Positions 1 through 55,945 of a stretch of DNA of 55,945 bases are shown here, piece by piece. Each line of letters opens with the position of its first letter. Within the stretch, counting starts at the first letter, position 1. Source of the stretch: a virus; IMG/VR virus record IMGVR_UViG_3300044491_002553, positions 1-55,945 of that record. One strand, written 5' to 3'. Below the pieces are notes generated by a model, which did no database searches, had not been told where the DNA came from, and worked only from the letters and a program-made list of their open reading frames with translations. The position numbers and the translations under genes are program-made.

Positions 1-161
1 GGAGCAGTAGGAATTTTATGTAATGGAGGATGATAACAACTATTAGTATGACCAGTAGTCAGATGTAAACTTACTTGTTTCCATTTAGCCAAACAGAAAC
101 TATCGCTTATATTTGCTAATTTATCTTTGGCTACAAGTGCATCTTGATAATAATCGCTCAC
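1..161 (-). CDS. Radical-SAM-type protein, N-terminal part (cut by window edge)
   Basis: An open frame starts at a GTG that overlaps the TGA stop of the upstream radical SAM gene (GTGA) and runs off the left edge after 53 codons. The visible residues include FCLAKWKQVSLHL and CYHPPLHKIP. This pattern is familiar from the N-terminus of twitch-type radical SAM proteins of marine phages, in which cysteines precede the radical SAM core. The CX3CX2C core would lie beyond the edge, so the family call is by resemblance of the N-terminus and by the neighbouring radical SAM gene. The coupled start suggests that the two are made together. Confidence 0.55.
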   Translation of the reverse strand, partial: MSDYYQDALVAKDKLANISDSFCLAKWKQVSLHLTTGHTNSCYHPPLHKIPTA

Positions 162-1153
162 AAGCCTTCTTTCATATATTCCTGTATTGCATAACTAGTA
201 AAAGGAAGACTATCCCAAATATTAGTATTTTTAATTTTGTCCTGTAATAGTATAAAACTAATAGTATGAGGGAACAACCAACTGCTATCTACTTTTAGTA
301 GTTGTTTTAGATGTGGATTGTTAGGTACATACTTAATACTTTTCTTTAATTCATTAGGCAATACACTCACACAAAGGTGTTGTGGATCTGTTAAAATATT
401 ATAATATAGTGGAAACTTACACCATTCCTCTATTTCTTTCAAATGAAATATATTAAGAACACTTACTGTTGGATTAACATTTATATTTGCAAATTTACTT
501 GCAAAGTATAAATTTTCTTCCCATTTTTCCCATTTAGTACCATATCTTAAGTATTCTCCTAATTTCCCTACTGCATCCATACTTGCATTTACTTCAACAT
601 TTTTAAATCTTGGCCAATATTTTTCTATATTTTTTACAGATGTAAGGTTACTATTATATTGTAATGTTACCTTACTAGGATTTTTTATTTTATCTAACAC
701 TTTCCAATGCATAGGATTAATAAGAGGCTCGCCTCCTGCAAAATAAATGTGTTTAACATCTCGTAAATCTAAATCAAATTCAGTGCTTACAAATTTATTT
801 TCACCCAACCGTTCTGCCCATTTACTACTGTAATAACTACAACATATTGTACATTCTAAGTTACATAAGTTATTATTTCTAACATCTAAGTGGCGAACTT
901 TATATATTTTATGTTTGAAATTGTTAAACGTATCTCTATATGTATGGCCAGCATGATCACATGCACTACAACCCTTGCCGTCTCTTAGATCAGACCAGGG
1001 GTTGTTCAAATCAATATCATGCAAATCTTTATAATATTTTACATCAAAAAGGCAACATGGACTTACTTTTCCATCCGGATGTATAGTCAAACCACTATCA
1101 AATGCTCCACAATCCATTACCATCCTTCTGCTTTCCTTAACATAATCGCTCAT
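158..1153 (-). CDS. Radical SAM protein with N-terminal twitch-like cysteines
   Basis: A 331-residue radical SAM enzyme. The core motif CNLECTIC places the three [4Fe-4S] ligands at C97, C101 and C104, and a canonical SAM-binding GGEP motif follows (FAGGEPLINP). Extra cysteines before the core (C15, C33, C34, C62, C65) could hold an auxiliary cluster, a twitch-like feature found here at the N-terminus instead of the usual C-terminus. Proteins of this kind modify peptides or small molecules by SAM-derived radicals; the substrate cannot be told. It abuts the upstream glycosyltransferase-like gene and its stop overlaps the next radical SAM gene, so it sits in a tight leftward operon of accessory enzymes. 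Confidence 0.85.
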   Translation of the reverse strand: MSDYVKESRRMVMDCGAFDSGLTIHPDGKVSPCCLFDVKYYKDLHDIDLNNPWSDLRDGKGCSACDHAGHTYRDTFNNFKHKIYKVRHLDVRNNNLCNLECTICCSYYSSKWAERLGENKFVSTEFDLDLRDVKHIYFAGGEPLINPMHWKVLDKIKNPSKVTLQYNSNLTSVKNIEKYWPRFKNVEVNASMDAVGKLGEYLRYGTKWEKWEENLYFASKFANINVNPTVSVLNIFHLKEIEEWCKFPLYYNILTDPQHLCVSVLPNELKKSIKYVPNNPHLKQLLKVDSSWLFPHTISFILLQDKIKNTNIWDSLPFTSYAIQEYMKEGL

Positions 1154-2071
1154 TTACCACCATGGACTTGACATTTTAAGTATTTCTTTTTCTAATGTCA
1201 TAATATCGCTATGAAAATAACTTTGCACATAAAAATGTTTGAACCAAGTGCTTTGTACATCTGTAAATTCTTCTATTTTTAAACCCAATCTTTTTTTAAG
1301 TGTTTGTGTAACATGCTCCATGTGTAGTGGATTGTATTCATTTTTATATATACGTTCTATTTCATCAAAGTCTTGCACTTCTGTGTGATCCCAATCTTCT
1401 ATCATTGTAAGATACGTGCCAAATCTTGCACCCATCATTGCATCCAATCCAAAACTTTCATCTCTACCAATACATTGCCAAATCAACAAATGGTCAAAAT
1501 TTCTGTGGAAAGTCTTTTTCTCAAATTCTTCTAAAGAAGGCTTTGTACCACGTTCTAAACACATTTTTACACCTTCTCTAAATCCTGCTCTCCATGAATG
1601 AAACGCACTACCATTTGGATACGTGTCACTGTAAACATTTTGCATAGCAAGATATTTTGGGTCAAAACAAAATTCTACTTCATTTTCGTCAGCACCATCA
1701 CTGTTTTCGTGTGTTCTCATGTTATAAACAAAGTCTTTCGTCCAACAACTTAATCCACCATTACCATACATCAGTCCATTTATAACATTTCTTGCTTTCC
1801 ATCTAAACACACAATCATTTAATTCATCAGGAATAGCCATTGTTTCATCAAAAAACTTAGCATAAGGTATATTATCACCATCAATTAATACAAATCTATC
1901 AGTATCTGATGCATCTGCGGCGGCTTTGTGTGCGGCATCACTACCTTTTACATCATCTACACGTTTTGCCCATGGAACTAAATTCTGTATCTTTACCCAT
2001 ATTTCTTCTTTTTTAGGTTCATCATAACTTAGATATATACAATCTAAATCTGCAACATCAACTTTGTGCAT
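1154..2071 (-). CDS. Putative GT-A-type glycosyltransferase (phage family)
   Basis: A 305-residue protein with an acidic DGD motif (D64-G-D66, in VLIDGDN) after an alternating beta/alpha N-terminus, as in GT-A nucleotide-sugar transferases where DXD binds the metal. The opening IYLSYDEPKK is typical of a conserved family of unknown function in marine T4-like phages. Its start lies inside the end of the upstream oxygenase gene (14 nt overlap) behind an AAGGAAA ribosome site, so translation is probably coupled. A sugar transferase is the best reading, but neither donor nor acceptor can be named. Confidence 0.55.
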   Translation of the reverse strand: MHKVDVADLDCIYLSYDEPKKEEIWVKIQNLVPWAKRVDDVKGSDAAHKAAADASDTDRFVLIDGDNIPYAKFFDETMAIPDELNDCVFRWKARNVINGLMYGNGGLSCWTKDFVYNMRTHENSDGADENEVEFCFDPKYLAMQNVYSDTYPNGSAFHSWRAGFREGVKMCLERGTKPSLEEFEKKTFHRNFDHLLIWQCIGRDESFGLDAMMGARFGTYLTMIEDWDHTEVQDFDEIERIYKNEYNPLHMEHVTQTLKKRLGLKIEEFTDVQSTWFKHFYVQSYFHSDIMTLEKEILKMSSPWW

Positions 2072-2825
2072 TTTCCTTGGCCTTTATTATTTCAATTTTA
2101 TCTTCATCAGTAAGATCAATATCTTTGTTTAAATTTTCTATAGTTGTGTTAAAACTAAAACTCCAACGTTCTCCTGTGCTACGAAAAGGATATACTTCAT
2201 GTAGTAACCAAGCAGGAAAGAAATAAATTGCTCCTACTTCAGGTTTAAATCTAATTGTATGTGTGCTTAAACCATGTGTGCCACCATATAAAAATTGTAT
2301 CATACCTGCACTTGGATCGTGGTCTTCATATTTCCATTCTTTTTCTATGTCATCTGGTAACCGCAAATAACCAACACCGCTGATCATTCCTGTGTGACTG
2401 TGTGTAGGGTTCCAATCTCCACTTACACTAACATTTCCCCAACTTTGATGAATTACACAACTAAGATTCATATTTTGTATCCTACTGTCTACAATCTCTT
2501 TGTGTTTTTCTACTGCGGTTCTTTTGGTATTTTCCCAATGTACAATTTTACTAACCTTATATAATTCTGCACTACCATCGGCAAGCATCTGCACAAAACG
2601 TTGTCCACTATCACCTGGTAAAACTGCATCATTAATAGTAAATTCATTTTGCATATTTCCAGCAAGATTCATACTGTGATCTGGATGTTTGAGATTATTT
2701 TCAAAGGCAGTGATTAAATCTTTTTGTACCTCTTCAGGTATTGTTGCTTTGATAATACACGGGCCAAAAGGTCTAACCACCTCAAAACTATCAACTGCTT
2801 TTTGTACATCTGCTACTGTTTCCAT
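2058..2825 (-). CDS. 2OG-Fe(II) oxygenase (hydroxylase)
   Basis: A 255-residue 2-oxoglutarate/Fe(II) dioxygenase of the type common in marine T4-like phages. The proximal iron ligands fit H142 and H144 in NPTHSHTG (HXH instead of HXD), the distal ligand fits H209 in AWLLHEVYPF, and R220 in GERWSFSFN would hold 2-oxoglutarate. Phage members are thought to hydroxylate proteins or other biomolecules; here it neighbours glycosyltransferase-like genes, so hydroxylation followed by glycosylation is possible but inferred. The start is preceded by AAGGAAGC. The family is secure, the substrate unknown. Confidence 0.85.
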   Translation of the reverse strand: METVADVQKAVDSFEVVRPFGPCIIKATIPEEVQKDLITAFENNLKHPDHSMNLAGNMQNEFTINDAVLPGDSGQRFVQMLADGSAELYKVSKIVHWENTKRTAVEKHKEIVDSRIQNMNLSCVIHQSWGNVSVSGDWNPTHSHTGMISGVGYLRLPDDIEKEWKYEDHDPSAGMIQFLYGGTHGLSTHTIRFKPEVGAIYFFPAWLLHEVYPFRSTGERWSFSFNTTIENLNKDIDLTDEDKIEIIKAKENAQS

Positions 2826-2837
2826 ATGTATGCTTCC

Positions 2838-3074
2838 TTAATTTTGTTTTTTAATCCATTCTTTAACTGTTTCTAAATCTTGTTTATCTTGCAGTTGAAC
2901 TCTTATACCTTTGGCATAAACACTGTTATCAACTTCGTAGTCATTTGTTAAATTATTTTCACAAAACATCAATGTATTTGTGTAAAGTTTTTTACCTAAC
3001 TTATAGTGTTTTTCTGGTATAACAGTATCTTGTTTTGCTTCAAATGGATAAGGAACATATATTTCTAAGTTCAT
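2838..3074 (-). CDS. Hypothetical protein, 78 residues
   Basis: A small soluble protein I do not recognise. It has no signal peptide or membrane segment; it starts with MNLEIYVPYPF and ends in a charged helix (LETVKEWIKKQN). Its start overlaps the end of the upstream 101-residue gene by 4 nt, the usual coupled arrangement in this operon, which is the main support for it being a real gene. Confidence 0.6.
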   Translation of the reverse strand: MNLEIYVPYPFEAKQDTVIPEKHYKLGKKLYTNTLMFCENNLTNDYEVDNSVYAKGIRVQLQDKQDLETVKEWIKKQN

Positions 3075-3376
3075 TTTTTTTCTCCTTGAATAAAATATGG
3101 ATTATACTCGTCAATTTTATCTCGTAAAAACCATAATTTTCTTTTTGGTGCCTGCACAACCAATTTTTTATCTATAACTTTCATATGTGTCGGCTGTAAT
3201 CCATCAAGTTGTTCTTGACTTATTATAATATAGCACAAATCTTCCACAAAGTCAACTTCTACATACTTGGTTGGTGGATCCAACAATGTGCCATTTTCGT
3301 CGTAGTACAACCTAATTTGTTTTTGTTTAGGTGGTGTCCAATCATGTTGTGCAACAGCATCAAAGAAACTAGACAT
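3071..3376 (-). CDS. Hypothetical protein, 101 residues
   Basis: A small soluble protein with a beta-rich middle (IRLYYDENGTLLDPP, CYIIISQEQL) and a basic stretch (APKRKLWFLRDK). I recognise no family. Similar short proteins with a tyrosine-rich strand pattern occur among marine T4-like phages, but I cannot name one. It overlaps the upstream glycosyltransferase-like gene by 8 nt and the downstream small gene by 4 nt, consistent with one polycistronic message. Confidence 0.6.
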   Translation of the reverse strand: MSSFFDAVAQHDWTPPKQKQIRLYYDENGTLLDPPTKYVEVDFVEDLCYIIISQEQLDGLQPTHMKVIDKKLVVQAPKRKLWFLRDKIDEYNPYFIQGEKK

Positions 3377-4223
3377 TTAATTCTTTCTCATATCTTTTTA
3401 TAAGTTTAGGTGTACAAAAATCTTTATGATAGTAATGAAATGGATAATATTGTGCATGACCATTTACCAACAGTACAAAATCCTTGCTGAGACTCCAACT
3501 AACAGCATCTCTCCAATCATCACACCTCCAATTATTGATGTATTCTTTCATGTGTGTGAATGTAGGATAACTCAACACATTAGTATAACAAGGTTGTTCC
3601 ATCATATGTGCCGCTATGCCCATTGCTACATCAGTATCTGGTTGTTGATATCTACAATTATCTAGTATTGTATCTCTATACTTGTCAAAATTTTCAAATA
3701 CATCTTTAACTAAACTAAAAAAATCAAATGATTCTTGTGTATGTCTAAAATACATGAATCCATTGTAAACATTTGGTAAATGATTATCGTCAAACAGTTG
3801 TCTATAATGTCTATTGAAAGATATATTTCCCTTGTAGTCTCTTACATTTGTGGTCATACACACTGGATACTTTTGCATTGCTTTCCACCAATGGTCTATA
3901 TTAGTGGATATTATCATGTCGCTTTCAACTTTGAATGTTTCTTTGAATGGTGTAATGCTCCAACTTCGCCATTCGTTGTGCATGGGTTTATCCTCAGGTA
4001 TTTCAATTATATAATCAAATACTTTTGCTTGTTTTGGTGTTATACATTCTTTTGTGTTTTTATCCACTGCTACTGCAAATTTGTTAATTTTACAGTGTAA
4101 TTTTACACTTAAAGCCAAAAGATATGCTTGAGAAAGATAATCAACTTCTGGTGTATTGGTTGCGTATGTTAACCAACCATGTTGATGTTCAAAGTCACTT
4201 ATTCTTCTCATACACTTGTCCAC
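3369..4223 (-). CDS. Putative glycosyltransferase-like protein
   Basis: A 284-residue protein resembling GT-A/GT8-type transferases. It has an N-terminal AYLLALSVKLH helix as in family 8 enzymes, an acidic ESD (100-102) followed by MIISTNIDHWW where the metal-binding DXD would lie, then YNGFMYFRHT and a late PDTDVAMG segment. The gene overlaps its upstream neighbour, another probable GT, by 16 nt, and the two share the same layout, suggesting paralogues that act in succession. Donor and acceptor are unknown. The lack of a clean DXD leaves the activity open. Confidence 0.5.
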   Translation of the reverse strand: MDKCMRRISDFEHQHGWLTYATNTPEVDYLSQAYLLALSVKLHCKINKFAVAVDKNTKECITPKQAKVFDYIIEIPEDKPMHNEWRSWSITPFKETFKVESDMIISTNIDHWWKAMQKYPVCMTTNVRDYKGNISFNRHYRQLFDDNHLPNVYNGFMYFRHTQESFDFFSLVKDVFENFDKYRDTILDNCRYQQPDTDVAMGIAAHMMEQPCYTNVLSYPTFTHMKEYINNWRCDDWRDAVSWSLSKDFVLLVNGHAQYYPFHYYHKDFCTPKLIKRYEKELNV

Positions 4224-4981
4224 ATTTTATCATAAATTTCTGTTTCTAATAAACATTTTTTATTCATTACGTGTAGATTGCTGTTCCATAATACGCAATC
4301 TTGCTTGTTACCTCTTTGATATTTTGTGATAAAAGTATTTTCTTTGAAATCTATCACTTCGTCCAATGGACTTAAACTAGGAAGAGATCCAATAAATTTA
4401 TTCTCAACACTGTATCCATTCATTAAATGATTTGCTATTGTTATTGCATAATCATTTCTGTAACATTCAAAACTAAAACCAAACAGTTGTCCATAATACA
4501 CAAAATTATCTTGTACACTTTTCCATAATTCAAATATTTTCTGTACATGATCATTTTTTTGAAAATAACATACAGTTGCCCATAACATTTTAAAATTATT
4601 TTTGGTCATATACTTGCAATCATCTAGTTTGTTTTGTTCTGTTATATCATAAGCACTGTCGTACACCAAAAAGTCACACAAACCATCAAAATAATTTAGT
4701 AAATTATTATTTGTTACAAAAAAATCTACATCTAATAACAGTGTTTGATCAAAAGGTGATATTTCAAAAGCATTGCATCTATCTAGGTTATTCCATTCAA
4801 CAGTTTCTTCTTGATTTCCCGCCCAACGGAATGTTCTCACATTGGTTTTTGCTGTTGAAAGTTCTTGAATATGTACAGGCAAGTCTAGATTTTTATGACA
4901 AAACTTCTCACATAGATGTGCTAGTTTTTCATAATCAATCTTGTCACTCTTACTGTATAATAATAGTACACCTTTATTCAT
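4208..4981 (-). CDS. Putative GT-A-type glycosyltransferase-like protein
   Basis: A 257-residue protein with a hydrophobic strand ending in a clear DXD (LLLDVDFFV, D84 and D86), as in GT-A nucleotide-sugar transferases. A C-terminal NSNLHVMNKK could supply the late histidine often used in metal binding. The start codon overlaps the stop of the upstream 105-residue gene (TAATG). With the two other GT-like genes nearby it may glycosylate a phage product such as fibre proteins, which would be consistent with a fibre block directly upstream; this is inference. Confidence 0.6.
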   Translation of the reverse strand: MNKGVLLLYSKSDKIDYEKLAHLCEKFCHKNLDLPVHIQELSTAKTNVRTFRWAGNQEETVEWNNLDRCNAFEISPFDQTLLLDVDFFVTNNNLLNYFDGLCDFLVYDSAYDITEQNKLDDCKYMTKNNFKMLWATVCYFQKNDHVQKIFELWKSVQDNFVYYGQLFGFSFECYRNDYAITIANHLMNGYSVENKFIGSLPSLSPLDEVIDFKENTFITKYQRGNKQDCVLWNSNLHVMNKKCLLETEIYDKMWTSV

Positions 4982-5298
4982 TATATGTTTGATATTCGTC
5001 TGTATTTGGAAATTTTACTCCATTGAATATGCCATTCATTCATAACTTCATGCCATTTCTGTCTACAAATTTTTGCAAATTCATTTGGTTTATCAATTTT
5101 GATAGGATTTCCATAACTATCTTCTAAAAACAACACTTCATTTTCTGGCCATGTGTTGACCAATGCCAACAGATGCGAATCTATTTTAAATAATCCGCCT
5201 GCATGTGCTACTACTAAAAGTTCTTCTTGTTGTTCTTTTAATACTCTTCTCTGTCTAGAGATATCAAATCTCTGAAGAGCCCAATCTTCGTTTGTCAT
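4981..5298 (-). CDS. Conserved hypothetical phage protein, 105 residues
   Basis: A small charged soluble protein (start MTNEDWALQRFDISRQRR, later HEVMNEWHIQW) of unknown function. It is the first gene of the leftward accessory-enzyme run, after a 60-bp gap from the fibre genes that holds a promoter-like sequence with a palindrome. No signal peptide, membrane segment or catalytic motif is visible. Similar short proteins occur in marine T4-like phages, but I cannot assign a role. Confidence 0.6.
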   Translation of the reverse strand: MTNEDWALQRFDISRQRRVLKEQQEELLVVAHAGGLFKIDSHLLALVNTWPENEVLFLEDSYGNPIKIDKPNEFAKICRQKWHEVMNEWHIQWSKISKYRRISNI

Positions 5299-5330
5299 TC
5301 GTTGAATACTTGCTTGTAATTTAGTTGATA

Positions 5331-5358
5331 TTAATAGACCCTAATTAGGGTTTATCAA
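5331..5358 (-). promoter_or_regulatory. Possible promoter with palindromic spacer
   Basis: On the minus strand TTGATA (5358-5353) and TATTAA (5336-5331) are 16 bp apart and face the accessory-enzyme genes. The spacer is filled by a perfect 14-bp palindrome, ACCCTAATTAGGGT (5338-5351). It could be an operator site or a short stem acting as a weak terminator for the fibre genes; no U-run follows in either direction, so the operator reading is slightly preferred. Confidence 0.35.
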
Positions 5359-6276
5359 TTATGCGTGTGAGTTAGTTACTGTGCTAAATGTAATTGTACC
5401 AGCGTTATCAGAAATGTATGTTGTATCATGCTTTTCATATCTGAATGTTGTTCTTTTTGTTCCATCAACGGTATCTCGTACATTGTAAATACTTTTATTA
5501 AATCCTGTTTGTTCTGCCGCATTATCTACCCAAGTGCTTCTAAAATCAACAGTTGCACCTGAAGTTAGTGCTTCAAGTTGTATAAAGTTACTGGTATAAG
5601 CCGCATAACTCGCCGCAAATTGTTTAAAACATACTACAAATGAACCTGTCATGTTTTCCCATCCATTAGAGGTTGAACCACCAATACCATTTGTAGTTGC
5701 GGATCCTGAACCGCCTGATTTGCCTGAAGTACTCCTTGTAACATTAAATGTACCACAGTTATGTCCCAATGACTCCCAATCGTTTGATTTATTGGTGTTA
5801 CTATCACCTGATAAGTTCCAAGTGACTGAAAGTCTGCCACCTAAATTAAAGAAGTGTCTCAAATCAGTGGTTGAAGCCCAGGTAAATCTACCTGTTTGTG
5901 TAAGTGTACCTGTTAAGTTAGTGGTATTGTCAATGTTGTTTGATACTGGAATTTGCCTTTCATGTACATTCAATCTGTTGTTTGTGATTGTTGTGATATT
6001 TCCTGCTAGTGCTGTGAATGCCGCAATGCTATCTCCACCACTTGGTGATGTAATTGCTGTAATGCTTGAACTTTGATGATTGGCCATGCTACTGATTCTG
6101 CTCAACAGTGTTGACCATTGTGTTGCTTGTACTGTTACTCCATCACTTACACTTGCGACTGTGGTTGCATTACCATATCCAGCATCACCTGTACCTTCTC
6201 CCCACAATGCGTTGACTGACGTTGCAAAGTCATTATAGTGTGTATCTAGTATTGTGTCTCCACTTGTGTATGCCAT
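5359..6276 (-). CDS. Virion structural protein, probable tail fibre component
   Basis: A 305-residue Ser/Thr/Asn/Gly-rich protein. The start MAYTSGDTILDTHYNDF and the segment RHFFNLGGRLSVTWN match a type of structural protein repeatedly found in marine T4-like phages at the end of the fibre block; the latter pattern (FFNxGG) is the recognisable hallmark. Low charge and beta-prone composition fit a fibre or tip protein. The ribosome site AAAAGGA precedes the start. It is the last gene of the leftward fibre run. Its precise place on the virion is unknown. Confidence 0.6.
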   Translation of the reverse strand: MAYTSGDTILDTHYNDFATSVNALWGEGTGDAGYGNATTVASVSDGVTVQATQWSTLLSRISSMANHQSSSITAITSPSGGDSIAAFTALAGNITTITNNRLNVHERQIPVSNNIDNTTNLTGTLTQTGRFTWASTTDLRHFFNLGGRLSVTWNLSGDSNTNKSNDWESLGHNCGTFNVTRSTSGKSGGSGSATTNGIGGSTSNGWENMTGSFVVCFKQFAASYAAYTSNFIQLEALTSGATVDFRSTWVDNAAEQTGFNKSIYNVRDTVDGTKRTTFRYEKHDTTYISDNAGTITFSTVTNSHA

Positions 6277-6290
6277 AGTGTTATTTCCTT

Positions 6291-7745
6291 TTAATTAATT
6301 GTAACAAAGGCTTCTACAGTGCCTTCATCTGTTGTTGTTTTTGTCTGAATACTTCTTCCTATCACGTTAAAACTGTTCAGTGACTCTGTTGCTGTAGCGG
6401 CTCTAGCAAATCCGTTGCCTGCCGATACAAGTCTATCACCTTTATTTACCACACCCTTAACCTTAACTGGTACTCTACCTGTCAAAGCAACTGCGGTTCC
6501 ATTTTCAAGTCCTGCATTCATTAAATATGCTGGATTATTACTGACAACTCCAAACACATTATCACTCATCTCTTCATTTACTTTTGTGATTTCTTTTGCT
6601 CCGCCTAGTGCTACTACTGTACCTGGTTCGTACATAACATCACTGGAAAAATTTTCAGCCAAGTCAGCATATTGTGCCGTTGTTGCTGTTCCATTAAATG
6701 TTGTGGCAAAAATTTCATTTATTCTGCTACTGGTACTACCAAAATCTACTGTACCACTTACTAGTAAATCACCAGTCATTGTACCACCAGTTAATGGCAA
6801 AGCACCTGCACCACTTACTGTGGCATCAACATATGCCTTGGTAGCGGCATGTAAACTACTTGTTGGCGCACCTGCTAGACTGACTCTTGCATCAGCACCA
6901 TTAATTGCTAGTGCAGTAGTTGTGACACCACCGTCATTAACACTTAAATTTATATCACCATCTGAAGTTGTGTTGCTGATTGTTACATCACTGCCACTTA
7001 CTCCAATTGTAAAATCACTGTCTACACCTACAACAAGTCCTGTGTCATTTAAAATACTTAATACACCACTTGTGCTGTCTGAAGCATTACTTCTCAAGTA
7101 GTTTGCCGCGGCTTGTCCGCCTAAAGCATCTGAATCTGTAGATGTTCCTTGAAACTTGGCACTTGTAACTGATGTTGAAAGTTGTACACCTGGTTTAATT
7201 GTTGCAAATCCTGATAATGCACTTTGTGGAGTAAATGTAGAATCTTTTGAAACTGTTGCAACTACTGTGTTGTTGGTGTAAATTTTTACTACTACGTGAT
7301 CTGTTGCACCACTGTCAGTTACTGTTTCAACAATAGCACCTGAAGTTCCTGTACCACTTGTAAAACTTGGACCAATAGTTGTAAATCCTGAACCGTTGAA
7401 AACTTTTAACTGTCCATTGGTTGTGTCCCACCACAAGTCTCCAGTAACACTGTTACTAGGAGTGCTTGAACTAGCAGTACTACTACTTACTGTTTTAAAA
7501 GCAGTACCTGTGTATACTTTCAGTAAACTGTTGTTTGTATCCCACCACATTTGTCCTGCGACTGGTGATCCTGGTGCAGAAGTGTTAGCAAAATTTTCCA
7601 GTAACTTTACATAGTTTTCGTTTAAAAATTCGCCGTATCCTGCATAGTTTTTTCCTATAAGAGTCAGGTCAGTTGTTGTATCAATCGTACCGTCTGCGAC
7701 TGTGGCTAAAACTGTACCCGCTGTATTATTAATTGTATATGCCAT
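6291..7745 (-). CDS. Tail fibre protein with repeated WWDT motifs and shared C-terminal domain
   Basis: A 484-residue fibre protein. The N-terminus (MAYTINNTAGTVLATVADGT, then GKNYAGYGEFLNENYVKLLENF) is a typical attachment region of marine T4-like fibres. Two tandem repeats follow, each with QMWWDT or LWWDT and a KVYTG/KVFNG strand. The last ~125 residues (from about 360: YADLAENF, EPGTVVALGG, GRVPVKVKG) form a domain also seen at the end of the 887-residue fibre, resembling the peptidase-G2-type C-terminal domain of fibres; self-cleavage is not shown. A late promoter lies just upstream and GGAG is its ribosome site. Confidence 0.8.
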   Translation of the reverse strand: MAYTINNTAGTVLATVADGTIDTTTDLTLIGKNYAGYGEFLNENYVKLLENFANTSAPGSPVAGQMWWDTNNSLLKVYTGTAFKTVSSSTASSSTPSNSVTGDLWWDTTNGQLKVFNGSGFTTIGPSFTSGTGTSGAIVETVTDSGATDHVVVKIYTNNTVVATVSKDSTFTPQSALSGFATIKPGVQLSTSVTSAKFQGTSTDSDALGGQAAANYLRSNASDSTSGVLSILNDTGLVVGVDSDFTIGVSGSDVTISNTTSDGDINLSVNDGGVTTTALAINGADARVSLAGAPTSSLHAATKAYVDATVSGAGALPLTGGTMTGDLLVSGTVDFGSTSSRINEIFATTFNGTATTAQYADLAENFSSDVMYEPGTVVALGGAKEITKVNEEMSDNVFGVVSNNPAYLMNAGLENGTAVALTGRVPVKVKGVVNKGDRLVSAGNGFARAATATESLNSFNVIGRSIQTKTTTDEGTVEAFVTIN

Positions 7746-7772
7746 TTATGTTCTCCACAAACTGTTATATTT

Positions 7773-7796
7773 TATTTATCAGTTCTATAATGTACG
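7773..7796 (-). promoter_or_regulatory. T4-type late promoter with upstream element
   Basis: The minus strand reads GATAAATA at 7780-7773, one base from the T4 late octamer TATAAATA, about 30 bp before the 484-residue fibre gene. Exactly 5 bp upstream is CGTACATTATA (7796-7786), which is identical in sequence and spacing to the element before gp48. Confidence 0.65.
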
Positions 7797-7801
7797 TAGT
7801 T

Positions 7802-8455
7802 TTATATACTACTTAAATTTGTCAGTGTTTGTATTCTCACTGTATAATCTATTTGAATAAGTCTATTCAAACTTTTTTGCACAGGATGAAATACAACATG
7901 TGTTAACAACTTACCTGTATTAACTGTTCCTGTCCAACTTTTTAAGCCTAATTCATCAAATGTGTAAGTGTCATTGAAGTTACTGGTGTTGTCAAATGCG
8001 GCTTGATCATTTGGTTCACCATAATCTAACAAACAACTTACCACAATGTCTGTGTAAACATTGCCACTTACGTGATTAACTGTTAGTTTATTTCTAGCGG
8101 CATCTGTATTCAAACTACTGCTTCCATCAACTACTTTATAATATGTTTGATTGTAAAGTGTTGCATTCTGTCCACTACTATTAGCAGGTAGATATGTAAT
8201 TACGCCTGTAGGGTCTACACTGGTGCCACCATTTCCAAATGCCATTTCGTGTATAAATCCTGTTGTTTTATTGGCAACACTTAATGCCAATGCTTCACTC
8301 ATGTTTTCATAATGAATGGCGTTTCTTTTGTTTACAAAGTCTTCACCTGTCTCTGGATCAAAAATTCTAATATGACCTTCAACATGAACACCACCTTGTT
8401 CATCAGGTAATTTTTTATTTTCTTCTGCCATTTGTTTTTCTTCCTCTGTACTCAT
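7802..8455 (-). CDS. Conserved virion structural protein
   Basis: A 217-residue protein with an acidic, disordered-looking start (MSTEEEKQMAEENKK) and a conserved segment, VEGHIRIFDPETGE followed by NKRNAIHYENMSEALA, which I associate with a structural protein conserved among T4-like marine phages and encoded beside fibre genes. The rest is beta-rich. It follows the 887-residue fibre gene after a few bases, so it may be co-assembled with it, for instance as a fibre connector; that role is inferred. The family is recognised by pattern only. Confidence 0.6.
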   Translation of the reverse strand: MSTEEEKQMAEENKKLPDEQGGVHVEGHIRIFDPETGEDFVNKRNAIHYENMSEALALSVANKTTGFIHEMAFGNGGTSVDPTGVITYLPANSSGQNATLYNQTYYKVVDGSSSLNTDAARNKLTVNHVSGNVYTDIVVSCLLDYGEPNDQAAFDNTSNFNDTYTFDELGLKSWTGTVNTGKLLTHVVFHPVQKSLNRLIQIDYTVRIQTLTNLSSI

Positions 8456-8459
8456 TATA

Positions 8460-11123
8460 CTATACTTTCAATAAACATTCAACCAGTTTTTCGCCTTCAT
8501 CTGTATTTGTTTCTATTGCAATACCTACCAATTGACCATCACCACTTCTACATGCTCTGCCATTTAAATCAGCAAACACTCTTTCACCTTTATTTACTGG
8601 ACCAAATACTCTTACAGGAACACGCCCTACAAGTGCTATTGGTATACCACCTTCTTGTTTACTGTTCATCAAGTATGCTGGATCTGTTGATACAACACCT
8701 GCAACAAAATCATCTGGTCCACACAGTGTTACTTCTGCACCACCACCTATGGATACCACTGTACCTGGCTCATAAGATGCATCTGGCAAATAATTTTCTG
8801 CCACGTCAGCATACTGTGCCGAAGTAGCAACACCACTAAATGTTGTTGCAGTCACTGTGCCTGAACTTGGGTTGTATGTAAAGCCACTGTCTTGTGTAAC
8901 GGCTGTTAATGAACCTGATGTTGCTGAACCTACATAAATTAATCTTTCTGCATTTGTACTTTCATCATTTGTGACTGTTGTACTTGTAGTGGAAAAACTT
9001 AATGTACCAGATCCGTTAGTTACAAGTGCATCACCAATTGATCCATCAGTACTAGGAAGTGTCCAAGTTATGTTACTGCTTACTGTTGCTGGTGCTTGAA
9101 AGGCAACCCAATTACTACTATCACTATCTGCAAAACGTAAATCACTCTGTGCTTTTAGTTGTACATTGGCGCCAATATCTACAATTCCTGTACCAGAAGT
9201 TTCAATTTCTATATTTTGGTTACTGTTTATGGTTTCTAGTCTACTGCCTCTAATAGCCATACTTGGATTGTCAGTATCACCAATTTCTAAACTGCGTAAT
9301 TGTAAATCTGCAAGTTCGAAGTTTGCATCATCTGTATCTATAGTTGGTTGATCTGGTTCTACTCCATAATCTCCAAAAAGTTTAAATTTACTATCTGTTG
9401 CATCTCTAAAAAAGCCAGCATGTGCTATTCGTACACCATTAAAGTAATGTCCTACAAATCCAATATCTATTACATCACTGCTTTCGTTACCAACAGCCAA
9501 TTGAATTTTACTGTCTGTTACTGCTAAATCATTAGCACTAATAGTTGTTGTTGTACCTTGTACTGTTAAGTTACCAGTAACAGTAAGTGCGTTTCCAACT
9601 GTTAAGTCATTTGATATATTAACATTATTGGGCAACCCAATAGTTATTGTTTGTCCACTTACACTGGTGTTAACTTCGTCTGTTGTACCTGACACTGTTA
9701 GTGTTTGTGAAGTTGAAACTGATCCAGAACCACTATCACCAGCAGTGCTTATTGTTAAGTCAGTTGAACTAATCTGTGCATCAACATAAGATTTTGTTGC
9801 GGCATCTTGGCCACTTGTTGGATCTGTAACATTAACAATTTTACTGTTGTTCATGTCTATGTTACTGCTGACTGAAACAACACCAGTACCATTTGGTACT
9901 AAAACAAGATCGGCATTGCTCACATTTGTTGTAATATTGTTGTCTACTATTGTAATCTCATCTATGACTGCCGTGGTTGCATTAATTTGAGTTGATGTAA
10001 TATTTGTTGCACCTGTGACAACACCAGCATCAACTACTATTGTGCTATCTAAAACAATTTGTTGTCCTGCTAGTGGGGTAATATTTAAATCTGTGCCAGC
10101 AGTACTGCTAATTGTATTCCCATTAATATTAATGTTATCAACTTGTAGTGCAGTTAGTGTTCCTAAACTAGTTACATTTGTTTGTGCCGCAGTTGCTAGT
10201 ATTCCTGTTATATCTCCGGTGGCAGTCAATGCACCGTCAATACTAACTATACCCGTTCCATTTGGTTTGAGAACAATGTTGCTATTTGTAGCAATATTTT
10301 CAATAGTGTTAGCCTCACTGTTTATTTTTAAGTTTCCAAACTCTGGACTGCTCACTGTATTGATTGTAAGTGTATTTGCGGCTTGTGTAATTGTTAAATT
10401 ATCACCATGATCTATTGTTCTAAAATTTAATGCAACACCACTTTTACCAGCAAAAATTTCATTAGCACCACCAAGGTTTGATCCTCTGTTTGCTTCACCA
10501 CCTGCCGCACCAGGTAATTCTGCTAGTTCTATTTTTCCACTGACACTATTGTATACTAGTCCAAAGCCATCAGTTGGACTGTCCATTGTAGTGCTTAATA
10601 CATCGTTAAGTGCCGCAATACTGGTTGCGTTTATTACTGTTGTTACTCTACCATCAGTGTAGTATAAATTTGTTTGTTCTGGAATATCTGCTGTACTAAT
10701 CTGATTTGCACCTGTACCAAAATCTATCATAGTATCTTTTATTTGGTCGTTTCCAACACTTATTACACCACCACTAAAGGTTATACCAGCACCTGCACTT
10801 AGATGTGCCCGTACATCACTTGCACTAGGACCGGTAAAAGTTATTACACCTGTACCACTGTCATAACTTAGACTACCATCACCTCCACTATCAGTTATAC
10901 TAATAGCACTTCTGGCTCTTGCATTAGTAAAATATAAGTTTGTATTTTCTGTAACGTTTGCAGTTGTTACAGTCAATGCATTACTGGTTGCTGTCAAACC
11001 ATTAAAAGTTTTTATATAGTTTGCTTCTACCACATCTAATCGTGTATCTAAATCTGTAAAGTTACCATCCATTTCATTGAATGTTAATGCTGTACTTTTA
11101 CTTGATCTAAGTGTAATTGTCAT
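8460..11123 (-). CDS. Long tail fibre protein
   Basis: An 887-residue fibre protein. The N-terminus (MTITLRSSKSTALTFNEMDGNF) is the common marine T4-like fibre start. The body is a repetitive beta-structured shaft with recurring SNIVLKPNGTG/NADLVLVPNGTG units and LTVTGNLTVQGTTTT, and a KSYVDAQIS segment typical of trimeric fibres. From about residue 765 it carries the same C-terminal domain as the 484-residue fibre (YADVAENYL, EPGTVVSIGG, VAGVVSTDPAYLMN, GRVPVRVFG). It probably projects from the baseplate and carries receptor contacts near its end. AAGGAAT precedes the start. Confidence 0.8.
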   Translation of the reverse strand: MTITLRSSKSTALTFNEMDGNFTDLDTRLDVVEANYIKTFNGLTATSNALTVTTANVTENTNLYFTNARARSAISITDSGGDGSLSYDSGTGVITFTGPSASDVRAHLSAGAGITFSGGVISVGNDQIKDTMIDFGTGANQISTADIPEQTNLYYTDGRVTTVINATSIAALNDVLSTTMDSPTDGFGLVYNSVSGKIELAELPGAAGGEANRGSNLGGANEIFAGKSGVALNFRTIDHGDNLTITQAANTLTINTVSSPEFGNLKINSEANTIENIATNSNIVLKPNGTGIVSIDGALTATGDITGILATAAQTNVTSLGTLTALQVDNININGNTISSTAGTDLNITPLAGQQIVLDSTIVVDAGVVTGATNITSTQINATTAVIDEITIVDNNITTNVSNADLVLVPNGTGVVSVSSNIDMNNSKIVNVTDPTSGQDAATKSYVDAQISSTDLTISTAGDSGSGSVSTSQTLTVSGTTDEVNTSVSGQTITIGLPNNVNISNDLTVGNALTVTGNLTVQGTTTTISANDLAVTDSKIQLAVGNESSDVIDIGFVGHYFNGVRIAHAGFFRDATDSKFKLFGDYGVEPDQPTIDTDDANFELADLQLRSLEIGDTDNPSMAIRGSRLETINSNQNIEIETSGTGIVDIGANVQLKAQSDLRFADSDSSNWVAFQAPATVSSNITWTLPSTDGSIGDALVTNGSGTLSFSTTSTTVTNDESTNAERLIYVGSATSGSLTAVTQDSGFTYNPSSGTVTATTFSGVATSAQYADVAENYLPDASYEPGTVVSIGGGAEVTLCGPDDFVAGVVSTDPAYLMNSKQEGGIPIALVGRVPVRVFGPVNKGERVFADLNGRACRSGDGQLVGIAIETNTDEGEKLVECLLKV

Positions 11124-11141
11124 CGTGTATTCCTTATACTA

Positions 11142-11149
11142 TATTTAGT
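11142..11149 (-). promoter_or_regulatory. Possible late promoter (ACTAAATA variant)
   Basis: The minus strand reads ACTAAATA between the giant virion gene and the long fibre gene, matching the T4 late octamer in 6 of 8 positions. The same variant octamer appears before the acidic prohead-core gene and before the 61-residue gene, which makes it more likely to be functional. Confidence 0.35.
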
Positions 11150-11158
11150 GTAGTTTAA

Positions 11159-14100
11159 TCACTCAACGTATCCAGTTTCAACATAATCATCAACTAGGTA
11201 TCTTCCTTCATTCCCCTCTTTCAAGAAGTTTGGAAGTTCTGCTTTCTTTTCTTTCAAGAAGTTTGCATTTGTTGTTGTTGATTGTTGTAAGCCGTTGCCG
11301 TCTGCCGCATTACCAGTTCCTAGATCGTACCATGTCTTAGTATGTGTATCACTTGCTGGTAGTTCTTGGTCCAATCCGCCATCAACTACTGTTGTTTCTT
11401 TTTCAATAAAGTCTGTGAATGTAGTACCACCAGTACCTCTTCTCAACCCTGTTATGAAATGATCTTCATAACTTATTTCCCAATATGTAATTCTTTCACT
11501 TCCTATAAACACCACACCTGGTGTTGTAGATTCTCTACTTGCAAACGGAAGTGCATTTGCATTATTTACATAAATTTTTGTGTCAGTTGGACTTACATCT
11601 TGTGTGGTAAATGTTGTATTTTCTACTGCTAATCTTCTGTATTGATTAACACCCAACATGTCATAAAATATTCTAAATCCTAGTGTGTCTTGGACTGTAT
11701 TTTGTGTGTACTGTGTTACTATCAACTCAGTACTTCCGGTTGTAATATCTTTGTATGCTTCTGAAAGTATTAAGATATCATCCTCAAGTATAAAATCACC
11801 TGGATGTAATCTTACACCATCATGTGTAACCCAAAGATAAGCGTTGTCTGTCGCTGTTCTGCCAACCAAATATGAGCCGTAACCTCTACCTCCATTGCCT
11901 GTACCTACAAAAACTTGTGTGCGTATGCGTAGTGGATCGTGGTTACTGAAACTTGTAATTTTAAGTGTTTGTCCAGTTGTGAAACTAACTGCACCGTCCA
12001 GTGTGATACTTGTACCATCAGCACTTATTAAGTATTCTGCATTTGCAACATTTCCTACAATAATAATATCACCATTGCTTGGCTGTACCACTGGTGTTAC
12101 CTCTCCAGTTGCACTGTTGTAACTGTAATCATCATTGGCTACAAGATTAGTGGTTACACCTGAAGATATTTTTGCTACTCTTATATCACCTATGCCTGCA
12201 GGTGCACTTTCTCCTGCTGTTGTGCTGATAGCAAAATTTGTTTCACTGCCTGTTGCTGTGTGATATACGGTGTTGCTAGGTCTCAATCTATGACCATCAA
12301 GTTCAACTACAACATTACCTTCCATAGGCTGTGCATATTTTATTGTGTTTGATAAACTGTAAACCAATGTACCAGATGTCAAAGACTTATCTTCAACACT
12401 TAATATGCTCATTGCATCTCTGGTAGACGATTGATTAAATCCAAATATGTGTATGTGAGCACCTTGTGGCGGTGCTGATGAAAAGGATATAGCAGTTCTG
12501 TTGTCAACTCCTGTGAATGATGTGGTTGTTAATACTCCATTTACAAAAACATAAAGTTGTTGTATAGTGCTTGTGCTTTGTCCTAGTGTAAATATACTTG
12601 TGCTTCCATCTGCTATAAAAGTTTTATCAACAGTCATCTTTTCACCAGTACCTGCATGACTGTAGATGTGTACTGTTTGTCCAACTGTAGGAGCAGTGTC
12701 AAAACTTACTGTTTGATCTCTGTAGTCAATATTATAACCTGTACTCTGTCTTGTGGTATCAATGTATACAATATGAAATTCAAAATCAGTTTTTGAACCA
12801 AACTCTTGTCCATAAGCAAAAGTTCTTGTGGTTCCGTCACCTAAGAAACTTTTTACTTGGCTTCTCCAACCATTTCCGTTTGCTTCGTAATCATCACCTG
12901 GATCTGTATACACTTCCATATCTAGTGTATCAAATACTCTACCAGGCACTAGTTCTTCTGGAGCATGGCTGTTGTATGTGTCAACAAATGCTCCACCATC
13001 AATGTCAATATCTTCTGGACGTTGACCTAGACTTAGATCAGTAAACAAACTTTCAATTTTTGTGTCAAGTAAACTTCCACCACCTAGAACAGTTAAGCCA
13101 TCAGTGTCTATTTCAAAACTATCAAACTGCACAGTATCAAAGTTGCCACTATCAAATCCAGGCTCGTCACTAAAACTAGGACCTTCTATTACACTACCTG
13201 GATAAGTTGTACCATTTTGTAACAGTCCAATATCATCACCAAGCATTCCTTCACTTGGATAATAGTAACCTGCTATTCTATCTGCGGCTGTTGAAAAGTC
13301 TTCATCAGCATACACTGTCATTACAGTTGTGCCACTGCTGTTTTCAGTGCTAAATGTATCTCCACTTGTAAATGCTGTTGTCACTGTGTACACTTCTTGT
13401 GTTCTTGTTGTTGTATTTTGATATGCAACAATATCATTGACACTGTAAGAAGTGTTCTTTGCCCAATCTTTAACTGTAGAACTGTATGTGATACGATCAA
13501 ATTTCAGTGTTGTATCAAAATCTCTTGTTGTGTTATTTTCTATTCTAGGCAATAAATCTGCACCAGTGCCAGAACCTTCAACAGTCACAGTTGGTGTTTG
13601 TGTATAACCACTACCATAGTTGGTGATGTTTACTCTGATAATTTTATCACCATTTGTTATTGCTGTTGCTGTTGCAGTTACTCCGCCACTTAGTTGTGGA
13701 GCACTTATAGTAACTGTTGGGTTTACAATATATCCAGTGCCACCTGATTGAATAACAATACTGCTAAGTTTGTATCCATAATTATCGTTCCATGGTTTAT
13801 TCAATCCGTCGCTTAGTTTTGCTGTATCTCCAGTTAGTGAACCGTCTGGCTTTCTAAATCTGCCTTCAACTGTGTCATAATAACTGTGTACATCAAAATC
13901 AGTTACATCACTGCCATATGTATCAAGTTTTGCATAACTAGGCACATACTCTCTTATTTTTGTATGGTATGGTTTTGTTTCATTTATAAAGTCTTCTATA
14001 AAAGTTTGGTTGTCATACTTGAAAGTTGGATATTGATCTAAATTTCTAACCTTGTGTAAAACTTTTAAGAAACTTGTTTTGATCACCCAATCTGGTTGAT

Positions 14101-17100
14101 TATCAGTTTCATGAAGTGCATACTCAATCAATCTAAAAAACAATTTGTTAAAATTAACAGCAAGTTCATTAACAAAAATATCATCTTTCAATGATTTAAT
14201 AATGTAACGTACTTCTTGACTTGTGTTTCTGTCATACTGTCCAAGATCAAATGCTGTGCCAAACACATCAAATGTTCCAACATCTGTGCTGTCATAATCA
14301 AAAAGTTTACTACTGAATTGTATTGTGCCATTTTCAATTATAACTTCAGACCATGTACCATCACTTTTTAGTTCAAAGAAACTAAAATTACCATCATCAT
14401 TTGTTAAAACTTTCGCTGTTTCTCCTGTTACTGCTGATGTAAGTGTCAGTAGATCTGCTTCAGTTTGAATTTGATAATTTGGTACACTTGCATTATTGTA
14501 TCCTGTAGAATAGTAATTTTGATAACTCCAATATCTTGTGGTATCAAAACTCTGTATTTGCACTAGATTCCAAGTTTTTGTAGCATCTAAATTATATATT
14601 GTCCAATAATTGTCGTTATTTTCATCTTCAAGCACAAGTACTTTATACCCTGTGGCTAATATTGCTGTGTTTAGAAAATCTCTCTCTACAATACTTGCAA
14701 CTTGTTTGTTCCATTTACCACTAACACTTGTAGGAATACTTTCTTTTTGCTGTAATCCTGTAATACTAGCACTTCTTGTGATAGGTAGTTTTGCTAATTC
14801 TTTATTTGCATACTGTACCATTACTTTAATAGCATGTCTATTGTTCTTAAATATACTCTGCCTTGGCCTATAACTTACTCCATATTTTTCTGCGTCACTT
14901 AAAAATGGATCTGGAACAGCGTTGCCCAATGAATCTATTCCGGATAAACTGTCAACTAATTTGTCATAAATTACTTTTGGAACAATACCATTTGCATCAT
15001 TTTCTGTTACAAGTTCAAATTCACTGTGTACCACATGATTGTTTTTCACCACATCAAAATCTACACTTAGTATTGTATCTTTACCTGAAAAGAAACTTTC
15101 ACAGTTAAACAAAGCAATTTGGTCTTTTGCAACAACACCACAATAACTAACACCTGCTGACTTTGGATTTTCAATTAATTTTGTAACACTGTCTATGCTG
15201 ATATTTCTAAACGCACTTTCTACTGGCACACTTACTTTGTTTTTAACCCAAAAGTAATATCTTATGTTAACAGTATTAGTTGCGGCATTATATATTTGTG
15301 CTGTGCTAAATTTGGTTATATCAAATGGAGTACCTTCTCCTTGATATTGCTGTGGAGGAGTAATACTTTCTACCCATTCATATACATCTACACTACTGCC
15401 TGGAAACAGTGTATTCCAATATTGTGTTCTATAATCATCACTGCCTTGTTCATAATTTATATAAGTTGCAGTATCTAGATTCCACCAAACTCTTCCTAGT
15501 TTATCACTTACCCAATCACCTTTGGTTGTATTTGATTCTGTGTAATCAGCAGGATCATATGGTGTCATATAGTCTATTTCTGCAAGTGCCTCACCTGCAA
15601 TTTTACCTTTTGCACCATCAATATTATCTAAGAAAATCTCTATCTGTTGAGAATCTTTGTTGTATAACATAATTCTGTTGATACAATCTACATCTACTTT
15701 ACTGTCTTGGCTTCTGTATTTGCTCCAACCATCTAGTCTATTTGTGTTTTTAAATTCGTAAACACTACCACCATCTGATTTTTGTGCATCATCATCTTTT
15801 GCACCAACAAAAAGTACATTATCTTGTAGTGATATTGCACTGCCAAAACTGTCATTTGTATCTATGTATTGACTGCTTAGGTGTTGTACAAAACCATATT
15901 GATTGTGATTTGTTACACTTTCATCCTTTGCACCAAGCAACTGATAAACATATCCAGCACCACTGTTTGGTTTCTTAGTAATAAATTGTGTGCTGTTTTG
16001 ATCAAATGTAGTTGTGTACTGATTGTATGTTGCACTGTTTTGAATGGTGTTTAGATCAAATCTTGTTCTTATCACACTACTTGCTTTGTCACTGCTGACC
16101 ACAAGATTGTAAGTGTAAGTTTTTCCGTTTCTGTTGTCTACATATTTGTCAAATGCAACTGATCTACCAAAGTTTTCATTTTCGGCCTGCAGAGGATGTG
16201 TAATTTTTTGTATAAATGTAAATGGTTTAATTCCTGCTTCTGATAATGTATCACCTACACCTTTAGTAACTGTTAATTTATTATCTACTGCTGTGTTTGT
16301 ACTGATGATTTTAATTTGACCATTTACATTTTCTGCTGTCACATTAGGAATATTTGCGTTAACAATATCTGTAACCAACTTGTTAGGATCTGTGCTTGTG
16401 TCACTGACTGATACTTCTCTGCCATTAACAAAAATACTATCACTGCTTGTGGTAGCATATGTACCATCAATGCTTGTAATCTCTCCATAACGTTTGGCTG
16501 TGTTCACATATACTAAAACACTTCCTGTGTTTGGATTAATTTCATCTTCGCCTGGTGAACCTACAGCAACGTAACTGCCTTGAGTATCAATACCAACACT
16601 AAATCCAAAGTTCTCACTGTCAGTAACTGTTTGTCCTCCAAACCCGTCTTGGTCTATTGTTTGTGTAAGTTCCCATGTACCTGTAAACACTTCAATTACA
16701 TCACCATCACTTGGTGTTGCTCTCATTGTGATTACATTTCCTGCCCTACTGTAAAATCCATCTGAACTTCCATCACCACCTGCTTCACCAGTTGTTAGTG
16801 TTTGTATAATGCCATTTTTCTTAACTGTAATACCAACTGTTGGGAGTGTTGTAGTGGTTGTAAAAGCAGTCGTAACAGCATCACCTATAAAAGTTTCAAT
16901 CACTTGATCAAATACATGAGCCTGTCCTGCGTTTGATACACTATCAACTGTGGCATAAGGAGCACCAGCAACAAATGTATTACCTTCGTATGTTGCGTCT
17001 AAACTGGTACCTAAAGCATCACTACCACCGATTCCAGCAACAGTCACAGAATCTGTCTGTCTAAAATAACTGTTTTGTCTAACAACAACCTTTATGCCAT

Positions 17101-20100
17101 TTGCTGGTGCAGTTGTAAAAGTAATATTACTGCTACTGATTGTAAAATCACTGCCTGGAAAGTATACTTTGCCATTACTATCAAGCACATTCAAAGCACT
17201 GACATGCACAGGAGTAAAACCTAATGCAAATTCAGTGGTACTAGCATCACCAGTGGCTGTGTAGTTTCTCTGCAATGTTGTAGACAATGCTTCATACTGA
17301 TAGGTGTAAATCTTGTTATCACCAGGAGCAGTAATAAACATGTATCTATCATTTCCAGTCACATGAACCTGTGTTCCAAAGTTTTCGCCTGCGGCTCCAA
17401 TAATACTTTGGAAATGTGTTAAAGCACCATCACTTCCAACACTATAAACAAACACCGCACCCTTATCAGTGGCTGTATCAGGAGCACCTATAGCCGCATA
17501 CTGTAGTCCTAGGCCTATTGCGGCTCCAAAACTATCTACACTACTGCTTATATCAGCAACTGTTATACTGTTTGCTTCTTGTAATGCTCCACCTGATGTT
17601 GTTCTGTTATAAGGCACAACTTTACCTGTACTGCTTTGTGGTGCACCAACCAGTGCTTGGCTGGCACCTTGGCTAATTGCTACTGCTTGACCTAAATTGC
17701 CATTTGCTACAACACCTGATGTACTTTTGGTACCTGTGCTACTGAATGGTTCGTTTTTGTAAAAGACTGCCCATTTGTTATTTTCATCACTGTCCACCCA
17801 AACCTTTTCACCTTGGTTCCATCCCATTAAAGGAGTTGCTGTGCTGACATCTTTTAATTGTGTAAATCTACTTGTTGCCACTTTAAACAGAGGTTCTTTT
17901 ATACCTTGAACTCCTACTTCAGTAGTAAACCCTAGCACAATAACACTGGTTGGTGAAGCAACATTTACAACTTTGTGAAAACCTCCCACAGTAAATGTAC
18001 TTTGTATAAAGAACCAATCATTTTTTACTAAATTATGATCACTGTCAAAATTAAATCTAACTTGATTGTCTACAGCACTAACATCAACTGACAGTAAATT
18101 TGCCCTTGTCTCTTGAATACGTCTGACATCCCAAGTTGCACCACTTTTAGCAAACCAAATTTTATCGCCTCTGCCCACTAGTGATTTGTTTGCATCTAGT
18201 TGTTTTAAATTGTCAATGTTGTAACTTGTGTATTCAATATCATCAAGTCTAACATATCCGGCATCTTGTATTTCATTGTTTGTGTGTGTTGTAGTATCCT
18301 GTAATTTAAAAACACTTGCATTATAGTTTGCTGGTACTTTGTATAAATCTTTTTCGCTGTAATGATTATGGTTAGGATTGACAGTTGTTGTGTGTACTTC
18401 ACCATCTTCATGAAAATGTATAACATTTGGATTGGCTTGTGCAGTTGCTTCATCAATTGCAATTTCTATTATTTGGTTACTTCTTGTACTGCCATATTCA
18501 CCTACTCTAAATCCCCATTCTTCATAAAAATTAATACTCTGATCGTAGTTTGTTAGATTTGCATTGATCAATTTATTGATACTACTGGTACTACCTTTTG
18601 CTCCAATAAGTCCTTGATAAAATTTAACTTGACTGATATCATCTAATCCTAAATTTTCTAAATAGTCTCTTTTTCTAAATCCAAGTTGACCTTTTGCTAC
18701 TTGGTCTACTTGATTTTCTAAATTCAAATCGTCTATGTTATAGAAGTTTTCTAATTGGGTACTTCTGTTGTTTAGATTTGGCAGTAATCCAGTTTTTAAA
18801 TCACTTTGTTTCCAATATTCAAAATCAAACTTTGATTGACCTGTATGATCAAGTTTAGCAACATACACAAGATTTCTATAGGTAACTATATCACCTTTTT
18901 TATAATCTTGATTAGCGACCCAGATGTCATAGATATTATCATTTATAATAAATCCTGGAGCATGAATTGTACCATCCCAATCACCACTCTTGAAACCTAT
19001 TAATTTTAATCTATCTTGTCTACTGCCTAGTTCTGGCTGATAGATAACATCACTGAAAATAGTTTTGTTGTTGAACACAACAACATGTTCATACTGAATA
19101 GGATCAACACTTACAGCATAGATGTTTTCTTCATCAGTGTTAACAAATATGTCTGTGGTGTTACCAATTCTACTGACATCATAGTTTTTTGGTCTAATCA
19201 ACTGTCTATTTTCGTTACGTAAATATCCAGTCTTAGAAATATCATCTACAGTGGTGTATTGTCTTTCTACTTGTATTCTATCAAATATAGGACTTAAGGT
19301 AATAACACTGTCTATTGGCCACTGTTGATCGTTCCAAAACACAAACTCTTTTGCCGCTAACACTAAATCCTGTGGCATCCCATTGCCTAAAGCATCAATA
19401 AATTTTATGCCTTTTAACTTTAACCAACGCTGATATGCTATCAAGAAATCAAACATCTGTTGTGGTGTTTGTATAACAGTACCATACGGAATACCAACTA
19501 TTGTGTTTTCAAAATCTTTATATTCAACATAACTTATATTACCCACACTGTGTAAATTACTGTTTGCACTTCTTGTGCTAGGCACAATATTAAAAAATGG
19601 ATAATCTAAATCGTAACCTTGTACTTCAAAACCATTTGCTCTTTTAATAACCTGCACACCACTGTAAGATACTTTTTCCAATGGTGTAGATTTATGTGTT
19701 ATCAATTCATAATCTTCATCAGGTATAAATGTGTTTTGTTGAGTGCTTGTAGGTGTTGCATTTTCTGCCACAACTCTCAAGAAACTTTTGTCTGCATATC
19801 CTGAAAGTTTGTATGCAAGATTTACATTTAAGTTTTGTATTCTTGTTTGTAGGTCTGTAACATTTACACCAAGATATGTACCATACTCACCAACAAATTG
19901 ATTGTATCCTAGCGTCTGTCTAGTTCCACTGTTGATGTAAAATTCTGTGAGAGTAGGTCTGTATGCTTTTGTTTTTTGTAATATCTGTGTCCATCCTGTC
20001 TGATTTGTATCAAACAGATTAGTATCAAACATTAAAGTTCCATACTTAGCAGGCTTTCTCAACATTGCTACAATCTGTACAACATATGGCCATTCACTGC

Positions 20101-23100
20101 TTCTTCTCCATGCAGTTTCAACAGGATCACCATCACCAAAAATAAACTTGTCACTTGTGTTTGCACTTGTGGCATCGACACTTAAAAACTGTGCAGGACT
20201 TTTCAACGCACCTTGTTCATCTACTGGAATAAAATCTAAAAGTGTGCTACGTTTGTATTTTTCTAATACTGTATAAGCAGTGCCACTTGCATCACTGTAT
20301 AATTTTCCATCACGTAGGTCTTCCCAAAGAATACTGTTACCTGATGTATAAGGTGCAGGGCCATATCTGTTGGTCCACCAATTAGGTTTTACACTTAAAC
20401 CCAGCATCTCCCATGGTGTGGTGTTTGGAGTTTCAGTGTCATAAAACCATCTGTAAATGCCTCTCCAATAACCTGGCAATCTACTGCTGTTGGTTTTTTC
20501 TACAGCATTTTTATAGTTCCATGTAAATGGTTGATCTGCATCAAATACAGTAGTGCTGTTGATAGCAATACTGTTTTTATTACTCCATTGTTGGAAATAT
20601 TTGTTGATTATTCTGTTGACTTTACTTAATTCACTAGTGGTGTTTCTAAAATAGCCTGGTAAAACTTCTGCATAATCAATTAAATTTCTATTGTAGTTTG
20701 TTTTTATATTGTTGTAAATTCTTTTTTCAAGTTCTAGTATAATATCATCACGAATGTCTCCATACCCAACCCATCTGCTACCATCATGTCCTATAATAAC
20801 AGTTTGATCAACAACATAACTAGTGTCTGTGATTTTTTGTGGCACAAATTTATTGTACAATCCTAATTTTGTTGGTGTAGGTGGTATAAAGTTTCCATTG
20901 GTGTTGCTGTATTCAACAATTTTTACAACATCGTCAACAGCAAGACTTACTGTGCTTGTAAAAATTACTGCACCTTCACTTGTGTCAAAAGTATAATCAT
21001 TGTCTATACCAAATACTTTCAATTCATTGTTGATGTAAACTAAAACACCTTGTCTGGATTCAGTGTCAAGATCGAACTGACTGTTGAATGTAAAAAATGT
21101 TTCACTTGTGTCATCTACTGTGTGAGTAGTGGTTGTTCCTGTGTTACCCCAAGGCACCATATCACTGTAGAAAAATGGAAATACATCTGTCTTTCCGCCA
21201 ACCATAGATGATAAAATATCGTCAACAGTTTTTGATTTATTTGTCAAGTCTAGATCTAGTGTGTTTAAGTTTTCAATAAATTTATTTTTAAATCTAGTGT
21301 ACTCATTTTTGGTATAATCTATAGCAGGTATTACATTTACATGTGGATTTGTCATCATGTAAATTGGCAAAATTGCACCTGCACTGTGCTGTAAAATTTT
21401 TCCTTTGTATTTGCTATATGGCAGGTCTCTGATGTTACTGAATCCTGGTGTTGAACCACTGAACTCTACAATGTGCTGACTAATAACACTGAGATGATTT
21501 CTCATTTGTCCAAGTGTAAGTGTTGTAAAGTTTGCATTGTTACTGTTATTTTCTAGGTTATCTGGTATTTCGTAGTAACTGTTTTTTCCTTTGATGTCCT
21601 TGTTGTAGATTTTTATTGTAACAATATCACCAACAGTCCTATTGGTTGCAAAATTAACAGTGTAATCACTACCTATAGTATACTCACTGTCTTTGATAAT
21701 TTTTCCATTTACAAATACTTTGATATTTTTTTCTGTGTCTATGGTGTACGGAATTTCATAATCAAATTTTGTAAGATTATTTTCGTTTACTGTGTAGTTG
21801 TACACTTGAAATTGCTTACTTTCTTGTGCAATTTCTGTCCAACCATTGACAATAGTCCTAACATTACTGCTGTCAAACTGATGTGCATGTCCGCTTCGTA
21901 AAATAACATTTACTAATTTTCCATCTTTGGTGTATTGAAATGTATCAGTTTCAAAGTTATTGTCAAAAAGTATGTCGCCTATGTTGTTTAAATTCCTATA
22001 ACTTAGACCAAATCCCAACACAATATCTGCAGATGCACTACTGTTTCTTTTATAACTGAACAGTTTAGATCCTGCAAAAGTACTGCTTGGATATGTTGTT
22101 TCGTCATCAAAATTAACATGATTTTGATCATTTAAATTAAAAAGAGGTTCTTGGTTAAGTGCAGTTTTTTGCTGTGTTTCTTTCCAGACGCCTGTAGATT
22201 GATACACAAAACTTTTGCCTTGATTTGTTGCACCTAGTGTACTAACTACAACGTTATTTGCAACAACTGTGCTTGTTTCTGTTAACTGTATAATTTTATC
22301 TGTACTAGCAACATTATCTTCATCTATTAAACTTATTGTGTATACTTTGTTTCTTACATCTGCATCAGCGTCTTTAGTGAAAATTATTGTCATTCCAGGT
22401 GCAAGTTCTATGCCATCGCTGAAATATCCTATTTTACCATTTACATTAGACAGTGCATCTGTTTGTGTTGTATCTACAATATCTGCAGGTGCAATACCAA
22501 CTTGTCCAAAATTATAAAGTTCAAGTCCAGGCAAAAATTCAATAATAGGTCTTGTTGCTCTTTTATCATCATCTATAATTAGCGTGTAATCGTTGTACAC
22601 CGCGGTTTTCTCTATTACATCTCTGTGGAACCAACGATTTATACGACTCCATGGATTTCTATCATTACTTGCTCTATTAATTACAATGTAATCTTGTTCA
22701 AGAGGTTCTGCTCTACTTCCCTCAAAACCAGTTTCATCATAACCACTCTTGTCATATGGTTCACTGGCAGTTGTAATAAATGTTTCTGGAGATATCAATT
22801 CATCTACTGGCACAAGATCAATTTTTGTTCCTACACCTTCCACATAATATTCTTTGTTTGCATAACTGGTAGGTGTCACACTGCTATCAAATGCCACTTT
22901 TAGTCCATTAGTAAATGTAACTCCGTTTGGACTTGTAAATTCACTTCTTGTTATAATATCATTTATATCTAAATTTGGTTGTGCATCTATTTCAACTAGT
23001 TTTATTGTTCCAAATCTAGTTGAATCTGTTGCATCAGCATAAAAAAATGTGTCTTGTTCAGCAACCAAAGGTGGAACAATTTGATAAAAACCTTCAGCAT

Positions 23101-24253
23101 CACGATAAAACTGTCTGTTGCCATATGCTTTACCATTATTGATTTTTACTCTGTTGAGATTACTTACACTGCTGACTTCTTGTAATTTTATAACATCTAC
23201 ACCACGTATAGATTCTGTTGTAATTTTGTAAACTCTACGTCTTGCGTCAGGAGTAAGTGCTGTTACTGGATCAAAAGTTCCTGTATCACCTTCAAGTGTT
23301 CCGCTATCAAATCCTTCAGCATCATATAAAGCACCAACTTCCCAATCAGTTTCAACCACACTGTTGTTGATGAAAATAATATTTTTTCCAACAATCTCTG
23401 TAAAGGAATCAATTCCATCTGCAAAATTACTCAATAATTGATTGTGAATACTGCTGTATGTTCCATTGTATGCTAAATCAACAGTGGTTGCTACAGGCAT
23501 GTTTGTATAGTACAATTGACTGTCTTTTTGTGGTACTGTCCATGTTATGGTGCCAACGTCATCACCATTGTTGGTCACTCCAGGCACTTCTCTGGTGCTG
23601 ATATTTTTTTGTGCGGCACTGATACCTGTTGTACCTGATTCACTTTGTATCCAAAATGGATGTCCTAGTTGATTTACTTCAAATGTATAACTTCCGCCAC
23701 GTGCAAGATATACTATTGGATTTTCGTCTGATGTTTCATTGTCAAATCTAAAACTTTTTTCATTTGGATCTGTGCTTCTATACACTGTAAAACTTTTGGT
23801 TGTAGGCACAATGTTGGTGTACACTGGCACACTATCTGGTCCACTGGGTAACCAAAAGTACTCACCGTAATTGACCAATTTATCTATGTCAACAAATCCA
23901 CTGTAATTGTAGTATTTTTGTTTGAAAAGACTGTCGTGATTAACAGCATCTTCTCCATAATATTTGATACTGTTCAAATAATCTATGTAAGTTGATACAC
24001 TTTCTACTGTATTACTGCTGTTTTTATATACAACAGAAGGTTCCAGTTGATAGTTTTGTCTTTCTACATCTATTTCGGTCAAATAGGAATCTTTAGCAGT
24101 ACGATTTAATGCATCTCTTCTGCCTATAAATCCACTTAGTCTCTTTTTGCTAGGTTCACTATACAGTTGGTCTGTCGTGGCATTTAAAAACTTTTTGTTT
24201 TTATTTGTTTGAAAGACACCTGGTAATAGTGTACTAGTTTTTCTAATAGCCAT
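11159..24253 (-). CDS. Giant virion protein, probable baseplate/tail component
   Basis: A single uninterrupted 4364-codon gene following gp6 with a TAATG overlap, where T4 places gp7 and other wedge genes. Residues ~175-250 look like a cupredoxin-like beta domain (VYLARGGSYTFEV, GHPFWI). Around 1940-1965 is a histidine-rich stretch (FHEDGEVH, NPNHNHY). Residues ~2190-2820 hold repeats resembling FG-GAP beta-propeller blades (NLGQAVAIS, ENFGFSVGID, ENFGRSVAF, DSFGSAISL, each followed by VGAP/VGSP-like strands). Near 3500-3570 are paired GSGYT repeats. It is most likely a modular baseplate-attached structure or fibre; which T4 protein it replaces is unknown. Confidence 0.7.
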   Translation of the reverse strand: MAIRKTSTLLPGVFQTNKNKKFLNATTDQLYSEPSKKRLSGFIGRRDALNRTAKDSYLTEIDVERQNYQLEPSVVYKNSSNTVESVSTYIDYLNSIKYYGEDAVNHDSLFKQKYYNYSGFVDIDKLVNYGEYFWLPSGPDSVPVYTNIVPTTKSFTVYRSTDPNEKSFRFDNETSDENPIVYLARGGSYTFEVNQLGHPFWIQSESGTTGISAAQKNISTREVPGVTNNGDDVGTITWTVPQKDSQLYYTNMPVATTVDLAYNGTYSSIHNQLLSNFADGIDSFTEIVGKNIIFINNSVVETDWEVGALYDAEGFDSGTLEGDTGTFDPVTALTPDARRRVYKITTESIRGVDVIKLQEVSSVSNLNRVKINNGKAYGNRQFYRDAEGFYQIVPPLVAEQDTFFYADATDSTRFGTIKLVEIDAQPNLDINDIITRSEFTSPNGVTFTNGLKVAFDSSVTPTSYANKEYYVEGVGTKIDLVPVDELISPETFITTASEPYDKSGYDETGFEGSRAEPLEQDYIVINRASNDRNPWSRINRWFHRDVIEKTAVYNDYTLIIDDDKRATRPIIEFLPGLELYNFGQVGIAPADIVDTTQTDALSNVNGKIGYFSDGIELAPGMTIIFTKDADADVRNKVYTISLIDEDNVASTDKIIQLTETSTVVANNVVVSTLGATNQGKSFVYQSTGVWKETQQKTALNQEPLFNLNDQNHVNFDDETTYPSSTFAGSKLFSYKRNSSASADIVLGFGLSYRNLNNIGDILFDNNFETDTFQYTKDGKLVNVILRSGHAHQFDSSNVRTIVNGWTEIAQESKQFQVYNYTVNENNLTKFDYEIPYTIDTEKNIKVFVNGKIIKDSEYTIGSDYTVNFATNRTVGDIVTIKIYNKDIKGKNSYYEIPDNLENNSNNANFTTLTLGQMRNHLSVISQHIVEFSGSTPGFSNIRDLPYSKYKGKILQHSAGAILPIYMMTNPHVNVIPAIDYTKNEYTRFKNKFIENLNTLDLDLTNKSKTVDDILSSMVGGKTDVFPFFYSDMVPWGNTGTTTTHTVDDTSETFFTFNSQFDLDTESRQGVLVYINNELKVFGIDNDYTFDTSEGAVIFTSTVSLAVDDVVKIVEYSNTNGNFIPPTPTKLGLYNKFVPQKITDTSYVVDQTVIIGHDGSRWVGYGDIRDDIILELEKRIYNNIKTNYNRNLIDYAEVLPGYFRNTTSELSKVNRIINKYFQQWSNKNSIAINSTTVFDADQPFTWNYKNAVEKTNSSRLPGYWRGIYRWFYDTETPNTTPWEMLGLSVKPNWWTNRYGPAPYTSGNSILWEDLRDGKLYSDASGTAYTVLEKYKRSTLLDFIPVDEQGALKSPAQFLSVDATSANTSDKFIFGDGDPVETAWRRSSEWPYVVQIVAMLRKPAKYGTLMFDTNLFDTNQTGWTQILQKTKAYRPTLTEFYINSGTRQTLGYNQFVGEYGTYLGVNVTDLQTRIQNLNVNLAYKLSGYADKSFLRVVAENATPTSTQQNTFIPDEDYELITHKSTPLEKVSYSGVQVIKRANGFEVQGYDLDYPFFNIVPSTRSANSNLHSVGNISYVEYKDFENTIVGIPYGTVIQTPQQMFDFLIAYQRWLKLKGIKFIDALGNGMPQDLVLAAKEFVFWNDQQWPIDSVITLSPIFDRIQVERQYTTVDDISKTGYLRNENRQLIRPKNYDVSRIGNTTDIFVNTDEENIYAVSVDPIQYEHVVVFNNKTIFSDVIYQPELGSRQDRLKLIGFKSGDWDGTIHAPGFIINDNIYDIWVANQDYKKGDIVTYRNLVYVAKLDHTGQSKFDFEYWKQSDLKTGLLPNLNNRSTQLENFYNIDDLNLENQVDQVAKGQLGFRKRDYLENLGLDDISQVKFYQGLIGAKGSTSSINKLINANLTNYDQSINFYEEWGFRVGEYGSTRSNQIIEIAIDEATAQANPNVIHFHEDGEVHTTTVNPNHNHYSEKDLYKVPANYNASVFKLQDTTTHTNNEIQDAGYVRLDDIEYTSYNIDNLKQLDANKSLVGRGDKIWFAKSGATWDVRRIQETRANLLSVDVSAVDNQVRFNFDSDHNLVKNDWFFIQSTFTVGGFHKVVNVASPTSVIVLGFTTEVGVQGIKEPLFKVATSRFTQLKDVSTATPLMGWNQGEKVWVDSDENNKWAVFYKNEPFSSTGTKSTSGVVANGNLGQAVAISQGASQALVGAPQSSTGKVVPYNRTTSGGALQEANSITVADISSSVDSFGAAIGLGLQYAAIGAPDTATDKGAVFVYSVGSDGALTHFQSIIGAAGENFGTQVHVTGNDRYMFITAPGDNKIYTYQYEALSTTLQRNYTATGDASTTEFALGFTPVHVSALNVLDSNGKVYFPGSDFTISSSNITFTTAPANGIKVVVRQNSYFRQTDSVTVAGIGGSDALGTSLDATYEGNTFVAGAPYATVDSVSNAGQAHVFDQVIETFIGDAVTTAFTTTTTLPTVGITVKKNGIIQTLTTGEAGGDGSSDGFYSRAGNVITMRATPSDGDVIEVFTGTWELTQTIDQDGFGGQTVTDSENFGFSVGIDTQGSYVAVGSPGEDEINPNTGSVLVYVNTAKRYGEITSIDGTYATTSSDSIFVNGREVSVSDTSTDPNKLVTDIVNANIPNVTAENVNGQIKIISTNTAVDNKLTVTKGVGDTLSEAGIKPFTFIQKITHPLQAENENFGRSVAFDKYVDNRNGKTYTYNLVVSSDKASSVIRTRFDLNTIQNSATYNQYTTTFDQNSTQFITKKPNSGAGYVYQLLGAKDESVTNHNQYGFVQHLSSQYIDTNDSFGSAISLQDNVLFVGAKDDDAQKSDGGSVYEFKNTNRLDGWSKYRSQDSKVDVDCINRIMLYNKDSQQIEIFLDNIDGAKGKIAGEALAEIDYMTPYDPADYTESNTTKGDWVSDKLGRVWWNLDTATYINYEQGSDDYRTQYWNTLFPGSSVDVYEWVESITPPQQYQGEGTPFDITKFSTAQIYNAATNTVNIRYYFWVKNKVSVPVESAFRNISIDSVTKLIENPKSAGVSYCGVVAKDQIALFNCESFFSGKDTILSVDFDVVKNNHVVHSEFELVTENDANGIVPKVIYDKLVDSLSGIDSLGNAVPDPFLSDAEKYGVSYRPRQSIFKNNRHAIKVMVQYANKELAKLPITRSASITGLQQKESIPTSVSGKWNKQVASIVERDFLNTAILATGYKVLVLEDENNDNYWTIYNLDATKTWNLVQIQSFDTTRYWSYQNYYSTGYNNASVPNYQIQTEADLLTLTSAVTGETAKVLTNDDGNFSFFELKSDGTWSEVIIENGTIQFSSKLFDYDSTDVGTFDVFGTAFDLGQYDRNTSQEVRYIIKSLKDDIFVNELAVNFNKLFFRLIEYALHETDNQPDWVIKTSFLKVLHKVRNLDQYPTFKYDNQTFIEDFINETKPYHTKIREYVPSYAKLDTYGSDVTDFDVHSYYDTVEGRFRKPDGSLTGDTAKLSDGLNKPWNDNYGYKLSSIVIQSGGTGYIVNPTVTISAPQLSGGVTATATAITNGDKIIRVNITNYGSGYTQTPTVTVEGSGTGADLLPRIENNTTRDFDTTLKFDRITYSSTVKDWAKNTSYSVNDIVAYQNTTTRTQEVYTVTTAFTSGDTFSTENSSGTTVMTVYADEDFSTAADRIAGYYYPSEGMLGDDIGLLQNGTTYPGSVIEGPSFSDEPGFDSGNFDTVQFDSFEIDTDGLTVLGGGSLLDTKIESLFTDLSLGQRPEDIDIDGGAFVDTYNSHAPEELVPGRVFDTLDMEVYTDPGDDYEANGNGWRSQVKSFLGDGTTRTFAYGQEFGSKTDFEFHIVYIDTTRQSTGYNIDYRDQTVSFDTAPTVGQTVHIYSHAGTGEKMTVDKTFIADGSTSIFTLGQSTSTIQQLYVFVNGVLTTTSFTGVDNRTAISFSSAPPQGAHIHIFGFNQSSTRDAMSILSVEDKSLTSGTLVYSLSNTIKYAQPMEGNVVVELDGHRLRPSNTVYHTATGSETNFAISTTAGESAPAGIGDIRVAKISSGVTTNLVANDDYSYNSATGEVTPVVQPSNGDIIIVGNVANAEYLISADGTSITLDGAVSFTTGQTLKITSFSNHDPLRIRTQVFVGTGNGGRGYGSYLVGRTATDNAYLWVTHDGVRLHPGDFILEDDILILSEAYKDITTGSTELIVTQYTQNTVQDTLGFRIFYDMLGVNQYRRLAVENTTFTTQDVSPTDTKIYVNNANALPFASRESTTPGVVFIGSERITYWEISYEDHFITGLRRGTGGTTFTDFIEKETTVVDGGLDQELPASDTHTKTWYDLGTGNAADGNGLQQSTTTNANFLKEKKAELPNFLKEGNEGRYLVDDYVETGYVE

Positions 24254-27200
24254 TAGTAACCATAACCTCCGCTACCGCCTCCGCTAGATCCAGAACTACT
24301 TGAACTACTGCTTGAACTACTGCTAGTAGACGTTGTAGTTGTATTACTGCTAGTGTTTATAGATGTACTAGAAGTTGTACCTGCACTTACAGATTCTGTT
24401 GCAATATTACTTGTACTAGCATTGACAACTGTTCCTGTTGCTGTTAATTGTACCGCTGTAATTTTGTCAATTACAGATATATCATTTACTGTTGCACTGT
24501 TGATGAAAATTTCATCTCGTTGTCCTTGTATCTCAAATAAACTTCCAAAAGCACTGGATGAACTTTTTGGAACAATGACAATACTCAAAAGATCCGGACT
24601 TAGTGCAGACACTAGGTATGAACTCATTTCATTGAAATAAAATGTATCTCCAAAATCCCAATTCTCTACTGCGAAGTAATTGTTTATTGCTGTGATAATT
24701 CTTTCTTTTATTTCACTGTCACTGACCAAACTGGATGGATTTTTTACAACTTTAAATTGTGCTTGTAGTTCCTCATCTGCTTTGCTTCCAAATAATGGTC
24801 TGTATTTTACACTGTTGAAAATAATACTGTCGCTAACACTTTTTGTATCTTCTAAACTGCCATAACTGTCTCTGAGTTCAGTTGTTGTAGGAGGCACTGG
24901 TTTCGTAATGCGTCCTGTTATATCCTGTATGTAATTTCTAAAATCTGTGTTGTAACCGTTGGTCAACAAAAATAAATCCACAATGTTTGTTGGTGCAGGA
25001 TCTATTCTTCTGTTGTTTGGACTGTTATGGGTGTATTGGAAAAGTATATCACTTCTTCCTGTTTTAGTAAAATAACTTGTGTCTTCAGCAACTGTTCTTA
25101 CATTAGATGCACTAACAGTTAATTTGTAAAACTTTTTAGGAGTACTTGCATAAAAAATTTGTCCATTACTGTATGTTGTTAACACTTCATTGATTTGTGC
25201 AAGTGTAGGATAAAGACTTTCAACACTTGAATTAGCAATTGGTGTATAGATAGCATACCCATTACTGTCAGTGCTTGTTTGATAGTACACAACTTTTGTT
25301 GCACTGTTTGTATCAGGAGCAACAATTATATCAAATACATCTGGGTCATCAACAGTTGAGTCACTGTCAGTATCACTAAATGTTACTTTGATTCTCTCAC
25401 TAACTGTGTATCCATCTGTTTCAACAATCCTATCATCAATGTTAAGAGGATAATCAACACCTAGATTAACGTTATCATCTGGTTTGCTATTAACTTTTAG
25501 AATGTTAACTTTATCTTTAATGGTTCTTCCTGTACGTGGATCAAATACTTTCAAGTCATTATCGAAATAAAATCTTGTTTCTAGTACACTTTCAAATATA
25601 TAACTTGTTCTGCGATATTTCACTGTGTATGTGGCACCATCATTTGTAAATAGAAAAATCCAACTGTTGTCTAATCCAGTACCTGCTACACTGCCTGTGT
25701 TGATTGTACTAAAAGTCTCTGCTGTGTTTAAATTACTTCCTGTAATGATTGCCCACTCTTGTGTTTCTACATCATAACGCAAACCAAAAGTTCTAAATTC
25801 ACTGATATTTGTGATCATGCTAGATTTTACACTTGAACTTAGTGTTGTATTCCATGGAGCAATGACTTCGCTGATTACAGCATCACTAGGTATAACTTCA
25901 CTGAGTGTTATTGGTCCTAGACCACTTGATAAATTTCCCAATCCTTGATTGGTACCATCATCAACTACTGCACTTACTCCTGCCCATATGTAATCTTTTG
26001 TGTTTACAGTACCACTTGTTCCTGTGATTAAATTGTTATTAACATCAAAAACTTTTCCAGATGGTGCTGTAAATTTAACCAATGCACCAACTTTAACATA
26101 TTTCATATTACTACTGGTAAAGCCACCTACTTGTTGTACACCACCATCACTACCTTTGAAATAACCTGTGGTAGTGCCTGTGCTTTTAGTGGTTTGATTC
26201 CATGAATAATTTAATGCACTGGTGTTAATTCTTGTGAAATTTTTATAATAAAAATGTTTAGTTTCGTTGTTGAGTATTACAGGCTCAATACTTGTACTGA
26301 TTGTGTTACTGATATCACTGCTGGTGACAAAAGTAAAATTAAAACTTTTCAATACTTCTTCTCTGTAAAATATTCCATCTTCAGCAAAAATATTAGTACT
26401 ACTGTATTTGCCTGTGGTATCTCTAACATCTAGATATCTACTGACACCACTTGCAGTTCTGTTGACTGCTTTGCTTTTTAGTACATCACTAAAACTGGTA
26501 AATGGCATAATCTGATAGTCTTCACCAGTCACCATTCTATTCTGTGTGTAATATTGTTGCTGTGCTTTTGTTTTGATGTCTGCTAAATTTTCTCTTGCTG
26601 TTGCATTGTTGATTGTTGTTTGTAAACTAAGACTAATTGTTAGTGTTTCTAACTGATTGGCATGACTGATGTATGGAATGCTTATTTCTACATCATTCAT
26701 TTCTTCAGGAAGTATTTTATATGTTTGTCCTACGCCTGTTCTAAAGTATGCTCTGTAATTTCCTACAGGAATTTGTGTAAACACACCATCACCAAACACA
26801 AGGCTGATTTGATCATTGGCTCTGCTGTTTACACTATACAATGTTCTAGTTGTTTCGCTTAAACTGTTGTAAATTACATTTGTACCAGTTACTGCTGGAA
26901 CTTTTGTCCATTTAACATCTTCATCACCTGCACTGTTAATACTGTATAACCAGACATCGTTATTATCAATATCATTGACATCTACTTCAACGACTCTGTT
27001 GGGTAAACTTTCATCAACATTAAAATCAACACTCTGTAGTACTCCTTGTTTGAAATACATAAAAAAGCCACTGTTGATGCTGTTAAATCCTCTGCCATCA
27101 TTTTTATAAATTAAATTAAATGTATTTCCAGGCTTTGGTGCTTGTTCATACAAAAAGTCTTCACCACTGTATGTACCATTCACAAGTTCAAAGTCTAAAC

Positions 27201-27822
27201 TTCTATTGCTGACTGTTGATGTAAATCCATACACCGGAATAGTGTTAGGAGTTAGATTCAACTGATATTCTTCATTCTTTATACCTGCAACTGTTTTGCT
27301 GTTACTAGGATTTCCAAATTTTTGTGTGCTGACAAAAGCCGCATTCAGTATAGTAGTGTATTGTTCTAAAAAGTCAGGATTAGCAGTGTCTCCCCAAAAC
27401 ACAGGTGTGTTTCTTAAATTAACATTGTTGCTGTCAAGCACACTTTCTGTTGTAGCAACACTTGTAATTTTTAATATACCTCTGGATATCTGTGATCTTT
27501 TTGGGAAGTAAGAAAGCATCCTTGCAAGTTTAAGTACACTGTCTCTTCTTTCTGCAGTTTCTAAAAAGTTTTCTCTGGCATTCAGATCTGTTCTAAAGTT
27601 TGTGCTTTGGGCCAAGAATGCAATTAAATCTACAAGTGCAATATATTCACTGCTTTCGATAAAATCATTAAAGTCTTCTGGATAGTATGTTCTGAGATAG
27701 TCCACCATACTTTTTCTTATGGTTTCAAAATCATAACTCTGGAAGTCTATATCTCTGAAAGATTGATAAACTTTTTTCCAGTCTTCACTTGCGAATAAAT
27801 TGCTTTGTCTTGTAATTGCCAT
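24253..27822 (-). CDS. 6: Baseplate wedge protein gp6
   Basis: A 1189-residue protein whose first ~150 residues are the gp6 signature (DWKKVYQSFRDIDFQSYDF, ALVDLIAFLAQSTNFRTDLN, RDSVLKLARMLSYFPKRS). gp6 forms the inner ring of the T4-type baseplate and joins wedges around the hub. It is much longer than T4 gp6 (about 660 residues), with added beta-rich middle regions, and ends in a Ser/Thr-rich then Gly-rich tail finishing in GGYGY. It lies directly after gp25, as in T4-like marine phages, and its stop overlaps the giant gene's start. Confidence 0.9.
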   Translation of the reverse strand: MAITRQSNLFASEDWKKVYQSFRDIDFQSYDFETIRKSMVDYLRTYYPEDFNDFIESSEYIALVDLIAFLAQSTNFRTDLNARENFLETAERRDSVLKLARMLSYFPKRSQISRGILKITSVATTESVLDSNNVNLRNTPVFWGDTANPDFLEQYTTILNAAFVSTQKFGNPSNSKTVAGIKNEEYQLNLTPNTIPVYGFTSTVSNRSLDFELVNGTYSGEDFLYEQAPKPGNTFNLIYKNDGRGFNSINSGFFMYFKQGVLQSVDFNVDESLPNRVVEVDVNDIDNNDVWLYSINSAGDEDVKWTKVPAVTGTNVIYNSLSETTRTLYSVNSRANDQISLVFGDGVFTQIPVGNYRAYFRTGVGQTYKILPEEMNDVEISIPYISHANQLETLTISLSLQTTINNATARENLADIKTKAQQQYYTQNRMVTGEDYQIMPFTSFSDVLKSKAVNRTASGVSRYLDVRDTTGKYSSTNIFAEDGIFYREEVLKSFNFTFVTSSDISNTISTSIEPVILNNETKHFYYKNFTRINTSALNYSWNQTTKSTGTTTGYFKGSDGGVQQVGGFTSSNMKYVKVGALVKFTAPSGKVFDVNNNLITGTSGTVNTKDYIWAGVSAVVDDGTNQGLGNLSSGLGPITLSEVIPSDAVISEVIAPWNTTLSSSVKSSMITNISEFRTFGLRYDVETQEWAIITGSNLNTAETFSTINTGSVAGTGLDNSWIFLFTNDGATYTVKYRRTSYIFESVLETRFYFDNDLKVFDPRTGRTIKDKVNILKVNSKPDDNVNLGVDYPLNIDDRIVETDGYTVSERIKVTFSDTDSDSTVDDPDVFDIIVAPDTNSATKVVYYQTSTDSNGYAIYTPIANSSVESLYPTLAQINEVLTTYSNGQIFYASTPKKFYKLTVSASNVRTVAEDTSYFTKTGRSDILFQYTHNSPNNRRIDPAPTNIVDLFLLTNGYNTDFRNYIQDITGRITKPVPPTTTELRDSYGSLEDTKSVSDSIIFNSVKYRPLFGSKADEELQAQFKVVKNPSSLVSDSEIKERIITAINNYFAVENWDFGDTFYFNEMSSYLVSALSPDLLSIVIVPKSSSSAFGSLFEIQGQRDEIFINSATVNDISVIDKITAVQLTATGTVVNASTSNIATESVSAGTTSSTSINTSSNTTTTSTSSSSSSSSSSSGSSGGGSGGYGY

Positions 27823-27844
27823 CAGTAAATCCTATGCTATTTTA

Positions 27845-27852
27845 TATTTATT
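27845..27852 (-). promoter_or_regulatory. Possible late promoter before gp6
   Basis: The minus strand reads AATAAATA in the ~50-bp gap between gp25 and gp6, one base from the T4 late octamer. TATAATTTACAT lies upstream but does not match the CGTACATTATA element of the two stronger late promoters. Confidence 0.35.
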
Positions 27853-27872
27853 ATGTAAATTATAACAGTATA

Positions 27873-28244
27873 TTATGAAACAGTGCCATCTTGTTTATTA
27901 AATGAAAACAGCATTGTTTCTGTTTGATCTGTTAATCTATACAATAAATTGACCTGTGCCTGTATACCATTTGCAAATTCATCTATGATTATACCTTGTG
28001 CAACAACTCTAGGATCTGAATTGATTACATTGTTAATTTCATCTGTGATTAAACTTTTAACTTCTTCAGTCAATGGTTCCATGATTAGATCATGTATACT
28101 ACTGCCATAATTTGGATTTTGCAGTTTTTCACCTTTGCGAATGCTGAAATGATTTAATAAATCTCTTTTCACAAGTTCTATATCACTGATAGACACAGCA
28201 CCAAAATCTCTACCTATTGTGTTAAATCCTCTGTATGTTGCCAT
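27873..28244 (-). CDS. 25: Baseplate wedge protein gp25
   Basis: A 123-residue member of the gp25 family, which is shared with contractile injection systems. Signature parts are RDLLNHFSIRKGEKLQNPNYGS and the helix EEVKSLITDEINNVI. gp25 staples gp6 and gp53 into the inner baseplate core. The length is close to T4 gp25 (132). The start overlaps the gp5 stop by one base, so the two are coupled. Confidence 0.92.
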   Translation of the reverse strand: MATYRGFNTIGRDFGAVSISDIELVKRDLLNHFSIRKGEKLQNPNYGSSIHDLIMEPLTEEVKSLITDEINNVINSDPRVVAQGIIIDEFANGIQAQVNLLYRLTDQTETMLFSFNKQDGTVS

Positions 28245-30667
28245 TATGTTCCTCCTGTACCACCAGGATCACCGCCTTGTCCAACGCCACTGTCTGCACT
28301 ACCAAACTCGTTTCCGCCTAAGCCACCACCTTGTTGTCCTGGACCGAAGTCGTTGTCTCCGCCATTGCCACCGCCACCGCCACCGCCACCAGATGTTGTT
28401 CTCCTTGGTCTAATATCTACCACATAAGTTTGTCCATTGATGTTGACAAGTCTCTGTGTTTTTTCATTGTAAGTTCCTGTAAATCTTGTTGCTCCAGGTG
28501 GTACTTCAGTAATTGGGTCAACTTGTGCAATCGCACTCAAACCCTTTTGAAAAAGACTACTTGCTTCTTGGTCAATGTTATCAATAGCAAAACTGGTTGT
28601 ACCTGAGACTAGTGCTTCACTTAGACTGCTGCCTTCTCTGTATTTTTTTGCCGCATTAGCACCAATACCCAATGCAACTGTTAGCATTCCGCCTATAAAA
28701 TCAGTGCTGTCATCTTTTTGTATACTACCATTGTTGTAGCATTCTTGATAAACATCAACTGTTTTTTGCACTATTAAATTTTCTTGTTCAAATGAATTGT
28801 TTAAAAAATCAAACTTGTTGTTGATGCCATTTTTGCCTTTCCATACATGTGGACTATCTAGTTCTTTGTTGTATACAACTTCAGGACTGACATAACCTTT
28901 GCTGATTAAATCTTTGGCTGTAAACGCATATTTGCCTAGTGCGTTTGTAATTGGTTCTACACTGGTGTACTTGAATGCACTGCCAACTTTTTCAGTAAGT
29001 CCTGTTAACACAGCATCCACAGCCTTGTAACCTAGTTTTCCTATTCCAGTGCCAGCAGTAGGTTGTTTAATAAAACTTGTTGGATCAATTTCTTCTGCAT
29101 TAAAAGCCGACAGGGTTTTAATTATTCCATCATCTTTTACGTCAGGCTGTGTACCTTCTCTGATTCCAACATTGTACTGTGAAGTGTTGTTGACCACTGG
29201 ACTTATTACTGCATTTGTTGATTGAGATACTTCTCCATGATATGGAAAAGGTTCATGTGTTGTTAATCTATCAACAGTTGAAGATGTTACTTTGTTTCCT
29301 ATCCAAAAACCTTGACTGTCTTGTTGTGTGTCTTGTAGTGCTTTTTCTGATGCTCTATTCTGTTTGGCTGCCGAGCCAGCACCACTTCCTAAACTTACAC
29401 ACCCACCATCAATATTAACACTGCTTCCACCTTTGACGTTTACAGTTGCAGATCCTTCTAGATTAGCACTACCACCACTTTTTGCATCTATGCCCCTGCC
29501 TCCAAATAAAAATGCATTTCCATCAGAGTACATGTTGAGTAATTTGGAACCTTCCACATGCATGTAGTTTTCTGCAACAAATTGCATTTGATTTTTGGCA
29601 TGAAATTTTATATTGTTGTCTGCGTGAAAATTTATATCTCTACTTCTTACTGTAACACTCTGAGCACTATATACATCTGTCAATCCATTTGGTGCCATTT
29701 CTATCCATGCAGTACCGTTGCTGTTATTAATGTACAAAAATCCAGTTGTATCGTCTAATATTATCTGATGACCTTTACTGGTTTTGAGTTTGATTAGATT
29801 TGATTTTCCATCTACATCACCATCATCAAGCACAAAACTGTGTCCTTTTCTACGATATTTTGGTAATGTTAAAAGTTCAGGGTCACTGATTGTACCTGCG
29901 TCATTTTCTAGTGCAGACTTTACTGTTGGTGAAGAAGTTAAGTCTCTGGTATTACTGTCAACACGTCTACCTTTTGATGTAAGTCCTATTAGTTCACTAG
30001 GAGTTTCCCTGGTGTAAGAACTAGTGGACAAGCCACGTAGTTCATCTTGATCTAATCCTTGAACTTTTAAATGTTGTGCTGTAAAAAAATCTAATGGTCT
30101 TTTTTGTTTCAAAAAATCACCAACTGCATTTTTATTTCCTGACTCAACCAAATCATTGTAGTCAAGAGCAGGTCCTTTTTTTCCTCTGGTTAGTCCAATT
30201 GCGTTGGGTTCTAAATTATCTGATGTTGATGATTCAGGCAATGACTGTAACATATAAGTATCAGGTACAGCGGCAAACCAAAATCCATTATCATCATTAC
30301 CATGTGGAAAAAAGCAAAGTACTGTTGTGCCTATGTCTGGACAAGGGTATACAAAACCTGCTGTATTCTTAACACTCAATGCATTGTTGGCATCACCAAT
30401 AGTTTCTGTTCTACTGTAGAAAGGTGTTGCATACTGCACCTGCCTCCATTGGCTACTGTCTTCTTCTAGTTTCTTACCACCACTAACTCCTGTGGTACCA
30501 AACTCTGGCACAAACACATTTAATATTCCACTTCTACTAGGATGACTGTTGCTCTTTACAATACCTAGTACAATACCATGTTCTTGACGTTGGCCTCGGG
30601 CAGTTCCTTTATGAAAGGTACTGTCACCACCTTTACTGCCAACTGCACTTATGTTTAATTCTGACAT
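28244..30667 (-). CDS. 5: Baseplate hub spike protein gp5-like
   Basis: An 807-residue spike protein. The N-terminal ~130 residues fit the OB-fold (GIVLGIVKSNSHPSRSGILNVFVPEFG, GTTVLCFFPHGNDDNGFWF). Residues ~300-430 are repeated beta-helix strands (INFHADNNIKFHAKNQMQFVAENYMHV in two parts, NVKGGSSVNIDGG), as in gp5/VgrG needles. T4 gp5 carries a lysozyme domain; no such domain is obvious here. A later module (~560-690: GKYAFTAKDLISKGYV, VWKGKNGINNKFDFLNN) may be an enzyme-like domain seen in marine gp5 proteins. The end is Gly-rich (eight glycines in a row). It lies between the hub gene and gp25. Confidence 0.85.
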   Translation of the reverse strand: MSELNISAVGSKGGDSTFHKGTARGQRQEHGIVLGIVKSNSHPSRSGILNVFVPEFGTTGVSGGKKLEEDSSQWRQVQYATPFYSRTETIGDANNALSVKNTAGFVYPCPDIGTTVLCFFPHGNDDNGFWFAAVPDTYMLQSLPESSTSDNLEPNAIGLTRGKKGPALDYNDLVESGNKNAVGDFLKQKRPLDFFTAQHLKVQGLDQDELRGLSTSSYTRETPSELIGLTSKGRRVDSNTRDLTSSPTVKSALENDAGTISDPELLTLPKYRRKGHSFVLDDGDVDGKSNLIKLKTSKGHQIILDDTTGFLYINNSNGTAWIEMAPNGLTDVYSAQSVTVRSRDINFHADNNIKFHAKNQMQFVAENYMHVEGSKLLNMYSDGNAFLFGGRGIDAKSGGSANLEGSATVNVKGGSSVNIDGGCVSLGSGAGSAAKQNRASEKALQDTQQDSQGFWIGNKVTSSTVDRLTTHEPFPYHGEVSQSTNAVISPVVNNTSQYNVGIREGTQPDVKDDGIIKTLSAFNAEEIDPTSFIKQPTAGTGIGKLGYKAVDAVLTGLTEKVGSAFKYTSVEPITNALGKYAFTAKDLISKGYVSPEVVYNKELDSPHVWKGKNGINNKFDFLNNSFEQENLIVQKTVDVYQECYNNGSIQKDDSTDFIGGMLTVALGIGANAAKKYREGSSLSEALVSGTTSFAIDNIDQEASSLFQKGLSAIAQVDPITEVPPGATRFTGTYNEKTQRLVNINGQTYVVDIRPRRTTSGGGGGGGGNGGDNDFGPGQQGGGLGGNEFGSADSGVGQGGDPGGTGGT

Positions 30668-30670
30668 ATT

Positions 30671-33268
30671 TTACCCCACTATCCAGTCGATTGGATCTAC
30701 ATCTTTGTTATTGAATCTATCCACATTTTCATTTACTAAAACTTCAGTGTCATCTACAAATACAGTTCTGGTATTAACATTGTTGGACTGGTTTATCTCT
30801 GTTGAATTGTTGTTATTAAGTGTATCAGTGATAATACCTGTGATTGTGTTAACAACATTACTGCCAGTGCTTACACTTGGAGATGTTGGATTATTTTTGA
30901 GAATGTTTCTGAATATAGTACTTAACAAACTGTCTTTGCCTTGTGCATTAAACTGACTGTTGTACTGTGCTGAATACAAATCTCTGGCCACACCCTGCTG
31001 TACAGGTTGCATTCTTGTTCTAAATCCAGTGAGTGTTTGTTCAAACACTCCACCACTGAAAGTACTTTTTATATTAGTGACTTGATACACACCACTGAAT
31101 TCACTGCCTGTATATTTGCCATTATTTCCAGGTACTGCTAATCCAGTTGTTTCATCATAGTCGATAGGAGTTTTCAAATTTACCTGCACATATGGTGGTG
31201 TAAGATCATAATTTATAGTACCGTCTGGCATAAAGGGTGTTGTGTACATTTGATTTTTGTACTCTTTGTCCATCCAAAAACTGTCAGCAGTAGGAAGGTA
31301 TGCAGGATCACCAATTATTGTCAAATCCAAATCTACAAGGTCAACACCTTGATACATCACTGTACTGAAAAGATCTTTTGCTCTTTCCTGTTTGGTATTT
31401 TGTGAACTGTTTATAGCACCTTCTTTAGGTTGTGGAACGTTGTTTATCTGAGGAGCAAATGCACCACCAGGTAGTTTGTTTGCAATGTTACCTGTGCCTA
31501 TTGTCATTGTCTGCAAAAATGCAGTGCTAAATTTAAATCTAAAATCCAACACATCAACATTTAATCCTGTATATATGTAATTGTAAATTTTATGCACACC
31601 TATACCATTTGGTTTACTGTTAGGTGCCCAAGGATAATCGTTATAAAATATAGCCTGTGGGGTAACATCATATCTTGTTTTAAATTTATAACGTCCGGCT
31701 TTTTTGTCAAAACCTTTGATTTCTTCTATTTTTGGTTTAACCTTAAACCATTTTATAGGTTTGTTTCCTTGATTTTGATTGATTTCTTCTGTAATATTAC
31801 TTGGAATATAATCACTGTTTATCAATACACCGTTGACTAATTTACTAATGTCTGTACCGTTGTTAATACGAAATAATTGTGTCTCTTTGTCTATACTAGC
31901 AACTTTTTTGTAGTTGTCTCTGTAACTGTCAAATTGACTTTGTTTGCCTTTTTGCTTTTGTGGACTGTTTTCAGGATTAAATGCATCTCTGTCAAGTTTT
32001 GAATTTGCCAGTTCTTGTGCAAAATTAAATTTGTATTCATCATACAGTTCATGATCACTAGGAACTATTTCTTTACGTAGTTTTCCATCACTGCCTTTTA
32101 CAATTTTTTCTTTTGGTTGTGTTAGACTTTTGTAATGATCTGTAAGTGCATCTCCTAACCCCACATATTCTTTGTTGCTTTTTTGCACTTCACCACCAGC
32201 AATGTTATTTTCTTCTTCTCCAATATCATCTACATTTTCAAACTTACTAAGTTTTCCTTTGAATACATCATTTACATTTGTGGCCTTCACCTGTAGATTG
32301 ATAGGTATTGTATTGGATGCTTTAGTTTGTAAATTTTGATGAAATGGGATACCTTTGATAACATATTGTGCACCTTCATTGTCCACATCAAATGTAAAGT
32401 CAGTTATACGCATCGGAATGTGTATTGGTGGTATAATGTTGTTGCTGGCAGTTCCATTTACATCATAACCCTTGAAAATTATTCTTATCACATAAGGAAC
32501 ATGTATATAATGTTGATCTTTAATATTGCTTCGTCCAGCAATAGTCCTCAATCTTTCTAGTAGTGTTGTACCTCTTGGTTCAACAATACTCATTTTTATA
32601 TCAGTAGAATTGGTGTTTGATGTCAAAACATTTGGACTGGCTGAAACATTTTCAAATGATAAATCCTGTATGTAAAAATCTATGTCTGCGTCAGGAGATG
32701 TATCAGGACCTAATCCACCACTTCTCATCAACAGTGTCTTGGGTAAACTTGAAAATTCACGAGGTGATTTGACCATTCTTACGTATGTGTTCAAATCCAT
32801 CATGTATAATTCAATGTTGTAGGTGTAACTGGCAAAGCCATTCAACACATTGTTGCGAGGATTAATTGTAATGTTGTTAATGTTTTGATTAAATACACCT
32901 TTTTGTGCTGTTGCTGTTTGTGATTTTGTTGCACCGCCATTTGCTTTTATTGTTTTCTTTGCTTGTGATATATTTGGACTTATGTTGTATAAATTAGGTA
33001 AATCACCAAAGTCTGAATAATCATCTATTTGATTGCCAGTGAGATAATTGTTTGTTTGGTATTCTGAGTCATCTACAAAAACTCTATTTGTCGCTGTGGT
33101 TTCTTCAATAGCATTTGCATTAATACCTGGTGTGCGAAAATTACCTCCAAAATCAGTAAAATCTTGTTCAACTATTTTTTGTTTATTATTGATGCTGTTG
33201 TTAGGAATAGGAATTGAGTCAAAGTCTGCACCAAATTGAACTGTGTCCTTGTCGTTTGGATTGGCCAT
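30671..33268 (-). CDS. Baseplate hub protein (gp27-like position)
   Basis: An 865-residue protein between gp53 and gp5. The segment YNIELYMMDLNTYVRMV and the C-terminal SGVYQVTNIKSTFSGGVFEQ, followed by LTGFRTRMQ, match the closing beta domain of hub proteins such as gp27/gpD/VgrG, which bind the spike. Between them are charged linkers rich in Lys and Glu (about 330-430). T4 gp27 is much shorter (391 residues). The position before gp5 supports a hub that carries the spike; the gp27 equivalence is by motif and location, not full similarity. Confidence 0.7.
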   Translation of the reverse strand: MANPNDKDTVQFGADFDSIPIPNNSINNKQKIVEQDFTDFGGNFRTPGINANAIEETTATNRVFVDDSEYQTNNYLTGNQIDDYSDFGDLPNLYNISPNISQAKKTIKANGGATKSQTATAQKGVFNQNINNITINPRNNVLNGFASYTYNIELYMMDLNTYVRMVKSPREFSSLPKTLLMRSGGLGPDTSPDADIDFYIQDLSFENVSASPNVLTSNTNSTDIKMSIVEPRGTTLLERLRTIAGRSNIKDQHYIHVPYVIRIIFKGYDVNGTASNNIIPPIHIPMRITDFTFDVDNEGAQYVIKGIPFHQNLQTKASNTIPINLQVKATNVNDVFKGKLSKFENVDDIGEEENNIAGGEVQKSNKEYVGLGDALTDHYKSLTQPKEKIVKGSDGKLRKEIVPSDHELYDEYKFNFAQELANSKLDRDAFNPENSPQKQKGKQSQFDSYRDNYKKVASIDKETQLFRINNGTDISKLVNGVLINSDYIPSNITEEINQNQGNKPIKWFKVKPKIEEIKGFDKKAGRYKFKTRYDVTPQAIFYNDYPWAPNSKPNGIGVHKIYNYIYTGLNVDVLDFRFKFSTAFLQTMTIGTGNIANKLPGGAFAPQINNVPQPKEGAINSSQNTKQERAKDLFSTVMYQGVDLVDLDLTIIGDPAYLPTADSFWMDKEYKNQMYTTPFMPDGTINYDLTPPYVQVNLKTPIDYDETTGLAVPGNNGKYTGSEFSGVYQVTNIKSTFSGGVFEQTLTGFRTRMQPVQQGVARDLYSAQYNSQFNAQGKDSLLSTIFRNILKNNPTSPSVSTGSNVVNTITGIITDTLNNNNSTEINQSNNVNTRTVFVDDTEVLVNENVDRFNNKDVDPIDWIVG

Positions 33269-33269
33269 G

Positions 33270-33584
33270 TTATATTCCTAGACTGTTATTGATTGTTTCA
33301 CGTTTGGGTATGTATATTTTTATTCCAGCAACAAAATCCCAAATAGGATCTACTATTACATTTCTATTTCTTGTGGCAAACACCCACCAAAGATTTGCGT
33401 TATCATACAAGTCAAAAGCCAATAGATCTGGTCTATGTTCATGTACTTTGGTTAGGGTATGAAGTGTATCATCTACAGCAGGCAATATAGGCCTATAGTT
33501 CATAACTCCTAAATATCCGTTAACTGTTGAACCGGACATTTCAGTTTGAAAATAAGGTGAATCTGCTCTGTATTCTATAGCCAT
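33270..33584 (-). CDS. 53: Baseplate wedge protein gp53
   Basis: A 104-residue gp53. The diagnostic part is HRPDLLAFDLYDNANLWWVF followed by ATRNRNVIVDPIWDF and AGIKIYIP, a LysM-like module found in baseplate wedge proteins. gp53 joins gp6/gp25 and completes the wedge. It is shorter than T4 gp53 (196), as usual for marine T4-like phages. Its start overlaps the gp48 stop by one base. Confidence 0.9.
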   Translation of the reverse strand: MAIEYRADSPYFQTEMSGSTVNGYLGVMNYRPILPAVDDTLHTLTKVHEHRPDLLAFDLYDNANLWWVFATRNRNVIVDPIWDFVAGIKIYIPKRETINNSLGI

Positions 33585-34462
33585 TATGGTAATGTTCCTA
33601 TTCCGTTTTTGTTTCCAATTAATTCTCCACGTGCATATCTTTGTAGTCCAAAACTCTGTTGTTGTGTTCTGCTTACTATTGGTAGCAGTGTCATATTAAT
33701 TGTCATCAGTGTTGGTACCAATGTTTTATTACTGGCTCCGTTACCACCAACTATGTTTGTTTCAATATAATCTACAGTGCCTTCAAAATCCATTGTGCTG
33801 TTTTGCACCACCACAGGTACACTGTTGAACATAAATGGACCGTTGTAACTGAAACGCAACACTGGAGGAGGTGTACCTCTGTTTGCATCTTGTCCAAAAA
33901 ATGATTTGGTACTGCTTTTGATCATTGTCAACACTGCAAGTACATAATTTGCTTCTGCTGTGTTGTTGGCACTGAATTGACCCACAACATTTATAGCACT
34001 GACATCACTGTTTGCATAAGAATGCTGTGCATAGTTGCTGTGCATAGGATGTGCTCCACCATAGTTTGCACTGTAACTCACGTTCACAGTAGGTGTGTAT
34101 GGAAACACAATACCATTTGTGTCTAACAAAGGTCTCAATAATATATTACTTGAATCTTTATACAGTATGTTAGTGGCACCAGGACTTAAACTTATTTTTG
34201 CTCTGTGGTCATCACCACCAGTAAAAGTTGTTGTGTTGAGAATACTGTTTATTACCTCATCACCACCAGTTGCTTTCAATCCAGCAGAGATTAATCTGTT
34301 GGCGGCACTGCCTAAAAAACTCCTACCTGCTCTTGCCAAACGACTATCGCCAGGAATAACTCTGCTGAGTAATCCATCTGCACTGCTGTTTATATCACCT
34401 GGTAATTGTGTTGTAGCAGAGGTTTTTACATTACCTCTTAAACTGCCCTGATTTATTGCCAT
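33584..34462 (-). CDS. 48: Baseplate tail-tube cap protein (gp48/gp54 type)
   Basis: A 292-residue protein with a central TPTVNVSYSANYGGAHPMHSN and a C-terminal TLMTINMTLLPIVSRTQQQSFG, the pattern of tail-tube-like baseplate caps gp48 and gp54, which seat the tube on the hub. The immediate neighbour gp53 matches the gp48-gp53 order of marine T4-like phages, so gp48 is preferred over gp54. It is the first gene of the leftward baseplate block, directly behind a perfect T4 late promoter. Confidence 0.8.
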   Translation of the reverse strand: MAINQGSLRGNVKTSATTQLPGDINSSADGLLSRVIPGDSRLARAGRSFLGSAANRLISAGLKATGGDEVINSILNTTTFTGGDDHRAKISLSPGATNILYKDSSNILLRPLLDTNGIVFPYTPTVNVSYSANYGGAHPMHSNYAQHSYANSDVSAINVVGQFSANNTAEANYVLAVLTMIKSSTKSFFGQDANRGTPPPVLRFSYNGPFMFNSVPVVVQNSTMDFEGTVDYIETNIVGGNGASNKTLVPTLMTINMTLLPIVSRTQQQSFGLQRYARGELIGNKNGIGTLP

Positions 34463-34479
34463 TTTAATTCACTTTCTGG

Positions 34480-34507
34480 TTGCATAAGTATTTATAGATG
34501 TTATAAT
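34480..34507 (+). promoter_or_regulatory. Sigma70-type extended -10 promoter for gp55
   Basis: TTGCAT (34480-34485), 16 bp, then TATAAT (34502-34507), with TG one base before it (TGTTATAAT, extended -10). It faces the gp55 gene, and AGGA serves as ribosome site before the ATG. It overlaps the leftward late promoter, so the two directions may interfere. Confidence 0.65.
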
Positions 34508-34512
34508 GTACG
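34489..34512 (-). promoter_or_regulatory. T4-type late promoter for the baseplate block
   Basis: The minus strand reads the perfect late octamer TATAAATA at 34496-34489, about 27 bp before gp48. Exactly 5 bp further upstream is CGTACATTATA (34512-34502), identical in sequence and spacing to the element before the 484-residue fibre. Confidence 0.75.
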
Positions 34513-34534
34513 CATATAAAAGGAATCTCCAAAC

Positions 34535-35347
34535 ATGATGAAAAGAAAGAAATATCTTAACAACGAAGACCTTCTGAAGCAAATTCATGCTTCAAAGATG
34601 ACATATTGTAGTTTTCTAGACGAAGATGACTCAACTTATGATATTATTTTACCCAATCTAGAAGCAATAAACAGAAGAACAACAGCACAGGCAAAAAGAA
34701 ACAAAGCAGATAGAATTAACAAAACACAATACAAACAAGCAAAAGAACAAAATAAAAATGTAAAAATGGCAGATTTTAATTTAGATTGGAAAAAAATTAA
34801 AAAAGAAGAAGTAGTATTTAGAATTATGACATATGATCATGTACCGTTACAGCCTGGAAGAAAGAAAAATCCAAAAACTGTAGCAGATCATCACGTGCAG
34901 TGCAACTTTCCTCCATTTCAACACTATAGGTATATTGATGAAGAATTAAAATGTGTAGGCAAAAGTCACTGGATAGGTGGATTAGAAAATGGTTACTTCA
35001 ACAAAGAACACGGAAAAACCACAAACACATTAGCAAGAATGTACATGAAGTTGTGTGAACGTTATGGCACTAGAAGCAATTGGCGTGGATACACTTACAA
35101 CGATGAAATGAGAAGCCAAGCATTGCTACAACTTGCACAAATCGGACTGCAATTTGATGAGAGCAAAAGTCAAAATCCATTTGCTTACTACACTGCGGCT
35201 ATCACAAACAGTTTTACCCGAGTGTTGAATTTAGAAAAAAGAAATCAACACATCAGAGATGATATACTCGAAGAAGCAGGTCTCAATCCAAGTTACACCA
35301 GACAATCAGAGAACGAATCTGCTAAAAGTAGTGAACCAATAAGATAA
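34535..35347 (+). CDS. 55: Late-transcription sigma factor gp55-like
   Basis: A 270-residue protein. The conserved gp55 core lies in its second half: RYGTRSNWRGYTYNDEMRSQ, ALLQLAQIGLQFDESKS, FAYYTAAITNSFTRVLN, a diverged sigma region 2 that recognises the -10-like late octamer. gp55 directs host RNA polymerase to late promoters, and such promoters occur in this window. It is longer than T4 gp55 (185) because of a basic, lysine-rich N-terminal part (about 60-95) and another region (~105-170: HHVQCNFPPFQHYRYIDE). It is preceded by its own host-type promoter and AGGA. Confidence 0.85.
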   Translation: MMKRKKYLNNEDLLKQIHASKMTYCSFLDEDDSTYDIILPNLEAINRRTTAQAKRNKADRINKTQYKQAKEQNKNVKMADFNLDWKKIKKEEVVFRIMTYDHVPLQPGRKKNPKTVADHHVQCNFPPFQHYRYIDEELKCVGKSHWIGGLENGYFNKEHGKTTNTLARMYMKLCERYGTRSNWRGYTYNDEMRSQALLQLAQIGLQFDESKSQNPFAYYTAAITNSFTRVLNLEKRNQHIRDDILEEAGLNPSYTRQSENESAKSSEPIR

Positions 35348-35349
35348 AC

Positions 35350-35378
35350 TTGACAACAGATACAAAGGATGTTATAAT
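35350..35378 (+). promoter_or_regulatory. Consensus sigma70 promoter for the gp47-gp46 operon
   Basis: A full-consensus promoter: TTGACA (35350-35355), 17 bp, TATAAT (35373-35378), with the extended -10 TGTTATAAT. The expected start of transcription, about 7 bases on, coincides with the gp47 ATG, so the message may be leaderless. Confidence 0.8.
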
Positions 35379-35384
35379 AAACAC

Positions 35385-36395
35385 ATGAGTTTGTTTAAAC
35401 GGGCCGCCATTTTCACGGACATTCACTTTGGCAACAAATCAAACAGCAGAACATTCAATCAAGATTGTTTGGATTTTGTGGATTGGTTTTGTGCTGAAGC
35501 AAAAAAGCAAGGTGCTGATGCCTGTATCTTTATGGGTGATTGGCATCATCAACGTGCTACTATCAATGTTAGTACACTTAATTACAGTCTACAAGCACTG
35601 GATAAATTGAACGAAAGTTTTGATATAGTTCATTTTATTCCAGGCAACCATGATGAATACTACAGAGACAAACGTGATTTAAACAGTGTAGCATTTATTA
35701 AAAAATATGAAAACATACAACTGTACAATGACATCATAACACTGGATGATGTGGGATTTGTTCCGTGGTTGGTAGGTGATGAGCACAAAAAAATTAGAAA
35801 ACTAGATGCAAAATATGTGATTGGACATTTTGAACTGCCACACTTTTACATGAATGCAATGGTGCAGATGCCTGATACAGGTGAACTTAACACCAATGAC
35901 TTTGATCATTTAGGTACTGTGTTTACTGGACACTTCCACAAAAGACAAGAACGTGAAAATGTGGTGTACACAGGAAATGCTTTTGCACACAACTATGCAG
36001 ACGCAGGTGATGATGAACGTGGAATGATGATACTTGACTGGGATGGCACACGTAAATTTATTGCATGGCCTGATCAACCCAAGTACAGAGTGCTACAGAT
36101 CAGTCAACTGCTAGAAGGTCCAGAAAAGTATCTGTCACCAAAAACATATGCAAGAGTAAAACTAGATGTTGACATCAGTTATGAAGAAGCAAACTTTATC
36201 AAAGAAACATTTATTGAAGAATATCAATTGCGAGAGTTAAGTTTGATTCCTATCAAAAACGAAGAACATTCTCAAGATTGGGAAGGTGAGATAAACTTTG
36301 AAAGTGTAGATACTATTGTCACCAGTCAACTGCAACAGATAGACAGTAAACAGTATGACAGTAATCTTATGTTGGACATTTATAGGAATTTATAA
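35385..36395 (+). CDS. 47: Recombination endonuclease subunit gp47 (SbcD/Mre11-like)
   Basis: A 336-residue Mre11-type nuclease with the metallophosphoesterase motifs in order: FTDIHFGN (D12, H14), FMGDWHHQR, IPGNHDEYY, VIGHFELP and GHFHKR. With gp46 it resects DNA ends for phage recombination and recombination-primed replication. The length matches T4 gp47 (339). The ATG stands 6 bases after a perfect -10 box with no Shine-Dalgarno in reach. In T4 gp47 and gp46 are close neighbours; here an amidinotransferase-like gene is inserted between them. Confidence 0.95.
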   Translation: MSLFKRAAIFTDIHFGNKSNSRTFNQDCLDFVDWFCAEAKKQGADACIFMGDWHHQRATINVSTLNYSLQALDKLNESFDIVHFIPGNHDEYYRDKRDLNSVAFIKKYENIQLYNDIITLDDVGFVPWLVGDEHKKIRKLDAKYVIGHFELPHFYMNAMVQMPDTGELNTNDFDHLGTVFTGHFHKRQERENVVYTGNAFAHNYADAGDDERGMMILDWDGTRKFIAWPDQPKYRVLQISQLLEGPEKYLSPKTYARVKLDVDISYEEANFIKETFIEEYQLRELSLIPIKNEEHSQDWEGEINFESVDTIVTSQLQQIDSKQYDSNLMLDIYRNL

Positions 36396-37520
36396 ATGGA
36401 GTTTGAATTATTTGACGAAACTAAAAGACTGCACAAAGTGATGTTAGGCACTTGGTTTCTGCCTGAATATTTTGATAGTATTAAATCATCCAACATCAAA
36501 CAACAGTTGCAGACCATTGCACATCAAACACATGAAGATTTAGATAACTTTGAAAGTGTGTTGAAAAGTTATGGTGTTGAGGTGTATAGGCCTGTTGCAC
36601 CATCTGAAACATACGATCCTACAATAAAAATAAATCCTGCACTTAATGTACGAGATACGTTTAGAACAATTGGTAATACACTTTATAAATTTAACAGCAA
36701 AGGCAAATACTATGATGATGCTATACAACAAGTTTTGCCTGTGTTCACTGATCTATCAAGTATACTTGAAGATGCTAATCGCTTAGAATATCTTCCCAAA
36801 TACAGTGAACAACATTACAAACTAATTGCAGGATCAAGTTGGCCTTCATTTGTTAGTTTTTGCAATAAAAATTATACTGTTGATCAGCAAATACAAGATG
36901 AAATAGATTCATATGAAGAAAGTTTGCGATATGATGACACAAATCCACCAGAAGGTCCAAATGTTATTATTACAAACGGAGAAATAATTGTTGATCATCA
37001 TGAATATGTTGACTTTGTAAACATACTCAAACAACATGTACCAACAAATTTAAAATGGAAAAGCATATGCACACTTGGTGGTCATACTGATGGAATGTTT
37101 AATTTACTAAACAAAGACACAGTTATAGGTGTTAGAGAAGTAGTAGAAAAATTTATGCCTCACATACCTAATAAAATTATGATAGAACAAGAAAATTATC
37201 AATCACATATTGATGAATTTAACAAACACAAAGCAAATGTTGGTGGCAAATGGTGGGTACCTGGACAAGAGAATAACATAGAATTTACAGATTTTGTAAA
37301 CAATTATCTCACACATTTAGTTGGTTATGTTGAGGAAACACAATTTGATGTCAATGTACTGAGCCTTGATGAAAAAACAGTATTTGTTATGGGTGACAAC
37401 GGTAATTATGTACAAGAACTAGCAAATTATGGTATTGAAGCAATAGTAGTACCATGGCGTCATCGATGGTTCCATGATGGTGGATTACATTGTATAACTT
37501 TAGATTTAGTAAGAAAGTAA
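36396..37520 (+). CDS. Amidinotransferase-like enzyme (guanidine-modifying superfamily)
   Basis: A 374-residue protein with motifs of the arginine:glycine amidinotransferase/arginine deiminase fold: NVRDTFRTIGN (84-94) near the substrate pocket, LGGHTDGMFN with catalytic-type H230, and HDGGLHCITLDLVR with the probable nucleophile C366. These enzymes move an amidino group from arginine to an amine through a Cys-linked intermediate. The gene abuts gp47 with no gap and precedes gp46 by 3 bases, so it belongs to the recombination operon. The acceptor is unknown; DNA, a polyamine or a small metabolite are possibilities. Deiminase activity cannot be excluded. Confidence 0.75.
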   Translation: MEFELFDETKRLHKVMLGTWFLPEYFDSIKSSNIKQQLQTIAHQTHEDLDNFESVLKSYGVEVYRPVAPSETYDPTIKINPALNVRDTFRTIGNTLYKFNSKGKYYDDAIQQVLPVFTDLSSILEDANRLEYLPKYSEQHYKLIAGSSWPSFVSFCNKNYTVDQQIQDEIDSYEESLRYDDTNPPEGPNVIITNGEIIVDHHEYVDFVNILKQHVPTNLKWKSICTLGGHTDGMFNLLNKDTVIGVREVVEKFMPHIPNKIMIEQENYQSHIDEFNKHKANVGGKWWVPGQENNIEFTDFVNNYLTHLVGYVEETQFDVNVLSLDEKTVFVMGDNGNYVQELANYGIEAIVVPWRHRWFHDGGLHCITLDLVRK

Positions 37521-37523
37521 AGA

Positions 37524-39290
37524 ATGTTTAAAGTAAACACATTAACAGTTAAAAATTTTATGAGTGTTGGCAATCAAACACAAGCCATAGATTTTAATCG
37601 AAACGATCTCACACTAGTGCTAGGTGAAAACTTAGACACTGGTGGAAGTGATGCTGGTAGTAGAAATGGTACAGGTAAAACCACAATAATAAATGCACTA
37701 AGTTATGCTATGTATGGACAAGCACTCACAAAGATCAGACAAAACAATCTAATTAATAAAACAAACGGCAAGAACATGCTGACCACTGTCGAATTTGAGA
37801 AAAATGGTGTGCCTTATAGAATTGAACGTGGGCGTTCTCCTAATGTTTTAAAATTTTACATCAACAACACAGAACAAGAAACACAAGATGGTGAACAACA
37901 AGGTGACAGCAGAGAAACACAAAAAGAAATAGACAAACTGCTTGGTATGAGTCACGACATGTTTAAGCATGTGTTGGCACTCAACACATACAGTGAACCA
38001 TTTTTGAGCATGAGAGTCAATGATCAGCGTGAAATAATCGAACAACTTTTAGGTATAACACTATTGAGTGAAAAAGCAGATACACTAAAAGAACTGTTAC
38101 GATTGACCAAACAGAGTATAACTGACGAAGAAGCAAAAATAAAAGCAACTACAGATGCAAACACCAGGATTAGTGATCAAGTTGACGCACTAAAACGCAG
38201 ACAGAAAATATGGAATGAGAAAAAACAAAAAGATGCTGATCAGTTGAAACAAGAAATCAAAGATCTCAGTCATGTTGACATAGACGAAGAACTTATTCAA
38301 CACACCAAACTGCAAGAATGGTTGGTATTGGAGCAAGAGCAACTAAGCATAAAAAAAGATATAGATGTAATTCAAACGCAACTTTCTCGTGCCAAACGTG
38401 ATGTAGAAAGAACACAAAAAAATCTATCAGCACTACAAAAAGGTGAGTGTGGAAGTTGTGGACAAGATGTAAATCATTTAGAAACACACCAAAAACAGTT
38501 GCAGGATGCAGAAAAAGAACATGTAGAAAACGTAAACTATGAAAAAGAACTTAGTGATGCAGTGGTAAATTTACAAAGCACAGTAAAAGAACTTCCGGAA
38601 AAACCTCAAACTTTTTACAACACCAATGACGAAGCACACAATCACAGAAGTACACTAAGTACACTCAACAGTCAATTGACAACAAAATTAGATGAGACTG
38701 ACCCATACATTGACCAAATAAGTGAAATGGAACAAACTGCACTTATGGAACTTGATTATAAAGAATTAAATAATTTAACAAAAATCAGAGACCATCAAGA
38801 ATTTTTGTTAAAATTACTGACTAACAAAGACAGTTTTATCAGAAAGAAAATAATTGATCAAAATCTAACTTACTTAAATACTAGACTAGACTATTATCTA
38901 AATAGTGTTGGTTTACCACACACTGTGGTATTTCAAAATGATTTAAATGTATTGATACAAGAATTTGGTAGAGATTTAGATTTTGACAATTTAAGCAGAG
39001 GTGAACGTAACAGATTGATATTAAGTTTAAGTTGGGCCTTCCGTGATGTTTGGGAAAGTCTTTACCAACCTATAAATTTATTATTCATTGATGAATTAGT
39101 AGACAGTGGCATGGACAGTGCTGGTGTTGAAAATAGTATGGCAATACTTAAAAAAATGAGCAGAGAACGTAATAAAAGCATATGGCTAGTCAGTCACAAA
39201 GACGAACTGATTGGTCGTGTGAACAACTTATTAAAAGTGGTAAAAGAGAATGGATTTACCAGTTATAATGACGACGTAGAAATTAGATAG
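37524..39290 (+). CDS. 46: Recombination endonuclease subunit gp46 (SbcC/Rad50-like)
   Basis: A 588-residue SMC-like ATPase. The Walker A motif is GSRNGTGKTT (45-54), long coiled-coil arms follow, the zinc hook CGSCG sits near residue 310, the signature LSRGERNRLILSLSW near 490 and Walker B LLFIDELVDSGMD near 515. It pairs with gp47 to process DNA ends. The length is close to T4 gp46 (560). It is preceded by AAAG just 3 bases after the amidinotransferase gene. Confidence 0.95.
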   Translation: MFKVNTLTVKNFMSVGNQTQAIDFNRNDLTLVLGENLDTGGSDAGSRNGTGKTTIINALSYAMYGQALTKIRQNNLINKTNGKNMLTTVEFEKNGVPYRIERGRSPNVLKFYINNTEQETQDGEQQGDSRETQKEIDKLLGMSHDMFKHVLALNTYSEPFLSMRVNDQREIIEQLLGITLLSEKADTLKELLRLTKQSITDEEAKIKATTDANTRISDQVDALKRRQKIWNEKKQKDADQLKQEIKDLSHVDIDEELIQHTKLQEWLVLEQEQLSIKKDIDVIQTQLSRAKRDVERTQKNLSALQKGECGSCGQDVNHLETHQKQLQDAEKEHVENVNYEKELSDAVVNLQSTVKELPEKPQTFYNTNDEAHNHRSTLSTLNSQLTTKLDETDPYIDQISEMEQTALMELDYKELNNLTKIRDHQEFLLKLLTNKDSFIRKKIIDQNLTYLNTRLDYYLNSVGLPHTVVFQNDLNVLIQEFGRDLDFDNLSRGERNRLILSLSWAFRDVWESLYQPINLLFIDELVDSGMDSAGVENSMAILKKMSRERNKSIWLVSHKDELIGRVNNLLKVVKENGFTSYNDDVEIR

Positions 39291-39300
39291 GAGAATAAAA

Positions 39301-39477
39301 ATGTCTATACACGAACAAATTATACAACAATACGAAACATACATCAAAGAGTCAGAGGCTTTTGAAACTAAAGGTGTAAAAGCCTCGGCCACAAGAGCCA
39401 GAAAAGCACTTGGCGAAATTGGAAAACTTTCTAAGTCAAGACGTGCAGAGATTCAGGAAAAAAAGAACAGCATGTAA
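39301..39477 (+). CDS. Small basic protein, 58 residues
   Basis: An ATG follows a good ribosome site (TAGGAG) and opens a 58-codon frame whose TAA overlaps the next gene's ATG (TAATG). The C-terminal half, KGVKASATRARKALGEIGKL then SKSRRAEIQEKKNSM, is strongly basic and helical. It matches a small protein I have seen repeatedly in marine T4-like phages and may bind nucleic acid like a histone-tail or HU-arm peptide; the function is inferred. The coupling on both sides supports a real gene within the gp47-gp46 operon. Confidence 0.75.
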   Translation: MSIHEQIIQQYETYIKESEAFETKGVKASATRARKALGEIGKLSKSRRAEIQEKKNSM

Positions 39478-40370
39478 TGATTCGTGATTTCACTGAATCT
39501 AAAATTTTACACATTGAGGCAAGTAGCATTTGTAATGCCGCTTGTCCTATGTGTGAAAGAAACGTAAATGGTTTCGGCCAAGCACCAGGATACACCCCTA
39601 AAAACTTGCCTTATGAATGGTTTGTAGAACATAAACAAACTATTTCTGGTGTGGAAAAAATTTATTTTTGTGGTAATTTAGGTGATTCTGCAAGTAATAA
39701 AGACCTTTTAAAAATAATAAAATACATAAAAACTGTTAACTCACAATGCACTGTTGGTCTAAACTCGAATGGCGGTTTAAGGAGCCGTAAATTTTGGCAT
39801 GATCTTGGAAAATTGCTGAATGGTAACTTAGATTATGTTGTTTTTAGCATTGATGGATTAGCCGATACTAATCATTTGTATCGTTGGAATGTACAATGGA
39901 AAAAAGTTATGCAAAATGCACAAGCATATATTGACGCTGGCGGAAGTGCCCATTGGGATATGTTGGTGTTCAAACATAACGAACACCAAGTAGAACAATG
40001 TCTACAACTTGCAACTGACATGGGATTCACATGGTTTAGAAGTAAAGAAACAAATCGTTGGAATCAAAAAAATATTCCTAGTTTACAACCTAGTACACCT
40101 TTTGAATCTATAGATTACAGCAACATAGTTGACATAGACTGTGAAAGAGACAGAGAACGTAGCACCTATATTGATTATCTAGGACGCAGTTGGCCCTGTT
40201 GCTATTTAGGCAACAAGCATTTTTCAGATACTGGCAATAAACACATAGATGTTACAAAAAATTACAGACAAAAGATACAGAATAAAAATGCATACATGAC
40301 CTGTAAAGAAAGTTGCGGCAAATTCACAAGTAAACGCACACAATGGAAAAGAGAAATACAGATTAGATGA
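39477..40370 (+). CDS. Radical SAM protein with variant GGE motif and C-terminal twitch/SPASM cysteines
   Basis: A 297-residue radical SAM enzyme, the first of a three-gene cassette. The CX3CX2C motif is C19-C23-C26 in SICNAACPMCERN. The usual GGE loop is replaced by FCGNLGD (64-70). A SIDG strand (124-127) follows, and C222, C241, C242, C276 and C280 could bind an auxiliary Fe-S cluster as in SPASM/twitch enzymes that act on peptides. It shares this layout with the third gene, so they are likely paralogues with linked substrates. Its stop overlaps the PP-loop start (ATGA). Confidence 0.85.
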   Translation: MIRDFTESKILHIEASSICNAACPMCERNVNGFGQAPGYTPKNLPYEWFVEHKQTISGVEKIYFCGNLGDSASNKDLLKIIKYIKTVNSQCTVGLNSNGGLRSRKFWHDLGKLLNGNLDYVVFSIDGLADTNHLYRWNVQWKKVMQNAQAYIDAGGSAHWDMLVFKHNEHQVEQCLQLATDMGFTWFRSKETNRWNQKNIPSLQPSTPFESIDYSNIVDIDCERDRERSTYIDYLGRSWPCCYLGNKHFSDTGNKHIDVTKNYRQKIQNKNAYMTCKESCGKFTSKRTQWKREIQIR

Positions 40371-41476
40371 TACCTTTTGCTCACAAACATGGTTACTATC
40401 AACTAGAAGACAAAATTACATACAGCAAACTGGAAGCATTAGAATGGCAAAAACTAACTGGCAAATGGCCAGAATGGAACTTCAATCGAGAAGTGTTTGA
40501 ATGCTATGATTGGACTGTAATGCCTGACTTTGATCTGTCAGGACATTACATGATGAGAGCAAAACAGATCAGAGAAAAGTATGATTACTGTGTGCTTTTT
40601 TACAGTGGAGGCAGTGACAGTCATAACATGCTGAATGCATGGATAAAACAAGATTTAAAAATAGATGAGATTGCAAGTTTTTGGAACTTGGAAGGCACAA
40701 AAGATCCACAGAGTTTTATGTGTGCAGAAATACAAAATGTAGTATTACCTGATATAGATACACTAAAAGCAAAAGGCATAGAGTTTAAGTTTAGACTGAT
40801 AGACATCTGCCAAATGACTGTGGATTATATTGCAAAACACAAGTTTGATTATGGATATTATAGTAATCACAGCATAAGTCCAAATAATGTAATCAAAGGA
40901 ACATTTAGAGAAAGTATAGACGATTACAAAAAATTAATAGACAGTGGCAAAACTGTGTGTTTTGTGTGGGGCAGTGAAAAACCACAAGTACATGTTGATG
41001 AAAACGGAAGATGGTATTTTCAATTTATGGATGTGATAGATAATTGTATAAGTCCATATGTGCAAATGAACCAACACAATGGTTGGTTTGATGAATTATT
41101 TTACTGGACCCCTGATATGCCACAGATGATTATAAAACAGGCACATGTGATAAAACAGTTTTGTGAATTATCTGATGATAGCAGTTACTTTCAAAAAGAA
41201 TACAGTCCATATGGATACAGCAAAAAACTCAACATGTATGTCAGCCATGATGGTGTAAAAAGAATAATTTACCCATGGTGGGATACAAATATATTTTGCA
41301 ATGGCAAAGGTGCTACAAATTATCTAACATTTAGTCCTAGAGATAGTTGGATTTTGCAAGATAGTAAAAGCATGATCTCAAGTATTGTAAAAAATTTACC
41401 CACATACTGGACAATGGAAAATCCAAAAAGCAGTAGCATAAAAGCACACGTACAAAGGCACTATCTATGCAACTAG
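40367..41476 (+). CDS. PP-loop ATPase (N-type ATP pyrophosphatase)
   Basis: A 369-residue protein whose PP-loop YSGGSDS (79-85) marks an ATP pyrophosphatase that activates a carboxyl or carbonyl/uridine group by adenylation, as in QueC, ThiI, asparagine synthetase or PAPS reductase relatives. The N-terminal ~55 residues are specific. No thiolation cysteine pair or zinc ribbon typical of TtcA or ThiI is evident, and no other queuosine-pathway gene is near, so an amide-forming or related activation is as likely as tRNA/DNA modification. It is overlapped by radical SAM genes on both sides (4 and 10 nt), which strongly suggests one pathway. Confidence 0.8.
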   Translation: MIPFAHKHGYYQLEDKITYSKLEALEWQKLTGKWPEWNFNREVFECYDWTVMPDFDLSGHYMMRAKQIREKYDYCVLFYSGGSDSHNMLNAWIKQDLKIDEIASFWNLEGTKDPQSFMCAEIQNVVLPDIDTLKAKGIEFKFRLIDICQMTVDYIAKHKFDYGYYSNHSISPNNVIKGTFRESIDDYKKLIDSGKTVCFVWGSEKPQVHVDENGRWYFQFMDVIDNCISPYVQMNQHNGWFDELFYWTPDMPQMIIKQAHVIKQFCELSDDSSYFQKEYSPYGYSKKLNMYVSHDGVKRIIYPWWDTNIFCNGKGATNYLTFSPRDSWILQDSKSMISSIVKNLPTYWTMENPKSSSIKAHVQRHYLCN

Positions 41477-42486
41477 CACTTGATCATTGGCACATAGAAC
41501 CTAGCAGTATCTGTACTTTAGCATGTCCAAGATGTCCAAGAGCAGAAGTGCCAGAAACACTGTTAAACAGACAACTGGATTTACAGTTTTTTGTAAATCA
41601 AATAGGTGCTGATATGATCAAAAAGATAAAAAGAATTACTTTTTGTGGCAACGACGGAGACCCAATATATTGTAAACAATTTTTAGAAATATGTGACTGG
41701 ATAAAAACTGTAAATCCAAACATGCAACTTTTGATAGTTACCAATGGCAGTTACAAAAAATCATCTTGGTGGCAAAAACTTGCTGAAATACTCAACACCA
41801 ATGATGAAATAAATTGGAGCATAGATGGTTGGGACCAAAAAAGTAATGAAATGTATAGACAAAGATGTGACTTTGAAAGTATAATAAATGGTATTGAAGT
41901 TTTTAGCAATCACAACCACACAACTTATAAAACTTGGGCCACTATAGCATTTAAATTCAATCAAAATAATCTAGATGACATAGAAAAACTAGCAAAAACA
42001 CATGGATTTGATTGCTGGCAACTTACTAAAAGCACAAAGTTTGGCAATGTATATCCAACATATGGCGATGATGATCCTCTGCAACCAGTTGATGATCTGA
42101 TTGCAAAAGGACATAGATTTGAAAGAGAACAACACTACATTACATCCAAAGCAAGACCTGGCATCAAACAAATTTTTCAACAAAGAACCAAAAAATTGAG
42201 AAACAGCAACGAATACCCAGCCATATGCTACATAGGAAACAAAGGAGTATTTCTAAATGCTATGGGAGAATTTTATCCATGTTGCTGGACTGCTAACAGA
42301 TATGAACATAACAAACAATGGATTGAACTAGGTAAATCTCGGTTCAATTTATATAATTACACTATAGAACAAATTATCCAAGATGAATTTTGGAACAATG
42401 AATTTTTAAAATTTGACAGTTTTGAATGCAAAACCAAATGCACAAAACACGCATTACAGAGTGATGATCATGCTGTCAACTGGTAA
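41467..42486 (+). CDS. Radical SAM protein with variant GGE motif (second of the cassette)
   Basis: A 339-residue radical SAM enzyme. The CX3CX2C motif is C16-C20-C23 in SICTLACPRCPR. The GGE region reads FCGNDGDPIY (59-68), the same variant as the first enzyme of the cassette, and SIDGW (118-122) corresponds to that enzyme's SIDGL. C254, C272, C273, C321 and C325 could hold an auxiliary cluster. It starts within the PP-loop gene (10-nt overlap). Two paralogous radical SAM enzymes flanking an ATP pyrophosphatase suggest successive modification of one substrate, possibly a peptide; the product is unknown. Confidence 0.85.
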   Translation: MQLALDHWHIEPSSICTLACPRCPRAEVPETLLNRQLDLQFFVNQIGADMIKKIKRITFCGNDGDPIYCKQFLEICDWIKTVNPNMQLLIVTNGSYKKSSWWQKLAEILNTNDEINWSIDGWDQKSNEMYRQRCDFESIINGIEVFSNHNHTTYKTWATIAFKFNQNNLDDIEKLAKTHGFDCWQLTKSTKFGNVYPTYGDDDPLQPVDDLIAKGHRFEREQHYITSKARPGIKQIFQQRTKKLRNSNEYPAICYIGNKGVFLNAMGEFYPCCWTANRYEHNKQWIELGKSRFNLYNYTIEQIIQDEFWNNEFLKFDSFECKTKCTKHALQSDDHAVNW

Positions 42487-42530
42487 TAACCAGATCTAGG
42501 TAGCAGAGATTAAGCAAAGACTATATACAA

Positions 42531-42938
42531 ATGAATTGGACATACAAAGGCAAAGAAATAACAGAACTACCAGAAGATTGTGTAGGATTTGTTTATATCA
42601 TTACCAATACCACAAACAATAAAAAGTACATAGGCAAAAAACTAGCAAAGTTTAAAACCACAAAACCACCCCTTAAAGGCAGAAAAAACAAAAGACGAGG
42701 CACAAAAGAAAGTGACTGGAGAGAATACTACGGTTCCAGTGACAGTCTAAATGAAGATATAGAAGAAATTGGCAAAGACAAATTCACCAGAGAAATACTG
42801 TTTTATTGCAGAAACAAATCAGAACTATCATACATAGAAGCAAGAGAACAATTCAACCACAAAGTACTAGAATCCGAAGACTATTATAATGGACACATCC
42901 GAGTAAGAGTCCACGGAAAAGGCATACTCAAAACATAA
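42531..42938 (+). CDS. GIY-YIG-type endonuclease, probably free-standing homing type
   Basis: A 135-residue protein with the GIY-YIG pattern VYIITNTTNNKKYIGKK (VYI 21-23, YIG 33-35), a conserved arginine (R87) and a late glutamate (E103, in YIEAREQF) as in the catalytic core. The basic loop GRKNKRRGTKESDW and YYGSSD are typical of a small endonuclease family common in marine T4-like phages. No separate DNA-binding domain is visible. It has no clear ribosome site. Directly downstream lies the hairpin-rich gene-free region, which recalls phage group I introns with GIY-YIG genes, though no intron was confirmed. Confidence 0.75.
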   Translation: MNWTYKGKEITELPEDCVGFVYIITNTTNNKKYIGKKLAKFKTTKPPLKGRKNKRRGTKESDWREYYGSSDSLNEDIEEIGKDKFTREILFYCRNKSELSYIEAREQFNHKVLESEDYYNGHIRVRVHGKGILKT

Positions 42939-42969
42939 AAAATTGGCTATATAGCACTCTTTATACAAT

Positions 42970-43345
42970 ACTACAATATGCGTTGCAGGCTCGCACAATC
43001 CTGACGTTGAGTGCAAGTAAAGGCTAACTACAGGCTAAAAGATTTGGGCACTGGTAGAAACAGAATCCAACCCAAAACTGATACCATGTCGCTGTTATGG
43101 CATGGATTCGGTTCCGTATCTATTCGTGAAGTCAGAAGTAGGGGGTTGACGGGATACCGCCTCCACACAGCAATGTAATCTTCTATAACAGATGAGAGAT
43201 CTTCTCAGCAGATGACTTTCTTTCATGGTTTCACCCGGCAACGGGTGAAGTATGAGTTCAATTTCTAGCAGATAACGTCTTAAAAAATGTGATTGAACGC
43301 AGTGAAAATCACAGATGAACGTAGTTCATCTCTACTAAATAGATG
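42970..43345 (+). ncRNA. Candidate structured RNA (gene-free region 42939-43416)
   Basis: About 480 bp without a convincing gene, visibly richer in G+C than its surroundings. It holds many stems: CGT-CAGG/CCTG-ACG (42981-43006), TTTGGG/CCCAAA (43033-43076), CCATG/CATGG (43084-43105), TGAGA/TCTCA (43193-43207), an 8-bp stem with a GCAA tetraloop (43230-43249), TGTGATT/AATCACA (43288-43313) and GATGAAC-GTA-GTTCATC (43314-43330). A GNRA loop on a perfect stem is typical of folded RNAs. The strand is assigned from the flanking plus-strand genes. The class is unknown: tmRNA, group I intron or a new phage RNA are open. Boundaries are approximate. Confidence 0.45.
43334..43341 (+). promoter_or_regulatory. 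Possible late promoter (ACTAAATA variant)
   Basis: ACTAAATA lies at the end of the hairpin-rich region, about 75 bp before the 61-residue gene. It matches the variant octamer seen before two other virion genes. It is weak on its own. Confidence 0.25.
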
Positions 43346-43416
43346 CTTGTAACAAATGTGATGTTTTAATGAATTGATTTTAGATATTAACTAATTTTTA
43401 CATCAGGAGTTAATGT

Positions 43417-43602
43417 ATGAAAGACACTAATGCTAAAAAATTATGTACGGAATTTAATAAATTCAAAAGAAAAGTACGTGAATTAGGTTTTGAATTTATT
43501 GGAGATCAGGAACTTGAAGCACACTGCACAGAGGACAGTAAAAACAATCCTCGCAGTTATGTCATACTCAGTGCTACCAAAATGGTTGCCCGGTCTTCTT
43601 AG
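43417..43602 (+). CDS. Hypothetical protein, 61 residues
   Basis: A short charged protein (start MKDTNAKKLCTEFNKFKRKV, then ELGFEFIGDQELEAHC) with no recognised family. A good ribosome site (CAGGAG, 7 bases before the ATG) supports translation. Its end overlaps the convergent 62-residue minus-strand gene by 29 bp, a tail-to-tail arrangement. It follows the structured-RNA region and may be transcribed with it. Confidence 0.5.
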   Translation: MKDTNAKKLCTEFNKFKRKVRELGFEFIGDQELEAHCTEDSKNNPRSYVILSATKMVARSS

Positions 43603-43762
43603 CAGTTTCCAAGTTATCCTCAATTACTTTTTGAATAATCGACAGGTCTTTACCTGACATTGAATATAGTTCTGTTAGACTGGCGCCCCCTCGCATATAC
43701 CATGATAATCTTGCTATGTTCTCTTTGATCTTTTGATTGCTTTCATCAAATTGTTCTAGCAT
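43574..43762 (-). CDS. Small baseplate-assembly protein in gp51 position
   Basis: A 62-residue protein directly after gp26. The sequence around ARLSWYMRGGASLTELYSMS and the end KKTGQPFW match a short conserved protein of marine T4-like phages in the same place. In T4 gp26 is followed by gp51, a baseplate hub assembly catalyst, so this is the positional equivalent, but it is far shorter than T4 gp51 (249) and the homology is unproven. A start RBS is present 20 bp after the gp26 stop. Confidence 0.6.
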   Translation of the reverse strand: MLEQFDESNQKIKENIARLSWYMRGGASLTELYSMSGKDLSIIQKVIEDNLETAKKTGQPFW

Positions 43763-43782
43763 CTTGACTATCTCTTCATTGG

Positions 43783-44670
43783 TTAGGCTGAGGAGGCGAA
43801 TACGAAAAAATTTGATTGATCAAAAGTAAAAGGTGTTGTGTACTGATGCTGGCATTCAGGACAATTAGCAGGAACACTTTTGTTTGGTATTTGCTTGATT
43901 GCAGTTTCTACATGTGTTTTCAACTGCTGATACAGATTTCTGTCTGCATTTTCCACAAACTCCAGTATGTGTGCTTCATCTGAAATAGAAGCACCACCCG
44001 GAACAACAACACGTTCAATTGCACCGGCCATGCTTCTCACGGTGTATCTGGTCATGATTGCAAATATCTCATTGAATCTGTTCTGCTTTTCCTGTTCACT
44101 CATTGTGCTGTCATTCACAGTCTGCACCAATCTCTGCTGTTCAAATGCTTCTAGATTTGCATCATTCATACTGCGATAGTCATTTGGTTTGATGAATATT
44201 TCTAGTTCTTTGTATCTAAATGGTGCATCAAATAGCGAAACATCTACTTTTTTATCTAACCATTGTCTTAGGTCTATCTCATAGTTGTTTGATTCTTCAC
44301 ACTTAGGACAAGTGCTTTGATATTCCATCATTTCTCCGTAACTGGCAATTCTAATAGCAATGAGTATTGCATCAACATCAACAGTTGGTATATGCCATGC
44401 GTTTTTGATTGCAGGTATACAACTCTGAATGACATCAACAACACCTTGACCATTCATCAGTGCATCAGGAGTGTTCAGCAACAGTTCATCTTTGGTGCTT
44501 AGACTGTACACAGGCAATTCACCATTGATTGGCATCTGTAGTACACCAGGTGGATAATACTTGCCTTCACTGGGAAGTCTCATGTATATCTGTGGTTGTC
44601 TCATATATTGTTGCAGTGGATTGGGCATAGCCTGATTTTCCACATTTGGTGTGTTTGTCGTTTTGTCCAC
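43783..44670 (-). CDS. 26: Baseplate hub assembly protein gp26
   Basis: A 295-residue protein of the T4 gp26-like baseplate family. The N-terminal YMRLPSEGKYYPPGVLQMP and the KDELLLNTPDALMNGQGVVD stretch are characteristic. A split zinc-ribbon pair is visible: CPKC (C121, C124) and CPEC (C269, C272). gp26 takes part in hub assembly. It is transcribed opposite to the tape-measure-like gene, behind a perfect late octamer. T4 gp26 is shorter (208). Confidence 0.85.
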   Translation of the reverse strand: MDKTTNTPNVENQAMPNPLQQYMRQPQIYMRLPSEGKYYPPGVLQMPINGELPVYSLSTKDELLLNTPDALMNGQGVVDVIQSCIPAIKNAWHIPTVDVDAILIAIRIASYGEMMEYQSTCPKCEESNNYEIDLRQWLDKKVDVSLFDAPFRYKELEIFIKPNDYRSMNDANLEAFEQQRLVQTVNDSTMSEQEKQNRFNEIFAIMTRYTVRSMAGAIERVVVPGGASISDEAHILEFVENADRNLYQQLKTHVETAIKQIPNKSVPANCPECQHQYTTPFTFDQSNFFVFASSA

Positions 44671-44681
44671 GAATTTTCTCC

Positions 44682-44689
44682 GATAAATA
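44682..44689 (+). promoter_or_regulatory. Late promoter for the tape-measure-like gene
   Basis: GATAAATA on the plus strand, one base from the T4 late octamer, about 50 bp before the ATG. It lies beside the leftward gp26 late promoter, so both genes share one divergent control region. Confidence 0.6.
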
Positions 44690-44707
44690 ATATATAGATA
44701 TTAACAG

Positions 44708-44715
44708 TATTTATA
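44708..44715 (-). promoter_or_regulatory. T4-type late promoter for gp26
   Basis: The minus strand reads the perfect octamer TATAAATA, about 37 bp before gp26. ATTATA lies 6 bp upstream, a partial form of the element found before gp48 and the 484-residue fibre. Confidence 0.7.
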
Positions 44716-44740
44716 TACGTATATAATGGACAAAATTTAA

Positions 44741-46762
44741 ATGGCAGTCACCGTAGATATTCCTGGAATTGGGCAAGTCGAAGCATTTAATGCCGCTAGT
44801 GAACAAACACTACAGCAGATTGCGGCCCTTTTGAGTGGAACCAGCAGTAGTTTTACACAAGCATCGCTGAATCGTTTGGGTGCGGCCAGTTCTAGAGCAA
44901 CAGCGGCTGAAAACAGAAACACCAGAGCCAAAGACAGAAACACAGCACAGATCACAGATGAAACCAGTTCATTGGCAAAACTAGGCAATGCATACAGACA
45001 AGCAGAAATCACTGCCAATCAAAGAAGTATGAATGTTTCAGGCAAAATAGAAAGCATGACCAGAGCAATACAATCCGGACCATTCAACTTTATACAAACA
45101 GCATTTAAAACATTTGGTGAAAAATTAGCAACCTTAGGCACACTGATAGGCACAGCAGGTGCGTTAACAGGATTGCTAGGAAAAGTAGGTGTTGCTGTAG
45201 GAGCCGCCGTAACAGCAATAGGGGGTTTAGGTGGCTTGATGGCAATGCTGGCCAAAACCATGGGAGACACCAATGAGGCTTTTAGAGCCACAGCAAACTC
45301 AGGTGCAATTCTAGGAGGTAGTGTGCTGGCATTCCGTGAAGCATCACATATGTCGATGTTAACAATGACACAGTTCAGTGCAGTGATGGCAAAAGCCAGT
45401 GCTAGTATGGCAGTGTTTGGTGGTACTACTCTTGAAGGATCTAGAGAATTTGCTAGGGCAAATAGAATACTTGTTGATCAGTACGGTACAGATTTATTGA
45501 GAGCAGGATTGACATTCCAAGATATGGGTGTAGCAACTGCTGATTTTTTAGCCAACTTGAAAGAAAGTGGAGAAGGTTTTAACCAAGTTGCTGTGAGCAG
45601 TAGCAGTATTGCTGATGGAACTGCAAAATTAGCCATGCAACAGAAACAATTGGCGGCATTTAACGGCACAACACTGGAACAAGAACGAGAAAAACAGAGA
45701 GCCGCAAGAAAAGATGCACAACTTAACATGGTGATGATGGGCATGGATGCTAAACAGAGGGTAGCAGTGCAACAATTGACACAAACATTTCCGCAGTTCA
45801 GGCAGTTTATATTAGAAAGCGTTGCATTTGGTGGCCCTATTAGAAAAGAAACTTTGATGCAACAACAATTAATGGGCACAACCACAGGTATTCTCACCAA
45901 CACATTAAAGCAGGTTCAGGCAGGATCTCTAGATGGCAGTGCGGCCATTAAAATGATTCAAGATCTCAGCAAAGATAATCCTAAGATCAGAGCAGAATTA
46001 CAAAATCAAGCACAGATTGGAATATTATCAATTGCAGGCAGTCAAAATTCTCTTGTAGCCACAGCAGGACAAAATTTTCAAGCACAGTTTGAAATTGTTA
46101 CTAAAAGTCTTGCTGATGTGGGTAGATTGATACAACAAGATGTTGAAGCATTTGAGAAACTAAGAAGCAACATGGATCCATTGACTGATGCAATAACAAC
46201 TATCACAAAAGACATGCAGACAGCACAGATCAATTTTAGTAGAGCAGTCACAGGAGCATTTGGAACAGGTGTTGGCAGTATTATTATGGGTATAATGAAA
46301 TTGCCTACACAACTTCTTAATCTACTCAGTGGAGGAATAGTAGCATTAACTGGTGCAAACAGAGGAGCAGGTTATATAGATCAACTGTTGGGTTTTACTA
46401 ACCAAGCAACAGGACCAGGAGGTGGTACACCACCAACTCCACCTGGTGTCATACAAAACAACAATACTATTGCTAGGCCTACAGTAAGAACTGATCCACA
46501 AGGTAATGTTTCAACATTGACTCCTCCTCCAACAGCATTAAATCCAAATGACCCAGATTACGAACGTAAATTTGCTGACCTTCTAGCAAAGGTACAAAAA
46601 GAGATGTTGGAAAAACAACAAAAAATAGCAGAACAGAAAAAACAAGAAAAAGAACAGGATTTTCAAAATTTAACCGCTATGGTAAACAATGCAACCACAG
46701 GATTGGGCAATAAAATTGTTGGTGGTTTGGAAGATGTAAAGAAAGCAGTACAGCACGGTTAA
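44741..46762 (+). CDS. Probable tail tape-measure or tail-lumen protein (gp29-like)
   Basis: A 673-residue protein with Ala/Gln-rich helical regions, a hydrophobic Gly/Ala-rich stretch at about 130-170 (GTLIGTAGALTGLLG, GAAVTAIGGLGGLMAML), a second at ~515-545, a Pro-rich hinge (GGGTPPTPPG) and a highly charged coiled tail (KEMLEKQQKIAEQKKQEKEQ). This is the profile of tape-measure proteins, which set tail length and enter the membrane. T4's equivalent gp29 has 590 residues. Its place before gp20 and opposite gp26 agrees with a tail role, but the homology was not tested. It has a late promoter upstream. Confidence 0.6.
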   Translation: MAVTVDIPGIGQVEAFNAASEQTLQQIAALLSGTSSSFTQASLNRLGAASSRATAAENRNTRAKDRNTAQITDETSSLAKLGNAYRQAEITANQRSMNVSGKIESMTRAIQSGPFNFIQTAFKTFGEKLATLGTLIGTAGALTGLLGKVGVAVGAAVTAIGGLGGLMAMLAKTMGDTNEAFRATANSGAILGGSVLAFREASHMSMLTMTQFSAVMAKASASMAVFGGTTLEGSREFARANRILVDQYGTDLLRAGLTFQDMGVATADFLANLKESGEGFNQVAVSSSSIADGTAKLAMQQKQLAAFNGTTLEQEREKQRAARKDAQLNMVMMGMDAKQRVAVQQLTQTFPQFRQFILESVAFGGPIRKETLMQQQLMGTTTGILTNTLKQVQAGSLDGSAAIKMIQDLSKDNPKIRAELQNQAQIGILSIAGSQNSLVATAGQNFQAQFEIVTKSLADVGRLIQQDVEAFEKLRSNMDPLTDAITTITKDMQTAQINFSRAVTGAFGTGVGSIIMGIMKLPTQLLNLLSGGIVALTGANRGAGYIDQLLGFTNQATGPGGGTPPTPPGVIQNNNTIARPTVRTDPQGNVSTLTPPPTALNPNDPDYERKFADLLAKVQKEMLEKQQKIAEQKKQEKEQDFQNLTAMVNNATTGLGNKIVGGLEDVKKAVQHG

Positions 46763-46770
46763 TAAAAAAC

Positions 46771-46799
46771 TTGCGTAAATACAGTAAAGGTGTTATAAT
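46771..46799 (+). promoter_or_regulatory. Sigma70-type extended -10 promoter before gp20
   Basis: TTGCGT (46771-46776), 17 bp, TATAAT (46794-46799), with TGTTATAAT as extended -10. The ATG of gp20 stands 6 bases after the -10, the same spacing as at gp47, so transcription would start at or near the start codon. GTAAATAC at 46774 also resembles a late octamer. Confidence 0.6.
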
Positions 46800-46805
46800 A
46801 ATATT

Positions 46806-48512
46806 ATGAGTTGGAAAAAATTTTTTAAAACAGCGGACCAAACCAGTCCACTAACAAATGTAAGAATGCCAAGTACCAGATCTGACATGAAATATGGTCA
46901 TTATGCCAGTCATCTACCAGATGTATACATTGGGCATCCAAATAGAATAGAACGTTACACACAGTATGAACAGATGGATGCTGACAGTGAAATAAATGCG
47001 GCATTGGACATACTAAGTGAGTTTTGCACACAGTCAAATGTTGAAAATGGTACTGCATTTCAGATAACTTGGAAAGATGATCCCACAGACAATGAAGTAG
47101 AAATTGTTAGGCAACAACTACAAGCATGGAACAACATCAACGAATTTAACAAACGAATTTTTAAAATATTTCGTAATGTAATGAAGTATGGTGATCAGGT
47201 GTTTATCAGAGATCCAGAGACCTATGAATGGTTCTGGGTAGGCATGGACAAAGTTACCAAAGTAATTGTCAACGAAAGTGAAGGCAAAAAACCTGAACAG
47301 TATGTGCTTAAAGATATAAATCCTAATTTTGAGAATCTCACAGCCACAGCCAACACCTATGTGGACCAACAGACAGCAAACAGCAAAAGTGCAGGCTACA
47401 TGCAACCTACAAATGTGTATGGTAACACCGGATCAGGCGGACTTACAGGTGGTAGATTTGATCGACAGGTTAATGAAAAAGCCATTGGTGCTGAACACAT
47501 TATACACACCAGTCTAACAGAAGGGTTGGATGTAAATTGGCCTTTTGGTAACAGTATACTAGAACAGGTATACAAAGTATTCAAACAAAAAGAACTACTT
47601 GAAGATGCAATCATTATATATCGTATACAGAGAGCACCAGAAAGACGTGTGTTTTATGTTGATGTAGGTAATATGCCACAACACATGGCCATGGCTTTTG
47701 TAGAACAGGTGAAAAATGAAATACATCAAAGGCGTATACCAAGTCAAACAGGCGGTGGCGCCAACATCATGGACACCACATACAATCCATTGAGTATAAA
47801 TGAAGATTACTTCTTCCCACAGACAGCAGAAGGCAGAGGAAGTAAAGTTGAAACACTACCAGGTGGTACCAATCTTGGTGAAATTGATGATTTAAAATAC
47901 TTTACCAATAAACTGTTCAGAGGATTACGTATTCCTAGCAGTTATTTGCCAAGTGGACCAGACGAAAGTGCCGCAAGTTACCAAGATGGTAGAGTAGGTA
48001 CTGCACTAATACAAGAATATAGATTTAATGAATACTGCAAAAGACTACAGAGATATGTCAGTCATACCTTTGACAGAGAATTTAAAATATTTCTCAAGTG
48101 GAGAGGTTTTGAAATTGACAATGCTAGTTTTGAAGTACGTTTCAATGAACCACAAAACTTCACCAAATACAGAATGAGCGAAGTTGATGCCGCTAAGATA
48201 TCCACCTTCTCTAACCTAGAACAGTTCCCTTATCTCAGCAAGAGATTTTTGATGGAGAGATTTTTAGGATTAACTGAACAAGAAATGGTGGAAAATGCTA
48301 AACTTTGGAAAGAAGAAAATGATGAAAATGTTTCTTCTGGTGTACCTAACATGAGAAGTGTTGGTGTAACCAAAGGTGGCATAGACACTGATATTGCAAA
48401 TTTTGATACTAGTGATGTTGCAGTTGGTGATGAAACTGTGGATACAGATGAAACACCTGCAGATGAAACTGGAAATGAAAGTCCAGTAGGTTCAGCAACT
48501 CCTGAAACTTAA
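46806..48512 (+). CDS. 20: Portal vertex protein gp20
   Basis: A 568-residue gp20 portal protein. Signature stretches are ERYTQYEQMDADSEINAALD, FRNVMKYGDQVFIRDPETYE, and late YLPSGPDESAASYQDGRVGT. Twelve copies form the DNA channel at the head vertex and nucleate head assembly. The C-terminus is an acidic Thr/Asp/Glu-rich tail. The length is close to T4 gp20 (524). No Shine-Dalgarno is seen directly before the ATG; a promoter -10 box ends 6 bases upstream. Confidence 0.95.
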   Translation: MSWKKFFKTADQTSPLTNVRMPSTRSDMKYGHYASHLPDVYIGHPNRIERYTQYEQMDADSEINAALDILSEFCTQSNVENGTAFQITWKDDPTDNEVEIVRQQLQAWNNINEFNKRIFKIFRNVMKYGDQVFIRDPETYEWFWVGMDKVTKVIVNESEGKKPEQYVLKDINPNFENLTATANTYVDQQTANSKSAGYMQPTNVYGNTGSGGLTGGRFDRQVNEKAIGAEHIIHTSLTEGLDVNWPFGNSILEQVYKVFKQKELLEDAIIIYRIQRAPERRVFYVDVGNMPQHMAMAFVEQVKNEIHQRRIPSQTGGGANIMDTTYNPLSINEDYFFPQTAEGRGSKVETLPGGTNLGEIDDLKYFTNKLFRGLRIPSSYLPSGPDESAASYQDGRVGTALIQEYRFNEYCKRLQRYVSHTFDREFKIFLKWRGFEIDNASFEVRFNEPQNFTKYRMSEVDAAKISTFSNLEQFPYLSKRFLMERFLGLTEQEMVENAKLWKEENDENVSSGVPNMRSVGVTKGGIDTDIANFDTSDVAVGDETVDTDETPADETGNESPVGSATPET

Positions 48513-48534
48513 TAAATAAGTGTAGGAGTTTACT

Positions 48535-48765
48535 ATGTTACTTAAAAATCTATTTGAATATACAGATCCTAGCACAGACACAACAGGTATGCAAGATCTT
48601 CAGCAAGACAACAGTGTTGCAATGAAGACTGACACACGTAAAACACGACTTACCTTAGAACAAATTAATAAACTTAGACAACTTAATGATGTTAAAATGG
48701 TTGAATATCATAAAAAAGTTGAACAAGTTCGAAAGCAGTTCGGTCAACAATCCCAAGAATCTTAA
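48535..48765 (+). CDS. Small prohead-core-position protein, 76 residues
   Basis: A 76-residue protein between gp20 and the prohead protease region, where T4 has the core proteins gp67 and gp68. The conserved helical part is KTRLTLEQINKLRQLNDVKM followed by EYHKKVEQVRKQF, familiar from marine T4-like phages. It is basic and helical and could be an internal or core protein. TAGGAG precedes the start. Assignment is by position and pattern. Confidence 0.6.
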   Translation: MLLKNLFEYTDPSTDTTGMQDLQQDNSVAMKTDTRKTRLTLEQINKLRQLNDVKMVEYHKKVEQVRKQFGQQSQES

Positions 48766-48784
48766 AAAATTATAGTATATGTCT

Positions 48785-48801
48785 CTTTTTGATTCAAAAA
48801 G
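48785..48801 (+). terminator. Possible weak hairpin terminator
   Basis: CTTTTTG, ATT loop, CAAAAAG: a perfect 7-bp stem of A/T pairs with a short loop in the gap between two core genes. A run of seven T follows 20 bases on. Weak, possibly only a processing or attenuation site. Confidence 0.25.
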
Positions 48802-48831
48802 TGTATATATTACTGTAACTTTTTTTAACAT

Positions 48832-48839
48832 ACTAAATA
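48832..48839 (+). promoter_or_regulatory. Possible late promoter (ACTAAATA variant)
   Basis: ACTAAATA lies 38 bp before the acidic prohead-core gene, matching 6 of 8 bases of the T4 late octamer. AAAGGAG serves as the ribosome site further on. Confidence 0.4.
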
Positions 48840-48876
48840 AAAGCACAACTGCCTTATGAAATAAAGGAGCCTTATA

Positions 48877-49578
48877 ATGAGCAATAATAAATTTGAACAG
48901 TTAATTGAACTATTCATTAACGAAGACGAAAAGAAAGCAAAAGAACTTTTCCACGATATCGTAGTAGAAAAGTCAAGAGATATCTATGCTGATCTTATTA
49001 AAGAAGATGAAGTAGAAGATATTGAAGAGAACACAGAAGAAGAAGAAGCCGTAGAAGAATCAACAGATGAAGAAGTTGAAGAATCAACAGATGAAGAAGT
49101 TGAAGAAGATCTAGGTGGAAACGAAACAGAAGATTTAATCAACGACATTGAATCAGACGAAGAAGGTTTAGCAAACGAAGAAGCAACAGATGAGGAAGTT
49201 GACGAATTATCTGATGCAATTGCAGACTTACAAGCACAGTTTGATGAAATTGTTGCAATGAACGACTTAGAAACTGGCGATGACGATGACGATGAAGGCG
49301 AAGATGAAATGGACATGGAAATGGAAATGGATGCTGAAGACGACATGGAAGAGTCAGTAACAGAAGAAAAAATCGTTGAATATGCAGAGAAGGCACCAGC
49401 ACCAGTATCAAGTGAAGAAGGTAGTGTTAACACTACTGCACAAAAAGTACCAGGTGGAAAGCCAAGTTCAGATGCAAAGCCAGCCATTAGTGCCGGTGGT
49501 GCAGATGAAAAAGGTAGTGCAACTCCAAAATATGACGATGCAAAATCAACTACCAAGCCAGATTTGAAAAAGGTGTAA
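48877..49578 (+). CDS. Acidic prohead core protein (gp67/gp68 position)
   Basis: A 233-residue protein with an ordered start (KFEQLIELFINEDEKKAKEL, then FHDIVVEKSRDIYADLIKED) and a very acidic middle of Glu/Asp runs, ending in a Lys/Pro/Ala-rich tail. The place between gp20 and gp21 and the composition fit a scaffold or core component removed or digested during head maturation, like T4 gp67/gp68. It includes a perfect 24-bp tandem repeat encoding ESTDEEVE twice, and a diverged third copy. A strong ribosome site (AAAGGAG) is present. Confidence 0.7.
   Translation: MSNNKFEQLIELFINEDEKKAKELFHDIVVEKSRDIYADLIKEDEVEDIEENTEEEEAVEESTDEEVEESTDEEVEEDLGGNETEDLINDIESDEEGLANEEATDEEVDELSDAIADLQAQFDEIVAMNDLETGDDDDDEGEDEMDMEMEMDAEDDMEESVTEEKIVEYAEKAPAPVSSEEGSVNTTAQKVPGGKPSSDAKPAISAGGADEKGSATPKYDDAKSTTKPDLKKV
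49057..49104 (+). repeat. Perfect 24-bp tandem duplication in the acidic core gene
   Basis: The 24-bp unit beginning GAATCAACAGATGAAG occurs twice in a row (49057-49080 and 49081-49104), adding the 8 residues ESTDEEVE in frame. A diverged third copy is at about 49177. It is likely to expand or contract by slippage. Confidence 0.85.
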
Positions 49579-49584
49579 TACACT

Positions 49585-50208
49585 ATGGGTTACCTTAGTG
49601 AAGCATTAGATTTCAAAACCGCTCAGATTGTAACAGAACGTACAAATGAGGGTAAAGATCTCTATATGAAAGGCATTTGTATGCAGGGTGGTGTTGAAAA
49701 CGCTAACAAGAGAATATACCCTGTAAATGAAATTACCAATGCCGTTAAGACACTAAATGAACAGATTGAAAAAGGCAATTCTGTTCTAGGAGAAGTAGAT
49801 CATCCAGAAGGTTTAGGAATAAATCTAGACAAAGTATGCCATATGGTAGAAAGTCTTTGGATGGATGGTCCTAATGGCTATGGTAAGTTAAAGATTCTTC
49901 CAACACCAATGGGAAATTTAGTAAAAACCATGTTGGAAGCAGACGTGAGGTTAGGCGTCAGCACTAGAGGAACAGGAGAAGTTGATCCTATTAGTGGTAA
50001 AGTTTCAGGTTTTGAAATTGTTACAGTTGACGTTGTAGCCCAACCAAGTGCACCTAATGCCTATCCAACAGCAATTTACGAAGGACTGTTGAATATGCGA
50101 GGTGGCAACAAACTACTAGAAATTTCTGCAGAAGCACGTGGAAATACTAGAGTACAAAAATACTTGAAAGAGGGAGTAATCCGTCTAATCAAGGAACTAA
50201 AGATCTAG
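49585..50208 (+). CDS. 21: Prohead core protease gp21
   Basis: A 207-residue herpes-type/S77 prohead protease. The conserved segments are NKRIYP, LGEVDHPEGLGI (H73 a likely catalytic histidine), LGVSTRGTGEV (S126 a likely nucleophile) and DVVAQPSAPNAYP. It cleaves scaffold and capsid proteins after glutamate once the prohead is complete. The length fits T4 gp21 (212). It follows the acidic core gene by a few bases. Confidence 0.93.
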   Translation: MGYLSEALDFKTAQIVTERTNEGKDLYMKGICMQGGVENANKRIYPVNEITNAVKTLNEQIEKGNSVLGEVDHPEGLGINLDKVCHMVESLWMDGPNGYGKLKILPTPMGNLVKTMLEADVRLGVSTRGTGEVDPISGKVSGFEIVTVDVVAQPSAPNAYPTAIYEGLLNMRGGNKLLEISAEARGNTRVQKYLKEGVIRLIKELKI

Positions 50209-50211
50209 GAG

Positions 50212-51324
50212 ATGAATATGCTAGATGCTATCAAACCACTATTAGATAGCGACCTTGTTAACGAGGAAACTAAAGTACAGATCGAAGAGGCTTGGGAAAC
50301 CAAGGTGAACGAAACTCGTCAACAGGTTACAGCAGAACTCCGTGAGGAATTCGCTCGTCGCTACGAACACGACAAGTCAGTAATGGTTAAAGCCTTAGAT
50401 CGAATGGTGACAGAGAACTTAACAGCAGAAATTAGTCAAATTGCTGAAGAGAAACAAAAACTAGCAGAAGATAGAGCAAAGTTTGTTACTCAAATGAAGG
50501 AAACTTCAGGTAATTTTGACAAGTTTTTAGTCAAGAAACTTGCTGAAGAAATCAAAGAATTACATTCAGACAGAGCAACACAAACAGATGTAGTTGAAAA
50601 ACTAGAAAAATTTGTTGTAGCACAACTGGCTGAAGAAATTAAAGATTTCCAAGCAGACAGACAAGACGTTGCAGAAACTAAAGTAAAGTTGGTTACTGAA
50701 GCAAAACAAAAATTTGCAGAAATTAAATCAAACTTTATCAAGAATAGTGCAAACGTTGTTAAAGAATCTGTTAACAAACATCTAAAAGGTGAACTATCAC
50801 AATTAAGAGAAGACATCGAGTCAGCCAAAGAGAATACCTTTGGCCGCAAGATTTTTGAAGCATTTGCTACTGAGTTTGGTACTAGTTACCTAAACGAAAA
50901 TCAAACTATTAAAAAGTTAGAGCAGTTAGCGAACGATACAAAAGAACAACTTGCTGAAGCAACTAAGGTAATTGCTGAAAAAGATCAACTTATTGAGAAA
51001 AAGTCAGATGAAGTAAACATCATTACAGAGTCAATGGCTCGTAAAGAAACAATGAATGCTTTGTTAAAACCACTCAATAAGGAAAAGGCGTCAATTATGA
51101 CTGACCTACTAGAAAGCGTTCAAACAGATAAATTAAAATCTGCTTTTGATCGTTATTTGCCTGCAGTATTAAACGGTGAAAAAACTAAATCTGTCAATAA
51201 AGAAGTTATTACAGAAAACAAAACCGTCGAAACAGGTAATAAAAAAATAAAATCAAACTCAACTGTCGAAAAAGATGATAGTAATATCATTGAGTTAAGA
51301 CAACTTGCTGGTTTGAAAAATTAA
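50212..51324 (+). CDS. 22: Prohead core scaffold protein gp22
   Basis: A 370-residue, highly charged, almost wholly helical protein (repeated LAEEIKE-type and KFV/KLV helices), in the gp22 place between gp21 and gp23. It opens with MLDAIKPLLDSDLVNEETK and ends with DSNIIELRQLAGLKN, both typical of marine gp22. It forms the inner scaffold, which gp21 digests. It is longer than T4 gp22 (269). AGGAG lies just before the ATG. Confidence 0.9.
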   Translation: MNMLDAIKPLLDSDLVNEETKVQIEEAWETKVNETRQQVTAELREEFARRYEHDKSVMVKALDRMVTENLTAEISQIAEEKQKLAEDRAKFVTQMKETSGNFDKFLVKKLAEEIKELHSDRATQTDVVEKLEKFVVAQLAEEIKDFQADRQDVAETKVKLVTEAKQKFAEIKSNFIKNSANVVKESVNKHLKGELSQLREDIESAKENTFGRKIFEAFATEFGTSYLNENQTIKKLEQLANDTKEQLAEATKVIAEKDQLIEKKSDEVNIITESMARKETMNALLKPLNKEKASIMTDLLESVQTDKLKSAFDRYLPAVLNGEKTKSVNKEVITENKTVETGNKKIKSNSTVEKDDSNIIELRQLAGLKN

Positions 51325-51343
51325 AGTACAAGAGGAGACCGAT

Positions 51344-52528
51344 ATGTCAGACGTACTATTAGAAAGCCGTTGGAAAGACACTAAAGATACTCTTCTAGAA
51401 GGTCTAGAAGGTGCAAGACGTAATTCGATGGCTGTTGTGTTAGAAAACACAAAGAACTACTTAACTGAAGCCGCATCATCAGGTGCAAGTGCTTCAGGTA
51501 ACATTGCAACACTTAACAGAGTAATTTTACCTGTTATCAGACGTGTAATGCCTACAGTTATCGCTAACGAAATCGTTGGTGTTCAACCAATGCAGGGACC
51601 AGTTGGTCAAATTCACACATTAAGAGTAAGATATGCAGATTCAGTAACATCAACTGCTTCTTCTCCGTTTGATACCAACACTACTGCAGGTGATGAAGCA
51701 TTATCACCATTTAAAATTGCAACTGCTTATTCCGGTTCTACATCAACTGGTAGAGCAGATAATACAGCCGCTAAAGAAGGTACTGGTGGAAATAAACTTT
51801 CAATCCAGATCTTAAAGCAACCTGTAGAAGCAAAGACAAGAAAGTTACAAGCAAGATGGACTTTTGAAGCCGCTCAAGATGCTCAGTCAATGCACGGTAT
51901 CGATGTTGAAGCAGAAGTAATGGCCGCTTTAGCACAAGAAATCACAGCAGAGATTGATCAAGAAGTGATCGGTTCATTAAGAAGTTTAGCCGCAACTGAA
52001 GAAACTTTCAACCAAGCCGCTGTTTCAGGTACTGCAACATACGTTGGTGATGAGCATGCCGCTCTTGCTGTTTTAATTAACAGAACTGCTAACAAAATTG
52101 CACAAAGAACAAGAAGAGGCGCTGGTAACTATGCAGTGGTTTCACCACAGGCATTAACTGTACTACAAAGTGCAAGTACTTCAGCATTTGCAAGAACTAC
52201 AGAAGGTTCATTTGAAGCACCAACAAACACTAAGTTTGTAGGTACATTAAATGGTGCAATGAGAGTATATGTAGATTCATATGCCGCTGATTCTACAGCA
52301 GTACTAGTAGGATACAAAGGTTCATCAGAAACTGATGCTCCAGCATTCTACTGCCCATACATTCCATTAATGTCAAGCGGTACTGTACTAGATCCAGATA
52401 CATTTGAGCCAGTAGTAAGTTTCATGACAAGATATGGTTATATCGAGTTATCAAACACTGCAAGTTCATTAGGTAACGCTGGTGACTATGTAGGTGAAGT
52501 TGCAATGAGTAACATTTCATTCTCATAA
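51344..52528 (+). CDS. 23: Major capsid protein gp23
   Basis: A 394-residue HK97-fold capsid protein. Signature parts are NRVILPVIRRVMPTVIANEI and VGVQPMQGPVGQIHTLRVRY, then RKLQARWTFEAAQD and a late CPYIPLMSSGTVLDPDTFEP. A probable maturation site is LTE|A (cleavage after E42), fitting the gp21 consensus of cleavage after glutamate. Shorter than T4 gp23 (521), as in marine T4-like phages. RBS is AGAGGAG. A strong hairpin terminator follows the gene. Confidence 0.95.
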   Translation: MSDVLLESRWKDTKDTLLEGLEGARRNSMAVVLENTKNYLTEAASSGASASGNIATLNRVILPVIRRVMPTVIANEIVGVQPMQGPVGQIHTLRVRYADSVTSTASSPFDTNTTAGDEALSPFKIATAYSGSTSTGRADNTAAKEGTGGNKLSIQILKQPVEAKTRKLQARWTFEAAQDAQSMHGIDVEAEVMAALAQEITAEIDQEVIGSLRSLAATEETFNQAAVSGTATYVGDEHAALAVLINRTANKIAQRTRRGAGNYAVVSPQALTVLQSASTSAFARTTEGSFEAPTNTKFVGTLNGAMRVYVDSYAADSTAVLVGYKGSSETDAPAFYCPYIPLMSSGTVLDPDTFEPVVSFMTRYGYIELSNTASSLGNAGDYVGEVAMSNISFS

Positions 52529-52552
52529 GTCAAACTTAGAGTACACCAATAC

Positions 52553-52580
52553 AAAACAGGGCTTCGGCCCTGTTTTTCTT
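52553..52580 (+). terminator. Strong intrinsic terminator after gp23
   Basis: A perfect 10-bp stem AAAACAGGGC/GCCCTGTTTT closed by a TTCG tetraloop and followed by TCTT. It ends the head-gene transcript just before the porin cassette's late promoter. Confidence 0.9.
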
Positions 52581-52587
52581 TGGTTCT

Positions 52588-52595
52588 TATAAATA
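52588..52595 (+). promoter_or_regulatory. T4-type late promoter for the porin gene
   Basis: The perfect late octamer TATAAATA lies 8 bases after the gp23 terminator and ~95 bp before the porin ATG. It shows that the porin is under phage late control, not carried silently. Confidence 0.75.
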
Positions 52596-52689
52596 AAATG
52601 TTACGTTTATAACGAACACAATTAATTTTTAATGTAAAGTTAAGGATTGTAAAATAAAAAAACCCCCAACTTAATAAGGAAAAATAATA

Positions 52690-53679
52690 ATGAAAAAACT
52701 ACTAGCAAGTGGTGTTTTAATAGCATTACTAAGTACGACTGCATTGGCACAAGAACCGGCAGTTGAAAAAGGACCAAAGTTTGCCATTTCAGGTACAAGC
52801 GAGTTCTACTACAAAGACGTTGATTCTCAAATTGCTTCACAAAAAGGTGATAGTATGGGAAACAGTGACAACGAGATTAAATTTACTTTTTCTAATAAAT
52901 CAGATGCTGGTTTAGATTATGGTATGGTTGTTGAAATGACAACAGTTGCAGACTCAAGTGCAACTATTGACGAATCATCAATTTATATTTCAGGATCTGC
53001 AGGAAAACTAATACTAGGTGGTAACGATGCAGTTACTGACAACTTTGGTATTGGTGAGCAGGACATTATGGACGAAGAAGTAACAGGTACATATACAAAT
53101 GCTTCAATTCAATCAAATGCAGGAGAAAAGACATATGGTGACGATCTTGACAAAGTATCATACATTTCTCCAAGTTTTAGTGGAGTACAGGCTGGCATAA
53201 GTTATATGGATTCAGGTGCAACAGGTACGAATGATTCAACTTCATATGGTGCAAGTTACACTCATGAAAACATCAAAATTGGTTACACAAAAGGTATGCA
53301 AGAAGTATCAGGTGCAATTGACAATGAGTCACAGAGCATTGGTGCAAAAGTATCATTTGGTGACATTGCCATTATTGGTGCAATGAGTACTGTAGAAGGT
53401 GCAGACGAAGACATTGAAACAATTGGAGCAGGTGCAAGTTATGCAATTAATAACACTACAACTGTTGCAGTTTCAACTATGGAATCAGAAGATGCATTAG
53501 ACGTATCAGGTACAGAAAAAGAAAACCTAAAGCAAAACATGGTAGAAATCAAACATGCTATTGCACCAGGTTTAACTGGTTATGTGAACTACACAGACTA
53601 TGAGTACAAGAACGGTGGAGAAGCATCAACAGATGACGATGGTTCAGTGTTACAATTTAAAATTGCGGCAAAGTTCTAA
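52690..53679 (+). CDS. Outer-membrane porin
   Basis: A 329-residue Gram-negative porin. It has a clear Sec signal peptide (MKKLLASGVLIALLSTTALA, cleavage before Q21), a beta-barrel of alternating short strands and acidic loops, and the C-terminal phenylalanine (KIAAKF) that the BAM machinery needs. Such porins carry small solutes through the outer membrane and can serve as phage receptors. It probably came from a host; a SAR11-type source is possible. Between gp23 and the sulfotransferase, it has its own late promoter, AAGGA ribosome site and terminators on both sides. The gene is intact. Likely roles: superinfection exclusion or altered uptake. Confidence 0.85.
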   Translation: MKKLLASGVLIALLSTTALAQEPAVEKGPKFAISGTSEFYYKDVDSQIASQKGDSMGNSDNEIKFTFSNKSDAGLDYGMVVEMTTVADSSATIDESSIYISGSAGKLILGGNDAVTDNFGIGEQDIMDEEVTGTYTNASIQSNAGEKTYGDDLDKVSYISPSFSGVQAGISYMDSGATGTNDSTSYGASYTHENIKIGYTKGMQEVSGAIDNESQSIGAKVSFGDIAIIGAMSTVEGADEDIETIGAGASYAINNTTTVAVSTMESEDALDVSGTEKENLKQNMVEIKHAIAPGLTGYVNYTDYEYKNGGEASTDDDGSVLQFKIAAKF

Positions 53680-53700
53680 TATTAATATAAATTATAGGAG

Positions 53701-53725
53701 TAGCACCTTTGGGTGCTATTTTTTT
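53701..53725 (+). terminator. Intrinsic terminator after the porin
   Basis: TAGCACC, TTTG loop, GGTGCTA (7 bp perfect) followed by seven T residues. It also lies just beyond the end of the convergent sulfotransferase gene, whose direction lacks a U-run. Confidence 0.88.
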
Positions 53726-53729
53726 GACT

Positions 53730-54356
53730 TTAATACCAACCATTTGCATAATCTTCTAGCATAATTTGTTCAATACGCAAACATTGTAGATCATTAGGAC
53801 CAACTCTTATTGTATTATCTTTACGATGATGAATGGTACCTGTCGGCACATCTAAAAGTTCAGCAATTTTATGTACTTCTTTGTAATAAAAAATATGAGT
53901 ATAGATGTTACGATCAGAGCCTAATCTAGCAGTATTTGATTCACAATGATCTCTTACATTCATACTATTTTTGTGATAATATTCATAATTTTTTAAAAAT
54001 TCGTCCAGTGTTTTTTCACCTATCCACAGTTGGTCTTGTGCACCAGTAGGACTAAACATTGTATGGTGGTATCCGCTTACAAATTTATCTACAGGATCAC
54101 GCCAAACTGCTACACGCACATCACATTCTGCAAGTTCTTTTTCATACTCTTGAAAATAATTTTTCTTGATGTAAACCCCTGGAACATTCTGCTCAAATGT
54201 TTTATATGCTTGCACATCATGCACATCTGCATTCCAAAGTACATGGGCCACATAACTTAGTATGCTGGTACTTGCACATTTTTGATTGCGTACTATTCCC
54301 CATGTTTTGTTTTTGTATTGAAATTTTAAAAGTGACATCGATAAATACTTATGCAT
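53730..54356 (-). CDS. Sulfotransferase family protein
   Basis: A 208-residue protein with the two PAPS-binding signatures of sulfotransferases: NQKCASTSI (24-32) as the 5'-phosphosulfate loop and RDPVDKFVSGY (86-96), with R86 and S94 as the 3'-phosphate contacts. It resembles the Sulfotransfer_2 type that acts on carbohydrates. A histidine or acidic base cannot be fixed by eye. It is convergent with the porin and divergent from the small virion gene. Possible acceptors are sugars or virion glycans; the GT-like genes elsewhere would be partners. A second in-frame ATG at residue 7 could be the true start. Confidence 0.75.
   Translation of the reverse strand: MHKYLSMSLLKFQYKNKTWGIVRNQKCASTSILSYVAHVLWNADVHDVQAYKTFEQNVPGVYIKKNYFQEYEKELAECDVRVAVWRDPVDKFVSGYHHTMFSPTGAQDQLWIGEKTLDEFLKNYEYYHKNSMNVRDHCESNTARLGSDRNIYTHIFYYKEVHKIAELLDVPTGTIHHRKDNTIRVGPNDLQCLRIEQIMLEDYANGWY
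54340..54347 (+). promoter_or_regulatory. Late promoter for the small virion gene
   Basis: GATAAATA followed by CTT, one base from the late octamer, 86 bp before the ATG. It lies inside the start of the sulfotransferase gene. A GTGAGT-GGA-ACTCAC hairpin (54392-54406) lies in the leader, before the AAAGGAG ribosome site. Confidence 0.55.
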
Positions 54357-54432
54357 ATAAAATTATGCTTATGGGGAACACCAACCTCGTAGTGAGTGGA
54401 ACTCACATCGGACTTCTGAAAGGAGAAAACAA

Positions 54433-54867
54433 ATGGGAAGACCAATTAAATCAGCCGAAACAGTAGGCGGAACATCAAAAGTAGCGGCTGCTAACACAGT
54501 ATTACCAATTGGCTCAAGTGGCCTTAGTGGTAATCAGATGATTATGCAGGCATTTGTAACAAGTGGAAGTGCTAATGCTACCACAAACATCATCCAAAAA
54601 GGTAATAAGAAGTTTCGTGTTACTACTTCAGACGGCACAGAAACTTGTGTATTGACATCAGTTACAAGTGGTTCACTAGCGGCAGGTCAGTGTCAGATCA
54701 CTGGTACAGACAGTGCAGGTGGTACTTATTTTGCAAGTCAAATCACAGGACGTCATTTTGTAGTAGGTGCATTAGGCACAGGCTCACAATTTGCAGTTGG
54801 TGATAAAGCATTACTTGTGGCATCAGGCCCAGTAGAAAACGTAAGTGTTTCCGTACCAAACGGTTAA
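54433..54867 (+). CDS. Small virion structural protein
   Basis: A 144-residue protein starting MGRPIKSAETVGGTSKV, with QKGNKKFRVTTSDGTETCVL and a repeated KFxVTTxxGT-type strand pattern. This is a compact beta-rich structural protein type widespread in marine T4-like phages, probably a capsid- or tail-associated protein. It has an AAAGGAG ribosome site, a leader hairpin and a late promoter. Its exact position in the virion is unknown. A terminator/promoter module follows. Confidence 0.65.
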   Translation: MGRPIKSAETVGGTSKVAAANTVLPIGSSGLSGNQMIMQAFVTSGSANATTNIIQKGNKKFRVTTSDGTETCVLTSVTSGSLAAGQCQITGTDSAGGTYFASQITGRHFVVGALGTGSQFAVGDKALLVASGPVENVSVSVPNG

Positions 54868-54870
54868 TAC

Positions 54871-54899
54871 TTGACATAATGAAAGGATACAGTTATAAT
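54871..54899 (+). promoter_or_regulatory. Consensus sigma70 promoter
   Basis: TTGACA (54871-54876), exactly 17 bp, TATAAT (54894-54899): full consensus. The -10 box lies in the loop of the terminator hairpin. Transcription would start near 54906, inside the 3' arm. Confidence 0.8.
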
Positions 54900-54922
54900 A
54901 CACTGTATCCTTTTTTATTTTT
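54882..54922 (+). terminator. Terminator whose loop is the next promoter's -10 box
   Basis: A perfect 12-bp stem AAAGGATACAGT/ACTGTATCCTTT with loop TATAATAC, followed by TTTATTTTT. It would stop transcripts coming from the small virion gene, while messages starting at the embedded promoter lack the 5' arm and escape it. Confidence 0.85.
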
Positions 54923-54928
54923 ACATTC

Positions 54929-55513
54929 ATGAAAGAATTTGCATTTATATTAGGTAACGGTATATCTAGACTTGAAGTTGAACTTTCTGGTTTGCAACCA
55001 CGTGGCAAAATTTTTGGTTGTAATCGCTTGTATCAAGAATTTGCTCCTGATATATTGGTAAGCACAGATCCAGGCATGGCAACAGAAATACAAACCTGTG
55101 GTTACAGTGACAACAATACACATTACACCAGACAACATCAAATTTTACCCAACAGTAAAAGTGTTGCTATTCCTGAAAGTTTCAGTGGAATGAGCAGTGG
55201 TCCTGTTGCACTAAGTCTAGCACTACAGGAACACTTTCCATATTGTTTTTTAATAGGTTTTGATCTAAAAGGTGTAAACAATTTAATCAACAACATTTAC
55301 GCAGGTACAGAACACTATAGACCAAAAGGTGTTGATAATACTTTTTTTGGAAATTGGGTAAATCAAATAGAATCTCTGCTACAAAAACACCCAGATCAAA
55401 GAGTCATACATGTCAATCCGTTTGATAACTTTACACCTGACGATTGGAGTAAATATAATAACTTCAGCACAATGAGTTTATCCAGTTTTTATGATATGAT
55501 AAATAATATGTAA
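54929..55513 (+). CDS. Conserved phage protein of unknown function
   Basis: A 194-residue soluble protein with a Rossmann-like start FILGNGISRLEVELS, followed by GKIFGCNRLYQEFAPDILVSTDPGM and a SSGPVALSLALQ stretch. Related proteins occur in marine phages, and the GNGxSR pattern recalls glycan/nucleotide-binding families such as motility-accessory-type proteins, but I would not assign a function. It is expressed from the consensus promoter embedded in the terminator hairpin, with a ~23-base U-rich leader. Confidence 0.6.
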   Translation: MKEFAFILGNGISRLEVELSGLQPRGKIFGCNRLYQEFAPDILVSTDPGMATEIQTCGYSDNNTHYTRQHQILPNSKSVAIPESFSGMSSGPVALSLALQEHFPYCFLIGFDLKGVNNLINNIYAGTEHYRPKGVDNTFFGNWVNQIESLLQKHPDQRVIHVNPFDNFTPDDWSKYNNFSTMSLSSFYDMINNM

Positions 55514-55525
55514 AGAGATAATAGA

Positions 55526-55945
55526 ATGAGCCAAACAAAAAGAATAACTGGAAATTATACCATTAAAGCCACAGGCGGAACTGTTGTTGACAGTGCATTA
55601 GAAGTCACTGGAAACTTAACAGTTACAGGTACAACAACCACAGTAAGCACAACAAATACTGCAATTCAAGACAGAATTGTTGTATACAATAGTGGTGAAA
55701 TTGGTGCAGGCGTAACCGGAAGATACGCAGGTATAGAGGTTGATAGAGGTAGTGTAGGTAATGCACAATTAGTATTTGACGAAAATGATGATAAATTTAA
55801 AATTAGTACTGACGGCGGTAGTAGTTTTAATAGTTTACTTGTTGTTAGTTCTTCAGGATTGACTGAAGTATTAGATGATACAACTCCTCAACTTGGGGGT
55901 GACTTAGATGTAAATGGTAAAAATATTATCAGTGCTAGTACAAAT
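55526..55945 (+). CDS. Tail fibre protein, N-terminal part (cut by window edge)
   Basis: An open frame of 140 codons starts 12 bases after the preceding gene and runs off the right edge. The start MSQTKRITGNYTIKATGG is followed by EVTGNLTVTGTTTTVST and ending near NGKNIISA, the shaft pattern of the long fibre (which has LTVTGNLTVQGTTTT). It is therefore a second fibre-type gene outside the main fibre block. Its length and tip are not visible. Confidence 0.75.
   Translation, partial: MSQTKRITGNYTIKATGGTVVDSALEVTGNLTVTGTTTTVSTTNTAIQDRIVVYNSGEIGAGVTGRYAGIEVDRGSVGNAQLVFDENDDKFKISTDGGSSFNSLLVVSSSGLTEVLDDTTPQLGGDLDVNGKNIISASTN

Follow-up and report, generated by a model that had tools for sequence, protein, structure and literature searches.

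The window, that is, the whole stretch of DNA that was analysed, is a virus record of 55,945 bases. Among named phages, its major capsid gene (gp23) is nearest to those of jumbo T4 relatives, with 62-66% identity, for example Sinorhizobium phage Phosso (469 kb), Vibrio phage 2.275.O (349 kb) and PA5oct (287 kb). An IMG/VR contig of 328 kb (G992) is collinear with much of the window and has a gp23 that is ∼80% identical; the window phage is a relative of the T4-like jumbo phages. The region downstream of gp23 contains a porin gene within a compact set of predicted expression signals, followed by a second insert and the ancestral neighbour of gp23:

51344 to 52528, plus strand: major capsid gene gp23, the upstream neighbour, given as context outside the cassette (Pfam Gp23, E=1.9e-99)
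52553 to 52576, plus strand: predicted intrinsic terminator after gp23, with a 10-pair stem and T-run, in the same place in L001-L003
52588 to 52595, plus strand: predicted T4-type late promoter, TATAAATA, an exact match; (T/A)ATAAATA is kept in relatives
52596 to 52689, plus strand: 5' leader, shared with phages that have the porin at another locus
52690 to 53679, plus strand: porin gene, with a Porin_4 match, relatives in at least 20 viral contigs and evidence of purifying selection
53696 to 53723, plus strand: predicted intrinsic terminator after the porin, AGCACCTTTGGGTGCTATTTTTTT, with a near-identical one in relatives
53730 to 54356, minus strand: sulfotransferase-like gene (weak sulfotransferase matches), the other insert that separates gp23 from its ancestral neighbour
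54340 to 54867, plus strand: GATAAATA promoter, freshwater-2 RNA leader (54353-54435) and an ORF that begins with MGRP and is the ancestral neighbour of gp23

The porin ORF is intact from ATG to TAA and encodes a protein of 329 amino acids (P0001), which when read by eye has a signal peptide at residues 1-20 (MKKLLASGVLIALLSTTALA|QE) and a C-terminus, KIAAKF, that ends in phenylalanine, both as claimed in an earlier note on this DNA. Residues 10-308 align with positions 4-309 of the 310-position Pfam Porin_4 model (PF13609) with an E-value of 1.7e-29 and a score of 104.1 bits, the curated cut-off being 27 bits. No PHROG was assigned to P0001, and searches against 50,697 phage records, or as a single sequence against the PDB, returned no match; a profile that included cellular relatives matched Omp32 (1e54/2fgr, E=1.1e-6) and PorB. 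Fold models were of low confidence, with a pLDDT of 32.5 from 9 alignment rows and a mean pLDDT of 45 from 12 mature rows, the C-terminal half of the latter model being the better part and forming a regular 11-strand meander; rows from SAR116, which might have given more alignment depth, were left out. The best PDB matches of this model were nevertheless all porins (BpsOmp38, Omp32, OmpU, OmpC and 2por), which lends support, short of proof, to a porin fold. The gene can be regarded as the real, intact porin that the earlier note described, given the Porin_4 and Omp32 sequence matches and the structural neighbours of the model, while of the barrel that was to be looked for in structure prediction, the model shows the C-terminal meander and the porin matches, at a mean pLDDT of only 45. 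The protein has 50 acidic and 18 basic residues, a make-up that resembles that of host porins, and L3 and acidic residues are conserved.

The predicted promoter is not significant by count alone, since TATAAATA occurs 3 times in the window against 5.7 expected. Its motif is, by position, strongly concentrated upstream of genes: NATAAATA was seen 6 times in upstream intergenic stretches of the window (0.03 expected), 24 times upstream of genes in the 328-kb relative (0.44 expected), 8 times in a 98-kb relative (0.31 expected) and 19 times in further contigs (0.25 expected), with expected numbers derived from the coding rate. Upstream of the porin, (T/A)ATAAATA is kept in L001-L004, L006-L012, L016 and L023-L025, both in the lineage of the window and in phages with the gene near terminase (L006 and L009 types), whereas at a third locus (L005, L014 and L015) the porin has a CTAAATA form instead, which is also enriched upstream of genes in G992 (8 against 0.8). 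A crude scan found 6 terminator-like sites in the region against 6.8 expected, that is, no excess, so that support for the terminators comes from their position and their conservation in relatives. Indeed, a near-identical terminator stands behind the porin in L001-L006 and L014 despite differing neighbours. The leader contains a conserved stretch, CCCCCAAC..TTAA..AAGGA, at 52663-52683, just before the ATG, which recurs as CCCCCCAACCTTAAGGAAAATAAAATG in L006, where the porin is at a different locus. This stretch travels with the porin gene, as does the AGCACC..GGTGCT terminator in most lineages, and the order of terminator, promoter, leader, porin and terminator is conserved in relatives, including phages with the gene elsewhere. 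The upstream concentration of the motif and the retention of the cassette thus bear out, at the level of sequence motifs, the earlier proposal that the gene has its own late promoter between flanking terminators. The shared terminator was also considered as a seed for recombination; three exact copies in G992 and one in the window were insufficient to make that claim.

In G992, gp23 is followed by a terminator, CATAAATA, a freshwater-2 leader and, directly, the MGRP ORF, with no porin; L245 has the same porin-free arrangement. The sulfotransferase-like gene that adjoins the porin in the window has a 57% identical relative in G992 at 313.1-313.7 kb, away from gp23, and is perhaps independent cargo. 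Other relatives hold different cargo between gp23 and the MGRP ORF, and the space that follows gp23 serves as a cargo site in L241 (3650-4393), with an ORF of 247 amino acids that looks HNH endonuclease-like by eye, and in L242 (5261-6364), with an ORF of 367 amino acids. In L246 the same gap has two tandem glutamine riboswitches (5450-5504 and 5508-5561), followed only by a short ORF. The freshwater-2 RNA (RF02980) is a conserved leader that, close to gp23, separates the MGRP ORF from a late-type promoter in each of these jumbo phages (54353-54435, plus strand, in the window; L182 5998-6074; L245 2952-3025; L241 4400-4476; L246 5785-5872; L001 9653-9731). Elsewhere in the window, a single ORF of 4,364 amino acids (11159-24253, minus strand) is alignable in part to G992 at 35%, and an ORF of 673 amino acids, with the portal gene on one side and a T4 baseplate gene on the other (44741-46762, plus strand), matches no family and lacks a counterpart in G992. 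Several genes for radical SAM proteins, one of which includes a SPASM domain, were observed at 158-1153 (minus strand) and 39477-40370 (plus strand) of the window and at 13215-14363 (minus strand) of L016.

The porin itself is present in G992, where an 88% identical gene is located at 193.5 kb, ∼108 kb from gp23. In L006, L008, L016 and L025 it is situated between the gene behind terminase and a gene preceding uvsX, a site that is porin-free in G992. Across related jumbo phages the gene therefore occupies, in single copy, three non-orthologous positions, two of which are empty in a relative. It is present at one of the 80 nearest gp23 loci, many of which are short fragments, and every porin contig searched has one copy. 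A moron carries its own promoter and terminator, which are predicted here, and its site is unoccupied in close relatives, as observed in G992 and L245. The designation as moron-like in the earlier note is consequently strengthened by the empty sites and the three locations, and a mobile cassette with a late-type promoter is well supported by comparison of the genomes. In L013, a G999-type leader (1-71) is fused to the porin and followed by terminase-locus genes, which points either to recombination or to a chimeric contig end.

Comparison of the porin with its neighbours revealed a further level of movement. The gene next to the porin is 99.4% identical between L006 and L025 (99.4% at fourfold sites), whereas the porins are 88.7% identical (80% at fourfold sites). 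Similarly, at fourfold sites L001 and L003 share 94% in gp23 against 81% in the porin, while the window and L001 show the opposite pattern, with 59% in gp23 and 79% in the porin. G999 and G992 have the porin at the same locus and many genes with 85-98% identity, yet their porins are only ∼76% identical; the G999 porin is 89% identical to that of L016, which is at the terminase locus. These identities go beyond what shared descent alone would give, and exchange of porin alleles between phages is the simplest account of them.

Distant relatives of the porin were found in 155 of 385 Alphaproteobacteria. Within the SAR116 order (Puniceispirillales), 64 of 136 genomes have a match, many of full length, the best with an E-value of 5.6e-70 and ∼40% identity; no cellular gene closer than this was found in the genomes searched. 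The best SAR116 matches are from loci of 29-35% GC, and a low-GC SAR116 subclade of ∼30% GC has been described (PMC8547437). In a tree all phage porins group together (support 99/97) with the SAR116 porins next to them, and since the phage porins are monophyletic a single old capture is likely on phylogenetic grounds, with long branches blurring the exact donor. A connection to SAR11, which the earlier note had suggested be examined by phylogeny, was not borne out: none of 5 Pelagibacterales genomes, and then 3 of 197, had matches, these being weak and partial, and an origin in that order was rejected in favour of SAR116. The family of G107 provided the best match in a first class-wide sample, yet was only distantly related and was also rejected as the cellular source. 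A scan of genome contigs with the phage profile, which relied on two short patterns and misses relatives of 40% identity, found no relative, and viral contigs searched with SAR116-type profiles gave the same phage family or nothing. The porin, as the one indication available, suggests that SAR116 bacteria may be the hosts of these phages.

The gene is intact in all lineages and is under purifying selection, with pN/pS between near relatives of ∼0.08 in the outer loops and ∼0.18 elsewhere. Synonymous divergence is equal in the two partitions (pS of 0.309 in loops and 0.319 in the rest of the porin), whereas pN is 0.025 in the loops against 0.058 elsewhere; Fisher tests of nonsynonymous and synonymous counts in loops against the rest gave p=0.004 for a first set of pairs and p=0.022 for a second. 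When pairs of like divergence were compared, the loops were the more divergent part in 16 of 20 pairs from SAR116 but in none of 41 from phages, the pairs not being independent. Loop entropy is correspondingly low in phage porins and high in host porins, and all outer loops are frozen in the phage proteins, L8 most of all and beyond L3 alone. The loops were delimited by inspection, with the model of mean pLDDT 45 as the only check, and in the N-terminal half their limits come from inspection. Within the modelled half, variability along the barrel axis falls outward in phage porins (rho -0.33, with 0 of 166 rotations as low) and rises outward in host porins (rho +0.29, with 1 of 166 rotations as high). 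With the loops most conserved in phages and most variable in SAR116, and synonymous rates equal, the conservation looks like the product of selection.

A scheme that would accommodate these data is that a jumbo T4-like lineage captured a general porin of SAR116 type, once and long ago, and that the gene has since passed between related marine jumbo phages as a single-gene cassette, which brings its leader and terminator along and comes under the late-type promoter of the phage that receives it. In late infection the protein would be exported to the outer membrane of the host and form a 16-strand barrel there, presumably as a trimer, as in its family. With synthesis of host porins stopped, the phage porin would present constant outer loops in place of the variable host ones, such that competing phages that bind host porins would adsorb less well while the channel remained open. 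The timing, membrane insertion, trimeric state and effect on adsorption are all predictions of the scheme, and surface remodelling as the most likely role of a captured, mobile and late porin of SAR116 type is given a probability of about 45%. Among the considerations against it, superinfection exclusion in T4 is an early function, which makes late timing odd, and conserved loops could also denote a conserved vestibule for a given solute.

The strongest alternative, a credible though less favoured one, is that during long jumbo cycles, with host synthesis stopped, the porin keeps or raises uptake and its loops shape the pore mouth. P0001 belongs to the general diffusion porins, its L3 and acidic residues are conserved, the gene is under purifying selection, and a marine viral porin beside amtB has been read as uptake-related (PMC8115048). 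However, the charge make-up is like that of host porins, so that no new selectivity is visible, every outer loop is frozen rather than L3 alone, and no uptake genes adjoin the cassette. For a porin that would be made late and exported and whose outer loops are constant, a change of surface fits best and the conserved mouth of an uptake channel would be nearly as likely; sequence alone cannot separate the two, and any choice between superinfection exclusion and nutrient entry is inferential. It is a good deal less likely that the late porin dilutes a receptor-active host porin so that released virions are not wasted on fragments of lysed cells. The late-type promoter beside the capsid gene and the frozen loops would suit this, but much of the surface would need replacing within one infection and these phages have no known receptor. 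A passenger of little effect, maintained by frequent exchange, is disfavoured: absence at all but one of the 80 gp23 loci nearest to that of the window, the single copy per contig and the restriction to some relatives would agree with it, but not the pN/pS of 0.08-0.18, the intact reading frames, the more constrained loops or the promoter, which appears to have been kept or swapped in working form at each locus. The location beside gp23 might suggest a virion component, for example a capsid decoration, but this is improbable, and the earlier idea of a porin riding in the virion found no support, because P0001 bears a signal peptide, is predicted to form a membrane barrel and, further, is encoded at different positions in other phages. 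Bacterial contamination or an assembly chimera, conceivable for metagenomic material and for the contig end of L013, is least probable of all given the same gp23 junction in L001-L004 from separate samples, the phage genes that flank the porin at all three loci and the ∼40% identity of the closest cellular gene in the genomes searched.

Phage-borne porins are already known from lambdoid phages and marine contigs; mobility, the late-type promoter and inverted loop conservation are the new elements here. The OmpC/OmpD/NmpC-type porins of lambdoid phages are likewise complete genes carried as morons, and OmpF is matched across 80% or more of its length by 42 phage records. In lysogens of phage PA-2, its Lc porin changes the set of porins at the surface, and PA-2 itself then adsorbs less well. 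Lambdoid phages are, however, temperate and enterobacterial and carry another branch of porins, whereas the present phages are T4-like and jumbo, with a porin of SAR116 kind behind a late-type promoter. The sole virus-encoded porin found by literature search, an OmpL-like protein encoded with glnK-amtB on contigs from oxygen-poor ocean water (PMC8115048), is similarly a predicted barrel from marine viral contigs, but is a Bacteroidetes-type gene in a nitrogen operon as opposed to a single-gene late cassette. Comamonas/Delftia Omp32 (1e54, 2fgr) and Neisseria PorB fall by profile in the same trimeric 16-strand family, but are cellular and distant in sequence from P0001. Closer are the full-length SAR116 homologues, in which the loops vary most, whereas in the phage porins they vary least.

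A broader and more tentative proposal is that marine jumbo phages share a pool of one porin, its loops locked by selection in the reverse of its cellular kin and its alleles swapped across genomes and loci, as a uniform in which infected cells would differ at their surface from the variable host population. Many phages use porins as receptors, and the diversity of bacterial porin loops is usually credited to phage pressure; a phage porin under opposite selection offers a natural contrast by which that idea becomes testable. The findings further show cargo moving between fixed sites in the genomes of jumbo T4-like phages, and suggest that SAR116, which are abundant ocean bacteria, host such phages.
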